Shown: positions 1 to 64,000 of the stretch, one piece after another
Layout of the letters: every line of letters starts with the position of its first letter
How positions within the stretch are numbered: position 1 is the first letter of the stretch
Source: Gautieria morchelliformis
Taxonomy: Eukaryota; Basidiomycota; Agaricomycetes; Gomphales; Gomphaceae
Direction of reading: 5' to 3'
Assembly: GCA_015179125.1 (NCBI GenBank)
Contig: WHVA01000520.1
Span: 1 to 64,000, forward strand
DNA: 64,000 nucleotides
Program-made: the position numbers and the translations under genes
The notes under the pieces: model-generated
What the model was told of the DNA's origin: nothing
Seen by the model: the letters and a program-made list of their open reading frames with translations, nothing else
The model's database searches: none

Positions 1-1
1 G

Positions 2-3000
2 GGTGCCGGGGTTGAAGTGTATAACGGGGCAAGCGGGGGTCCCATCGTCACCACCGTCGAGATAATGGACACGAAAGAGAAGTCCAAGCTCAAGGCCGAT
101 GACAAAGACCGGGAAAAGTGGTGGAGTATTGGGCGGGGGCGGAAGGAGGCGAGTGTGGGCGCAGGACGGGTTATGCTTCGCAAGAAAGGTAGGTTGTGCT
201 GTTTTGCTGTATTTGGCAGTCTCTACTGTCGTGCGCGCGCATATACCTACTTCCTCCTTCTGTTTATAAGCCCTCTCCCTCTCCTCCCGTCTTTCTGCCT
301 CTTGTCCTCTCCCCCCTCCGCTCCCTCCGCTACCCCCTTCTCGCACACGCTAACCTCCTCTCTTACAGTGCCCTCCGTAAGCGCTGTGCCTACGCGCACC
401 ACGCCCGCTGAAACACACGTGCACTCATACTTGCCATATGGGTCGCAACAGACACACCAGGGCACGTATCCAGCCCCTGGCCAGCGACCAAGGGGGCGTA
501 GTCTTGATTCGGGGACTGTCCTCGCGTCGTCCTCTGCGGCGGGACATCTCCCTCCGCCGTTGACAGGCCCAGCGGTGCAACGACAAGCATTAGGGCTGGG
601 AGCTGCACCAGCCTCGGGGTCGACCCCGCCCTTGTCCGTCTCAGTCTCCGGCGACCTCTCAGATTGTTTCTCGGCGAACCCGCGCACCCAGTCGCACTAC
701 GCACCGCCGAGTCCACATCTCGGTCCTGTGCCGCTCTTGGGCGCTCCGAGGTATGCGCAACCGCAGACGCATGCTCAGGCTCAGGCTCAGACGCAGCACC
801 GGGCTCTCCCTACCCGCTTCCAACTCACCCTCCCCCGCCCCCGCTCCGGCTCAACACCCGGCCTTCTGCACCCGGACTCTGCATCCATTGGCAGGTCACA
901 TTTCAACACCGCCGTCACCTCTCCCTCCGGATCGCACTTCACCACCTCTGGGTCCGCGTCTGCGTCGCACTCCGCACGGTCGTTCACACTCAGCGGCCTG
1001 CGCCCTTCATATATACAGCCCATGCCCACCCCCCATGATGCGTCTACGTCCGCCTCCCAGTCCGCCCGCTCATTCACACTCACAGGTCTCCGGCCCGCCT
1101 ATATCCAGCCCGTGAAGGCTGCGTCCGCTTCGCAGACGAACCTTTTGGGTGGGGACAGCAAGGACTCGCTCGCACAGCGCGCACTGAGGAGTGTAAAGAG
1201 TATTGCGCGTCTGGGGTGGGGTGGGAAGAGTGCGGGGCCTGCTGCGGCTGGTGGCACATCCAGTGCCACCGCCGGCCCAGCCGCGGGAGCAGAACTAGAC
1301 AATGCGACAGCAGTTGCACCTGGACCCTTGACGAACGGCACAGTTGCCGGGCCTGACAAAGCCAAGAGAAAAGACAAGGACAAACGCGGCAAGAGCAGCA
1401 GCAGCAGCTGGGAGGTGGGCGCGTTGAGCACGAGCTGCACGTCGACGTTCAACTTAGCCGGCGCTCTCAACCCCAGCGGCACCACCGGAGGTACGTTCGG
1501 GCACGCGCAGGGCGGCGTCGGGAGCGGGGAGGATACAGCGAAGTCTGGGTATGTGGTCACGGCTGAGGGCGGGATGGGTGGTGCCTTGGGCATCGGACAG
1601 GGGCTCCCATCGCAGCTGCAGCTACCTGGCCGACACCCCATCCAACTGCCCCAAGGCGAATCCCATCCGCAACCGTACCCGCACGGCTACCGCGCACCCC
1701 AGGACCGCCGCGACTCCTCAGGCACGCTGCTCAGCGTCACGAGCGTAGCCACCGGGAGAAGCTATCGTTCCTCCTCCGGCACCTCTACGTCCACGTCCAC
1801 GTCTACCTCGACGGGGAGCTCAGGTGTGGGTGCGGGGCAGGTACCCGGGTCTGGGCTGCCAACTGTGTCGAGTGAGGGGAGACTGTCATGCGACGACCGT
1901 CTCTCCGCCGACGGGCGCCGAGTGTCCACTTCATCCGACGTGCTCTCTTCGAGGCCCGGGAGCTCGTATACTGCGAGTGGGGAGGACACGGGGGGATGGG
2001 TTGAGGGTGTTAATTCTGAGGCGGGTGTGGACGGGGACGGGAGCAAAGGCGGGGACGGCGCGAGCCCGGTCAAAGACGTGAGAAAGAGTAAAATGAGCGT
2101 CCGGTGGGGCGGTGTCATCATCGGCGGAGGGGTCACGCTTGGGCGGACGGGCTCTAAGGGTAAGGGGAGGGAGCGGGACGAGCAACAGGGCGTCGAGCAG
2201 GCCGAGCGGGCCGCGAAGAAGGAGCGGAAGGCGGCGAAGGAGGCAGCGCGGCGGGAGCGGGAGCGGGATAAGGAGAACGAGAAGCGGGAGCGCAGGGAGC
2301 GCAAGGAGAAGGACAAGAAGGACAAGGAGGAGCGCAAGGAGAATGACAAGAAGGATAAGAAGGACAAAGAGGAGCGCCGCACCTCGGGGACATCGGGGGT
2401 GGAGCGCTCGATGCGTGGTGTGGAGGGGCGGCGGCGGACGCCGGTGACGAGTGTGTTCCCGGGGTTGACTGTGTTTGGGAGGGGTGGGGCGTCTGGAACT
2501 GTGTCAACATCTGCAGCTCCAGCAGCGGCACAAGCATCATCATCGGGTACCACCAATGCTTTCGCGCAGGCACACGCCCACGACACGCGGACTCCCGCTC
2601 CCGACGTCGAATACACACTAGAGGCACACGGCGCCGATGTCCTCGAGCCTGCCCACGAGGAGCTTTACGACGAGTCCCACGATGACGACGAGGATTTCGA
2701 CATGGACATGGACGAAGAAGCCTGTGTTCGCATCGCCGTGCATGCGTCTGTCCCTGCTGGAGGTAGCATTCAGCCGTTTTATGTTCGGGGTCGGGAGGCG
2801 CGTGGTGCTGGGCAGGAGCCGGGGCAAGCTGAGGAGCAGAACGCGCATCGACGCGCGTCAGAGCTTGCTGAGGTGCATAATGAGGCCCAGGGCGCCACGC
2901 TCCGCGAGTCCCTGCCACCTGCACGGCCGCGGCCGCGTGCTGCGAGACCTATGAGCGAGCAGCTCCTTGGTACCCATCGCTCGCGGCCCGTGGGCATCGT

Positions 3001-6000
3001 GGGGAGTGTGGGGCTCGAAGCGAATGATGGGGAGAATGCAGAAGGTGAGTCGATCGTTGCGCGTTGTAGTTTTGGTGCTGACTCTGCATATCGGCTGCGC
3101 CGCTTCCCCAGCACTCGCGTCCATCCTGCACGCTGTCGAGGCCGCCAACTCGGACCTCGCGACGCTCATCAACAGGCTCGACCTCGAGGCGACGCCCGAC
3201 TCGAAGGTGAGCCGCCCGAGCCGGCCCCCGTCGTACGCCATTATGGACGCGACGACGTCGACGCGCGCCACGGTCGACTCTAGGTGGGACGAGAGTCCGT
3301 TGAAGGCGCGCGCGCAGGCACGCACAAGTGTGACGTCGCTGCGGCCGTATTCGTACCTGCGGAAGGACGCGGGGGGTACGCCTGCCCGCCGGGGCGGGGC
3401 GGGGGGCGGGGGGAGCATTGTTGTGGGGCGGGCGGGCGTGCCGCCTGTGCCGCCGCTGTTGGGGCGGCCGATCGTCCCGTGGGCAAAGCTCGCTGTAAAG
3501 TCGCAGCAGCCGCAGCCGCAGGGCGTGGAGTCGTCGGCGGACGAGGAGCGGCCTGCGAAGTATATGAGTCAGGTCACTAGTGCCAATGCCAACGCCGACG
3601 CGAAGGCTGCGCCTGCAGTCGCCGCCCCCGCCGCTGCTACCGCCAAATCCCACGTCAACCCCGCCCCCGCCGCTGTCAATGCCACTGCCTACCCCGACAC
3701 AGCAGCCGCCACCGTCAAGGCCCCCCGCATACGCAGCTCGTCCTCTTCCCTCCACGCGCGCGCTGCGCCCTTCATGCGCACGCCCTCCGTGGGGTCCACA
3801 TTCGGCTCGTCCACGGTCGGCGCCGGACCTGCGACCGCAACCGCTGCCCGCTCTTCCTCCCACACCTCCGGCGCGCCCTCCGCCCACGCACACGGCACGG
3901 TGCGCCCTGTGCGGCAGTACACCCTCCCGTCGGTCCGCCCGGGGTCGTCGAGTCCGCGGTCCGTTATGAGTGCTGTGAGCGATACGCCAACGAGGAAGCC
4001 AGCCCCGCAGCGCGCAGGCGGGCATGCGCGGCAGGGGAGCTCACTGGTGCCGTTTGTGAAGCGCGCGGTCATGGATATCGAGGCGCGAGTGGAGCAGGAG
4101 CAGGCGCGGGAGCGAACGAAGGTGTCGAGGAGACGGGGTGGCGGGAGTGCGGGCTCGGGGAGTGGAAGTGGGAGCGGCAGCTGCAGCGGGAGTGGGGGCG
4201 AGGCGGCGGCGGCTGCTGCACCGCGCGAGCTGGACGCGGAGGCGCGTCGTGCGCTCGGGTTCAAGGGCACGATGGGCGTCGCGGATGAGGACATGGCGCC
4301 GACCGCGTCGGAGGACGAGGACTCGGATATCCCAGACGAGCTGCAGGTGATCCTGTCGCACTCGGACGACACGCGCACGTCGCGGATCGGCGACTTCCCG
4401 ACGGACGTCGGTGCGGAGGATACGCTGTCATTCGTTCCACCCCCACCGCATCCGGCGGTTAATGAGCTCAGTACTGCACATGAGAGCATAAACGTTGGGG
4501 CGCAGAGGTTGCCACCGTCCCCCGGCCTCCCGCCTTCCGCCCCACTCCCGACGCCGTCATCCACGCCGAGCGTGATCTATTCGCCGACCATGGAGCCGTC
4601 GCCGCTTGCACCTACTTTCCTTCCTTTCCTGCAGCCCTCGCCCTCGCCCTTCTCGTCACCAGCTGTAGTTGCTTGTGCGGAGACGAACCCCGTGCCCACC
4701 CCTGCTACGCTTCATCCTCCTGTCCAGCCCCACACGCTCACCGTCCGTCCCGTGTCCGAAGATGGCTCCAATGAAGCTGACGTCGACGAGCCGAACCGCG
4801 CGTTCTCTGGTGCGGGGGGCGGCTCCGGCTCCGGTTCCGAGGATGACACGAAGGGGAGCTTCGACTTCACGGGCGAGCTGCACAGGCTGAACGCGTCCGG
4901 CGCGGCTCACCGCGAGAGCTTTGTGGCGCAGCTGGAGGACGCGTTCAAGACGCCGTCGAGGATGGGTGCAGAGGCGCTTGGGTTTGATTTGAACCGGTTC
5001 TTGGGTGTGGGGGCGGGCGGGGGCGGTTTGTCTGGGGAGGATGCCGGACGTGAGCGGGGAGAGGCTGATCTGTCCAGGATGGTGGAGTCGCTGAACGAGT
5101 CGCTGAATCTCCTCAGGCCAGCGACCTCCTTCACGTCGAAGCCTTCGTACGGCCGGCTCGATACTGCGTTCAAGTTTGGTGGGAAACTGCGGCCGCACTC
5201 GGACGATGACGATAAGGTAGTTTGGTAGTGTGTATACTTTTTATTGCCATCGCTGACTGTGCTGCTAGTTGGACAACACCGTGGCAAGGGAGCTGCCTGG
5301 TGTAGCGGCGCTGAGCACCGAGCCGTCGCCTGCGTCACAGTATGCGCCATCCACGTTCCCTCTCAGACGTCCCCGCGCATCCTCCACGTCCATGATCGAG
5401 GAAGACAGCTCCGTCCTGCGGTCTATCTACGCCCAGGCCATGGGCGCGGCGCCCCTACGCGCACAGCCCTCCCTCGCCCTCGAGTCCGACACCAGCTCCA
5501 AGCGCCGCGCGCGCGAGTCGCACATCCCCACACACGCGCGCGCGTCCTCGGACACGAGCTTCTCGGGCATGTCGTCCTTTGGGGACGTGCGCACCAAATT
5601 CGAGTTCGCACAGCGCCCCGCGCATCTCGAGCCCGCGTTCCAGCTGTCGATGACCTATGCGCGGCGAGAGTCGCTGTTCAGCATCGCCTCGATGTCGTCG
5701 TACGGGCAGGTGATAAATAGCGGACTGAAGGATCCCTTCCTGTATGGGCAGGACGTGGTGGAGGGGGACGGCTTGCGGTCGATCGACGAGGCCATGTCGT
5801 CGTTTGAGGAGAACCGTCGTCGCAATCGGTTCTCTACGGACAGCGACGCGTCAAGCTTCTACTTCCGTGCGCCGGCGCCCGCGCCCCGCCGCAAGCCCGA
5901 GCACGGCCCGAAGCAGTTTGTGGTGTCCCCGACTTCAGCGAATGCCCCACCCGTCAGCTTGTACAACCGCAGCTTCGTGCACAAGCGCAGCGACTCTGCG

Positions 6001-8119
6001 GGGAGCGCAAACTCGAACCCGAACGCGTACGGACTGCACGGCACCAGTGGCGGACGCGCCGCGTGGGTCAGGCACAGGCAGGACCCGTCTATCGATAGCG
6101 TGCTGAGCGACTTTTCTGCGACGAGGCTCGGCCGCCCAGGGATCGGCGACAAGATGTTCGAGTCGGCTCCAGACCACGGCCCGTTGACGTCCATCTCCGC
6201 ATCTCCCCCCGAAAGCGTGGTGGGTGACCTGGTGCAGAGGTCTTCATACGACTCGATTCTGGACGAGGACCGGCGGTCTACCGTCGACTCGATATTTGAC
6301 AATACGGACCAGGGGTCGTCGATGAGTTCGGACTCGGTGTTTGGTTACGACACGAATGAAGCGGTTCGTGGCAATCTGTTCCCGCCAACACGTTTCCGCC
6401 CTTTGTCGGTTATGAGTGTTGGTCACCGGGGAACACCGCGCGAAGACGATACAATGATCTCCATGCTTGGCGGAGGCCACGTCCGCCGGCAATCCATTGG
6501 CTCGTCTTTTGAAGCGTCACCCTGCGTCCGCGTTGAGAAGCGCAAACACTCCGACTTTGCGCATCATGTCGATCCCTATGGGTACGGCGACTCTCCCAAG
6601 AAAGCACGCCTTGTTCGCCGCGAATCCGTCGCATCCACGACGTCGTCCAAGTCCAAATTTGGGGAGAACAGGATGACTTTAGCACAGCAGGGGTTGCTGC
6701 ACAGGACCAGTCTCGAGGACAGTTGTCTGAGTGCGGCGGGTGAAGAGGACTGTACGATGCAGTCCAGTAGGTCACCCTGTCCAAGTTTCTCTCGCACATT
6801 ACTGATTTACTTGACAGTCCGTTCACCAGTATTTACCCGTCCAATGCCTTCTGCACGCTCTCGCGCTCGTCCGCTAGTCACGATATCCCAGCCGCCGGAT
6901 ACCACACCGCCCCTGTCGTCCTCAGAAGGCTCCCAGTCGGGAGGGTCGCAATCGAGCATTGACATTGCGCGTCTCAAGGCCCTGTTGCAGACAGCGTCGG
7001 CCGGCGTCAACTCTGCCAGCTCTCGCACCCGCGCGCGTGGCCATGGGCATCGCCGCCGCACGTCTCAGATGTCGCGGTTGTCGACGATTGGGACCATTCA
7101 GGAGGAGAACCCCGGCCTCTCGAATTCACCGTCGCCGGGTCGCCGCTCCACCAGGAACAGTTTCCAAAGCGTATCGAGCTACCCCCCGTCCCCCCGTGAG
7201 CCAGACTCGGGCGCGGAGCCGATGGTGGACGTTGTGGAGTGGGATGACGAGCAGATGGTGTCGGGTTTGCGAAGATACTATGCGCTGAGAAGCGAAGCCG
7301 ACGACACGATCTCGCACAGTCGACTGGTCTGGCCGGACACACCGTTCTCCCTCCATGCATTGCAGAGTGAGCATTCATATACTTGTTTTGGATCATGCTC
7401 ATCCTGTTCAATGTTGCTGCTGCAGCGTTCACCCCACCTGATCACCCCGCAGGGATGCAGGCCCTTCTCGAGCACTCACAGAAGAACTACATCCCCCTCC
7501 CATCCGACCTTCGTCCCCGCCGTGTCCGATCGCGCACGTCTTCCCTGAACCGCACATCTCCGTACCCACGAAGTGCTTTCTCGTCCAGTCACAGCAGCAT
7601 AAAATCCCGCCATTCAAGCGATGACATGTCCGCGTCAAGGTCGATGTCTTCTTCCGTTGACAAGAACCGTGCTCTTCAAGCAATCCCCGATCCGGGCAAC
7701 ATGTCCTCGCCTGCCCCTGCACTCGCCACTCTCGCCCCTTTCTCCCCTCTCGCGCTTGACATCAGCCAGTCTGACGAATGCATCAACATGTCTACCCAGG
7801 CACCAGTGTCAGCCATAAAGCCCGCCGTTCGCCCCCGAGTGCCGTCTACCGCGCGAAGGAACGCTCTTGGATGGACCAAGAAGAAAACACCCAAGACAAA
7901 AGCCGCTGAAGGGAAGTCTCTTAACCACAATAAGGAAAATGAAGCGCATGGTTTGCTGACTAGGTTCGTAATGTATCTATCTGGTCCCCGTGCTCGTCGA
8001 TGCTGACCCTGTGGTCCGCTAGTCCTACCGAATCCCTCAGAATTGTACGGCCCCGTCCTCGCAGCCGTATGGTGCCAGCGTCAGCGCCAAAGCCTAGATC
8101 GACGTCACTATTGATCTAA
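2..8119 (+). CDS. Very long Ser/Pro-rich hypothetical protein (5' end outside window)
   Basis: Seven exons fit in frame: 2-188, 369-3044, 3112-5216, 5269-6766, 6818-7366, 7426-7963 and 8023-8119 (TAA). All introns are GT-AG and 51-180 bp long. The frame is open from the window edge; the first ATG is at 65, so the start may lie upstream. From there the protein is about 2,500 residues. It is mostly disordered: Ser/Pro/Ala/Gly runs, a Lys/Glu/Arg-rich coiled-coil-like block encoded near 2160-2390, an acidic Asp/Glu patch near 2640-2730, and a repeated SFTLSGLRP-type motif near 980-1110. Long complementary-strand frames here are by-products of high GC. The C-terminal third (from about 5269) looks better conserved, with a tryptophan/acidic stretch DVVEWDDEQMVSGLRRYY near 7230-7280. 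No catalytic domain was recognised. It may be a scaffold or regulator, but that is only a guess. Confidence 0.75.
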
Positions 8120-8974
8120 AATGCGCCTGCACTCGACGTTTCGCCACCCCCTGTGTAATTGTTTTGAACCCGATCACAAGCTATGCCAGTAAAACTATGT
8201 ATGCATCCTCATCACGATCCCATCCTGACGAAAAAACTCTATGCCCCAACCTCACGTTGTCCTAACACCTTGTTACGTTGTTCGATGCCCCCCCATTACG
8301 TTCTGCGATGCCATTCACGATTTCTCGTTCGCGGTATCATCTTTCCAATGTCGACAATACTTCTTGACCGTTTTGACTTCATATTAAACCATTCTTTACC
8401 CCTGCTACTTACGACCAGCACGGCTTTGTTGATCAAGCCCATGATAGATAGTTGATGTTTAACGTTTATCTTTCTCGAATGTACATATCCAGCTTAAAGT
8501 CAAAAAAATGATATACACTGACCGGCCTACGATGTGTACATGTCATCACGGTATTCTATGAGGTCTATAAAGTACATTGAAAGTAACGTACTCCCGACTC
8601 GGGGGATAACCACTCGATCCCTTGCACTCACAGGATTCGGATAGGGGAATGTTCCGACGCATGCATATATGCGACTTGACTCGTGATGCATACGCGGCTA
8701 TAGTGTCTTATATATAGGTGTGAGTGCATTGTGCGGACAGAGGGGATAAGGGTGTACGTCATTAATGCAAGCGCAAGGAATAGTCGATGAGCACCGTAAG
8801 CAAGAACACGCAGCTAGTGCAGTGATGGCTGTTTGATACAATGGGCGTCTGCAGCTGCCGCCGGCGTCTGACGGCGACAGATTCCCAGCCATACGGTTCG
8901 CACGAACATCAACTTGAACACAACGCAGACACGGCACTCCACTCCTGGTCGCGAGGTCCAGTGGCGACACGGAA
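8120..8974. other. Intergenic stretch; degenerate ankyrin coding near its right end
   Basis: No gene was recognised from 8120 to about 8840. From about 8841 to 8974 the sequence resembles an ankyrin repeat unit (LQAA-like and SGDTEMVRLLLEQ-like codons). It is out of frame with the array that follows, and an in-frame TGA lies near 8915. This looks like the eroded 5' part of the ankyrin gene at 8975. Confidence 0.5.
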
Positions 8975-10459
8975 ATGGTTCGCCTACTGCTTGAGCAGGA
9001 AGCGGACATCGACGCAGTGGAAGGGGACCACGGCACTCCACTCCAGGCGGCGGCGTGGCGTGGCGACACGGATATCGTTCGGCTGCTGCTCGAGCAGGGC
9101 GCGGACATCGACGCTGTGGGAGGCAGACACGGCAGTGCGCTCCAGGCGGCGTCGTCGCGAGGTCACACGGAGACCGTTAGGCTGCTGCTCGAGCACGGAG
9201 CTGAGATCAACGCAGCGGGATGGAAATACGACACTGCACTCCAGGCGGCGGCGTCGAGTGGCAACAAGGAGCTCGTCCGGCTGTTGCTTGACCAGGGAGC
9301 CGACGTCAACGCAGAAGGAGGGGCACACGGCACTGCGCTCCAGGCAGCGGCGTGGCGTGGCGACACCGACATCGTTCGGCTGCTGCTGGAGCAAGAGGCG
9401 GACGTCAACGCAGTGGAAGGGAGACACGGCACTGCTCTCCGCACAGCGGCGTCGGGTGGCAACACGGAGATGGTGCTGCTGCTGCTTGAGCAGGGAGCTG
9501 ATATCAACGTAGCGGGAAGGAGATACGGCACTGCTCTCCAGGCAGCGGCGTCGGGTGGCCGCACGGAGATCCTTTGGCTGCTGATAGAGCATAAAGCAGA
9601 CGTCAACGTAGTAGGAGGAGAGTATGGCACGGTACTTCAGGCGGCGGCGTGGGGTGGTGACGCGGAGATGGTTCGGCTGCTGATAGAACATGGTGCAGAT
9701 GTGGATGCAGTTGGAGGAGCATATGGCACTGCACTCCAGGCAGCGGCATCGAGAGGCGACACGGCGATAGTTCGGCTGCTGATAGAGCATGGAGCAGACG
9801 CAAATGCAGTGGGAGGAGCATATGGCACTGCACTCCCGGCGGCGGCATCCAGAGGACACACTGAGATAATTCGGCTGCTGATAGAGCATGGATCCGATGT
9901 GAATGCAGTAGGAGGAGAATATGACACTGCACTCCAGGTGGCAGCATGGTGTGGGGACATGGAAATCGTTTGGCTGCTCCTTGAGCAGAAGGCAGACATC
10001 AACGCAGTGGGGGGGAGATATGGTACTGTGCTCCAGGCGGCGGCATCGAGTGGCAACATGGAGATGGTTCAGCTGCTGCTTGAGCAGGGAGCTGACATCA
10101 ATGCAGTGGGAGGGGAACATGGCACTGCACTCCAGGCAGCTGGGTCTAGTGGCGCCACAGAAATGGTTCGGCTGCTGCTTGAGCATGGAGCAGACACCAA
10201 TGCAGTGGGAGGAATATATGGCACTGCACTCCAGGTGGTGGCATCAAGTGGCCACATGGACATTGTTCAGCTGCTGCTTAAGCATGGAGCTGATATCAAT
10301 GCAGTAGGAGGGGAATTTGGCACTGCTCTCCAGGCGGCGGCTTCGAGTGGCCACATGGATATCGTTCAGCTCCTGCAGGAGATGGGGTCCACTGCAGACT
10401 TGCACGATGAAGGCTTTGTGGAATGCATTACAGGCAACCAGGAGGCCTCACAAAGATGA
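8975..10459 (+). CDS. Ankyrin-repeat protein (ankyrin array only)
   Basis: A single open frame of 494 residues is made almost wholly of about 14 ankyrin repeats of 33 residues, each with the fungal pattern GADVNAVGG-x-YGTALQAAAS-GHTEIVRLLLE. Ankyrin arrays bind other proteins; in fungal NLRs they are the presumed sensing end. The ATG used lies inside a repeat (MVRLLLEQ), so the true start may be upstream or lost. The preceding 130 bp still looks like ankyrin coding but is broken by a stop. Unlike its relatives at 20698 and 29080, this copy shows no N-terminal helical domain and no NACHT domain. The last repeat is followed by a short non-repeat tail ending in QEASQR. It may be a truncated NLR remnant or a free-standing ankyrin protein. 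Confidence 0.7.
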   Translation: MVRLLLEQEADIDAVEGDHGTPLQAAAWRGDTDIVRLLLEQGADIDAVGGRHGSALQAASSRGHTETVRLLLEHGAEINAAGWKYDTALQAAASSGNKELVRLLLDQGADVNAEGGAHGTALQAAAWRGDTDIVRLLLEQEADVNAVEGRHGTALRTAASGGNTEMVLLLLEQGADINVAGRRYGTALQAAASGGRTEILWLLIEHKADVNVVGGEYGTVLQAAAWGGDAEMVRLLIEHGADVDAVGGAYGTALQAAASRGDTAIVRLLIEHGADANAVGGAYGTALPAAASRGHTEIIRLLIEHGSDVNAVGGEYDTALQVAAWCGDMEIVWLLLEQKADINAVGGRYGTVLQAAASSGNMEMVQLLLEQGADINAVGGEHGTALQAAGSSGATEMVRLLLEHGADTNAVGGIYGTALQVVASSGHMDIVQLLLKHGADINAVGGEFGTALQAAASSGHMDIVQLLQEMGSTADLHDEGFVECITGNQEASQR

Positions 10460-12833
10460 TGTGCCTGCTGCTGAAGAAGGGAGCAGGAATAAACACGTGA
10501 AGCATTCATAACTGCTTGCTTCCACCCACTCTGTCCGAGCCAGGTGTCTTGTCACAGAATATCATGTTTTTCAAGTCCTGCCTTGACCTCACCCTATAGA
10601 CCACGCCCCCACCAATGTATTTCCAAACCTCACAATTCCAGAAACTCAAACAGTTTTTTATTTTATTTTTTTTTGATTTTGGTAAGCGGTGTCTGGCCTG
10701 CCTCCATATTGAAACTTATCGTATTTTAACTCCATTCTCAGCAAGAGCCAGTCACAGCATCTTGCCTTCTCTAAGCCTTTATTACCTGACCCATGTCCAT
10801 TCCCCACCCACTCCCATTTCAACGTCTACACCCCCAACAAACTAAATCTGCTTGATAGGGTCATTTGCGTGACATGTATGCCGTTGTCTCACTCATTCCC
10901 ATTCATGGGCTGAGTTTGCAGTTTTCTATCATTTTAATTTCACTCAAGAACCTTGGTTTCTGTATTTTATCTGCTTTTGGTATTTGTTTTATTTTATTTC
11001 TATTCTGCTTAGAAGCTCTGGTGTCTGTGGTTCGCTTATTTTCATTTCACTCATGGGCTGTATTTTCTCCTTGATCCAACTCAAGGACAGTGCACAGTAA
11101 CTATATTCACCAGCTATAATCCCTGCATTCTTGTCTTCATCACCATGTCCATCTAAGTCCTGCCCTGCACTGGCTTACTTGATGGATGCATGAGAAGGGT
11201 GGAGGGAGGGCCTATGTAACAGTGCAGCAACAATACCAGGTACTCGTGTCAAATAGTAAGTCGCACTATGCCAGGTGTCTGGTGACGTTGGTCCTGCATA
11301 AGAGCAGACTGAAAAATGTGGTCCAGAACTGAGGCTGGCATGGTGAGATGCTGAGTACATGGACCAGAACTTTCTGTTTCTCCACCTAAGTGATCAGATG
11401 TCTCATCTGGAGAGAACTCAGATACATATTCCGAGTCATACACAAGAATGCACAAAGTGATTTGGCATCCTTGTACAAGAGGCTTGAGGGATGGATAAGC
11501 TCAAGAAATGAGATATACTGGAGATGGGGATGGAGTTGGTTTAGTGCTATATGATGAATTGGGTTTGGGTTTATTCCTCAAATGTCTTGGCTGCCCCTTG
11601 ACCTAGCATGAACCTCCACTAAGCTATAAGTTATTGCAATGCAGCAGTTACAAATGTATCCTCACAAGCCTAAGGTTTAGAACACCGTCCCACACATCAA
11701 GTGTATACCATAGACTTACCAACAGCATGGAGGTCAGGTCATTGAAACTTCCTTTTTTTTGTTCTGCAGTGAATATTTTGGTTAGCCAGTAGACAGATGC
11801 TTTGGCTAGGAAGGGATGAGATGGGGTATACTCAAGGCATAACAAGTCATCTATTCCAGAGGGTGAGTGAGTGCTGCTGTTCAAGTTGATGCATGCTGGG
11901 GGCATAGGAAAGTTTTCCCACAGGAAAAACACTGAGTAAAACTGGAAAAAGTGGTTGAATTATATTATAATATTTTGGGCGTGGAAAACCATAACAAACC
12001 TATGAATTCTCCCATGATTTGGCTTGCCATGAAAATCCAAGCAAAACCATAGGATTTTAGCAGGTAAAAATCTAAATAAATCTTTGAGAAGACATAGCAT
12101 TACAACACAAGGGAAGGTGACATGGGATGCAAACCAAGGAGATGTATGAACTCTGAGAAATATGTCAGAACTGTCCACACAGGGCATAAGATCCCAATGT
12201 TGAAGACCCTGCACTAAGAAGGGGTGCCTGTTCTGGTTGGTCAAAAGAGATAAGAAGAAGGACAAGTCTGAAGTAGACAAGCCTCGAAGTAAGAGCTTGA
12301 GAGAAGAGATGATAGAGTGAGCAAGGTATCCTCAAGTGCTTAAGGGCACAGGAGATGGTGTAACATATATAATAACCAAACTAGCGAAATACATGGAGCA
12401 AGCTCTGGTATTTATCTACTTTGGAAAAGGGGGATGAGTCAGAAGACAATAGGATGCACCATGGGAGGGACCATAAACCAAAGGGGCTGACATGAGCTCA
12501 CTTGGGGACATCACATGGGACAAGTGGCATAGATGCTCAGTGGATGAACATGTCACCACCTCTGGGTCACCCATCATGCCTCTGCCTGCCAACGACCCTG
12601 CACTCTATGGGCACATGCCTAGCCAAGCAGTGGCATCACTGCACCTCTCCATGTCCACCCAAGCAAGCACTCAATGGCAACAAGGCCTGTGCCACTACCA
12701 CTCCTGAGGCCTGAACAGCACCCCCCTCCATCTTCATTAGTCTGTAGCAACTTGGTTTGGACACAGTGGAATATATAGACCAGTTATTTGAGCGATGGAA
12801 CCTTCAGGAGGCTAATGAACTATTTAGTTTTCT
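10460..12833. other. Gene-free AT-richer stretch
   Basis: No recognisable gene. Two minus-strand frames of about 95-105 codons (11648-11932 and 11960-12280) look like chance frames: Leu/Phe/Ser-rich, with no family resemblance and no convincing splice context. T-rich runs occur near 10655-10680. Confidence 0.4.
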
Positions 12834-14140
12834 CCTCAGTGATAGGCAACACTAATAATATAATTGAAAACTATCTATTTAGTTTTCTACACCTTTTTTA
12901 GATACTATGAACATACACTAATGAACTCACCTCCTCAGTGATAGTCAACACTGAGGAGGGGAGGCTGCACATTGGCCTGTTTCACTCGCATATACTTGGT
13001 CCCAACATTTTAGCACCTGTCAGGCACTGGAGGGCTAAAGTATAATGCATTGGTGAACCACCACAGCGTAAAAAAGAAACTCATCCACAACCACCCACAA
13101 AGGGTTGGTTGGGTTGAAAATGAAAAGAGACAGTAATACAGCCTCGAAAAAATCAAGGAAATTTTTTAAAAATCATAGAATGAATGTCAGCATAATTTCA
13201 GGTCTAAATCAAAAGAAAAATCAACAATATATGAAGGAAATATTGGGTTTGATGTCTGGTGCATATATGCACCCAATATAGTCATGGACACCTGCATCTC
13301 CACATGTGCTCACTGCATAGTCATGTATGCACTGATGCAGAGACCATGGACACAACATGAGCATGCAAGAGGACATGAGACCCAGTCACATGAGTGGATG
13401 CACGACAAACCTGTATATAACAAGCTGTGTGTCATGGGCTGTGGCCACAATATGTGCACACTGTGTACTGTGAAGGCACTGGTGCAACCACGACAAGGGG
13501 GAGCATGATGCTCCCACATCTTGCCTGCAACTGTGTCCAACTCCCACATGTACATCAGGCAACATGATGGACGTCCATGGGTGTCGGTGCGAGTAGGATC
13601 TGTAGAGGACAGGAATTATAGGCAGTAGGTTTGGACTTGGTGCTCAAAAGAAGACTAGAAATCAATTCACTCTCTCAGTGAATTTAGTTGTCACTGTAAA
13701 TATATTATACACTACCTAGAAATCAATTCACTACAGGATTTCTAGGTCAACAAATCGAAAGGAAACAAGACTAATTTACTTGCCTCTCTCAGTGAATTTA
13801 GTTGTCACTGAGAGAGGAGGGAAATGTGTCTCATGCGCATGTACTACTAGCCAGCGCTTTAGTGCCCGTGATGCCACGGTGTGCCATGATAAGCGCCCAT
13901 AGAACGTAGCACGGTAGTGAACAGCCGCAGCTCAAAAAGGAAATTTGTCCACAACCACCCACAAAGGGTCAGTTGGACAGAATATGAAAAGAAGTAGAAA
14001 TACAGCTTCGAAAAATCAAAGAAAAATTTGACAAATCATAGAATGAATGTCAGCATGGTTTCAAGTCAAAATCAAAAGAAATACGAATGGTGGAATCTAT
14101 TTGGCTTGATTTTGGTGCAGGAGCATAAATGCACCCAACA
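12834..14140. repeat. Diverged tandem duplication, about 0.86 kb unit, with perfect hairpins
   Basis: Two related copies lie in direct order. Each begins with a half-hairpin motif (near 12834 and 13668). About 100-115 bp later comes a perfect hairpin: 12930-12959 has 11-bp arms around an 8-base loop, and 13783-13817 has 12-bp arms around an 11-base loop. Each ends with a shared block of about 212 bp (13065-13276 and 13929-14140) that contains ATCATAGAATGAATGTCAGC. Spacing between matching parts is 836-863 bp. Conserved hairpins with changed arm sequences suggest a nonautonomous mobile element or a compensated structure. Confidence 0.7.
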
Positions 14141-15801
14141 GGATCCACCCTGCAACTGACCATTGCAGCATTGCCAAACCCAGAGGCTTACACCTCCTGA
14201 CCCATGGTGGGACATGATGACACCAGCTGCCAGCCCCAGGGGGGCACATGCAATATAAGACCATAAGACTAAAGCAGTGAAAATACCATGCAGCATCTAA
14301 AATAGCTACATGGGTGTAAATTCACCCCCATTCCTTATTCCTGCAATGCAGCCACATTGCTGTAGGTATGATATGTTCCTCGAAGCTGCACCTGTGTGTG
14401 ACCCTGCACCAACAGCCACCACCAACAACCATGCAAGTACTCACCCCCTGCATGCCCACCATGTCGCCATGTGTGCACCAATGCTGCCTGATGCACTGCC
14501 AATGCCATGCATGCCGCTGCAGAACATGCACATGTGCAGTCCACATGCCTGGCTGGCAACCAGGAATATGCTGACAACACAGTCCTCCCACATCCCTGAG
14601 CTGTGGCTCATACCAGCCGATCATGAGCAGAGGATGTCCACACTAGCGGGCTGTGACACTTACTGGAGAGACTGCACAGACACACCTGAGCCCTTGACAC
14701 ATATCACTGTCATGACTCATTTATTATAACCCAATCTGCCCTGGTTCAACTCATCACCTGTCGACATATTGTAAATACCCTATTTACCCGCATTGCCCTT
14801 AAGGCAATGTGCACTACAAGTATCATTAGCTAATGCCTTTGGGTCCTTGCAGACCAACTGTATAGTTCTTGCATGGGAACTGCATGGCAGTTCCCCACAT
14901 CTTAATCTTTACCTTACACTGTCACTATGTAGCACACAGAATAACCACATATTGGCTGAGTTATGCTTGCCCTTGTGACACAAGGCCTTAAGATCTACAC
15001 ATTCTTTACACCTTTTTGAACTTCCTGCAGCTGTTTTCCCAACAAACAGCTGATTTATAGATTCTGCATGCTCTTGAAAAAGATCATGGAGAGGGAGGGT
15101 TTGCATGAGCTCGAATAACCGTGTTTACAGTTATGCGGATGAATTTGTATTGATTTAATTGGACGGGCCTTCCTACCGCGTTTTTCTGAGGTCGTTTCTC
15201 TCTTTAGGGAGGGGTGCATTTCTCCATGTCTCACGGGTGCCACTGTGTCGTTACGCATTTCCTTTGTCATCCCCGGCCCATCCCCTGCCCGTCTATTCTG
15301 ATGTCCCTTTCCTTCTCTGCCTGTGATCTGCCATGGCGTCTGCATCTGTAGGACGTGGAGAAGGTCGGCGCACACTGGCAGCACCTTCTCGATGAGCACC
15401 CCACACCGAAAGTCTCTGCGATCCAGATAATTGCGGCTCTAGCCCTCACTTCATGGCCGGAGGCTACGATGTTTTCCCTGTCTCGGCTTCGCCCGCGTTT
15501 CCCTTCTGTCTCCTTATTTTGGTCCTCGTCTGCCATACAGTGAGTTCTCTTATAGCGTCCTCTCCTTCGCTTATACGTCTTTCACCCTTGTCCCGCGTCC
15601 TTTCTCGCTCGCAGGCTTTTGACTTTCTTTGTTCTTCTCTTGCCTGACTTCGCGCTTATGTGGGGACCCAGGACGGTCTTTCCCCTGTCTCGCGTTCCCT
15701 CGCTAGAATCGGTGATGTTTGTTGGTGCGACTTGTTTCTCAGTCTGTTTCGACTTGAAAAATAGGGGCCCATCACCTTTTCCTCTTCTTTGTTCCTTTCT
15801 C
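14141..15801. other. Stretch without a recognised gene
   Basis: Several short frames occur on both strands, including 14310-14729 on the plus strand. They are Cys/His/Met-rich and overlap each other in different frames, which suggests non-coding low-complexity sequence. The 15350-15800 part is pyrimidine-rich and may hold upstream exons or the leader of the gene at 15802; no exon could be proven. Confidence 0.35.
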
Positions 15802-16515
15802 ATGTCTACTGTTTCATTGATGGCTAACATTTGCCTTCGCGGAGGTTGTCATCAGACTACGCCTCCCATGTATTATTCCTTTTACGACACAGTCTTAGAG
15901 ACGTTGACGGGATCATTTCTTCCCATGGAACTCCATTTGTATATGCCTCCCGGCAAGAACTTGCTCCTCGATGACACTGTGGCACACATCGTGGGACATG
16001 TGTATGCACCTTCGTCGACCGATGTAATGATGGACGGCTTATCCGTAACTCCTTATCCGGGAAAGCCCTCTAGCGAGGACTACGAGGTTACCATTCCAGA
16101 CAATAAGGTTGTGGCCATTTGGGTGTTGGGCGCTGTTTTGAACAATGCCGAGACTGACGTGGAGACGAACACTCGAAAGTTTAATTTGGGGGTGTCGGAA
16201 TACGTTCGCGACAGCAATAAGACCTTCATCGTGGAGTGCGTCCTCTTATTGAGCTTTTTTTATTGCTCCTTTGCTTATCCATGCTATGGCAGATGTGTCT
16301 ACGATGGTAATTCCATGCGTTGGAGTCGCACTCCTACCCCAAATGTTAACACCGTGCTTTATGTGTATGGCACCTTGAAGGAACTCAACGGCCAGGGTAA
16401 CTTCAGCATTATTGTCCACAATGTTGCGATGAATGTGGGCCCCACCACTTTGGCGCCGTGGTCGCCCGGTCATGCGAGGATCTCCCCCGTTGGTGCGGAG
16501 GGGCAATCATGTTGA
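15802..16515 (+). CDS. Hypothetical protein with possible OB-fold features
   Basis: Two exons are proposed, 15802-16235 and 16293-16515. The 57-bp GT-AG intron is in phase, and removing it restores FIVECVYDGNSMRW. The product is about 218 residues; the ATG at 15802 or 15820 is the likely start. Alternating hydrophobic segments (DNKVVAIWVLGAV, NVNTVLYVYGTLKEL, NFSIIVHNVAMNVGP) look like the beta strands of an OB fold, as in RPA-like single-strand DNA-binding proteins. That reading is an inference; no signature residue proves it. Its neighbour downstream is a Helitron-type DUF6570 relic, and some Helitrons carry an RPA-like gene, so it could be part of the same old element. It may equally be an unrelated host gene. 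Confidence 0.45.
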   Translation: MSTVSLMANICLRGGCHQTTPPMYYSFYDTVLETLTGSFLPMELHLYMPPGKNLLLDDTVAHIVGHVYAPSSTDVMMDGLSVTPYPGKPSSEDYEVTIPDNKVVAIWVLGAVLNNAETDVETNTRKFNLGVSEYVRDSNKTFIVECVLLLSFFYCSFAYPCYGRCVYDGNSMRWSRTPTPNVNTVLYVYGTLKELNGQGNFSIIVHNVAMNVGPTTLAPWSPGHARISPVGAEGQSC

Positions 16516-17611
16516 CGTCCTAGGAAATTTGCGGTTCCCATCGCCAAAGCGGAAGATGATCGTGGTGCTGAGTATGGTCGCTTTCCTGAAGGCTGGCATT
16601 CTTCATCGCCTACTTTGCAGGGTCGTTCTGACAGTGGCCTGTTCTCTCCCGAAGGCTCCTCTCACGCCGATCCTTGCAATTTCACCACAAGAAGTGGTAA
16701 GCGGCGGGCGGTTCTTACCCCTTGAACTGTCCTTAGCATCGTTGGAAACCGTGCATCTTGTATTTGTCAGAACTATCATTTTCAGTGTTCTCCATCATTT
16801 CGCGGTGGCTCGTTAAAAGTCGTTATTGTATATTACTTCGCGTCTTAGGATTTCAGTAGCCTTTTTTCAGCCCAATGAAAAGTGATATGGGTCGCATCGG
16901 TTTATGGAACACGACGTCTTTTAATGATCAATGTGTCTACCCTTCCAACGCATTTCTTTTTCTCCTAAGCCAATATTTGTCAGCCTCTGACGTCGCCTGC
17001 CTTGATAGGCTAAGCGGTTGATTGCTTTCGCTGTCTCTTCCAGGTTGCTGGGGGGCCCCTTTCCAACTCTTTTGCTTATGTGTTCATGCAGGAGTTTTTT
17101 GGTGTGCGCCATCCCTTCCCTCATGTACATCTCTTCTGTGAACCCCTACAAGTATTTAATTTATATTCTCTTGCTAATTCTCGTCATCGACAGTTACCGT
17201 CATTCACGATCATTTCATCCCCTCGCCATTACATCTCTTCGTGCTGTTTTTCCTTAGGAGGCATGTCTCGCATTGAAAAGTGAGTGTCATAGACCACCCT
17301 ATTATATATAACTATCGTCCATTCCCTTTCCGATGATTATTGCCTTCGCCTGTCTCTGCTCGCACCCTCACTGACTACTCACTCGAATCACTGACTATTC
17401 AGTCGAATCACTGACTACTCACTCGAAAGCATCCTTTCTCATTGCTTCTGATGTCTTGTCCTCCGCGGGTAAGTTCTCTGTCCTCGAATTGCGTCTCCAT
17501 CTGATGCTCTTTCTGGCCACAATTTACAGGTTTCATTTACACATATTAAATGTTTGAAAGTTCTTAAAATGTTCAAATGTTGATCCTTCCTGCGATGGAA
17601 ATCGATCCTGG
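16516..17611. other. Gene-free stretch with a 20-bp tandem repeat
   Basis: No convincing gene. A short tandem repeat of about 20 bp (ACTGACTACTCACTCGAATC), three units with small changes, lies at about 17367-17428. Confidence 0.45.
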
Positions 17612-19326
17612 ATGACTTTCGATAATGATCATCGTCTCGCCTGTCTACAATGTGCCCTTAAAAAGGATTTGCTCGCGTCCTTGCGTAAAGTTAGACTTCC
17701 TACTTCCTATGTTCGCTGTTCCCATGAACAAATCGCCCTCCTTCTCGTACAGCTTTATTGTGATCATTGTCAATATTTTGCGACATGTTCCAACAAAGAT
17801 TTGATTTCACGCCTTCGTGGCCTTGGTGTTAAATGTGACGTTGACTGGCCTCGCACCTATTTATTGGCGTTGGTTTTTGAAATTACTTATGGAAGTCCAA
17901 TTTTTTCTTTCTTGCGTCAGCCTCCCACCAATATTTCCCATGTAACTAATGCGGACCCAGTAAAATTACCCTACAAGGAGTTGTTTTCAGATCCATTTTC
18001 CTTTTCCTGTCATCAATTGAGTACTTCCATGATCAAAAGTTGTCTTCGGGGTTTACATGTTTCCAGAAGACCATCTGTCCCTCGTTGGTGACTTTTCTTC
18101 TTTGGCTATGAATCTTGTTACTGTCTTTTGAGAACGGTGTCATGTTCTTCAATTATTGGACCGGAGCTCTTTGATACAAGTTTTAATGTGTTATAATCCC
18201 TTCCAAACAAACTTTGCTTTACAACGAAAACATTTGATTGATTGCATTTTATGCTGTGAATACGGCAATCGTGTCGTCCGTGTTATGACCCGCAATAGAC
18301 AGTCGTCCCTTCAACAAATCGTTCAAAAAGAGATCCGCACTGATATTCGTGAAAAAACGACCAACGAAAGTTTTGAAGACAGGTTAGTGATCGTACGCTC
18401 TTGGCCACAGAAGGTTTCACCCACCGTCGTTCAACGTTGCTTAAGAATATATAGAAGCGAATCTTCTTATGTGTTGCCTTCTTCTTGTGCATGCTGTGCG
18501 CGTGCACGTCCCAAACAGCATCTTCATTCCATAACTGTCCATGCTTATCAGCAATTGCCTCATAACTTGTCCATCCTTCATAATTTTGATCCTTTTTTAG
18601 TAGACCATTTTAAACATACAGATCATGTCGATGTATCATATTGTGCACCTGCATTAAACGGGTTACTGCTTTGGAAGGGAGGCATTACATTTCGAGACAA
18701 TGACCAATGCACGGTGATTACTTTGTGCGCAGATTGCTATAATGCTCTTGGTCATGCCAAAATGCCGCGCTTTGCTTTGGCTGATAAGTTTTATCGGGGT
18801 CGCTTACCCATAGAATTTCAAGATTTAACATGGATTGAGGAGATGTGTTGTGCTATTTATCCAACGACTGCTCATGTAACTCGTTTATATGAATCCGGTG
18901 ATCACAAACATCCTTTTGTATATCACAGGAACACTTGTGCACATGAAATGAATGTGATTTCTACAGCAACGTGCTTGCCTTGTACCGTTGCTGACATAAA
19001 CGGTGTACTATCAGTTGTTTTTGTCGGGCATGGCAAATTTGACCCTCAAAAACTTGGAATGTTCTTTCTGTTCGGAAACACAAAATTTGGAGGTTTTTGT
19101 TGTTTTTAAAGGAGAATAATAGACTATACACTGACATTCCCTTGTCTCTTGCGGTATTAGAAGAATATCCTGAGAATGATCCCTTGCCAGGTATTCAAGA
19201 CAGGGTTATATACAATACAACCAATCACGCTGATAATGTCTTTGAAGAAGAAACAGCTGACTTCGCGTGTCATCCAGCAGAGGAATCCTCCCATAACAAT
19301 CCCCAGAAGGATTTCCTATTGCAAAC
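17612..19326 (+). pseudogene. DUF6570-type Helitron-associated protein, N-terminal part, broken
   Basis: Three frames together read as one protein: 17612-18091, 18156-about 19082, and from about 19083 in a third frame. The central part has a cysteine-bearing region (SCACCARAR, LCADCYNAL) followed by the DUF6570 pattern: KMPRFALADKFYRGRLP, LTWIEEMCCAIY, NTCAHEMNVISTA, ADINGVLSVVFVG. In Agaricomycetes this domain normally precedes Helitron_like_N and PIF1-type helicase domains in one very long protein; that is recall of the family. Here those parts are missing. A one-base loss in the A-run at 19079-19083 breaks the reading just before FLLFLKENNRLYTDIPL. The coding trail ends where a retrotransposon fragment starts. 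This is an old, dead element. Confidence 0.65.
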
Positions 19327-20108
19327 AATGGGCTTGTATGCCCCAACTGCAATCAGAAAGAGGAAACAGTTCAGGATTTTCTCCTATCCTGCACAGCACA
19401 CGTGAGACACAGACAACCAGTACTCAACATGTTGAGATGAGACGCACTAGACCTGACCAAGCTCCTTTCTGACCTGAAGTGCATTGATTACGTGCTGGAC
19501 TATGTCAACGCCACCAGACAGTTTCGGCTCCCTCCTCCCCCACTCCAACCCCCTCAACCCAAGACGCAAAACTAACCCATTTCCCCACAGAAGCTTGACG
19601 AACTGACCAGTATATCTTTCTCTGACAGGAACAGATAGTACGATCACTGTCTCGCACCACCTTAATGGCGCTCCCTCAAACGCTCCCCCGCACACCACCA
19701 GCCCCAGCCCTACGCCGTAATGCTTCACGCTCGCTGCCCTTCCGCACCCCTGCCCACACAAGCCATCCCTGCCCCATGCCTTGCCCTCCTCGTGCTCCTC
19801 AAGTGCCGCCACGCACGCACACCCTGTTCATGTTTTGTTCACGGTCACTTTTGTAGATAGCCAAGACACACCCAAAGACTCTTTCTACTGCATTACGGGA
19901 CATGCCCGCACCCGTAATTACTTCTAAACTATTTTATTCTACAGCGCATATTCACCATGGGGTATCAGTCCAACATAGGACTCCCTCGCCTCAAGGCCCT
20001 TGATTAGTTTTCTTGACAATGGTCTCTCATTAGCTACCATGATGTATTATCTTACATGAGCAGCGAGCTCAATAGATACAGATGGATCCAAAAAAAAAAA
20101 AAAAAAAA
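19327..20108 (+). mobile_element. 3' end of a non-LTR (LINE) retrotransposon with poly(A)
   Basis: From 19327 to 19575 one frame reads as the extreme C-terminus of a LINE-type ORF2: a CPNC pair, ETVQDFLLSC, then HVRHRQPVLNMLR, LDLTKLLSDLKCIDYVL and DYVNATRQFR. This matches the zinc-knuckle/tail region that follows RNase H in many fungal LINEs (family recall). An in-frame TGA at 19438-19440 stands where an Arg codon is expected. About 515 bp of untranslated sequence follows, then an A-run of about 19 at 20090-20108. The copy is strongly 5'-truncated, as is usual for LINEs, and appears to have landed in the DUF6570 relic. The exact 5' junction is not visible. Confidence 0.6.
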
Positions 20109-20191
20109 CATATACGAATATATAAGGAGAATAATAGATATTATTAGAAGATTTTGTATATATTTAAACATGTTGGAGATATATATGCATA

Positions 20192-20376
20192 TGAGAGAGT
20201 ATTAGACTACAATATAAAGTAATAGATACTTGGATAGATATTTCTAACAGATATGAGTCGGAGTATTAGTATGAATAGTTATAATGAGAGAGTATTAGAC
20301 TACAATATGGAAGAATAGTACTTGGATAGAGATTTATAACAGGTATGAGTAGGAGTATTAGTATGAATAGTTATAA
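20192..20376. repeat. Tandem duplication, 92-93 bp, AT-rich
   Basis: Two adjacent copies (20192-20284 and 20285-20376) both begin GAGAGAGTATTAGACTACAA and end GAATAGTTATAAT, with about ten differences. The surrounding 20110-20690 is AT-rich and without genes. Confidence 0.75.
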
Positions 20377-20697
20377 TGATATAGTGTATATTAAAAGTTG
20401 ATAGAAAAAATAAGAAGACATGTTCTTGTCAGCAGAGCCATCACTCAGGACGGACAAAAGTAGAATTATTTATATCCCAAAAATAAAATTGCCATATACT
20501 TTCGCCCTCTTCTTTTCTATAATCTGAGAATACATTGGGTGAAGCTACATGTAATAAAAAGTTTCAACCACCTGCCCTCATGTTGCATATCCACAGTGAC
20601 TACCTTCCCCAGGAACAGTTCTATGATATTCCACTCAACTGCTCCATTTTGCCGCCAGTAGCATGGCGCCATAGGAGCTTGGAGGTGTAGGTCTTCT

Positions 20698-22682
20698 CAG
20701 CTGAAAAATCTCTGCATGACCTTTGGATGCCGCAACCTGTAGTGACTGCCATGTTCCCCACCCACCATGTTACCATCTGCTCCATGCTCAAGCAGTAAGC
20801 GCACGATATCCACGTGACCTTGGGATGCCGCAGCCTGTAGTGGACTGCCATGTTGCCCACCCATTGTAACATCTGCTCCCTGCTCAAGCAGCAGTTGGAC
20901 GGTCTCCAAGCGGCCTTTGAATGCTGCAGCCTGTAGTGCAGTGCCATAAAACCCTCCCTGTATATTCACAGCTGCTCCCTGCTCAAGCAGCAGTTGAACC
21001 AACTCCGTGCCACCTCGCAATGCTGCAGCCTGTAGTGCAGTGCCATAAGGCCCTCCCTGTATGTTCACATCTGCCCACTGCTCAAGCAGCAGCCGCATGA
21101 TCTCCGCATGACTTTGGGATGCTGCAACCTGTAGTGGACTACCACGTCCTCCACAGACTGTGTTAACATCTGCACCCTTCTTGAGCAGCAATTGAACTAT
21201 CTCCAACTTGCCTGCGAACACTGCAGCATGCAGTGCAGTACCATATTCCCCCCCCAATGCATTCACATATGCTCTCTGCTCAAGGAGCCATTGAACAATC
21301 TCAAACTCGCCTGCAAGCACCGCAGCCTGTAGTGCACTACCATACATCCCCCCAACTGTGTTCACATCTGCGCCCGCATCCAGCAGCAGTCGAACACTCT
21401 CAGACTTGCTTGCAAACGCCGCAGCTTGTAGTGCCGTACCATACGCCCCTCCCACTGTGTTCAATTCTACTCCCTTCTCACATAGCAGACGAATAATCTC
21501 ACTGTGCCCTCTGAATGCCGCCACCTGCAATGTAGTGCCACAAAATCTTCCCTGTATGTTCCCATCTGCTCCATGCTCAAGCAGCAGTTGAACAATTTCT
21601 GCATGACCTAGCGACACTGCAGCTTGTAGTGCAGTGCCATGTTGCCTGCCCACTGCATTGACATCTGCTTCCTGGTCGAGAAGCAGTCGAACAACTCCCA
21701 AGTGTCCTCGCGAAACAGCCATCTGTAGGACACTGCCATGACTTTCCCTCACTGCATCCACGTCCGCTCCCTGCTGAAGGAGTAGTCGAACAATCGCCGT
21801 GTGGCCTTTTGTCGCCGCAGCCTGCAATGCACTGCCAGACCACTCTTCCTGGATGTTCACATCCGCTCCACGTTCAAGCAATAGTCGAACGATCTCCAGG
21901 TGACCTCCCAATGACGCTGCTCGCAATGCACTTGTATACTGGCCTCCCACTGCGTTCGGATCTGCTCCATGTTCCAGCAGCAGTCGAACCAGGCGGGTGT
22001 GACCTTCTGATGAGGCTTCTTGTAGTAGGCTCCCCCCTGCCGCGTTTGGATCTTCTCCATTTTGCTTCTTTCGGGCATTCGTATGGCTTGATCGGTGGTC
22101 AGGAGCTGAAAGCCATGCCACATCAGTTTGTACCTCCACAGTAACTCCCCTGCCGAGACTATCAGCATTGGTCGAAAACCTATTAAGCGGGACGCACAGA
22201 TGATCGGTGTTCAAGGTGGAGCTCAACAGTTGCTGGAAATTTCTCAGATACTCTAGTGTCTTCTTGACATCACCCTCCTTCAGCGACCAGATCGACGCTT
22301 GTAAGTGATTTAAGCTTCCATGGCTTTTGAATTTCTCTCTGAGATTTTCCAGCTCGGCGTGATAACGAGGAAGGCCTTTGGGGGACTTGAGAAACTTGGT
22401 CAAAGTCGGCAATTCCACAGACGCATCCGAAGCATTCTCCACGGCCTCACGGACACCATTCAGCACTTGTTGAAGAATCTGTAGTTGACCAATTATTCTT
22501 TTTCGGTTTGTCAAGGAGTTCCCGACACTATCTCCGTATCCATATAATGTGGTGACGGTGGCCGCGGTGAGCTGGATAACGGTGACCACGCTCACTGAAA
22601 GGTTTAATTAGCTGTTATTATCCTGAGTATTATATATCATCGACATGCCTGCCGTTGAACTGACTGCCAAAGGATCCGCCAT
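20698..22682 (-). CDS. NLR-like ankyrin protein: N-terminal helical domain plus ankyrins, no NACHT
   Basis: Exon 1 is 22682-22649 (MADPLAVSSTA). It joins exon 2 at 22594 across a 54-bp intron that begins GC and ends AG. The protein is about 640 residues. Residues 1 to about 150 form the helical N-domain typical of Agaricomycete NACHT proteins: VIQLTAATVTTLYGYG, NRKRIIGQLQILQQVL, HLQASIWSLKEGDVKKTLEYL. About 13 ankyrin repeats of 33 residues follow (ALQAAxxGHxEIVRLLLEQGADVN). The NACHT ATPase that lies between these parts in the gene at 29080 is absent. Near 20755 the frame slips by one, so the last repeat reads out of frame and the frame ends early (QRFFS). The alternative frame continues as ankyrin to WSS-stop near 20639. 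It could be a NACHT-less regulator or a deletion derivative. Confidence 0.7.
22595..22648 (-). other. GC-AG intron 1 of the ankyrin gene
   Basis: On the minus strand the donor is GCATGT and the acceptor TTTCAG. The join gives STA-V-SVVTVIQLTAA. The NLR at 29080 has a GC donor (GCAAGT) at the matching codon and phase, which supports this join. Confidence 0.6.
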
Positions 22683-23547
22683 TTGGGTTCCTGGCAAGGG
22701 GTTTACCTCAGGTCGCAGCGCTGTCACGTTCTTTTAAGTTCGACATGGCAGTGCCACAGCATTCGACAAGCGGTTCTTCCAGGTAGAACATCCGTCTTGG
22801 GAAGTTTATCAAGCTCAAGCGATGCTGCCTCACTGTGAGAACAAAGCATCAGTGCCATTGATCCATGTCAGGTGACATTGAAATTAGTTTACTGTCTTTC
22901 CTGTACTTCCTCCCAGCGCGAGTACACTGCCGTATACTTGTTGAGGCATTCATACTTTGCCAATAGCGGACACATCTGATATATGGAGGCGAGTTGCTGT
23001 ACTTACTATTTGGTAGATCTCGTGGAGTTGTGTGCGCAGTCCTGTCACTACGCGTGTACTGTTCCACCGGGGACGAGAGGGGAGATACGAAAGCGGGAAG
23101 CTGCGCGTGGAACTGGGGGTGGACGAGCGATATGTGTGCTATTCTCTATGAAGTTTCGTAGGTGAAACTGCTGTGGCTTGGTCGTCACGTGGGTGGCGAA
23201 TCCGTGCGCACACCCCAGAAAAGGAAATCTCTGCACCGCCGCTTCCCCGACTCCGACTGAAAGGAGGGGAGGGTTCTGTCGACAAGATGGGGGTCGGATA
23301 CCTAGCGTGCCTTGTCAGGTTTAACTCCTAAGATGCCTGTGACTACATGTTTGGCCACCAATATCTGGTACCACTCGGCCCCTTTCCTTTCGATCATTAT
23401 CTCGGGCTGTTATATGTGTCGATCTCCGATGACATTGTATCCCATCAATATCTCGGGCTCATTGCCGTCTTGCACGCCTAATTAGTTTTGCCTGTTCTCT
23501 TTAAAATGTCTTATTGTCGTTCTCTCCTTTTGCTGCTGCGTACCGTT
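22683..23547. other. Gene-free stretch upstream of the ankyrin gene
   Basis: No gene seen. It holds the promoter side of the minus-strand ankyrin gene and the left flank of the CACTA element. Confidence 0.4.
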
Positions 23548-23563
23548 CACTGCGGGAAAAGAC
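23548..23563 (+). repeat. Left terminal inverted repeat of the CACTA element
   Basis: 16 bp, starting CACTGCGGG and pairing with 28219-28234 at 14 of 16 positions. It is preceded directly by CGTT. Confidence 0.8.
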
Positions 23564-23570
23564 TCCACCA

Positions 23571-23760
23571 AACTCCGGTGGAAAATCCACCAGGTATTGT
23601 CGGCCGGTGGAGTTTCCACCGGAGTTGCATCCACCGATTCATCCACCGATCCCTTAGGTGGATCAATTTTTGCCAGGCTGAAGGAGAATCCCTTAAAACC
23701 GCAAAGGGGTTTTCCAACAGCAGCGCCGGTGGAGGATCCGGCATATTATAATGGTATTAC
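23571..23760. repeat. Left subterminal TCCACC/GGTGGA repeat block
   Basis: About ten TCCACC or GGTGGA motifs occur in both orientations. They include a perfect 14-bp inverted pair at 23571-23584 and 23613-23626. Confidence 0.7.
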
Positions 23761-23889
23761 CATGTATGTAGTCACTAGATAATCCATGAAAAATATAAGT
23801 GGATCTCCAATCATTTTCAATGGATAAACCATAGACACCATAGTGGAGTATCCTTTAAAAAGCCATGAATAGCACTAACTGAAAGGTAA

Positions 23890-26800
23890 TTACATGTCCA
23901 TCTCTTCTATCAATCCTGGGTCTTCAATAAAAGAAGGCCGGGCTATACCATTGCTCCTGTCAATGATACCCCACATATTAGTCGTCCCAATAGGGACCCG
24001 GCCTATTACGCAACTGATGGCGGTAAGTTCGATGACCTGCATTGATGTGCGCATCTTCCTGTACGTCACAGGCGTGAGCGTCGCATCACTCCCGTCTGTA
24101 TCGCAGCTCTGGACGACTGCTAGTAATCGACGTGACGGCTGTGCTCCAAACATCTTGTGATCAGGTAATATGAAGGTGAGGATCATGTGGAGCTGGCCAT
24201 AGAAACACCAAGTCTCGAAGACTGGTGGGCGGTTGCGATGGTGCGCGTGAATATCCACCTGTAGATCATACTAGTGACTGACATCTCAGTACACGTACTA
24301 TCTGCAGTACCGCTGACTTACCCGGACGAATGATGTGTCACGACCTGACCGATTTGCCACGGTTTTGGCTGTACGGATGCAGTCACCGCCGTTCGCAATT
24401 TGGACTTTGCCCCAGGATTCGAAAAACTCTGGGAGCCGGGGTTCAATGAAGGTCGGTGGTTTCAGAAATTGGGTGGCAAGATGAGCGGCGGTCTTACGCC
24501 GCAGAGCAGCATCAGGCTTGAACTCGCGGATTCGGGCAATTGTGTAGCATGAACATGATGGATACATGAAGATGTCACACACATTCAGGGTAAATCTTCT
24601 CCTTAGTGCTGATATCAGATATGTTGTCAGAAAAGTCGAGCTCTCGTGATAAGTTGTACTTGTGCTCGATTTACGCGATCTGGCTCTTATGGATCATGCG
24701 TCGGCTGAGGGCAGTGTATGGCTTGGAACGTGATTTGACAGCTGCCAGAAGAGTCCCGCAGTATCTCTCAAGCGGGTACACCCACGTTCATTCCGTCGGA
24801 TATCGTCAGGTATATGCAAGAGCGCGTGGATACACGATGTGCATGTTGACAATCGCTCCTTTTTATATTGATAGTAGTACCTCCATAGCAGTAGATGTTC
24901 AGGCATCGATAATCCAGAATAGAGTATACAACGTACTTTTCATATTTGCGAATCCAATGAATAATCTTGCCCTCAAGGTTGTCGATTTCCCCATCGGTGA
25001 TAACAAACTGCAAGCAAATTTTGCAGATTTCCACCAGGAGCATCAAATGCTTGTAGTACTTGGGAGCAAGTCGGCCTTCAAGGAGATATGGTGCCATATA
25101 TATAAACCAAAACAACCAGGTCTCTGCAGTAAAGAGGTGACGTTCATTGGCAATGTTTGGGATGGTGCGAACAAACGCGGCGGGAATTGTGGCAGTAGCA
25201 GCAGTCGTTTCTTCTCCAACGAGAACCCAATGCGCTGGATCAATCTCATAATTTTCATTACCTGTGTCCAGTCCCTTGAACCGACCTGTCCAAAGATCCA
25301 CCAGATACTTTTTGACATTCTCTTCCATAAGATGCATGAAGTCGTGGGGAACGCTCAAGGCACGGTCGAAGCCAGGTAGATTGACCAGAATTGATTCGCC
25401 GTTGAGTCCTTGCGTCATGGCACCTTCTTGTCTGTGCCTGATTCTATGTATTCGAGGGATTGCCTGTAACTTTCAGCAGTTCGCAGGGGAAGCGAGTATG
25501 GATCCCAATCGATGCCAGGAGATCCATCCATTCGGATTGCGCCGGGAGGTGCTGTTAATGGGTAATAGTAATGAGACGGGTTATCATGGTCAGGGTCACG
25601 ACATCCCTGTATTCGACAGGCTCGGCATGGGGAGAATGTGTTTGCTCCCCTGGTGTATTGATTGACTTTGAGAGCTTGCATGTCAGCTATTTTGGTAATC
25701 AGGTACGCGCGAAGCATGACCTTAGCACGCTCTAGTGCATGATACGAAGGGACCCCGTAGGCTAGCAGGCGCATCTCCAGATAAAAGAGGTCAAGGAACG
25801 AGTTGTGGTCTTTGGGGGGGTGAGGACCATGTACGATTCCGAGGGGCATGAGATACTTCAACATAATATGGATTTCAGGGTCCAAGTTATATACTTCGAC
25901 CAGGAAAGGCCAAGCAGTTGCGCAGCCGCTGCGAATGTTTTTGAAAACCTCAACGCCATCTGATAACAATCCCAGTGCGATATTGTGGGGACTTTCAAAA
26001 TGTCAGTGAGGGAGATGCACACCATCGACTTCCACATAAGATTCCAAGAGGTCCCTGTAGTGAGACCCATCGAATATGTCGATGTATTCACTAGGAGTGT
26101 GCACGCGGTTCGCACGATATTGTAATTTTTCGATCATGGCAGGGTTGTGGAGGAAAGCTTGCAGTCGAGGTATAACCGGGAGATACTCAAACTGTGCCTG
26201 GGGGCGGTTAGACTCGTCATGCCTGGACTCCTTGCAAAAGCTGCATATATCGTCATTTAGAAATTCGCGTCTGAAAGCGCAACATGAATTAGGGCAGCAG
26301 TCAAGGATCACTGGTTTGATACCCGCGAGGATCGCAATTCTGCGATGCATCAGGTAGAATGTATTGAGGTCGATACGGTCGTGGTATGCACGACGGAACA
26401 ACGAGGAACAGCGCCGCGATATGTTCGCCTCTAATCGTAACCCAAACATTTTGATGTTGTCCATGTCTGGCTGTGTAAGGTTTCAGAGCTCTATGTTACC
26501 AAATTCAATGAGACGAGAGGTATGTTGACAATAAATAAACATACGTGATTCTTCCGCCTCTCGTTCCTGATCTTTGTGCATTTTGCGTTCCAACACAAGA
26601 ATAACCTCCTCTGCTGATAATCCAGTGTCTAAATGGTCCGGTTCATCCCAGGGAAGTTCACTCTCATCAGGCGATTCCACCAGCGTATTGACACCATCGA
26701 CCTCATCACCAGCAGTCACTTGATAATCAGCCCAATCCCACTGGGGTACTATGTGATTAGACACTCGCACACGCAGACCCTCAACCGGTTCGATATCGCA

Positions 26801-27103
26801 GCTCACGGCATTAATATCATCATTGTCTTGGATTTAGATGAGTTCGCTGCCTACCGTGGGCAGAGGCAGTGCATCAGGGTAAAGAGAATGGTGGAGACTA
26901 TTATGGAGAGTGGTTTTGTGGTTCTCATGTTGCACGTCAGAGTCAATAATGTGAGATGCAGATATCGGATCAAAAGACGAAGAATCACTGTTTATAGCCA
27001 ACTGCACTTGTTCGGTGAAAGATGGGGAAGGCCTGTCCTTGAGATGTCGCCGAATCTGTCGTTGGGATAACTGTTTCTCACACCCACACGTACACAGAGG
27101 CAT
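23890..27103 (-). pseudogene. tnp2-like (Transposase_21) CACTA transposase, decayed
   Basis: Read from 27103 down. A short N-terminal zinc motif comes first (MPLCTCGCEKQLSQRQIRRH). Next is a block at 26464-26003 with a Cys-rich part (CCPNSCCAFRREFLNDDICSFC), then DGVEVFKNIRSG and a second Cys cluster (FSPCRACRIQGCRDPDHDN) at 25969-25415. The conserved tnp2 core follows at 25405-24768 (VPHDFMHLMEENVKKYLVDLWTG, NIANERHLFTAETWLFW). A C-terminal part lies at 24582-23890 (GRVPIGTTNMWGIIDRSNG), with a GT-AG intron at about 24320-24259. Breaks: an in-frame TGA at 26005-26003 where family members have Arg (CGA to TGA), a one-base shift near 25411-25416, and a scrambled segment at about 24790-24600 holding ERYCGTLLAAVKS plus a stop. 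This transposase cannot be made as a whole. Confidence 0.75.
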
Positions 27104-27859
27104 CGTCCAGTGCGCGGCAGGATTGAAGCAAGATTGCAGACACAAGCACAGATCCAATCACGTGACCATGGCACGCGCGCCAGGTTTATTCCTCACAGAC
27201 TACAACCTAGTACGACTGTGTCCTTGCTCTAGCTTGACGACTATGGCCCCGCATAAGAAGCAAGCCAAACGCCTCCCTGCTAAAGCTAGAACAGCCACAG
27301 TTAGTTCTAAATTCACAGAGAAAGCTAGAGACGTCCCCCCCAAAATGCCGAACGATGATGCCACAAAAGAACTAATGCTACTGAAAGAAGAGATTCGACT
27401 TCTGCGATTACTTGTAATGTCCGTTGTAACCACTGCCGTGAGCGTAAAGATACGTCCATACATACTAATCGGTGACGCGCTCCGTATACAAGCTCACATG
27501 ATTTAGCTACCTAGCTAATAATTACATTACTAACAATTACACTACATCACCAGAACAGTCCGCTAATGGTAAGTCTCCATGGTGTGGTGCCCACCCTCGA
27601 ACAAGCCAAGCAATATTACAGTAATCCGCGCTGTGCACCTATTGCTAACCTATACCATGTCACACCATGTGTTTGCAATGGTTCCTGTGGTGCAGTGGTT
27701 TACGCGCTCAGGTGGGCGACTAATCGTCTCCATAATGTTTAGCGTGTATTAATTCATTACCTAGTTACTGTGATATGAGTTGGTCTGCAAGATTCACAGG
27801 ATTATAAATTGTGCTTTTTTTCCTACCCGTCCTTAGTCCCTTCATTTTGAATGGTTAAT

Positions 27860-28185
27860 CCTTGTGCCAATTTAGTGGAATTCATATTGAACTTTGAGTG
27901 GAGTATGAACATATATATTTTAGTGGATAACCCTTTATATATAACTAGGAACCTCTATGTCCCAGATATGGGAGAATCCACCGGCATGCCGGTGGAGAAA
28001 CAATTGACAGCATGTTGGGATGCTCCTCTTGATATGCATATGGATATAAAATCCACGAAAAAAACGGCTTTGCTGTGAGTGGATAGTCCATGTACTGTGA
28101 GTGGTTAGGGGACAATGAGGGATTTTTGGTGGACGGTCCACCATCGGACCGGTGGAGTGTCCGTTGGTGGACCATCCACCAAAAA
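27860..28185. repeat. Right subterminal TCCACC/GGTGGA repeat block
   Basis: About eleven copies of the motif. They include the palindrome CCACCGGCATGCCGGTGG (near 27975) and a long hairpin with 21-base arms at 28123-28143 and 28165-28185 that differ at one position. Confidence 0.75.
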
Positions 28186-28218
28186 CCGGGTATGGACGTC
28201 CCACTGATTTATCAGGGG

Positions 28219-28234
28219 GTTTGTTCCCGCAGTG
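28219..28234 (-). repeat. Right terminal inverted repeat of the CACTA element
   Basis: The reverse complement starts CACTGCGGG. CGTT follows directly at 28235-28238, matching the left flank. Confidence 0.8.
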
Positions 28235-28238
28235 CGTT

Positions 28239-29079
28239 CACCTGTTCTTGTCTGCGTCCCATCTACAAGGTATGTCCTTTTCGCCCTCTCTGCACTTCTT
28301 GGCTGACCATGTCTACTGCCTTTTTACCTATGCTGTGCCGTTGCCTTGTCGTTTTGATTTGTTTAGTGTTCCTCGTCCATATTCGTGACCCACGTACCTC
28401 TTCGTCTATGTCTTCAGCCGTCTCTCCTCCGTCTGTCCTTCCGCATTGGTGCTCTCCTCCCTACGATCACCTCCGTGGAATCTTCGCTCGCTCCCCAGAC
28501 TCCCACGCCCGGACCTCGGGGAAGCAAGGCCACTGGAAAACAAAAGCGTCCTCTTACGGAAACTGCAGACAAGATTGCTCCTCTGCCAAAGAGATCACAC
28601 CGCGTTTCTGAAACAAGTTAACAGTGTTCGACATCAAATTACCACCTAGTCTACCAAAGGGCATCCAGCCTCGTTTTCACTTATCGCCTCTACCGCCTCT
28701 ACTGTGCTACTCCAGATTCAACTCCGGGCCGAAGGGTCACAACGATCCACAGGTACTGCACTTCACTTGTAACAAATATATCTGTATAAAAACGCAAATG
28801 GTCCTTACGGAAAAATTTCGTTGTCTGAATCTGTAATATCGACATGTATATAAACGCAATCGGTAACTTACGAGAGAATACATCGTCTGAAAAAATAATA
28901 TCGACTGCATGATCCCTACCCCACAACGGAGTCGGGGACTGGCGCCAATGCGCCGCTACCGATTCAGATTACATGTCATCGTGGCGAGTGCGTCTAACTG
29001 GCACGATAGCAATGCCCACGATAGACGCCACGATACCAACTGTCAACGCTGTGTTCTCGAGTCTAACCAAGTCCTCAGG
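28239..29079. other. Stretch without a proven gene
   Basis: A plus-strand frame at 28385-28621 ends in a basic peptide (GSKATGKQKRPLTETADKIA). It could be an exon remnant of a host gene, but no partner exon was found. Confidence 0.3.
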
Positions 29080-29104
29080 ATGGCTGTAGCTCTTGGATTA
29101 ACAG

Positions 29105-29164
29105 GCAAGTAGCCGACGACTTATCAGAACCCGCTGGTAGCGCAGTGCTAACCACCCCAATCAG
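29105..29164 (+). other. GC-AG intron 1 of the NLR gene
   Basis: Donor GCAAGT, acceptor AATCAG. The join gives MAVALGLT-G-SVIAVLRL and keeps the N-domain frame. The position and phase match intron 1 of the paralog at 20698. Confidence 0.65.
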
Positions 29165-32100
29165 GAAGTGTCATTGCCGTTCTCCGGCTCACTGCAGAGA
29201 CTATCAGTACTTGCTACAGCTATGGAATTGCAGTCAAGAACGTATCGAGAGACAAGAAAAGGCTCATTGATCAACTGTTTGGACTGCAAAAAGTGCTTGA
29301 AACGGTTCGTCGACTAGTGGAAGATGACGAGACTGTAGCTGCCTCCCGATTGCCCGCTTTGAATGAGCTGCTTCTTCGTTGCTCTGGCGATCTGCAGACT
29401 CTCAATGCGAGCCTGGAAAGGGACCTTGGACGCAAAGGCCGCATTCAGGCGTTGATCTGGCCCCTAAAGGAGAGCGAGGTCAACAAGACTCTTGACAAGC
29501 TAGGAAAGTTCCAGGACTTGTTGACTACGGCCATGGACGTAGATCAGACGTATGTCACCTCTGTTACTTTCGAACCGACGCTGATCTTCATGGCAGACGC
29601 GTGACCCTGGAGATACACATTGGTGTTGAAGCCTTGCGGGAACAAAGTGCTGAAATCAGTCAGTCGATTGAGCTGGCGGAATCGCGCATCACTGGTGCCA
29701 CACAGGACATAAAAACCGATGTCCAATCCTTACAGAGACAGAACGCCCAGATGAGCCAGGCTATGGAACAGGCCAAATTGCGTATGTCTATGTCGCCAGT
29801 GCCTCCTAAGGTGGGTGGGACACTAATTCTCACGGATTCATTATGTAGAAGAACTTCGTCAGAAGATCTATAATTGGTTGGCGGCGCCTGATCACGAGTC
29901 AAAGCATAGGAATGCCTGTAGCGTGCGACAGGAGACGACCGGTTCGTGGTTTGTGGAAGGAGATCACTTTCAAGAGTGGCGGGAGACCCCTCATTCCTTC
30001 CTTTGGCTCCACGGTATACGTGCGTCAGCTAATCTGTGCTATTTGTGCTCTCCCCTGATAGACCGCCACAGCTGGTGCTCGGAAAACGATCTTATGGTAT
30101 GAACATTATATTCACCATGATCCCCATCCGACCATGCTAACAAATGGACATGTCAAGCTCAACCATCATTGAAGAACTTTTACGCCACTGCAGGTCCGAC
30201 GCCTCCCTGGCAGTGGCATTTTTCTACTTAGATTTTAACAACAAGGACACCCCGACAGATGCCGTGCTTCGATCTCTGATTGAGCAATTATCTGTACAAT
30301 GCGCGACCATCCCCAATGCCCTGGAGACACTAGTATCTAAGCATGCTGGTGCAGGCCGATCTGCGGCTCAGGAGGAGCTGATGGCAACCTTGAAGTCGAT
30401 CATTGGGAGCTTCCGGGCGGTATACATTGTGTTTGATGCGCTTGATGAATTCCCGGAACGGTCTAGGTTTCTGAAATTAATCAGAGAAATCCACCAGTGG
30501 GAGTTTGACAAATTACACTTGCTGGCAACGAGTCGGAAAGAGCGAGACATTGAAGAAACGCTGAATGCCTTGACTTCGCATGAGGTACCCATGGACGAGA
30601 GTCTTGTCGACGGTGACATCCGAGTTCATGTGTCCAGAACACTCGAAGATGATTTCAGTACGTGCTCCGCAGAGGAGAAAGAGATGATGAAAATCACCTT
30701 AATTAGGGGTGCGCGTGGAATGTGTGTGTTTGTTTCCTCATGCAGAAATATTACTGACAGAAAGGGAAGGTTTCGATGGGTCGTGTGTCAGCTGGAATCA
30801 TTACGGAAGTGTCGAACTCCTGCTGCGCTAGAAAAAGCACTCATGTGTCTCCCAACCACGCTATACGAGACGTACGATCGAATTCTCGCAACAATTGAAG
30901 AGGACGACAGGCGGGATGCTGTGCGCTTGCTGCAATGGCTCGCTTTCTCAGCCGAAAAAATATTGTCAGAAGAGGCCGTAGATGTGATTGCTACTGATCC
31001 TGACGCAAAAAGTGGACCTCTCTTTGACCAATGCCGGCGGCTTCGGGATCCACGAGACATTCTGACCATATGCTCGAGTCTAGTCGCCATTACCATGCCT
31101 GTCGCCAAGTCACAGGCTGGAGAAAGACGCCCCGCTCAGTACAACAACTCTGAGGACGGCAACTATAATGACAGCTTTGACCACGATAGATCACGCCTCA
31201 GTGGGTCAGGAGAGGTTAGATTAGCTCATTTCTCCGTCCGCGAATATCTGATTTCAGAACGCCTTCGCACAGGCCATGCCACCCTGTCTTATTTTTATTT
31301 CAACGAAAAGATGGCAGATGTATTCATCGCGAGGACATGCCTGTCCTACCTGCTCCAGTTTGACCGGCACGGGGTCGTGGACTTAAATACGCCCAGTTCC
31401 TTTCCACTATGCCGCTATGCCACAGTGAACTGGATGCTTCATGCTGCGGCGGATCCGGCTGGTGACTCAGATGATCTACAGAAACTGATCATAGCCCTCC
31501 TGGAACCCACGAATGCTATGTACATAAACTGGCTGGTGCTATGGGACCGAGAACGGCCGAGAATTACTCCTCTTCATAGTGCAGCTGCGGTTGGGCTGCA
31601 AACAGCATGCCAAAGTTTGTTGAAGAATGGGTTGGAAGTTAACGCACCGGACGGGTTTTATGCTGGTACTCCACTGCAGTGGGCGGCGCATAATGGTTGC
31701 GATATAACTGTTCAGCTGCTCACAGAGAAGGGAGCGGAAGTGAACGCTCAAGGAGGGGAGCATGGCAGCGCACTGCTGGAAGCGGCGTTGGCGGGTCACT
31801 ATTCGACTGTTCAATTGCTCCTAGAAAAGGGAGCAAATGTGAATGCCCAAGGCCGACATTATGGCAATGCACTGCAGGTGGCGGCGTTTAGGGGTCGTGA
31901 TATGATCGTTCAGCTGCTCTTGGAGAAGGGGGCGGATGTAAATGCACAAGGAAAGTCATGGAGTGCGCTGCAGGCGGCAGCGTTAGAGGGCCACCATACG
32001 ACTGTTCAGCTCCTCCTGGAGAAGGGAGCGGACGTAAATGCACAAGGAAAGTCATGGAGTGCGCTGCAGGCGGCGGCGTTAGGGGGCTACTATAAGACAG

Positions 32101-32406
32101 TTCAGCTGCTCCTAGAGAAGGGAGCGGATGTAAATGCTCGTGGAGGAATTCAGGGGAGTGCACTCCAGGCGGCGGCCTTTACGGGTGATGAAGCGGTTGT
32201 TCAGTTGCTCCTAGAGAACGGAGCGGATGTAAATGCTGAAGGCGGGCTTAATGGATGTGCGCTGCAGGGGGCGGCGTCATATGGCCAGCTCCTCCTCCAA
32301 GAGAAAGGAGAGGCTGTGAATGCTCGTGAAGGACTCTATGGGCGTACAGTACAGGCGGCGGCGTTTGCTGGCCACCATACAATTGTTCAGCTTCTCCTAG
32401 AGAAGG

Positions 32407-33260
32407 GAGCAGATGTAAATGCTGAAGGAGTGGTTTATGGTAGTGTGCTGCAGGCAGCGGCGTTTGCGGGCCAATATACGACTGTTCAGCTCCTCCTAGA
32501 GAAAGGAGCAGCTGTGAATGCTTGCGGAGGAGTGTGTGGGAGTGCGCTGCAGGCGGCGGCATCAGAGGGCCACTACACGACTGTTCAGCTTCTTCTAGAG
32601 AAGGGAGCGGATGTAAATGCCCACAGAGAAGATTGTGGGAGTGCACTGCAAGCGGCGGCCTTTAGGGGTGATGAGGCGGTTATTCAGTTACTCCTAGAGA
32701 ACGGAGCGGATGTAAATGCTGAAGGAGGGCGTTATGGGAGTGCGCTGCAGGCGGCGACGTTACAGGGCCACTATACGACTGTTCAGCTCCTCCTAGAGAA
32801 AGGAGAGGCCGTGAATGCTCATGGAGGACTCTATGGGAGTGCAATGCAGGCGGCGGCGTTTGATGGCCACCATACAATTGTTCAGCTTCTCTAGAGAAGG
32901 GAGCAGATGTAAATGCTGAAGGTGGGGTTTATGGGAGTGTGCTGCAGGCAGCGGCGTCTGCGGGCCACTATACGACTGTTCGGCTTCTCCTAGAGAAAGG
33001 AGCAGCTGTGAATGCTTGCGGAGGAGTGTGTGGGAGTGCGCTGCAGGCGGCGGCGGCAGAGGGCCACTATATCACTGTTCAGCTTCTCCTAGAAAACGGA
33101 GCGGATGTAAATGCGCGTAGAGGAGATTGTGGGAGTGCACTACAAGCGGCAGCCTTAACGGGTGACGAGACGGTTATTCAGTTGCTCCTAGAGAATGGCG
33201 CGGAGGTGAATGCTCAAGGCGGATATTATGGAAATGCGCTGCAGGCCGCGACATTCAAGG
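32407..33260 (+). repeat. Higher-order ankyrin duplication (five-repeat, 495-bp unit)
   Basis: The block 32407-32772 recurs at 32905-33260 with high identity. The shared word CTTGCGGAGGAGTGTGTGGG begins at 32521 and again at 33015, 494 bases apart. That equals five 99-bp ankyrin units minus the one base lost at about 32888. Confidence 0.75.
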
Positions 33261-33482
33261 GTAGGTCAATGCGCAAGGTGGAGTGTATGGCGGTGCCCTT
33301 CAGGCAGCATTGGTAGCTGGTCACGATGCGATTGCTTCGATGCTCCTGCAGACGGCTGCGGCGGTCCCTGACGAGAAACCAGAGCTGAAGTCGGTGCGTT
33401 GCGCTGTCTTACTGTCAGCATATCCCCATCTTTCCACCTCCCCATGCCCTCTATCGCGCACCTTACTCATTCCTTACACCAG

Positions 33483-35333
33483 GGCTCAGGGTGGATCGCG
33501 ACCTTCAGCAAGGATATCCCCACGCGCCGAGTAGATGTGAATTTGGCGCATGCACTGGTTCACTCTGAGTAAGTATTGGTCAGTCGCGTCGCTGTTGGTT
33601 TGGTTGTCTTGGATTTGGGCGGGGCTATGGAGATTAGGCTTCACTAGTCACTTTGACTCGTTCGTAGTCCCGTACTAATCCCGCCCCTTACAGCAACATA
33701 TATTGTGTCCGCTTCTCAGCGGACGGGGAGAACCTCGCGAGTGGATGCCCCGGATTGGCACAGGTATATGACACGACCACAGGCGCAACGACTTGGTTAG
33801 TGATCACCCAATTTTTTCGCTTGGTCCAGCCCATTCACCCCTTTCCCTTGTTTCCTCTTCTCCCCCATTATGTAACTACCCTCGCACCAGTCTCCTCTAT
33901 CACAGCACATATGTCAACAGAGCTAGAGTCCCCATCATCAACGGCGCGTGCTTTAGCCCCGATGGGAGGCTTCTCGCGACGGCTGCGTCAAATATAATTA
34001 TGGTGCGTATTTTGTTATGTCCTTTGCTGAAAAGCTTCATTTACGTGACCCTGGCGTACATTTGATTCCGCTTTATCCCCGCATTGCGAGCTCATCCGTG
34101 CACTATGCTCCCCCTCTCCCACAGGTATGGGACATTGCGAACAAGCGCGTCCTCTATATCTTTCAGGGTCATCAACTAGACATCTGGTTCCTCGATTTTT
34201 CACCCGATGGCCGTCTCATCGTATCCAGTTCCGAGGACCAGACTGTGCGCATCTGGGACATGGAGACTGGTCAGCACAAGACCCTGTCATCCACAGTCGA
34301 TGTGCGTGTACTTGTCACTCATTATGGCGGAATACTGATGGAAGTGGTTGTGTTTATGGTTGGCTTCGATTGGCGGGTATTTTGCATCTTGTGTAGGTCG
34401 GCGCCGTCGCATCATCTGTCGCCATCTCCCCCGACGGGAGCCTCGTCGCCACGGGCTCCCCTGATTCCATCGTGCGCCTCTGGAACATTCACACCGGTCA
34501 GCTTGTCAACCGCCTCGTGGGGCACAATGATGCCGTTCTTAGCGTTGTGTTCACAAGTGACGGAAAGGGCCTCGTCAGCGGGAGCCGGGACGGGACGGTG
34601 AAGCATTGGGATTTGAGCCCGCTCTTAAGGAATGCGCAGAGTCGGGCGCCGTCAAGGCAGCCGTATGAAATGGGTGGAGAGGGCGCGGGCTCGGTGATAA
34701 ATGAGAAGGGTGAGCAGAACGAAGATGTGTGTGTATGTACGGTTGAGTTTATGGGACATGAGGTGCGTATCAGGTCACTTTACCTGTGTTTCTTTTCGGG
34801 ACTCGTAAATTCTCACTGGTCGCGGGCGTGGATGCTAATGAGCGTGGATTAGGACCCAGTGACCTCAGTCGCCGTGTCGCACGACAACCAGTGGATCGTG
34901 TCCGGCTCACGGTGGGACCGGTCCGTACGGTTCTGGGACCTGCACACGGGGGAAGCGCAACTTACGCTCCATGGACATACAGGTCTTGGTACGTCCCAGC
35001 GCGTTCGTATGCATGTGTGTGCGGGGCTCATATCTAATTGCACATTGTGTGCGTGCATTCCCGCACGCATAGTTGAGTCTATCGACCTAAGTCCAACGGG
35101 CGGTATGCTTGCTACCGGCGGCGGCCAGGGGGGTGGCGTGAAGTTATGTGCGTGCCTTTGACTCATTCATAACAGATCCTCATGCTGGCGCTGATGAATC
35201 CACTCGGCAGGGAACTACACAACGCTACAATGACAGCGCTGGAAACTGTATAACCTGGCACACTGACAGTGGATGTTTCTCTCCTCCCTCGCATTCGGCT
35301 TTGGTTTTGTCTCTTTTGTCTTTCCTGACGTGA
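33483..35333 (+). CDS. Tup1-like seven-blade WD40 domain, fused in frame to the NLR ankyrins
   Basis: Exons: 33483-33568, 33694-33795, 33891-34002, 34125-34301, 34397-34762, 34853-34988 and 35073-35147, then either a stop at 35161 or a last exon at 35176-35333. Seven WD units read in order: [95 protein letters not shown] and [15 protein letters not shown]. The lead-in [16 protein letters not shown] and the unit order match the C-terminal propeller of Tup1/TupA co-repressors (family recall). The Tup1 N-terminal tetramerisation domain is absent. No ATG precedes the first exon in frame. Instead the last ankyrin exon (ending 33393, phase 0) joins it across a clean 89-bp GT-AG intron. The terminal blade is incomplete. 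Confidence 0.75.
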
Positions 35334-37301
35334 CTCACATAAATTGTTCTTTGCTGGATAATCCTTTATTTCTCGTTCGTTTGTGACGTACTTGGCGGCG
35401 CAAATGTCTAGATGCAGATAGCTGGCCGTTGCACGTCACCGCGAAGCGTGCTCTCATAGTCACTTCCTTGGAGGATGAGATTCGCGCCAGGCAACGCCGC
35501 CAGCCTCCATACGCTTTGAACGCTCTGGATCCAACTTACCAGAAGCCTGGCATGTTGAAAGGTCGACAGCGCCTATCCTGACTTAACGCACCTTTGTTCC
35601 TCTACAATATGGGACGTCCCGAAGCCGTATACAGCACACCTACATTTGGACAGAGGGAAACTTGAGTGGGTGAGCCCGAGGATCGGGTTGATGGGCGGGA
35701 AGCTTTATCGCGAAGGAAGAGGACATACCTAATGCAACGAAGACAGTCGTTCCAGCGAGCTGCACTCGACAATGATGTACGTTACCACATCCACGCAACG
35801 CAGAGGTATAGTCTGACACCGGCATGACGGGAAACAACGTACACCCAGCGAAATATATATGGTCGGTGCTTACGACAGTCGAGCGTCATATTTGCCTCAT
35901 TCCTACTGGCGACAGGATGTGCACTGCGTTACAGTAAAGCAATTTCTCACGCACCTTGATTGCGATACGGTCCTGTCCAACACCGAGTCTCCTGGCAATT
36001 GAAGTGAGTATTCAATTTACTATTCGGCGGTTCCGAGTCCAGCGTATTGGTGAAATGACTTACATGAAAGACATGGAATGAGCTCGCACGAGGTGTACAA
36101 CGTACGTCAAATAATTGCTTGTGAATGCCACCGTCAAGGGAGGGGTATGATTCCAACAACACTTGTCTTCTCGCTGTTGGTGAATTTAGTACCACGGGTC
36201 TGCTTATTTTCAGCCAGTACGTGTTTGCTTCTATTCTGCTAGCCGCCCTTCTCCCGGCCTTCTTGTTCGCCTGCTTCCTCGTAGGTTTACTCGGTCCATA
36301 TCTGCGCCACGCCTGCCACTCCGCTGACTACGCTCCCTGTTCCCGTGCTTGCCTCATTCCCAACTGCGCTCTCCTTGTCGCGCCAATGCCGCCATCTTCC
36401 CGTCCCCTTCCCGCTTGTCAGCTTCCCTCTGTTGCTTTTGTCCCACTTCAAATTAAGGCTGCCAACTTCCTCGCCTATTTTGCTGTAAATATAACTATAG
36501 CCCAATGTTATTGGTGCTGGGAAATGTCATGAAGAGGTCCCCGCGCAACATAGAAAAGTACGTGTTCAGTCACCTTGCCATTTCGAAGTATGTTTGGGTC
36601 AGTACTAGTTAGCATTTGATTGAAGGACAGGCTGGTATTAAGGATTGGGATGTATCAATGTACTAAAAGTAGCATCTGACCGCAAACAAAATGCATCTGT
36701 ATAGCTGTTCACATACTTGTACAACACATAGGGTATTTAGAAAGATATCCCGGAGTAGGCATCAGCACACGCGTTTATCTCCCGTTAACTTCGTATCGTG
36801 TCCAGCTAGATAGTGCATCATCCCTTTATATAATTAATCGGAGCTAGTCGTCCATACGTCGTTTGCTGCATTCATCAATCAGTATGTCGGTGCTTGTATC
36901 ATGCAAAATGACAAGCTGCGACAGGACCAGAGCAGCCATACGTGTCGTGGAGACAGCCAGACCTTGTAGGTGTAAGCCCTCATTTACTGCACAGCCGACG
37001 GGGTGACATATCTCTGCTAAAGATAAATCATGCCGCCCAACCTGATACTTAAGTGATGCATACCGAGCAATAATTACTGGGCGTAAATGATAATAATAAC
37101 TTGAGATTGTCTCCATATGTCTGTCCATGTCTCGTGCCCATACGGGGACGTCTGTGGGTGGAATGAATGCCCACGAGGGGGTGAGTGATGTGTTTGCTGA
37201 TGGGAAAGCGTGCGTGCCAGAATGAAAAACCCAACCCAATAGAAAAGAAATAGAGAAAGCACAGAACAGAACAGACAGCCACATCCTTAACACGCGTGCC
37301 G
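35334..37301. other. Stretch without a recognised gene
   Basis: One plus-strand frame (36125-36532, 135 codons) has a hydrophobic segment (SILLAALLPAFLFACFLVGLL) that could be a membrane helix. It has no relatives that could be recognised and no splice partner, so it is left uncalled. The minus-strand frame 36844-37518 overlaps the protease tail in another frame and is a by-product. Confidence 0.35.
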
Positions 37302-39308
37302 CTACAACACTGCCCGCATGCCCACCGCTGTTACACATCCCAGCATTGTGCCCCAAAACGAACCCACGACGTTCCTGCGTCCGCCCGACGAATGCGTGCC
37401 GGCGCCGCTGTTGCTGCTCGACACCGTCGTCTCCGCCGCAGCCTGTGGGACTCCGCTGATAGTTGTGGCCATGGATGGGTTGCCCTGGGGCGCCGCTTCT
37501 GTTTTCACTGCACGACAAACGCCAGCACCAATGCGTATGATGAGGGGCTGCACAGACACATTAAAAAATGCCAATGTTGATTACGTACCGGGGAACGAGC
37601 CGCCGTTGGCTTGAGCGGCCGCGACCGCCGAAGAAAGCTGGTCGTTTGCGTTACTTGGCACGGTTGACATGAATCCGACTCGCGGAGGATCGGCCGACGG
37701 ATGGGTCAGATTTCCGTAATAAAATGATGCCAGATTACTATGGAGAAAAAAGGGTGAAAGTATTGTCACTGCAGGAGGGTCGAATGAATCGAGCTTACGA
37801 TTTAAGAAACGGATCACCGAGACTCCACGAGTATAAAAAGCCACTGTGCGGCGGGTCGGTCGCAACGACATTGGGTTGACAACTTTTCGCGTTTCCTCCT
37901 TGCGGCAGCATCAAGAAGTCCCGCGGGTCGATCGGAAACATCGCGCCCCCGATTTGGAAAGCCAGAGTATGCGGCACGGAGCAGTCGTATGTGGCCGTCG
38001 CCGAGCTGGAGCCGGTGACACTTGTTAAGAGCGCTTGCACGACGTCCTGCGGGCCGCGGATGAGCGAGTTCCCGGTATCGACGAGCGCGGTGACGGCGAC
38101 ATTGGGCGATAACGTAGAGTCTGGGAGCCGCTGTCCGTCAAGAAACACGCCATCAATGGGGACCTCCCATGCGATTGGGTAAGTGTCTGTGGGCGAGTTG
38201 ATGCCCCCTTGCGCGGGTGTGTAACCGCGAATAGGCACCCACGTGAGGGACTGGTTGGCGACGCCTTGCGGAAGCTCGCCGATAGAGAGCATACCGACAT
38301 TTCCACCAAACTGGACGGTGTCCCGCTGGAGAGTGACGGTGAACTGGGGAGCAGCCAGTGCACTCTGAGCGAGCCGTGAGACTAGGGGGCCGTTGGTCGC
38401 GAAGCTGTTGAGAAGGTCGTCAAGAGATGGCGAGGTAGTAGATTGGCGTTTGGATGTCTGATGAGAGGGAAGAAGGGAGGCTAGGTCGGGAAAACGGGTA
38501 CGTCTGAGATCAGGGGCGTATGGTATATCGCGTGACATAAGAAGCTTGTTGTGAGATCCACCGAGGAGAGACGGTAGGTCTGGGAACTTGGGGGTGTTTA
38601 AGTTCGAACGTTTTAAAGGCGGCTGCGAATCTGTGGGGAACTGCGATTTGAACAGTTGTGCCCATACTACACTACGGCAGGCATCAGCGACAGGATGGAA
38701 AAACGTGAAGCAGGGCCGAGCACCTGTTTACCGGGAATCCCATGCCTACAATCCCCGCTGAGCCTGTTTGAAGGACAGTGGTGTTGGTATCGTTGATGGC
38801 GGCGAAGAACTGGTTTCTAATAGAGAGACCTGCGACGCCAACAATGTCTCTGCCTACTTCCCCGAATGCATGCGTCCCCGTGGTAGAGTCGCCGTAGAAA
38901 AGACTTGCGTCTAGGCCGGCAGACTGGAAGCTCGCCTGGGGGTAAAGAGGGAGGCCATTGCATGCCGACTCTTTACATGCGTCGGATACGACCCAGAGAT
39001 CACTCGAGCCAGTGTCAAGCACGAGCGGTGTTTCTATTTGGCCCACATTGACCAAAACATTGTACGTACTAAAGAGCGGTGTGGTTCGAGCCTTGGAAAC
39101 ATACAGTGCATGCAGACACTCACATATCTTGGAAATCGCCGAGGCCGATGGACCCTGTTGCAGTTCCTGCCCTGCGGCGCAGTGGAGGCGTCTCCCGTTT
39201 ATATAGAGGCAGGTGCAAGCCATTCGTGGTCCGCTTTGTATGGCTGACCATCTCCAAGGCGAATGAGAGGTATGGGAGGAGGAGGATAAAGAGCGAGTGT
39301 GGCAGCAT
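37302..39308 (-). CDS. Secreted pepsin-like aspartic protease (family A1) with GPI-type tail
   Basis: Five exons: 39308-39124, 39068-38724, 38671-37799, 37737-37589 and 37498-37302, all GT-AG, giving 582 residues. The N-terminus is a signal peptide (MLPHSLFILLLPYLSFALEM). A short propeptide leads to GLGDFQDITYNVLVNVG. The first catalytic motif is VLDTGSSDLWV, the flap is YGDSTTGTHAFG, and the second catalytic motif is ALVDTGNSLIRGP. Both catalytic Asp residues are present, so the enzyme should cut proteins at acidic pH. An insert of about 75 residues (about 37995-38650 region) separates the lobes. The C-terminus has a Ser/Thr-rich stalk (ETTVSSSNSGAGTHSSGG) followed by a hydrophobic end (VVGSFWGTMLGCVTAVGM), as expected for a GPI-anchor signal of yapsin-like wall proteases. 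It stands alone, and the coding sequence looks intact. Confidence 0.85.
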
Positions 39309-41269
39309 GGTGAGTAACGAGAGGACGAGCGAGCCTGTCGCACAAACTTGGGTTGCTATTAAGGTATAGTAAAACGTCGAATACGCAGTGCTCGTCTTCC
39401 GTCGTTCACGGCAAGAAGCCTACGAAACCAAGAGTGTGAGGGTCAAGACCAATCCTACCGTGTTGAAGCCGTAGCACGGGGCGCTTAGTTCAAACTCTCC
39501 CAGCCACCTGTCTGTTGATGCTCTGATTTGCTCGCATGGTCTCATAGTCTAGACTACAAGCGTGTGAAGGTGTACTGTATCTTCTAAATGAAGAGTAGGC
39601 GTCAAAAGTTCATTATGCAAGGGATCGTCTTGACAGCTCTCTCAACTAGAGAACCGGCTCAGGCTCATGTCAACGATATCAGCGAAACGTTGCAGGTCAT
39701 CGCTGGCCACACCTCGGCACACAGCCGTGGCAGAGTGACCACCGACATGTCGAAAGATATAGTTCATGGCCGACGTTCGTTCAGGTTTGATTGATAAATG
39801 TCTTAGAAGTTGACTTATGTCAGGTCAGTCTGCCTCCATCAGCTTCCTGGGTTGAACATGTTTATTGTTAAACGTACGCTGATAGGCTCTTTAACCACTG
39901 GTCAACCCATCCCAGCCCTCGCCAGCAGCCGCCTGCGCAGTTCGCAGTTGTTGGCGAAGTTGACATATTATTAGACGAGGTAGCTGAGATGAGCAGAGTG
40001 TCTACTATCTCGTTTGATTCAGAGGCCCGCAGTCCCGCTCAAGACCTGCTTCACTACGAGTGTAAGAAGAAGTCAGCCTAGATGACATGATGCAGTATCA
40101 AGGCTGGTTCTTGTTCCTACACCAATGTTATTATTGGCACGATTCCAGTGCGCTCACCCGTGCATTTTCGAATAGCCGAAATACCACACTAAGATCCATA
40201 GATGGGACCCATAGAACCACTGTCTATGTGCCCAGCCTGCCGCAGGGGAGATTAGACCGTCAATCCCATTCCTCCATACGACACTCAGAGGCGGGTGACC
40301 AGGTGACCACAGACTTTGCACGGAGGCCAGAATCAATCATGACATTATCTTGGAGACCCGGTACACTGCCAACGGTACTCAAGGACATTAGAGACAGGGT
40401 ACACCAAACATGCACGGACATATAAAGTATCGGAAACTGGGGGGAATTATTGTAATATTCGTGCAGCGTGCCACGCGGCTGGCACTCCACTTCGCCGAAA
40501 CTACGTGCGGAGAGGCCGTGGCTAGGAGAACTGGAGAAGAGTCAGGCATCTACTTCATATGACATGCGTTGTCCATGGTCGCCACCTCCGAGTATATTCT
40601 CGAGTCTTAATCCTTCATGTTTGGGATGAGTATCTAAAACATCTCCGACAATAGTCTTCACTGGAATCGCGGCTAGCCTCTTGGCTCTATAACCTTCGCA
40701 TGATCCGTGACTAACCAATACTGCGCACGGCTTTTGAGGTACATACGGATGAGACAGTATGGGCCATGCGGCTGTCTCGCGTATGTCATATGCAGAGTCG
40801 ATTCGAATCCAAAATCTAAGTCCCTCATCATGCTTCCTTATTTCTTTTCTTTCGTCTATCCCGACCCCCATTAGCCATAGCTAAACTCTGCTTTTGTCGA
40901 ACCAGCCACTCGCCACGGCGAAGTAACACATGAACCCATCGTCTGAGATGGCGCAGGCATATATGGTCGTTGATGAGAAGAAAGGAGAAATCAGCACGGC
41001 ACAAGCGACCAGTGAGTCCTTCATTTTCTTACCCGACGATGCAACAGGCGAAATGCATCAAAGCACTACATTGAAATGTGCGTTGACCGAGGATGAGAAC
41101 GCGCAATCGCTACTAGGTACAAAACGACGAAGTCCATCGAATTACACCAGGATAAATCCATGCACCCGCGTGGACACATTCAGGATGACGTCGACATCGA
41201 TACTCGATATCTTAATAATGAGAGGATATTAAAGATGTGGATCGCGCAGCTAAAGGAAGGAATCAATCG
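39309..41269. other. Stretch without a recognised gene
   Basis: Short frames on both strands (for example 40542-40871 minus and 40930-41232 plus) have no recognised family and no consistent splice chain. The right part may belong to the relic that follows. Confidence 0.35.
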
Positions 41270-41600
41270 AAGTGAGGTTCCTATGTTTGGTTGGGGACGA
41301 GCCAGAGGCCACCAGAACCGCGAGCCTTACATCCTCAAAACGCTTAAGCTGAAGGCTAACGATCTTACTGACCTCGAAGGTTACCAAGGCAAAGCGCATC
41401 GTCCAGCTCGACTACGCAGAATTTCCTGATGAACTCTGGTCGGATAACCTTGCTAATTGATTCCTCGACCTTGACAAAGTCTACAGCGGATATTACAACA
41501 TTGAATCTGATGCAAAATACACACAGGCCGCTGAAGATATCAGTGTCATAATCCCTTCGAGATACACCAGGGCTAGGTGGCCTTGCAACCCGGATAGCTA
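41270..41600 (+). pseudogene. Relic resembling retroelement-linked Agaricomycete proteins
   Basis: The plus strand shows VPMFGWGRARGHQN-like coding near 41277-41316. After a frame change it reads AEFPDELWSDNLAN, a TGA stop, and FLDLDKVYSGYYNIES (about 41418-41510). From memory, the pattern FPDELW followed by LDLDKVYSGYY is common in conserved proteins upstream of reverse transcriptases in Agaricomycetes. No reverse transcriptase is seen here. The stop and the frame change mark it as dead. Confidence 0.4.
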
Positions 41601-42258
41601 AATATGTGACTGCCTTTGCGTATCTCCATCGCACCCAGGACCTTGTCGACTATGAGTATAATTAGACTATCTTTAGTGTTGCCTTCGTCACTGCCGAGTC
41701 ATCAGTCAGTCTCGATTGTGCCATCAGAAGGCACGTTTCTAAAACAAACCAGTTCTTATCTGATAAGTAAGTCCAGCGATCTTGTCACCAGCTTTCTTCA
41801 CCTCAACCCCTAATGCGTCAATTAGTATATTCCCAAATCCCGATACTTCAATCTGTACTTAGCCGCTATATATAACATCGGAGATCCACCGGGAAACTGT
41901 CGCTATAAAAGCATCCACACATGCACTCCAAACACCAAGCGAAAGATCGCAGCAGCCATACCAAAACAGCAGAGGCATCAAAGCAAAAGACGAGAGGAAC
42001 GATATCTGCCAATGGTCTACGGTTTTCAACGGTGTTTGAAATTTTCCTCTTTCTATTAGTACTGTACTTCCATTCGATCTCACCATGTTCCTCGCGTGTA
42101 TTCTTACTTCGTAAATCATTGCCCCCTAACCCAGCAAGCCTTCTCTCGCCAACAAGCAGTAGTAACAAGCATACATTCGTCTAAACTGCTCTAAAACAAC
42201 AAAAAAAACTAGGACATCATTGTCCGACATTAATTCATACTGGTGCCATAAGCGTGGA
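41601..42258. other. Stretch without a recognised gene
   Basis: No coding unit seen on either strand. Confidence 0.4.
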
Positions 42259-42618
42259 AAATTCCCGTTGGCTTCCTGAGTCTAGGATTTCGCATGGTCT
42301 CCACCATCTCCGGTACTTCAAGGGATAGGGGAGAAAATCCATAGCCTATCGATCATCGGCATGCCACTGGCAGAATCATGAAATTCCCGTTGGCTCCCTG
42401 AGCTAGGATTTCGCATGGTCTCCACCATCTCCGGTACTTCAAGGGATAGGGGAGAAAATCCATAGCCTATCGATCATCGGCATGCCACTGGCAGAATCAT
42501 GAAATTCCCGTTGGCTCCCTGAGCTAGGATTTCGCATGGTCTCCACCATCTCCGGTACTTCAAGGGATAGGGGAGAAAATCCATAGCCTATCGATCATTG
42601 GCATGCCAGAATCATGAA
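42259..42618. repeat. Three tandem copies of a 121-122 bp repeat
   Basis: Copies begin with AAATTCCCGTTGGCT at 42259, 42381 and 42502. Copies 2 and 3 are almost identical; copy 1 differs by one extra base and a few changes; copy 3 is cut short near 42618. No protein is encoded. The near identity suggests recent amplification. Confidence 0.9.
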
Positions 42619-42793
42619 CCTGAGTTCCTCATATTCCGGGCCACACAGTACTAAACGGACACGAACCTGGATAATGAGCTGTAAAGTGATGCAGGAACTC
42701 GAACTCCAGCGCTTTAATGATACCCACGAAAGTGGAAGACGGTAATACCAGGATTGCGGACGTCTCGACTCAAACTCCCCAACCATTCGCCCA

Positions 42794-43778
42794 ATGAACA
42801 GTGTCCCGCCAGCATCCGCGAGGGAAATCCGTCTGCTATGTCGCTCCGGTTTCTTCTCTCAACCAACAGCGGGTCTCTGTCCCTCGGAGGCACAGGCCAA
42901 TCTTCTCATCCTCCCGTCGAAGTATGCTTCAGACTTTCGTAATTTCTGCCAGCGTAATCCTGTCTGCTGTCCCCTCCTCGGGGAATCCCCTGCGGCAGGG
43001 GACCCGTCTTTTCCTCGCATATTAGCCAAGGATGGAGATATCCGAACGGACGCCCCGAAGTATCATGTTTATCTTAACGGGAAGTTGGAGAAGGTTGTGG
43101 GGGATATCATGGATGAATGGGATCAAGATAGCATCGCCTTCTTCATAGGTTGCTCTTTCTCCTTCGAAAATGCTCTCGCGGAAGCAGGTCTTATTCCGCG
43201 CCATATCGAGAAGGGAACCATTGTTTCGATGTATCGGACAACGGTGCGGTTGAACCCAGCTGGTGGTATGATGACTGTTTTCCGCTGTTAGATCACCCTG
43301 TATAACTTACCAGAGTAATAGTATTCAGGGGTAAAGCTATTGTCAGCATGAGGCCATATGAGCAACACTTGCTCCCTCGAATTCAAGAAGTAACCCGCCG
43401 CTTTCCGTACTCTCACGGAGAGCCTATTGCCTGGGTGAATTCCTGCTTATCACCTCGGGTTTGCAGTAGCTTATAATTTAAGCGCAGGGACCCGGAGCTC
43501 CCAAAGATCTGGGCATCCCCTCTCTCGCTAGTCCATGCTATGGCGACCCTGTAGACATACGCTCAGACTCCGGAGAGATTCCTGTGTTCTGGGGCTGTGG
43601 CGTCACCGCTCAGGTTGTCGTGATGGAGAGTCTGGCTGGGATAGAGGGAGTGAAAGTGATAGGACACGCGCCGGGCCACATGGTTTGCTGCGATGCTCCA
43701 GCAGACTTCAACCTGGCAGCCGAGAGCTTCATGCAAGCACCTTCTGTTGATTCGGCGACACAGCGAGCGTTGGTGTGA
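42794..43778 (+). CDS. DUF1445 / D-glutamate cyclase-like hydro-lyase
   Basis: Three exons: 42794-43265, 43322-43434 and 43488-43778. They give 291 residues, the usual size of the family. Key segments are [20 protein letters not shown] and [19 protein letters not shown] near the start, [12 protein letters not shown] and [21 protein letters not shown] in the middle, then [17 protein letters not shown] across intron 1. The last exon carries [32 protein letters not shown] and [10 protein letters not shown]. The family is mainly bacterial and also includes the mitochondrial D-glutamate cyclase of animals, which turns D-glutamate into 5-oxoproline; that role here rests on family membership. All introns are GT-AG. 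The gene appears complete and has no operon-like partner. Confidence 0.85.
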
Positions 43779-45441
43779 AGGAAGAAAGCAGGAATTCTAT
43801 AAAACTCTGGTGATTACCTTGTTCAGTTAGAGTCCGACCGAGGGGTCAAGGAACCTGTAGATAGAGGTAGATAGAGTGGAACACCGTTATGTGCCGCATG
43901 GTCTGTTGTAATCCATGAGTGCCCTCTGCATGACAGATGCTAAGAAGGCGGAAACTGCAAGAATTATTTTCCCGCACGGGCGTGCATCCCGCCTGAGTAG
44001 TCTCGGATGTAAACGGTAACGTACACGTGTCGAAGGTATAATGATGGATAAGGGCGCGGGAAGATGGGCGACTCAATCGCCAAGAGCGCGGCTGCTGCTT
44101 CTTTGTTTCAAAGACAAGTTTGCTGCAAATTTTAAAGAGGGAAGGATACCAAATCGGGCGATTTTCCCTTCGGTATTCAGTTCACTTCTCTGACTGAATG
44201 CAAGGTGGAGAAGATGAATAGAGACACCGGCAGTCTCCCGAGGTCTGTCCATCCCGCAGAAGGCACACGGCGGAAAAGGCATGGCTCACCTAAAGCCGGC
44301 GTGTCCTTAAGTTCGACCCTGGTCATGTTACTAATGGGGTAGGAAGGGGCGAATCGTTCGAGAATCCGGCGTAATCTTCACGAGCGGGTCCTCGAGCTCA
44401 ACTATGAGAAGCATATTAGACACGGAATCCATCTCTCTCCGGCCCCTACATGATTACGTAGAGGAGTCCCTTTGGAGTGTGAAGGGGGTAAGGGTGGATA
44501 AGTGAAGAGGCTGTGCCGATGCTTTCAGAGAGGAGAACTCGAAGTGCTCACTTGAGGACGCTCTCCCATTATCCATAAAACAAACGATACCATGGCCGCC
44601 CTCTGCATGATGAGAATGTTACCTTTATGTTTCCGACGGGCGTAAGAAGCACATAGCCAGCCTTTGGCCGTTCCCGCTGAACATGAAGACAAACAACATG
44701 TTTTGATTAAATTTGGTAATTTATCCACTTTGTATATATCAAGTGGATGGCATATCTGGTAAAGTTCAGCAGTTCATCTGAAGCCGAAAAAAAATAACTT
44801 TCTGCACCAGCAATTCATATGAATAAAGCACTGCGGTATAGCTACCGCAAAACACACCGTATGTATCATTGCATCAGGGTCAGGTCTACCTTGGTACTTA
44901 CTCATGCATGGCGGCCATGGCCTAGACCACGGACGGAGAGCATGTTTCTGCGAAGCCCCATGTGTAAACCATAACCTGAATATTAAGAAGTCACCATTTG
45001 CGTTTCAACTCGGCTTGTGGCATTGATGTGTCCGGCGCGCGACAGCGTCTAGGAAGCAAAGTCAATAGTAAGAAGTATGACAGCTTTTTGTTCTACTTAT
45101 GGGGCTCCTAGTGCTGTGTCATACTAGATTGCTAATAGCACCACAGTTGTGGGTACGATGAATCGTGGTGCAATTGGGTACAACTAGGGGTTTCTCGAGC
45201 TGTCCAATCCTGAAACCAAGAACCTTCACTGTAGCGACCTGTGGTTTGATCTTCTGACGGGACAGCGGCGGAGAGCAGAATAATATTACATAATGAAAGT
45301 TATGAGTCCAATTACATCATAGCATCAGGTAGCATCGCGCACCGCTATTAGGAAATCGATCAATTTCAACCAGTGACTCGCTTCGTCATCTAAATTATCA
45401 CCTCAGTATTGTAAGTCTGCCACCCGAATCGATTGCATATT
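43779..45441. other. Stretch without a recognised gene
   Basis: Minus-strand frames at 43846-44282 and 44525-44728 are short. Two places (near 43920-43995 and 44595-44655) share a loosely similar segment beginning GCCCTCTGCATGA, perhaps an old dispersed repeat. Confidence 0.35.
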
Positions 45442-47129
45442 ATGGCTGCCGTCGTACGTCCTGGTCGTTTCCGTGTGAGGAGCAATTGTCTTGCTGCTGC
45501 TGATGGAAATATCGCAAGGTCATTGATAATGGCTCAGGGATATGCAAGGCTGGCTGTGAGGACGTTTCCCGTTGAGTCTGACAAGATTGCTGACAGGTCG
45601 GTGTCTAGTTGCAGGTAATGCCATGAACATGTCAGGCCTGTAGTGCCATGCAATAATAATGGGGCAAACAGGTGACGATGCGCCTCAAGCTGTATTCCCG
45701 TGAGTTGGGAAGGTCTTGATGCGGATTGATTTATGTATAATATGTGAATAGTTCCATTGTCGGTCGTCCACGCCAGCAGGGCGTGATGGTAGGCATGACA
45801 AACACATATATTGGGTATGTTATAATCGCACCCCATTCCTATGATGTTCTCAGCCACCAGAATTCCAGTGACGCCGCACAGTTGAAGCGCCATATCCTTA
45901 CACTCAAATATCCCATCGAACACGGTCTCGTGGTCAACTGGGGTGATATGGAAAAGATATGGCATCACACATTCCATAACGAGCTTCACGTCGCACCAGA
46001 AGAGCGTCCTGTTCTCATGACTGAGGCCCCGCTCACCCCCACCACTGATCGTGAAAAGATGACCCAGATCATGTTTGAGACGTTCAACACCCCCGCATTC
46101 TACGTCGGCAGTCAAGCCGCGTTGTCTTTGTACGCATCTGGACGCACGACGGGTATTGTGGTCGATTCTGGTGATGATGCCACGCATATTGTGCCTATCT
46201 ACCAGGGTTCCACTCTACCGCATGCCATTCTTAGGCTTGATTTTGGTGGGCGTGATATTACCGGCTATGTCCTCAGTATTGTCCAGGAGCGCCATCAGTT
46301 TCTCACCAGGGCAGAGAGGGAAATAGGAAAGGATATCAAAGAGAATCTCTGCTACGTGGCGCTAGACTTTGAGCAAGAGATGCAGACCGCGACACAGAGC
46401 TCCCAGCTTGAGAAGAGCTTCGAGCTTCCAGATGGCCGGTCCATCACCATTGGAAACGAACGGTGAGATGTCCGTGTGGCTGACATGATGACCCACTCAC
46501 TTGTCGGGTCCATAGTTTCCGTGCTCCGGAGGCATTGTTTCAGCCCTCCTTCCTTGGCCTTGACGCACCAGGTATCCATGAGACCACGTAAGTATTCGTC
46601 TTCATTAATTTGCATCCTGGTTCACCTACTATCACAGCTACAACTCCATTCTCAAGTGCGATGGAGACATTCGTCGTGGCCTGTACGGCAACGTCGTGCT
46701 CTCCGGAGGCACGACCATGTACCCGTGTTTCGCTGACCGAATGCAAAAGGAACTCACCACATTAAGCCCGAGCAGCACAAAGGCGAGCTGAAGCTGGTTT
46801 CCAATTCCCCGTGATTGTTGACTTGGTATTACAGGTCGATATCGTCGCTCCGCCGGAACGTAACTACTCTGCCTGGCTTGGAGGGTCTATCCTAGGTACG
46901 ATATTCCTGAGTGCTGTGTCTGCTTCATCTGACTTTCGTCTTCAGCTTCTCTCAGCACGTTCAAAACCTTGTGGTGCTCCAAGCAGGAATACGACGAGTC
47001 GGGTCCGGGGATTGTTCATCGCAGTACGTCTCCTGATTTTCGTTGCCTGATATCTGATTTCGCTGATCCTCGACCCGTCCGGAAATTTTTCTAGTAGGAG
47101 GACATGTCTGGGATGTTTCTCGGACATAA
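45442..47129 (+). CDS. Divergent actin paralog, ten exons
   Basis: Exons: 45442-45453, 45519-45555, 45672-45699, 45752-45814, 45869-46462, 46516-46587, 46638-46782, 46835-46895, 46946-47023 and 47095-47129. These join to 374 residues against 375 in standard actin. Clear actin motifs are [90 protein letters not shown] and [15 protein letters not shown]. Odd points: FAGDDAPR is shortened to CDDAPQ; the DNase-I-binding loop (VGMGQKDSYVGD in usual actin) is shortened to [10 protein letters not shown]; and the invariant KCF end is replaced by [11 protein letters not shown] in this model. One intron (46783-46834) has a GC donor. The reading frame is open throughout, so the gene may be used. A specialised actin-like protein or an early pseudogene are both possible. 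Confidence 0.8.
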
Positions 47130-48371
47130 TGTGCAAGGATCCAGTGACGCGAACGTTTTTGACTTGCACTGCATAAATAAGAATGTCAGTCCAGTGGCGA
47201 ATATTATTTTTATTATAGTATGAACTTGAAGGATCCAAGAAGAACATAAAACAGCCGGGTGGATTTGTATAACCGCATAAAGGATCATTACTGCAGGAAG
47301 AGCATCGAGGTTGGATACCTTAGAAACTCGAAAAATATAACTGGGCCTTTCTTCCAAGCCTGTTTTGACTACATATAATCCAGCTCCTCAGGCTGATCAG
47401 CCGCTTCCCCTTCCCTCTGGCACGAATTGAATTCTTAACGCATTAATAAATTTTCAGATACTTACATAATGACAGCTCTGTTCATAAATAGTTCTTACAG
47501 CGCACGCCTGCGTATATAAAGTAACTAGCAGGCGGGAAGGACATGGTAAATACGCTCCTAGTGAGAGTGTGATATATGTGGGAGCGAGTGGACAATACAG
47601 TAAGCAAGTCTTCTGCATACAGTTTATAGAGGCGCCGGCGGCCGCGTTTGGCGTATGTTACCTTATTCGGCAAGCGAGTATGGTCTGTGCACGAAGTGGC
47701 GCAGTATAAAGGGAAAAGCTCCCACAGTCGAATTTCTTCATACTTACCTTGATGGCGCAGGTGCTTTCAAGTGCTGCGTTTGCGGGCTATGGGAGCTGAC
47801 CATAGCACGGCGACACATTGTCCCCAGCCAGGTCTTGTAGCTTGTATGCGGTCTAGGCCGCATGCACCGTCTAAATATTTTCCTGTCCTGGTTCGCTCCT
47901 CGGAGTGGCCGGGCTCTTTTTTTTTTTTTTTTGGCACTTTCGCAATCCTAACCCTAACCCAATCCTTACATAAGCTACCTATGTAAGCTACCTATGTAAG
48001 CTACCTATGTAAGCTACCTAGTTGCCCAGCTAAGTGGTCAGCCGAGATATTGACGAGCAAAGCTCATGAATATTTTGGACCCCTCTTGTACGTCTCCCTT
48101 GTTCAGTTCTGCATAATGACCATAACATCACGTGTAGACATACAAGGCCCACTGGAACTGACAAATCGTCAGATATCATATAGCTCTTGCCACTGGAGGT
48201 GAAGCCGAGCTCACATCTACATCCTTGTCGATCTGCCGCCCTCTGACCCGAGTGCACTGTGAAGTCTTGGACGAGGCACACCTGACAACGTGTCATCCTC
48301 TCGACGACGGCACCAAGCCCCCATTATCGATTATCCTCCCACTATCGTCACTACTGCAGTCTAGCACGAGC
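47130..48371. other. Intergenic stretch with T-run, telomere-like dimer and 13-bp repeat
   Basis: A run of about 16 T lies near 47918-47934 and two TTAGGG-type units (reverse strand) at 47947-47960. Four copies of TAAGCTACCTATG begin at 47971, 47984, 47997 and 48010. No gene was recognised. Confidence 0.55.
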
Positions 48372-49663
48372 ATGGGGGACAGTAGGTTACCACAGAGCTT
48401 ATCGATGCTGTTACCGATAATCTCCATAAGGACCGTGGTTCTTTACACGCGTGTTCGCTAGTTTGCCGTTCATGGCTTCCCTCGAGCCAACGCCGTCTTT
48501 TCCGGCGGGTAGCTTTTGCTCTGGACGGGCAACGCTGCGAGTAACTGGCTCAAGGTTTACTCAATTCTCCTCATCTTGCCGATTACATCCGAGAGCTGGA
48601 GGTGCGCCTGGCTGGAGAACATTGGACCAGGGAACGGAAATTCGATCCAGATCAATCACTCACGGCGGCGGCGTTACGCAAGCTCAGCAAGCTCCAGAGC
48701 ATACAGCTATACAATCTGAGCGTGGATGATTTGTCAGTAGACCTCCGCCAATCGCTTCGATGGGTACTCCTGCTACCCTCGCTCACGTCGCTAAAGCACT
48801 GTATTGGTCTAATCGAAAACAGCAACTGTGTGAGCCTTGCATGTCACGCTGAAAGTCTAGTTGGTATATTGAGAACTTGTGTCATTTTCCCGTCGTGGCA
48901 GCTTCAGGACCTCTTGACGCGAGGAGATCAAGAGGATGATGAACCACGGGAGCGGAGTTACCTTTCTCACCTGGATTTAGAGTTGTCGACGAAAGGTAAC
49001 CTTGGCCTATACGTTGACTGGTTTCTTGGGCCTCGTTCGCCTTTTGAGGTACCGCATATACAGAATTTGCGCGTAGATGGTCTCGACAAGAAGGACGAGG
49101 AAGGTTTAAACCGCCTGTTTCGCACCATTGGTGGCTCACTCAAACAAGTCGAAATTTCTGTACCATATCGGCCATATAACGGTGGGCTGGGTGAGTGACC
49201 ACCTATCTTGAACACAAATGTACTTGTTTAACTTTATAGCTTGGCGTTTCTAGACCCAAAGCTAGCATTCGACGTCAAACTGGAATATAACTCGAATATT
49301 CGCTTCCTATCTTTGACCGATGTCGATATTGATGCAATGGACTCGGAACCGTTCGGGATGGCCTGGTTTTGGCTTCAGCGGTTCCTTTCTAATTTTGACG
49401 CTTCTAACAAAATAGAACAGATCGATCTCGAACTGATAGTTTTTGACACTGACACGTTTGCGGAATTTGTGTACTCAGCTTTTTGGGGCCAAGTAGACTG
49501 CATTCTTGCAGAAAAGTTTCGGAAACTGGAGAAGCTGGACATAATGGCATTGGTGGCCTCCAACGACCCGGAGGGGTATGAGATTAAGGATTGTATTCTT
49601 GACGGGCTTCCTATGTTAGGCAGGCGAGGTGTGTCTGTGGATGTTTGGTGCGAGCGTGGGTAG
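48372..49663 (+). pseudogene. F-box / leucine-rich protein, broken
   Basis: ATG at 48372 gives MGDSRLPQ. A one-base loss near 48395 then shifts the frame, and the F-box continues in the second frame as ELIDAVTDNLHKDRGSLHAC and SLVCRSWLPSSQRRLFRRVA. A TAA at 48542-48544 interrupts this frame before GLLNSPHLADYIRELEV. The leucine-rich part follows (LRKLSKLQSIQLYNLSVDDL, LSHLDLELS, VPHIQNLRVDGL). It is joined by a 63-bp GT-AG intron (49191-49253) to FRFLSLTDVDID and IEQIDLELIVFDTDTF, with TAG at 49661-49663. F-box proteins recruit targets to SCF ubiquitin ligases. The two lesions make this copy non-functional unless they are sequence errors. A Helitron 3' end lies only 94 bp downstream. Confidence 0.7.
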
Positions 49664-49756
49664 TAGATACAGCCGCCCAAAGCAGTTTAAACTCCTACGC
49701 GGCGACATTATAAATATTGGCTGCCGCCCTGACGACACGCGCCCATCAGGTGTAGA

Positions 49757-49795
49757 CTAGGTGGGTACCCGCGCTTCGCGCGGGGGTTTAGGTCA
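49757..49795 (-). repeat. Helitron 1 3' terminal hairpin and CTAG end
   Basis: The minus strand holds a GC-rich palindrome around GCGCGAAGCGCG and ends TACCCACCTAG, then T. The same structure recurs at 56071 and 62126. Confidence 0.85.
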
Positions 49796-49920
49796 AATGC
49801 ATCGGTAAGGTCAAATGCATCAGTAAATTCACAGGCATTGAGACAATAAAAACTTGCATCAAGAAAAAGTATACTAAGTAAATACTAAGTAAATTGTATC
49901 AGGGGAGTGAATGTTACAGT

Positions 49921-51854
49921 TCAAGGAGCTCTAAGCAATACATCTTCATATACAATATTTCTGGTTTGCACACCCTCCTCAAGCAAGACCTTAACCCTGT
50001 TCCAGTTGGTCCCCCTTGATACACCAACATACAATTGACCATGTCCAAACACTGGATATCTCAGGTCCAGCCCAACCGTACCCAAAGACTGTCCCTGAGA
50101 CTTGTTGATAGTCATTGCAAATGCCAAACGCACTGGAAACTGCCTCCTTTGCAGCACAAATGGCAATTCTCCCTCTGATGGCTTAATGATGATCCTGGGG
50201 ATGAAAGCAATATTTCCTGCACATGGACCTGAGATGATCCTGACCTCCAACACTCTAATGTTCATCCTCACCAACCACAGCCTTGTCCCATTGCATAGTC
50301 CTTGCCTCTGATCCAAATTGCGCAACAGCATCAGAGGCACTCCAGGCTTGACTTCCAAGCGAGCAGGAGGAAGACTGCCCATCTCTATGGAATTCAGATA
50401 CTCTGCAGGATACCTATCTGCATCATCGGATTCTGTAATGGAATTTACACAGTGCAAGACCTGAGCATCACCTGGAAACTCCCTAAACACCATGGAATTG
50501 ATCTCATTGACCTCAGTGTTTCTGGCACAGAGGATGGCCCGCTCCAAAAAGTAATCATCCCGGGCAGGGACTGGATTGCCAATGCCAGGGTATATTTCCT
50601 GGATCAGATCTTCAATTCCAGGGCCACAAACCATGTGTTGAGGGAGTGAGAGGGTATGATCCAGTGGGAGATCCTTTCCCTGGCCCACATTCTGCAGCCA
50701 TTCTGCAAATCTGGCTCTGTCAGGGTCATTTCTCACCCGCATGTTCTCTGTCAGATGGAGGACCTTGATCTTTGGCCACAGATATGACTTCTGAAGGGTA
50801 GCTCCCACGATATCCTCCTTGGAGCCTTTAGGGACAATTGGGAGAGTCTGCTGAAAGTCACCTCCAAAGGCGACTGTGATGCCACCAAAGGGTCAGTCAG
50901 GCTGGTCAAGGAAATCCCTCAGTGTCCTGTCAATGGCCTCTATGGCATGGCGATGCTGCATTGCAGCCTCATCCCAGATGAGGAGACTGGCCTTTCTCAG
51001 CATGTCAGCCTTGTCAGAGTTCTTTGTGATGGAGGAGAGAGAGCGCTCATGGACAGGAATGGGAATTCCAAGCATGCTATGAGAGGTTGTACCCTTAGTG
51101 AGGATAAGTGCAGCCATTGCAGATAAGGCTACTGCAATCACAATGAGGCTCTCCGCTCTACAGGAGTGGATTAGAGTGTTCCACATGAACGATTTCCCTG
51201 CACCACCTGAGCCAGTGACGAAAAACATTTGTCCGTCAGGTTTGCTCCGAGCATCTTTGGTCAGTGCCGACTGTAATATCTGATCATGCGCAGACCTTTG
51301 CCCCTCATTCAGCTTGGGAACCTCCTCATCAGCCATCTGCCTCTCTTGAACAGGGTCATAGTCCCTCTGCTCAGCTATGAACCTGTTTCCAATCAGGACC
51401 TCCCACTCGCCTACCACCCGAGGCATATCATCAAAGCTGCTCAAGGACATTCCACCCTGCTGGAGGATTTTATCCAAGAGAAAGAGGCCGAAATCATAAA
51501 CCTGATCATCCTGTGGATCATGCATACGGTGTCTGATTTGGAGCTGATGTCTGAGATCATCACATATGTGCTCCTTGAAGCCGTCCCATAGTCTGCCAGG
51601 CTGCGATGGATTGCAATGGCCAAGGATGGTGGCAAAGAGATGTCTGAGCTGAGCACCTGTTTTCATGGCACTGGCTTCCTGGAGACACAACCTCAGCTCC
51701 TGATCATCATCCAGAAGTCCCCTTGCACAACAGGCCTCCTTGTAAGTAGCATATTGTATGCCATCCACTGACCTAAGCTCCTCAAAGGATCTAGCCCCCT
51801 TGACCACTGTGAGGAGAGTGCGCACAAAAAATCTCTCTCCTGATTTAGGGCTGC
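49921..51854 (-). pseudogene. Helitron 1 PIF1-type helicase part, one nonsense codon
   Basis: This frame continues the RepHel protein one base back from the Rep frame: RTLLTVVKGARSFEELRSVDG, KEACCARGLLDDDQELRLCL, then Walker A GSGGAGKS (about 51216-51190), LLIWDEAAMQHRHAIEAIDR (Walker B region), TENMRVRNDPDRARFAEWL, AMTINKSQGQSLGTVGLDLR and YVGVSRGTNWNRVKVLL near the end. A TGA at 50892-50890 follows DQPD. Helitron 2 has AGA (Arg) at this place, so it is a single A-to-T change. The helicase would unwind DNA during transposition; without read-through this copy is cut before the motifs that follow. Confidence 0.8.
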
Positions 51855-54800
51855 AAAGTGAAGGCGACCGATGCTATAACCTCCTTGGCATGGTGTCCAT
51901 ACCTTTTCCTCTGATTGCCAGGTAAACTGCTCAGGAAACTCCACATAGAGCAGATCACGTGCTTCAGGGTACATATCATTGGCCTCAAAGTAAGCCATGA
52001 GTGGTGTCTTTTTTGCCTCAGCCCTAATGAGGATGTTGTCCACATCCTCATTGGGATCAAAGATGATCGTGTGGTGGTCCTTTTCATGGACTGGCAGTGC
52101 CATGACTGCAGGAACCTGGGTGTGGATTTCCCGCTCCAGAAACCTCCAACAGGCCTCATGAGCACTGACATAGCGAGCGTCCAGGTACTGCTTAATTTCA
52201 TCCTTGCTGAGACCCAACTCCATTGTGGTCTGATCATGGCCCTTGTAGAGATACTTGTGGATATACTTGATACACCTCACATTGATGGTGAGTTCAGCAT
52301 TGATGTGACATAGGAGTTTGAGCAAGAGCAGAGCAGAGTATGGAACAACCCATCTGTTGTCCAGCACGTTGCCCCTGACATTGTGCTGCCTTCCATCATT
52401 GCGACGACGATATTTTGGATATCCATCCTCATTCAGACTGGTTTCCTCACAGAAGGGCTTTGGGAAGTTTTTCTTGCACTTGCCATTTTCCATGCAGGGT
52501 GCGTCTCGATTCATTTCTCCACAGGGACCATGTGTCATCAGGTCACATACCAAGCGGTAGAGGATGGGATGAGTCTCTGGATCAGGGAACTCTGCTGAAA
52601 TCATAGAATCCACCTCATGTGGATGCCTGATCTTGGAATCTCTTGCAAACCAGATAAGAATATGCATGTGTGGGAGTCCCCTTTTCTGGAATTCAATGGT
52701 GTGGATGTGAGCAATGGTTTCCCCAAAAATCTTTTCCTTGACGATCAAGTCAATAAGGTATTTCTTTTTGAGATGGAACACCCGTGACACCAAGTCAGGT
52801 CTGTCCTGAGGTGATTGTCCAGGTAACAATGCATCCAATATCTCCTGCCAGTTGGGATTGGCAGTCATTGTAATAAAGAGATCGGCCACACCAAACTTCC
52901 TTGAAATGGCCAGAGAGTTCTGCAGGTTTTGCTGCATGTCCCGTGTCCCTCCTTGAAATGTGGCAGGCAGAATGGATTTTGTGCCCAAGCTGTTTGCATC
53001 TCTGTCATTGTCATTGCGATTAAACGCATCCACCATCTGGTTATACATCTCAGCATGCAGAATGTGTTGATTTGTCCTGATCCACCTCAGCCTGCTTTGC
53101 TCCGCAGTGGCCCAACAGTCTAAAATGTACTGCTGGAATAACTTGCCAGCATGCAGGAGTGTTGTAGGTTCATCCCTCCTCTGGAAGAGACGAAATGAAT
53201 GGTACTGAATTTGGGTGACCTGCCCCCGTCTGTTTGGGTTGGCCTCTCGAGCACGCTCTGGGTCACGATAAGGAATACCTGGTTTCCATCCCAACTCTGC
53301 CCTGGGAAAGAGCAAGACATAGTGAAGAGAGGCATAGTTTGGATTCATATCGGATACCCTTTTGAAAGGTCCACCTTTGAGCTGGACAATAATATCCCTA
53401 GGTTCAGGGTCGATGCCATCTCCAGGAAGAACCACTGCAATCTCATCTGCAGTAGGGATATTATACCTCCTAGGATCCCTGTGTTCCCTGTATGTGAGCC
53501 TCGCCTGGATCTCACCATTCTGTCCCTGATCTCTGAGCCTCTCAGCTGCTTGTTTATATATGGCGACACGAGGATTGCAGACCAGGAGCATTTCCTGCAA
53601 GTCTCCCATGACAGTTGGAGACAGACCTGGGTTACGTGTCTTCCTCTTTGCCAACGCCAATGCTGGATCATATATGTAAAGCTGGGCATACGTTATATCC
53701 GGTTCATGGTCTTGGAGGAGAGAGCCATGAAGATGATACAGTTCACCCTGTAGCTTGAGGACATATGGACCACGACCTGCCCGAAGCAAATCTTTATCAA
53801 AGTTGGCCCCCAAGGAAGTGAATGCAAACGCAGCATTATACTGCCTGATATTCTGGCGAAACTCTTTTGCCTCAGGGTCTTGGCCTTCTAAGAGCCGTCT
53901 CAAAGGCTGAGGGGGCACTGGCAGCTTTGGAAGCTGCACCTTTCCTTTTATACAGCAATCACCAAAACTGTCCTCCGCATTTGTAGAGCTTTGCAGACGC
54001 TCTGCAAACCAGTGCAATGCTCCACATTTAGGACAGGCCACTTCCATGGGACCCAGATCATGAGGCTGCACATCTGCCTCAATTATTTGAGAGCGACCTA
54101 GTGGAATAGGAGGAGGTCGCTGAGCACCACGCCGAGGTCGCTGAGGACGTTGCTGAGGTATGGGGAGTGGAGGAGGCAGCTGAGGAGCAGGGAGTGGCTG
54201 AGGAGGTGCAGGGAGTGGCTGAGGATTGGGAGGTGGTGGTGGATGAGGTGGTACCAATGGAGGTCTGAGAATTGCATCTTCCTCTTGCCTGATTGCATTA
54301 GCCTGGGCCTGCAATGCTGCCACTCCTGCAGAACCCACAACAGGAGGATTAGCCCCCCGTCTATGTCTATCCAATTGCTGCAATATAGCAGCCTGCTGAT
54401 CCGCCTGAGCACGCAAGTCTGCAATAAATGCAGAACCTACTACAGGTGCTGGCTGTACAGGGTCTGGCTGATTTCCTCTCAAAGGCTGTAACCGAGGGAG
54501 AGCTGCTCTCTGAGCAAGGAGGGCTGCCACCTGCACTCTGGGACTGGGATCAGGAGGATGTGATGGCCCAGCAACAGGTTGTTGACGTGATGATGGTGCA
54601 AGTGTGGGAGGGCATGATGGCCCAGCAACAGGTTGTTGACGTGATGATGGTGCAAGTGTGAGAGGGCGTGACAGCCCAGCAACAGGTTGTTGACGTGACG
54701 ATGGTGCAAGCATAGGAGGGCGTGATGGCCCAGCAACAGGCTGTTGACGTGACGATGGTGCAAGTGGGGGAGGGAGTGATGGCCCTGCAACAGGTTGTTG

Positions 54801-55211
54801 ATGTGACGATGGTGCAAGCATGGGAGGTCGTGATGGCCCAGCAACAGGCTGTTGACGTGACGATGGTGCAAGAATGGGAGGGCATGATGACCCAGCAACA
54901 GGTTGTTGATGTGATGATGGTGCAAGCACGGGAGGGTGTGGTGGCTGTTGACGTGAGGATGGTGCAAGTGTGGGAGGGCGTGGCGGCCCAGCAACAGATT
55001 GTTGAAAAGGATCGGCAACATTGCTTCCAGGAGGAGGGTGAGGGAGAGGGATGGCAAAAGGTGGGGGTGGAGGGGTTGACTGGTCCCGAGCTCTGATACG
55101 CGCTCTCCGATCAGTGAGTGGAGTCATTCGCTGCTGCGCCTCCCTCGCCTGTGCACGCTCCCGCTGACGGTTACTCTCTGGAGTAGATGGATCCCTGAGA
55201 AATGCAGGCAT
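51850..55211 (-). CDS. Helitron 1 Rep part: repeat-rich N-terminus, zinc motif, HuH endonuclease
   Basis: The frame starts at 55211 (MPAFLRDPSTPESNRQRERA) and carries about 1,120 useful residues. The first third is Pro/Gln-rich and holds about nine copies of an 18-residue unit (QQPVAGPSRPPMLAPSSR type, 54-bp DNA repeat at about 54550-55000). A Cys pair with CCIKGK (about 53945-54035) is the zinc motif seen before Rep. The Helitron_like_N/Rep domain has the HuH motif in GLPHMHILIWF (HMHIL at 52670-52656) and the two-tyrosine motif YIHKYLYKGHD (about 52265-52233), which cut and join DNA ends during rolling-circle transposition. The frame leaves the Rep consensus near 51855, where a -1 shift is needed to continue into the helicase. 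Confidence 0.85.
54550..55000 (-). repeat. 54-bp coding minisatellite in Helitron 1 Rep
   Basis: About nine 54-bp units containing CAGCAACAGGTTGTTGACGT on the plus strand encode 18-residue Pro/Ser/Gln repeats. Helitron 2 has shorter, different Pro/Leu repeats in the same region. Confidence 0.8.
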
Positions 55212-56232
55212 AAGAGTAGAGAGAGAATAAAGCTGTCAATATCAGACTTACATTGCAAGCAGACCAAGGCAAACTCAGGGGAATCTATTGACCCCTATTT
55301 AAAATAGGCCAAAAAAGTGAAATGAAATGACAATATTTACCAGAGGGACAGCAGAGCAACTGATCTTAATATCAATACCTAAAAAAGCAGAAACAGGAGC
55401 ACAAAACACACCAGGATAGAGGAATCACACAGGAAGGATGGACAGGGCAGAGAGGCCTGAAAAGAGCCTAAAAAAGCTAAAAAAAGCGAAATTGTTATCA
55501 GCAATAATAACATAATAAACATCAAAAAGACACACCAGGATAGAGGAATCACACAGGAAGGATGGACAGGGCAGAGAGGCCTGAATAGAGCCTAAAAAGT
55601 GCTAAAAAAGCGAAAATAAATAGGAATTACAAATAATAGAATATCAATAAAATAATAAAATAAATATAATAAGAATTAAAAAAAAAAAAAAAAAACAAGA
55701 GTGTCAGAGAGATGACACATTACAATGATAAAAGAGAAACTCACCAATAGATCACAGTAGCACTAAGAGATAGAGGGCCAGGGATGGTGGGAGGAGGGAA
55801 TGATGATGGTGGGAGGAGGGAAGAGGGGGTGGGAGCGGCTGCGCAGCGAGTGTTGCTGTGCAGCGTTTGCCAGCTCACCCAGCGCTAGACCGGCAACCGG
55901 TTCTGCACCGGTTGCCGGTCCTCGGTCTGGACTGGGCTCGCGGCTGCGCCGCTCGCTCGCGATTGGACAGGGAAGTGGCGCTGGCTGGCGATTGGTCAGC
56001 TGACTAAGATTACCAATCATGACATAAGCGATGCCCACAACTACCCTTACCTGCGCGTTTCACTTTGTGACTAGGTGGATACCCGCGCTTCGCGCGGGGG
56101 TGCAAGTCAAACGGCTCGGTAAGGTCAAACGCATCAGTAAGTCTAATGCATCGGTAAGTCTAACATATCAGTAAGGTCAAGTGCATTGGGGAAAATCAAA
56201 GTAATCAATTTACATCAAGTAGATATCAGAAA

Positions 56233-58153
56233 TCAAGGAGCTCTAAGTAATACATCTTTATATACAATGTTGGTTGTGTTCAAACCCTCCTCAAGCAAGA
56301 CCTTTACTTTGTTCCAGCTTGTTCCCCTTGAAACACCAACATACAACTGACCATGTCCAAACACTGGATATCTCAGGTCCAGCCCAACCATACCCAAAGA
56401 CTGTCCCTGAGACTTGTTGATGGTCATTGCAAATGCCACACGCACTGGAAACTGTCTCCTCTGCAGCACAAATGGTAATTCTCCCTCTGATGGTGAAATA
56501 GTGATCCTGGGGATGAAAGCAGTATTTCCTGCACGTGGACCTGAGATGATCCTGACCTCCAACACTCTATTCCTCATCCTCACCAACCGCAACCTTGTCC
56601 CATTGCATAGTCCTTGCTTCTTATCCAAATTGCGCAACATCATCAGAGGCACTCCAGGCTTGACTTCCAAGTGAGCAGGAGGAAGACTGCCCATCTCTAT
56701 GGAATTCAGATACTCCACAGGATACTGCTCTGCAAAGTCGGTTTCCTTGACAGAATCTGCACAGTGGAAGACCTGAGCATCACCTGGAAACTGCCTCAAC
56801 ACCATGGAATTGATCTCATTGACCTCAATATTTCTGGGACAGAGGATGGCCCGCTCTAAAAAATAATTGTCCTGGGCAGGGATTGCATTGCCAATGCCAG
56901 GGTATATTTCCTGGATCAGCTCTGCAATTCCAGGGCCACAAACCATGTGAGGAGGGAGTGAGAACGTATGATCTAGTGGGAGATCCTTTCCCTGACCCAC
57001 ATTCTGCAGCCATTCTGCAAACCTGGCTCTGTCAGGGTCATTTCTCACCCGCATGTTCTCTGTCAGATGGAGGACCTTGATCTTTGGCCACAGATATGAC
57101 TTCTGAAGGGTAGCTCCCACGATATCCTCCTTGGAGCCTTTAGGGACAATTGGGAGAGTCTGCTGAAAGTCACCTCCAAAGGCGACTGTGATGCCACCAA
57201 AGGGTCTGTCAGGCTGGTCAAGGAAATCCCTCAGTGTCCTGTCAATGGCCTCTATGGCATGGCGATGCTGCATTGCAGCCTCATCCCAAATGATGAGCCT
57301 GGCCAGTCTCAGCATATCAGCCTGGTCAGAGTTCTTTTTGATGGAGGAGAGAGAGCCCTCATGGACAGGAATTGGAATTCCAAGCATGCTGTGAGAGGTT
57401 GTCCCATTAGTGAGGATAAGTGCAACCATTGCAGATGAGGCTACAGCAAGCACAATGAGACTCTCTGCTCTACAGGAGTGGATTAGGGTGTTCCATGTGA
57501 ATGATTTCCCAGCGCCCCCTGATCCAGTGACGAAAAACATTTGTCCGTTAGGTTTCCCCTGAGCATCTATGTCCAGTGCCGACCGTAATATCTGATCATG
57601 CGCAGACCTTTGCCCCTCATTCAGCTTGGGAACCTCCTCATCAGCCATCTGCCTCTCTTGAACAGGGTCATAGTCCCTCTGCTCAGCTATGAACCTGTTT
57701 CCAATCAGGACCTCCCACTCGCCTACCACCCGAGGCATATCTTTAAAGCTGCTCAAGGACATTCCATTACGCTGAAGGAGTTTATCCAAGAGAAAGAGGC
57801 CAAAATCATAGACCTGATCATCCTGTGGCTCCTGGATATTGTGTCTGGTTTGGAGCCGATGTCTGAGATCATCACATATGTGCTCCTTGAAGCGTCCCAT
57901 AGTCTGTCAGGTTGTGAGGGAATGCAATGGCCAAGGATGGTGGCAAAGAGATGTCTGAGCTGAGCACCTGTTTTCATGCCACTGGCTTCCTGGAGACACA
58001 ACCTCCACTCCTGATCATCCTCCAGAAGTCCCCTGGAAGACAGGCCTCCTTGTAAGTAGCACATTGTATGCCATCCACTGTCCTAAGCTCCTCAACGGAT
58101 CTGGCCCCCTTGACCACCGTGAGGAGAGTGCGCAAATAAAATCTCTCTCCTGA
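56233..58153 (-). pseudogene. Helitron 2 helicase part; helicase core intact, linker frameshifted
   Basis: From 57900 to 56233 one frame of 555 codons carries the whole PIF1-type helicase: KEHICDDLRHRLQ, VTGSGGAGKSFTWN (Walker A, about 57530-57500), LIIWDEAAMQHRHAIEAIDR, GGDFQQTLPIVPKGSKEDIV, AMTINKSQGQSLGMVGLDLR and YVGVSRGTSWNKVKVLL. Between Rep and this frame (58153-57900) the protein is spread over two more frames: SGERFYLRTLLTVVKGAR, then GLLEDDQEWRLCLQEAS. A base missing in GGGACGCTTC near 57895 (GGGACGGCTTC in Helitron 1) forces the last change. The core could still be made as a separate protein from an internal start. Confidence 0.8.
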
Positions 58154-61100
58154 TTTGGGCTTGCAAAGTGAAGACGTCCAATGCTATATCCCCTTTGACG
58201 TGGTGTCCATACCCTTTCCTCTTTTTGCCAGGTAAAATGCTCAGGAAAATCCACATAGAGCACATTGCGTGCATGAGGGTAGGCAGCATTGGCCTCAAAG
58301 TAAGCCATGAGCGCTGTCTTTGACCCCTCGACCCTGTTCATGATGGTGAGCGGATCAGCATCAGGATTGAAAACGACTGATTGCTGGTCTTTTTCATGGA
58401 CTGGCAGTGCCATGACTGTAGGCACCTGGGTGTGGATTTCCCGCTCCAGCAACCTCCAACAGGCCTCATGAGCACTGACATAGCGAGCGTCCAGGTACTT
58501 CTTTATCTCATCATGGTTGACACCAAACTCCATCGTGGTCCGATCGTGGCCCTTGTATAGATACTTGTGGATATACTTGACGCACCTCACACTGAAGGTG
58601 AATTCAAGGTTGATGTGACACCGGAGTTTGAGCAAGAGCAGAGGAGAGTATGGCACAACCCATCTGTTGTCCAGCATGTCACCTCTGACATTGTGCAGCC
58701 TTCCATCATTGCGACGACGATATTTTGGATATCCATCTACATTCACAATGGTCTCCTCACAGAATGGCTTTGGGAAGCCTTTCTTGCACTTGCCATTTTC
58801 CATGCAGGGTGCGTTTGGATTCATTTGTCCACAGGGACCATGTGTCATCAGCTCACAGACCAACTGGTAGAGGACAGGATGTGTCTCTGGATCAGGGAAC
58901 TCTGCTGAAATCATAGAATCCACCTCATGTGGATGTTTGACCTTGGACTCCCTATCGAACCAGGTAAGCAGGTGCATGTGTGGGAGCCCCCTCTTCTGGA
59001 ATTCAATAGTGTGAACGTGAGCGACAGTTTCTCCAAAGATCTTGTCCTTGACGATCAAGTCAATGAGGTATTTCTTTTTGAGGTGAAACACCCGCGACAC
59101 CAGGTCAGGTCTGTCCTGAGCAGTTTGTCCAGGGAGCAACTCAGCTACTATCTCATCCCACTTTGGATTGGCAGTCATGGTAATAAATAAATCAGGGGGA
59201 CCCTTCTTTGTTGCAATGGCCAGGGAGTTCTGGCAGTTTTGATTCATGTCCCGTGTACTTCCTTGAAATGTCGCAGGCAGAATGACTTTTATGCCCAAGC
59301 TGTTTGCATCTCCAATGTCATTGTCCAAGCCTCCATATGAATCTACCATCTGGTTATACTGCTCAGCACGCAGAGTGTGTTGATTGGCCCTGATCCACCT
59401 CAGTCTGCTTTGCTCTGCAGCAGCCCAGGAGTCTACAATGTACTGCTGGAACAATTTGCCACCACGCAGGAGTGTTGTAGGTTCTCTCGCTCTCTGGAAC
59501 AGACGATACGCATGGTACTGTATTTGGGTGACCTGTGTCCGTCTGTTTGGATTGGGATTGGCCTGCCGAGCACGCTCTGGCTCATGATAAGGAATACCTG
59601 GTTCCCATCCCAACTCTCCCTTGGGAAAGAGCAAGACATAGTGCAGAGAGGCATAGTTTGCATTGGTATCCAATACCCTTCTGAAAGGTCCACCTCTGAG
59701 CTGGACAATAATATCCCTAGGTTCAGGGTCGATGCCATCTCCAGGAAGAACGACTGCAATCTCATCTGCAGTTGGGACATTATATCTCCTAGGATCCCTG
59801 TGTGCCCTGTATGTGAGCCTTGCCTGGATGTCACCATTCTGTTCTTGAGCTCTGAGCCTCTCAGCTGCTTGTTTATATGTGCACACATGAGGATTGCATA
59901 GCAGGAGCATTTCCTGCAAGTCTCCCATGATAGTTGGAGACAGACGCTCATTACGATTTTTTCTCTTTGCCAAAGCCAGTGCAGGATCATATATGTAAAG
60001 CTGGGCATACTTTGGATCGTCTTCATTGTCAGGGAGGAGAGAGCCATGGAGATGATACAGTTCACCCTGTAGCTTGAGCACATGCACCACGACCCTCCCA
60101 AAGCAAATCTTGGTCAAAGTCGGCCCCCACAGAAGTGAATGCAAACGCAGCATTATACTGCCTGATATTCTGGCGAAATCCTTTTGCCTCAGGGTCCTGG
60201 CCTTCTAAGAGCTGTTTCAATGGCTGAGGGGGCTCTGGCAGGTCTTCCAGCTGCACCTTTCCTTCCATACAGCAATCACCAAATCTGGGCCGCACATTTG
60301 AGGATTTCTGCAGACGTTCTGCCCTCCAGTGTAATGCTCCACAGTCAGGGCAGGGAATAACCATGGGACCCAAATCATGACGCTGCACATCTGCCTCAAT
60401 TATTCTAGAGCGACCCAGTGGAATAGGAGGAGGAGGTCGCTGAGGACGCTGTCGAGGTACAGGGAGCGGCTGAGGAGGTGCAGGGAGCAGCTGAGGAGGT
60501 GCAGGGAGCGGCTGAGGAGGTTCAGGGAGTGGCTGGGGAGGCTGAGGAGGTGCAGGGAGCGGCTGAGGAGGTGCAGGGAGTCGCTGAAGAGGCCGCAAAA
60601 GTGCAGGGAGTAGTGGAGGCATTGGTCTTATTGCATTGGCCTGAGCATGCAATGCTGCCACTCCTGCAGAACCTACTACAGGAGGATTAGCTGCCTGTCT
60701 ACCCCTTCCCAATTGCTGCAATATAGCAGACTGCTCAGCAGCCTGAGCACGCAACTGTGCAATTCCTGCAGAACCAACCACAGGAAGATTGGGAGGTGGC
60801 TGTATCGGCTCCTGCCTGTATCTTCTCAAGGGCTGTGCTGGCTCAGCAGCCTGAGCACGCAACTGTGCAATTCCTGCAGAACCAACCACAGGAAGATTAG
60901 GAGGTGGCTGTATCGGCTCCTGCCTGTATCTTCTCAAGAGCTGTGCTGCTGGGATTGCTGCTAACTGAGCACAAAGGGCTGCCACCTGCTGTCCAGGACT
61001 GGGATCAGGAGGATGTAATGGCTCTGCAGCAGGTTGTTGAAAAGGATCAGCCACATTGCTTCTAGGAGGAGGGTGAGGGATGGCAAGAGGAGGTGGTGGA

Positions 61101-61261
61101 GGGGGTGGATGGTTCCGAGCTCTGGCAGCAGCCACAGCAAGGGCACGCGCTCTCCGATCAGTAGGCGACGTCATACGACCCTCCTGCTCCTCCCTCGCCC
61201 TTTCACGCTCCTGCTGACGATTTCTCTCTGGAGTAGAAGGATCCCTGAGAAATGCAGGCAT
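58154..61261 (-). pseudogene. Helitron 2 Rep part, one internal frameshift
   Basis: The frame starts at 61261 with the same MPAFLRDPSTPE start as Helitron 1. It shows Pro-rich repeats (LPAPPQPLPAPPQP) and the zinc-like motif (CPDCGALHWRAERLQ, GDCCMEGK). A frameshift near 60090 moves it into the frame that runs 60153-58154. That frame has the HuH motif in GLPHMHLLTWF (about 58980-58965), GPCGQMNPNAPCMENGKCKK and the tyrosine motif YIHKYLYKGHD (about 58575-58540). Apart from the shift near 60090 the Rep domain looks whole. The consensus leaves this frame at 58159-58153, the same place as in Helitron 1. Confidence 0.8.
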
Positions 61262-62260
61262 AAGCTTAGAGGAACAATCAAGCTACCCCACTTCAACTTA
61301 CATTTGCAAGCAGATGCTGTTGTTATTAATTTTTCTTGGGCAAAGTCAGGGGAATTTATTAATTTCTAATTAAATAAATGTCAGACGGCTCACACCAGAC
61401 CACAGAGAAATACATACATACCAAGGAAGGGACAGGGAGTCTGTTTGTTAGGCAAAGTCAAGGGAATTTATTAATTTCTATTTTAAAAAAAAAAGAAAAT
61501 GTCAGATGGCTCACACCAGACCACAGAGAAATATATGTACCAAGGAAGGGATGGGGAATTTTGTTGATGAAAATATCCAAGTCTTCTTCAGCTATCCAAC
61601 TGGAATAATTCCAGTAAAAGGTCCTGGTCCTGGTCCTGGTCCTGGGGAGATGTCTTCTTCAGCCACCAGTAGTGCAAGTCAACACTAAGAGAACTGCAAT
61701 GCAATTGTGGCTCCCTCTAAGGCAGCCTGGGATGACTACCTGGCTCCTTAGCAGAGAAAAAGCTGCCCCACTGAAGAGGTCAACCCCAATAGTTCACTGC
61801 AGGGATCTCCCTGGGAAGAGATCTTTTGTGTTCTACACTATATAGGCTATCTATTGTTTCACTCTCACACAAATTTATTCTATCTAGTGGGCAGAGAGGA
61901 GAGGAGGGTGGTGGTGGAGTGCGCAGATGCGGCTGCGCAGCGTTCTGCCAGCGCAGCGCTGCTTTGAGCGCCTGAGCCGGCACAGCGGCGTGAACCGCTG
62001 ATAGGGACAGGGGCTCGCGGCTGCGCCGCTCGCGCGCGCTCCGCTGACAAACTAATGACCAAGCATTGGTCAGCATTTGTCAGCGCGCCCACAACCTCCC
62101 ACCTAGGCGCTTTCATATAGTGTAACTAGGTGGGTACCCGCGCTTCGCGCGGGGGTGTAGGTCCAGCGCCTTGGTAAGGTCAAATGCATCAGTAAGGTCA
62201 AGTGAATCAGTAAGGTCAAGTGCATTGGGGTAAATAGGATCATGCAAAATATATCCCTGT

Positions 62261-62580
62261 TCATATAGTATCATGAATCATGTATGCACCCATGGAACAG
62301 CCGAACATGCAGAGCTCTCTCTCGACCTCTGGGATGGGCCTCCCAGCGACTCTAGACATGAAAGTGGTAATAGTCTTGACTGAATCATCAGAGATTATAA
62401 GATTGCGCCTATTGTCATAATCAACAGGTTTCAAAGCTGGTGCATTGTGAGATAGATCCAATAGTGATCTTGGGGATCCAGAATTTTGACAATGTGGTTA
62501 TATCGATATGCCAGCTGATCCTCCGGTGACACTCTCACAGAACCAGAAACAATACCAAAATCAGAAATGGGGGAAGACCC
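62261..62580 (-). pseudogene. Coding-like fragment inside Helitron 3, possibly captured
   Basis: On the minus strand one frame reads SGSVRVSPEDQLAYRYNHI and VKILDPQDHYWIYLTMHQ (about 62570-62445). A second frame reads SHNAPALKPVDYDNRRNL, IISDDSVKTITTFMSRVAGR and PIPEVERELCMFGCSMGAY (62461-62261). The composition is protein-like, unlike the rest of the element. The family was not recognised. Helitrons are known to pick up host gene pieces, so capture is likely but unproven. Confidence 0.45.
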
Positions 62581-62601
62581 AAAGTGCAGTTGGATAGCAT
62601 G

Positions 62602-63224
62602 TCCTCACACATAGCGTGCCCTCACAGGTAGCGTGTCCCCCCACGTAACGTGTCCCCACCGGTAGCGTGTCCCCACACGTAACGTGTCCCCACAGGTAGC
62701 GTGTCCCCACACGTAACGTGTCCCCACAGGTAGCGTGTCCCCACAGGTAGCGCGTCCCCACCGGTAGCGTGTCCCCACACGTAACGTGTCCCCACAGGTA
62801 GCGTGTCCCCACAGGTAGCGTGTCCCCACAGGTAGCGTGTCCTCACAGGTAGCTTGTCCCCACACGTAACGTGTCCCCACCGGTAGCGTGTCCCCACTGG
62901 TAGCGTGTCCTCACAGGTAGCATGTCCTCCCACATAACATGTCCTCGCAGGTAGTGTGTCCTCACACATAACGTGTTCCCACACGCAACGTGTCCTCACA
63001 GGTAGCGTGTCCCCACATGTAACATGTCCTCACAGGTTGTCCCCACAGGTAGCGTGTCCCCACATGTAACGTGTCCTCACAGGTAGTGTGTCCCCACACA
63101 TAACGTGTCCTCACAGGTAGCGTGTCCTCGCACGTAATGTGTCCCCACAGGTAGCGTGTCCTCGCACGTAATGTGTCCCCACAGGTAGCGTGTCCTCACA
63201 CGTAACATGTCCTCACACATATCA
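62602..63224. repeat. 17-bp minisatellite, about 36 units
   Basis: Units alternate between TCCCCACAGGTAGCGTG and TCCCCACACGTAACGTG types, with CCC/CTC and CGT/CAT changes. All six frames are open for long runs because 17-bp periodicity cycles the frame; those frames are not genes. Confidence 0.9.
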
Positions 63225-63654
63225 GGGACATGTATCAGTATCTATTTTGTGACATATATAAAATAGGAAAAGAAACCACGTTTAAGCAGCTGTTGTCATT
63301 AATTTTAGCAAAGTCAGGATAATTCATTGATATCTATATTTATTTTTTGAAAAAAAGATATAAAAAAACACACTACATTAAAACAGAAGTTGTTATTAAC
63401 TTTAGCAAAGTCAGAATAGGTTATTGATATCTATTTGCGAAAAAATATCAAAAAAAAGTACAGGATATTTAAGTTGGCTGTTATTAAGGTTAGGAAGTTA
63501 GATTTATTGATTTCTATTTGCAAAAAAATATCAAAAAAATGTACAGGATATTTAAGTTGGCTATTATTAAGGTTAGCAAGTTAGGTGTATTGATAGCAAT
63601 TTGCGAAAAAATATCTAAAAATATACAGGACATTGAAGCAGAAGCTGGTGTCAA

Positions 63655-63770
63655 TTCACAGGCAAAGAAGCCCAGAGACACCCAGAGACACCCAGAAAGA
63701 CACCCAGAGACACACAGAAAGACACCCAGAGACACACAGAGACCAACAGAAAGACACCAAGACCCCAGCC
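63655..63770 (+). repeat. CACCCAGAGACA-type simple repeat
   Basis: A purine-rich run of CACCCAGAGACA/CACAGAAAGACA units lies near the 5' side of Helitron 3. Confidence 0.7.
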
Positions 63771-64000
63771 AAGCAGTAGTGAGCCCACCACAGCCAGAAC
63801 ACAGGAGGACACCAGTGGGGAGTGCGGTGCTGCAGCATCGCTCTCTTTATACCGAGCGAAGGGTCGTGCACGGACCACCCTCGCGTATGGTCGCGACGAA
63901 CGTGAACCGGTCACGTGACCTGGGACGCTGCTGCGCAGCGTCAATGGTCTGGCCTGGGCCAGGGGCCTAGGGCTCGCGGCTGCGCCGCTCGCTCCGCTGA

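Follow-up and report, generated by a model that had tools for sequence, protein, structure and literature searches.

The window analysed here is a 64,000-nucleotide stretch of the Gautieria morchelliformis genome (contig WHVA01000520.1, positions 1 to 64,000). It carries a gene in which a NACHT-ankyrin NLR is predicted to be joined in frame to a Tup1-like WD40 propeller, with the following features:

29080..29549, + strand: N-terminal domain, exons 1 and 2 (29080-29104 and 29165-29549, GC-AG intron between), weak PF17111 (HeLo-like) match
29597..30019, + strand: linker exons (29597-29781 and 29849 to about 30019) up to FLWLHGI
30062..30096, + strand: P-loop exon, reading GARKT, ends uncertain
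30158..31628, + strand: NACHT (NPHP3_N) and following part, read through near GM/FRW
31561..32894, + strand: ankyrin array, main frame
32864..33316, + strand: open frame carrying the ankyrin array past the first frame break
33265..33393, + strand: last ankyrin piece and tail (..VPDEKPELKS) past the second frame break, ending in phase 0
33394..33482, + strand: junction intron, phase 0, GTGCGT..CAG, at the Tup1 intron place, containing an in-frame ATG at 33444
33483..33568, + strand: Tup1 lead-in exon, 28 protein letters
33694..33795, + strand: WD40 exon 2
33891..34002, + strand: WD40 exon 3
34125..34301, + strand: WD40 exon 4
34397..34762, + strand: WD40 exon 5, including an insert before blade 6
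34853..34988, + strand: WD40 exon 6
35073..35147, + strand: WD40 exon 7
35211..35233, + strand: last exon (..W NYTTLQ), stop TGA ending at 35233

Pfam analysis of the window copy detected Ank_2 (9.3e-95) and WD40 (7.3e-60, seven stretches), which are C-terminal repeats of the kind that mark fungal NLRs. A sequence-only reading of this DNA had described an ankyrin exon ending in phase 0 at 33393, a Tup1-type lead-in starting in phase 0 at 33483, seven WD40 units on an intron-split frame, and frameshifts in the ankyrin part. The gene model agrees on all of these, with a GTGCGT donor, a CAG acceptor, and a WD40 part of eight exons closed by TGA at 35233. The ankyrin array contains two frame breaks, near 32894 and near 33265. 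Together with an altered P-loop, these make it quite likely that this single copy is a pseudogene, although the joint and the WD40 exons are free of breaks and an assembly error at the repeats could have produced false ones. The window copy is probably a decaying member of the family described below.

The PF17111 match at the N-terminus of the window copy scored 19.5 bits, below the Pfam cut-off of 27.2, and an AF2 model of N-terminal exon 2 gave four helices at a mean pLDDT of 63; the domain is tentatively considered helical and HeLo-like. A fold search with this model returned no match at E 0.001. A likeness to the MLKL executioner domain (row 27, E 2.6) was rejected as evidence, the model being too weak for a fold claim. 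The NACHT of the window copy matched PF24883 at 4.5e-20, and that of the spliced family member L040 matched PF24883 (1.4e-40) and PF05729 (4.2e-7), with the P-loop GAGKS, as expected of a NACHT domain. The window P-loop reads GARKT, where the G before K is kept in 17/17 modelled paralogs (GAGKT, GAGKS, GTGKT). The aligner jumped frame at the P-loop exon, which was taken as a misplaced intron end, and near GM/FRW the paralogs have either a stop or a shift of frame, taken as an intron that is read through in the window copy. Frame jumps recur at two fixed sites in almost every copy, and we think that they reflect mis-modelled introns, not damage.

Genome-wide searches revealed that the arrangement recurs. 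Of 35 ankyrin tails (the best 35 of 150 matches listed, at least 41.7 bits), 30 have a lead-in no more than 221 bp downstream, the lead-in set being all 40 matches with weak ones kept. Tail and lead-in lie within 400 bp on the same strand, lead-in downstream, in 30 of 35 cases, against 0.002 expected by chance. A blade-6 exon follows in 30 (blade set: the best 40 of 150 matches listed, at least 51.8 bits) and a NACHT match precedes in 29. The fused genes make up a gene family with at most some 30 loci, and about eight of the paralogs look intact (L029, L030, L031, L034, L036, L037, L039 and L040); the proposed in-frame junction of an NLR with the target-binding half of Tup1, lacking the tetramerisation domain, holds up as a gene family. 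The genome also has plain NACHT-ankyrin NLRs, which resemble the family on the NACHT side, with 46-74% identity to the query over pieces. Merging of 96 NACHT-side matches gave 75 NACHT loci, of which 46, among the matches listed, are followed by neither a Tup1-WD40 match nor a family tail; because matching was exon-wise among those listed, fused loci may have been missed in this count.

In all 19 aligned copies, a phase-0 GT-AG intron of 57-89 bp leads from the ankyrin tail to the Tup1 lead-in, and the position of this joint is that of an intron in the genome's own Tup1. The exon before the propeller ends in SELKKE followed by GTGCGT in Tup1, mostly in PELKL followed by GTGCGT or the like in the NLR genes, and the yeast structure 1ERJ reads pdalkkq there. 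All eight introns occur at the columns (within 4) and in the phases of the Tup1 copies L046 and L047 in 15 of the 19 modelled copies, the departures being L036, L041, L043 and L044.

The family propellers are 50-63% identical to Tup1 L046, with shared introns and the seven blades of the Tup1 type. They differ from the Tup1/Tup11 co-repressors, with which they have propeller sequence, lead-in, and intron positions and phases in common, in the NLR in front, a different top face, the missing Tup1 intron at column 182, and the lack of Tup_N. The Tup_N domain serves in tetramerisation and Ssn6 binding; it was not found in the family genes, and a genome search gave three Tup_N matches, two in C419 and one in C1048. 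Yeast Tup1 (1ERJ) matched the window propeller in two stretches. In the PDB search other WD40 proteins outranked it, placing 1ERJ at row 8. The designation Tup1-like is therefore based not on PDB ranking but on comparison with the genome's own Tup1 and on the lead-in, insert and introns. In the tree, both Tup1 copies grouped with the window copy, L029, L030, L031 and L042 (97/97); the outgroup was uninformative, as its five generic WD40 rows fill less than half of the columns and are apparently wrong-strand reads. Because Tup1 falls beside the window subgroup, the tree does not settle a single origin of the NLR propellers.

The propellers are under constraint, with omega below 1 in 171/171 pairs (median 0.41) and, in six separate pairs chosen from the 171, a pN/pS of 0.52 (Fisher 1e-23). 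Since the joint is kept in 19/19 copies and omega is below 1 in every pair, the earlier suggestion of a Tup1 copy trapped by duplication does not account for the architecture, although the window copy itself looks decayed.

DNA-binding repressors touch Tup1 at its propeller. Each blade of the family copies aligns with its counterpart in Tup1. Identity to Tup1 is 15% (76/508) at 28 top-face positions, compared with 68% (2113/3093) at other blade positions, and the 19 copies carry 19 distinct top faces. The likeness to the genome's own Tup1 extends to blades, lead-in and introns but not to the top face; the family propeller has kept its blades and lost the partner-binding face.

Registers -6, -4 and +12 ranked 1, 2 and 3 of 30 by entropy and +14 ranked 8 of 28; the registers were set after the list of most variable columns had been seen and were later checked in print, and they are unsure in blade 6 past a one-residue insert of the window copy. 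For -6, -4, +12 and +14, the ranks were 3, 1, 4 and 9 of 28 in the 13/19 break-free copies (dropping the window copy, L032, L033, L038, L041 and L043), and 1, 3, 4 and 10 without the window's subgroup of five copies. At the 21 top-face sites of the first three registers omega was 1.41, compared with 0.43 elsewhere, with a bootstrap interval of 0.99-1.93 that touches 1; this estimate takes its synonymous reference from the entire propeller (Fisher 0.006). When the reference came from the same codons, where synonymous sites are few, top-face pN/pS was 0.94. The two closest pairs gave top-face omega values of 3.4 and 1.6, and two of the six pairs fell below 1 (0.98, 0.77). The four NWD registers together gave 1.14 (interval 0.79-1.61, Fisher 0.16). 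Top-face-type positions of Tup11 bind Fep1, according to PMC3419727, and positive selection at such positions, codons 7, 9, 25 and 27, is described for the NWD receptors of Podospora anserina in PMC1805685. A fast-changed partner-touching face on an unchanged core suggests that the propeller has been turned into a recognition device.

These values also bear on an alternative in which the propeller is a structural cap, its fold kept while an unused face drifts about neutrally. Measures near 1 (pN/pS 0.94; 1.14 for four registers) accord with such relaxed constraint, while the omega of 1.41 and the values for the two closest pairs speak against it. We regard it as unlikely and keep it as a rival because of the interval touching 1, the two pairs below 1, the four-register value and the rank of +14. 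A further reading, rather improbable, is an integrated decoy, in which the propeller serves as bait for a Tup1-attacking protein of a parasite or virus and tampering triggers the NLR. A general regulator is the source of the captured domain, as this reading would have it, but a bait should retain the recognised face of Tup1, where identity is 15%; this argument applies to the top face only, and attack may fall on the sides or bottom.

The conserved joint bears on a very improbable reading in which a NACHT-ankyrin gene and an adjacent truncated Tup1-like gene were copied as a block and are not spliced into one. The sequence-only reading had stated that the WD40 part has no start codon of its own. 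This was incorrect for the window: from an in-frame ATG at 33444 the reading frame stays open into the WD40 exon. L041 has an ATG from which the WD40 part could likewise start; L038 has a third such ATG, and there the unspliced ankyrin frame itself continues across the joint. In the other 16/19 copies, no open in-frame ATG precedes the lead-in. All 19 joints preserve the GT, the AG and the phase, which sets this reading back, and the first stop in the ankyrin frame lies 2 to 58 codons past the donor at no common place. Least probable of all is the gene-control output proposed earlier, with the NLR bringing the propeller to repressor-bound promoters to silence or release genes: DNA-binding repressors do touch the Tup1 propeller, as with Tup11-Fep1 in PMC3419727, but Tup_N is absent and the partner-binding residues, different in all 19 aligned copies, are the very ones replaced, which also weakens a faithful top-face decoy.

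We therefore favour, with a probability of about 0.6, an NLR (weakly HeLo-like N-terminus, NACHT, ankyrins) in which a Tup1 propeller, once captured, serves as a diversified sensor and not as a gene-control output. In this pathway, a 3' segment of TUP1, comprising the end of the pre-propeller exon, the phase-0 intron and the propeller exons without the tetramerisation domain, would have been placed downstream of a NACHT-ankyrin NLR gene by DNA-level duplication, after which the fusion would have been amplified to as many as about 30 loci. With the joint intron spliced in vivo, the product would run from the N-terminal helical domain (tentatively HeLo-like) through the NACHT switch and the ankyrin array to the propeller. 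The Tup1 top face would have been traded for a different residue set in every aligned copy; as the blades are retained, the propeller most likely adds a diversified surface for recognition to that of the ankyrins. Ligand binding to either surface would free the NACHT for oligomerisation, bringing together the N-terminal domains, whose output may be cell death. At slightly less than even odds, the face re-evolved under diversifying selection after capture and amplification to some thirty copies, yielding a non-self receptor made from Tup1 whose variable positions came, by a different route, to be largely those of the NWD allorecognition receptors.

The HNWD/NWD family of P. anserina (het-d, het-e) likewise consists of NACHT NLRs with a C-terminal WD40 propeller, and its variable codons 7, 9, 25 and 27 (PMC1805685) are, mapped by spacing, the same kind of positions as -6, -4 and +12 here. 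HNWD/NWD units exchange by concerted evolution, whereas the present family has one Tup1-derived seven-blade propeller with introns after a long ankyrin array. The CHK-2-like kinase NLRs of Sordariales (PMC12258605) are likewise a NACHT NLR family that has taken up a regulator's domain as its C-terminus; there, a kinase in nine genes stays near its source, while here a propeller at up to about 30 loci has had its binding face replaced. The integrated domains of fungal NLRs have received little study, as has the origin of new recognition surfaces. A single G. morchelliformis genome records the source (Tup1), the breakpoint region, the joint intron, the amplification and the face change, which makes the passage from general propeller to receptor testable in each copy separately. 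NLRs may have acquired their WD40-type C-termini more than once, independently.

In the window, an NLR gene was modelled whose product starts with a helical domain, followed by a NACHT (NPHP3_N) NTPase, an extended ankyrin array and finally a Tup1-type WD40 propeller of seven blades. The sequence-only reading had placed the joint between the last two parts correctly, with the ankyrin exon ending in phase 0 at 33393 (donor GTGCGT) and the next exon starting in phase 0 at 33483 (acceptor CAG). Its claim that a start codon is missing for the WD40 part did not hold, since the proposed intron contains an in-frame ATG, at 33444, from which reading continues without a stop into the WD40 exon.

Features of the window
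8918-10459, +, another ankyrin array, open over 513 aa, with 12 Ank stretches
29080-35233, +, NLR-Tup1-propeller gene
37795-39355, -, aspartyl protease gene (PF00026 in frame 37795-38727)
45741-46466, +, actin-family frame, 241 aa (PF00022)
about 49900-61300, -, Helitron-type frames that look like two tandem elements

The protease gene lies downstream of the NLR gene on the opposite strand, and Pfam matched two of the Helitron-type frames to Helitron_like_N and PIF1. Upstream of the NLR gene, 28120-28195 holds self-complementary words by eye (e.g. GGTGGAC and GTCCACC). An open frame at 20697-22607 (-) has a start that by eye resembles the NLR N-terminal domain, with ankyrin repeats directly after it; in this frame Pfam gave families of ankyrin type, one other match that is weak, and no NACHT.

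A propeller search of the source genome (122 Mb, 1113 contigs) gave 22 further matches clear of generic WD40 matches, including two Tup1 copies. Among 20 loci fetched, 17 (L029-L045) carry N-terminus, NACHT, ankyrins and Tup1 propeller in complete order on one strand, one (L048) combines ankyrins with the propeller and gave no NACHT match within the stretch examined, and two (L046, L047) are the Tup1 copies. In all 19 aligned NLR copies, a phase-0 GT-AG intron of 57-89 bp joins the ankyrin tail exon to the lead-in, the Tup1-type exon start directly before the propeller. An open in-frame ATG precedes the lead-in in only three (window, L041, L038), and the first ankyrin-frame stop past the donor falls 2 to 58 codons on, at no common position; in L038 the unspliced ankyrin frame stays open across the 84-bp intron. 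Because splice sites and phase are kept, an ATG is rare and the stops share no place, one predicted spliced gene fits better than two neighbouring genes.

The family was counted with three short exon queries (ankyrin tail, lead-in and blade-6 exon). Behind the best 35 of 150 tail matches (at least 41.7 bits), a lead-in follows downstream in 30, with 137-221 bp between the two listed starts, where about 0.002 would be expected by chance; a blade-6 exon lies downstream of 30 and a NACHT match upstream of 29. Conversely, 29 of 75 NACHT loci, merged from 96 matches, are followed by a family tail or exon. The total of about thirty is an upper limit on the number of distinct genes, because some loci score equally (C15/C1023/C882, C599/C713, C458/C636) and may be haplotypes of one locus. 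L020, on C458, also belongs to the family and has its ankyrin frame open.

The window copy itself is probably decaying, unless the assembly errs in the repeats, because the ankyrin frameshifts noticed earlier were found again near 32894 and 33265 and its P-loop reads GARKT, with a glycine retained in 17/17 modelled paralogs. From tail to propeller, 15/19 copies have no frame break or stop (breaks in L032, L033, L038 and L043), leaving 14 clean once L041, with an unalignable stretch in blade 2, is set aside. The ankyrin frame is open from NACHT end to joint in 12/18, all except the window copy, L033, L038, L042, L043 and L044. Both stretches are open in ten (L029, L030, L031, L034, L035, L036, L037, L039, L040, L045); in two of these the NACHT part is interrupted, by a stop in L035 and by a frame break in L045, so eight copies look intact, with NACHT introns only roughly modelled. 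Propeller omega is below 1 in 171/171 pairs (median 0.41; two Tup1 copies, 0.19), and pN/pS is 0.52 over six separate pairs (Fisher 1e-23), the closest pair alone being not significant (0.13). In L048 (C394), two of the usual intron sites hold long introns, of 1192 bp and 1019 bp, which suggests insertions inside them.

The genome's own Tup1 (L046) has Tup_N upstream, and its propeller and preceding residues align with yeast Tup1 1ERJ. Its pre-propeller exon ends SELKKE, an intron starting GTGCGT follows, and the next exon opens in phase 0 with GSDWCAVFSK; at the same intron, most NLR tails end in PELKL or something similar. The other propeller introns match Tup1 columns (within 4) and phases in 15/19 copies; L036, L041, L043 and L044 are modelled otherwise at one or more places, and the family gene models lack the intron that Tup1 has at column 182. 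Given the similar exon end and the shared joint and propeller introns, an NLR gene most likely gained a DNA copy of the TUP1 3' part, reaching back to just before the joint intron. Such copies do arise: L047 (C419:37900-47400; in the reversed locus the propeller begins at 5802), which lies about 6 kb downstream of TUP1, is a bare 3' copy with a propeller 90% identical to TUP1 and no match in a Tup_N search. A further Tup_N match lies at C1048:120344-120451, with no propeller match on that contig among the matches listed.

The partner-binding top-face positions, which we take to be registers -6, -4 and +12, were set once the 40 most variable columns were already known, and rank 1, 2 and 3 of 30 in entropy (2.38 bits vs 0.96; never matched in 100000 permutations). 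The blade 6 register is unsure, the window being one residue longer there than most copies. ITC showed that seven such residues of Tup11 are important for Fep1 (PMC3419727), and in the P. anserina NWD family positive selection was reported at four positions, codons 7, 9, 25 and 27 (PMC1805685). By spacing, these correspond to registers -6, -4, +12 and +14; the four-register mean was unmatched in 20000 random blade rotations, but +14 alone ranks only 8 of 28. Identity to Tup1 is 76/508 at the 28 four-register positions and 2113/3093 in the rest of the blades; for the two Tup1 copies compared with each other, the values are 25/28 and 157/166, respectively. The top face differs in each of the 19 copies. 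With the synonymous sites of the entire propeller as reference, omega is 1.41 at the 21 three-register sites (Fisher 0.006; bootstrap 0.99-1.93) vs 0.43 elsewhere, with values below 1 in two of six pairs (0.98, 0.77), and 1.14 for four registers (Fisher 0.16). From the identity, the distinct faces and omega, it is clear that the top face was rebuilt and is not kept as it is in Tup1, a change that selection likely drove.

Fungal NLR C-termini are classed as ankyrin, WD40 or TPR (PMC4986451), or also HEAT (PMC12258605), and the latter 2025 survey also reports non-canonical domains and puts forward a CHK-2-like kinase as a decoy. Among the titles and abstract openings listed by literature searches of open PubMed Central papers, none showed a Tup1 propeller in an NLR. 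The N-terminus matches PF17111 weakly (19.5 bits, below the cut-off of 27.2), a family named HeLo-like (PMC9815663), and HeLo-like domains are listed as pore-forming (PMC12258605). The exon 2 structure model has four helices (pLDDT 63), and a fold search with it gave no match at E 0.001. By the general working logic of NLRs, the ankyrin array and the remade propeller, each serving as a recognition module, would hold the NACHT off until a ligand sets it free; NACHT oligomers would then gather the N-terminal domains, whose output, we infer from the weak HeLo-like match, could be cell death.
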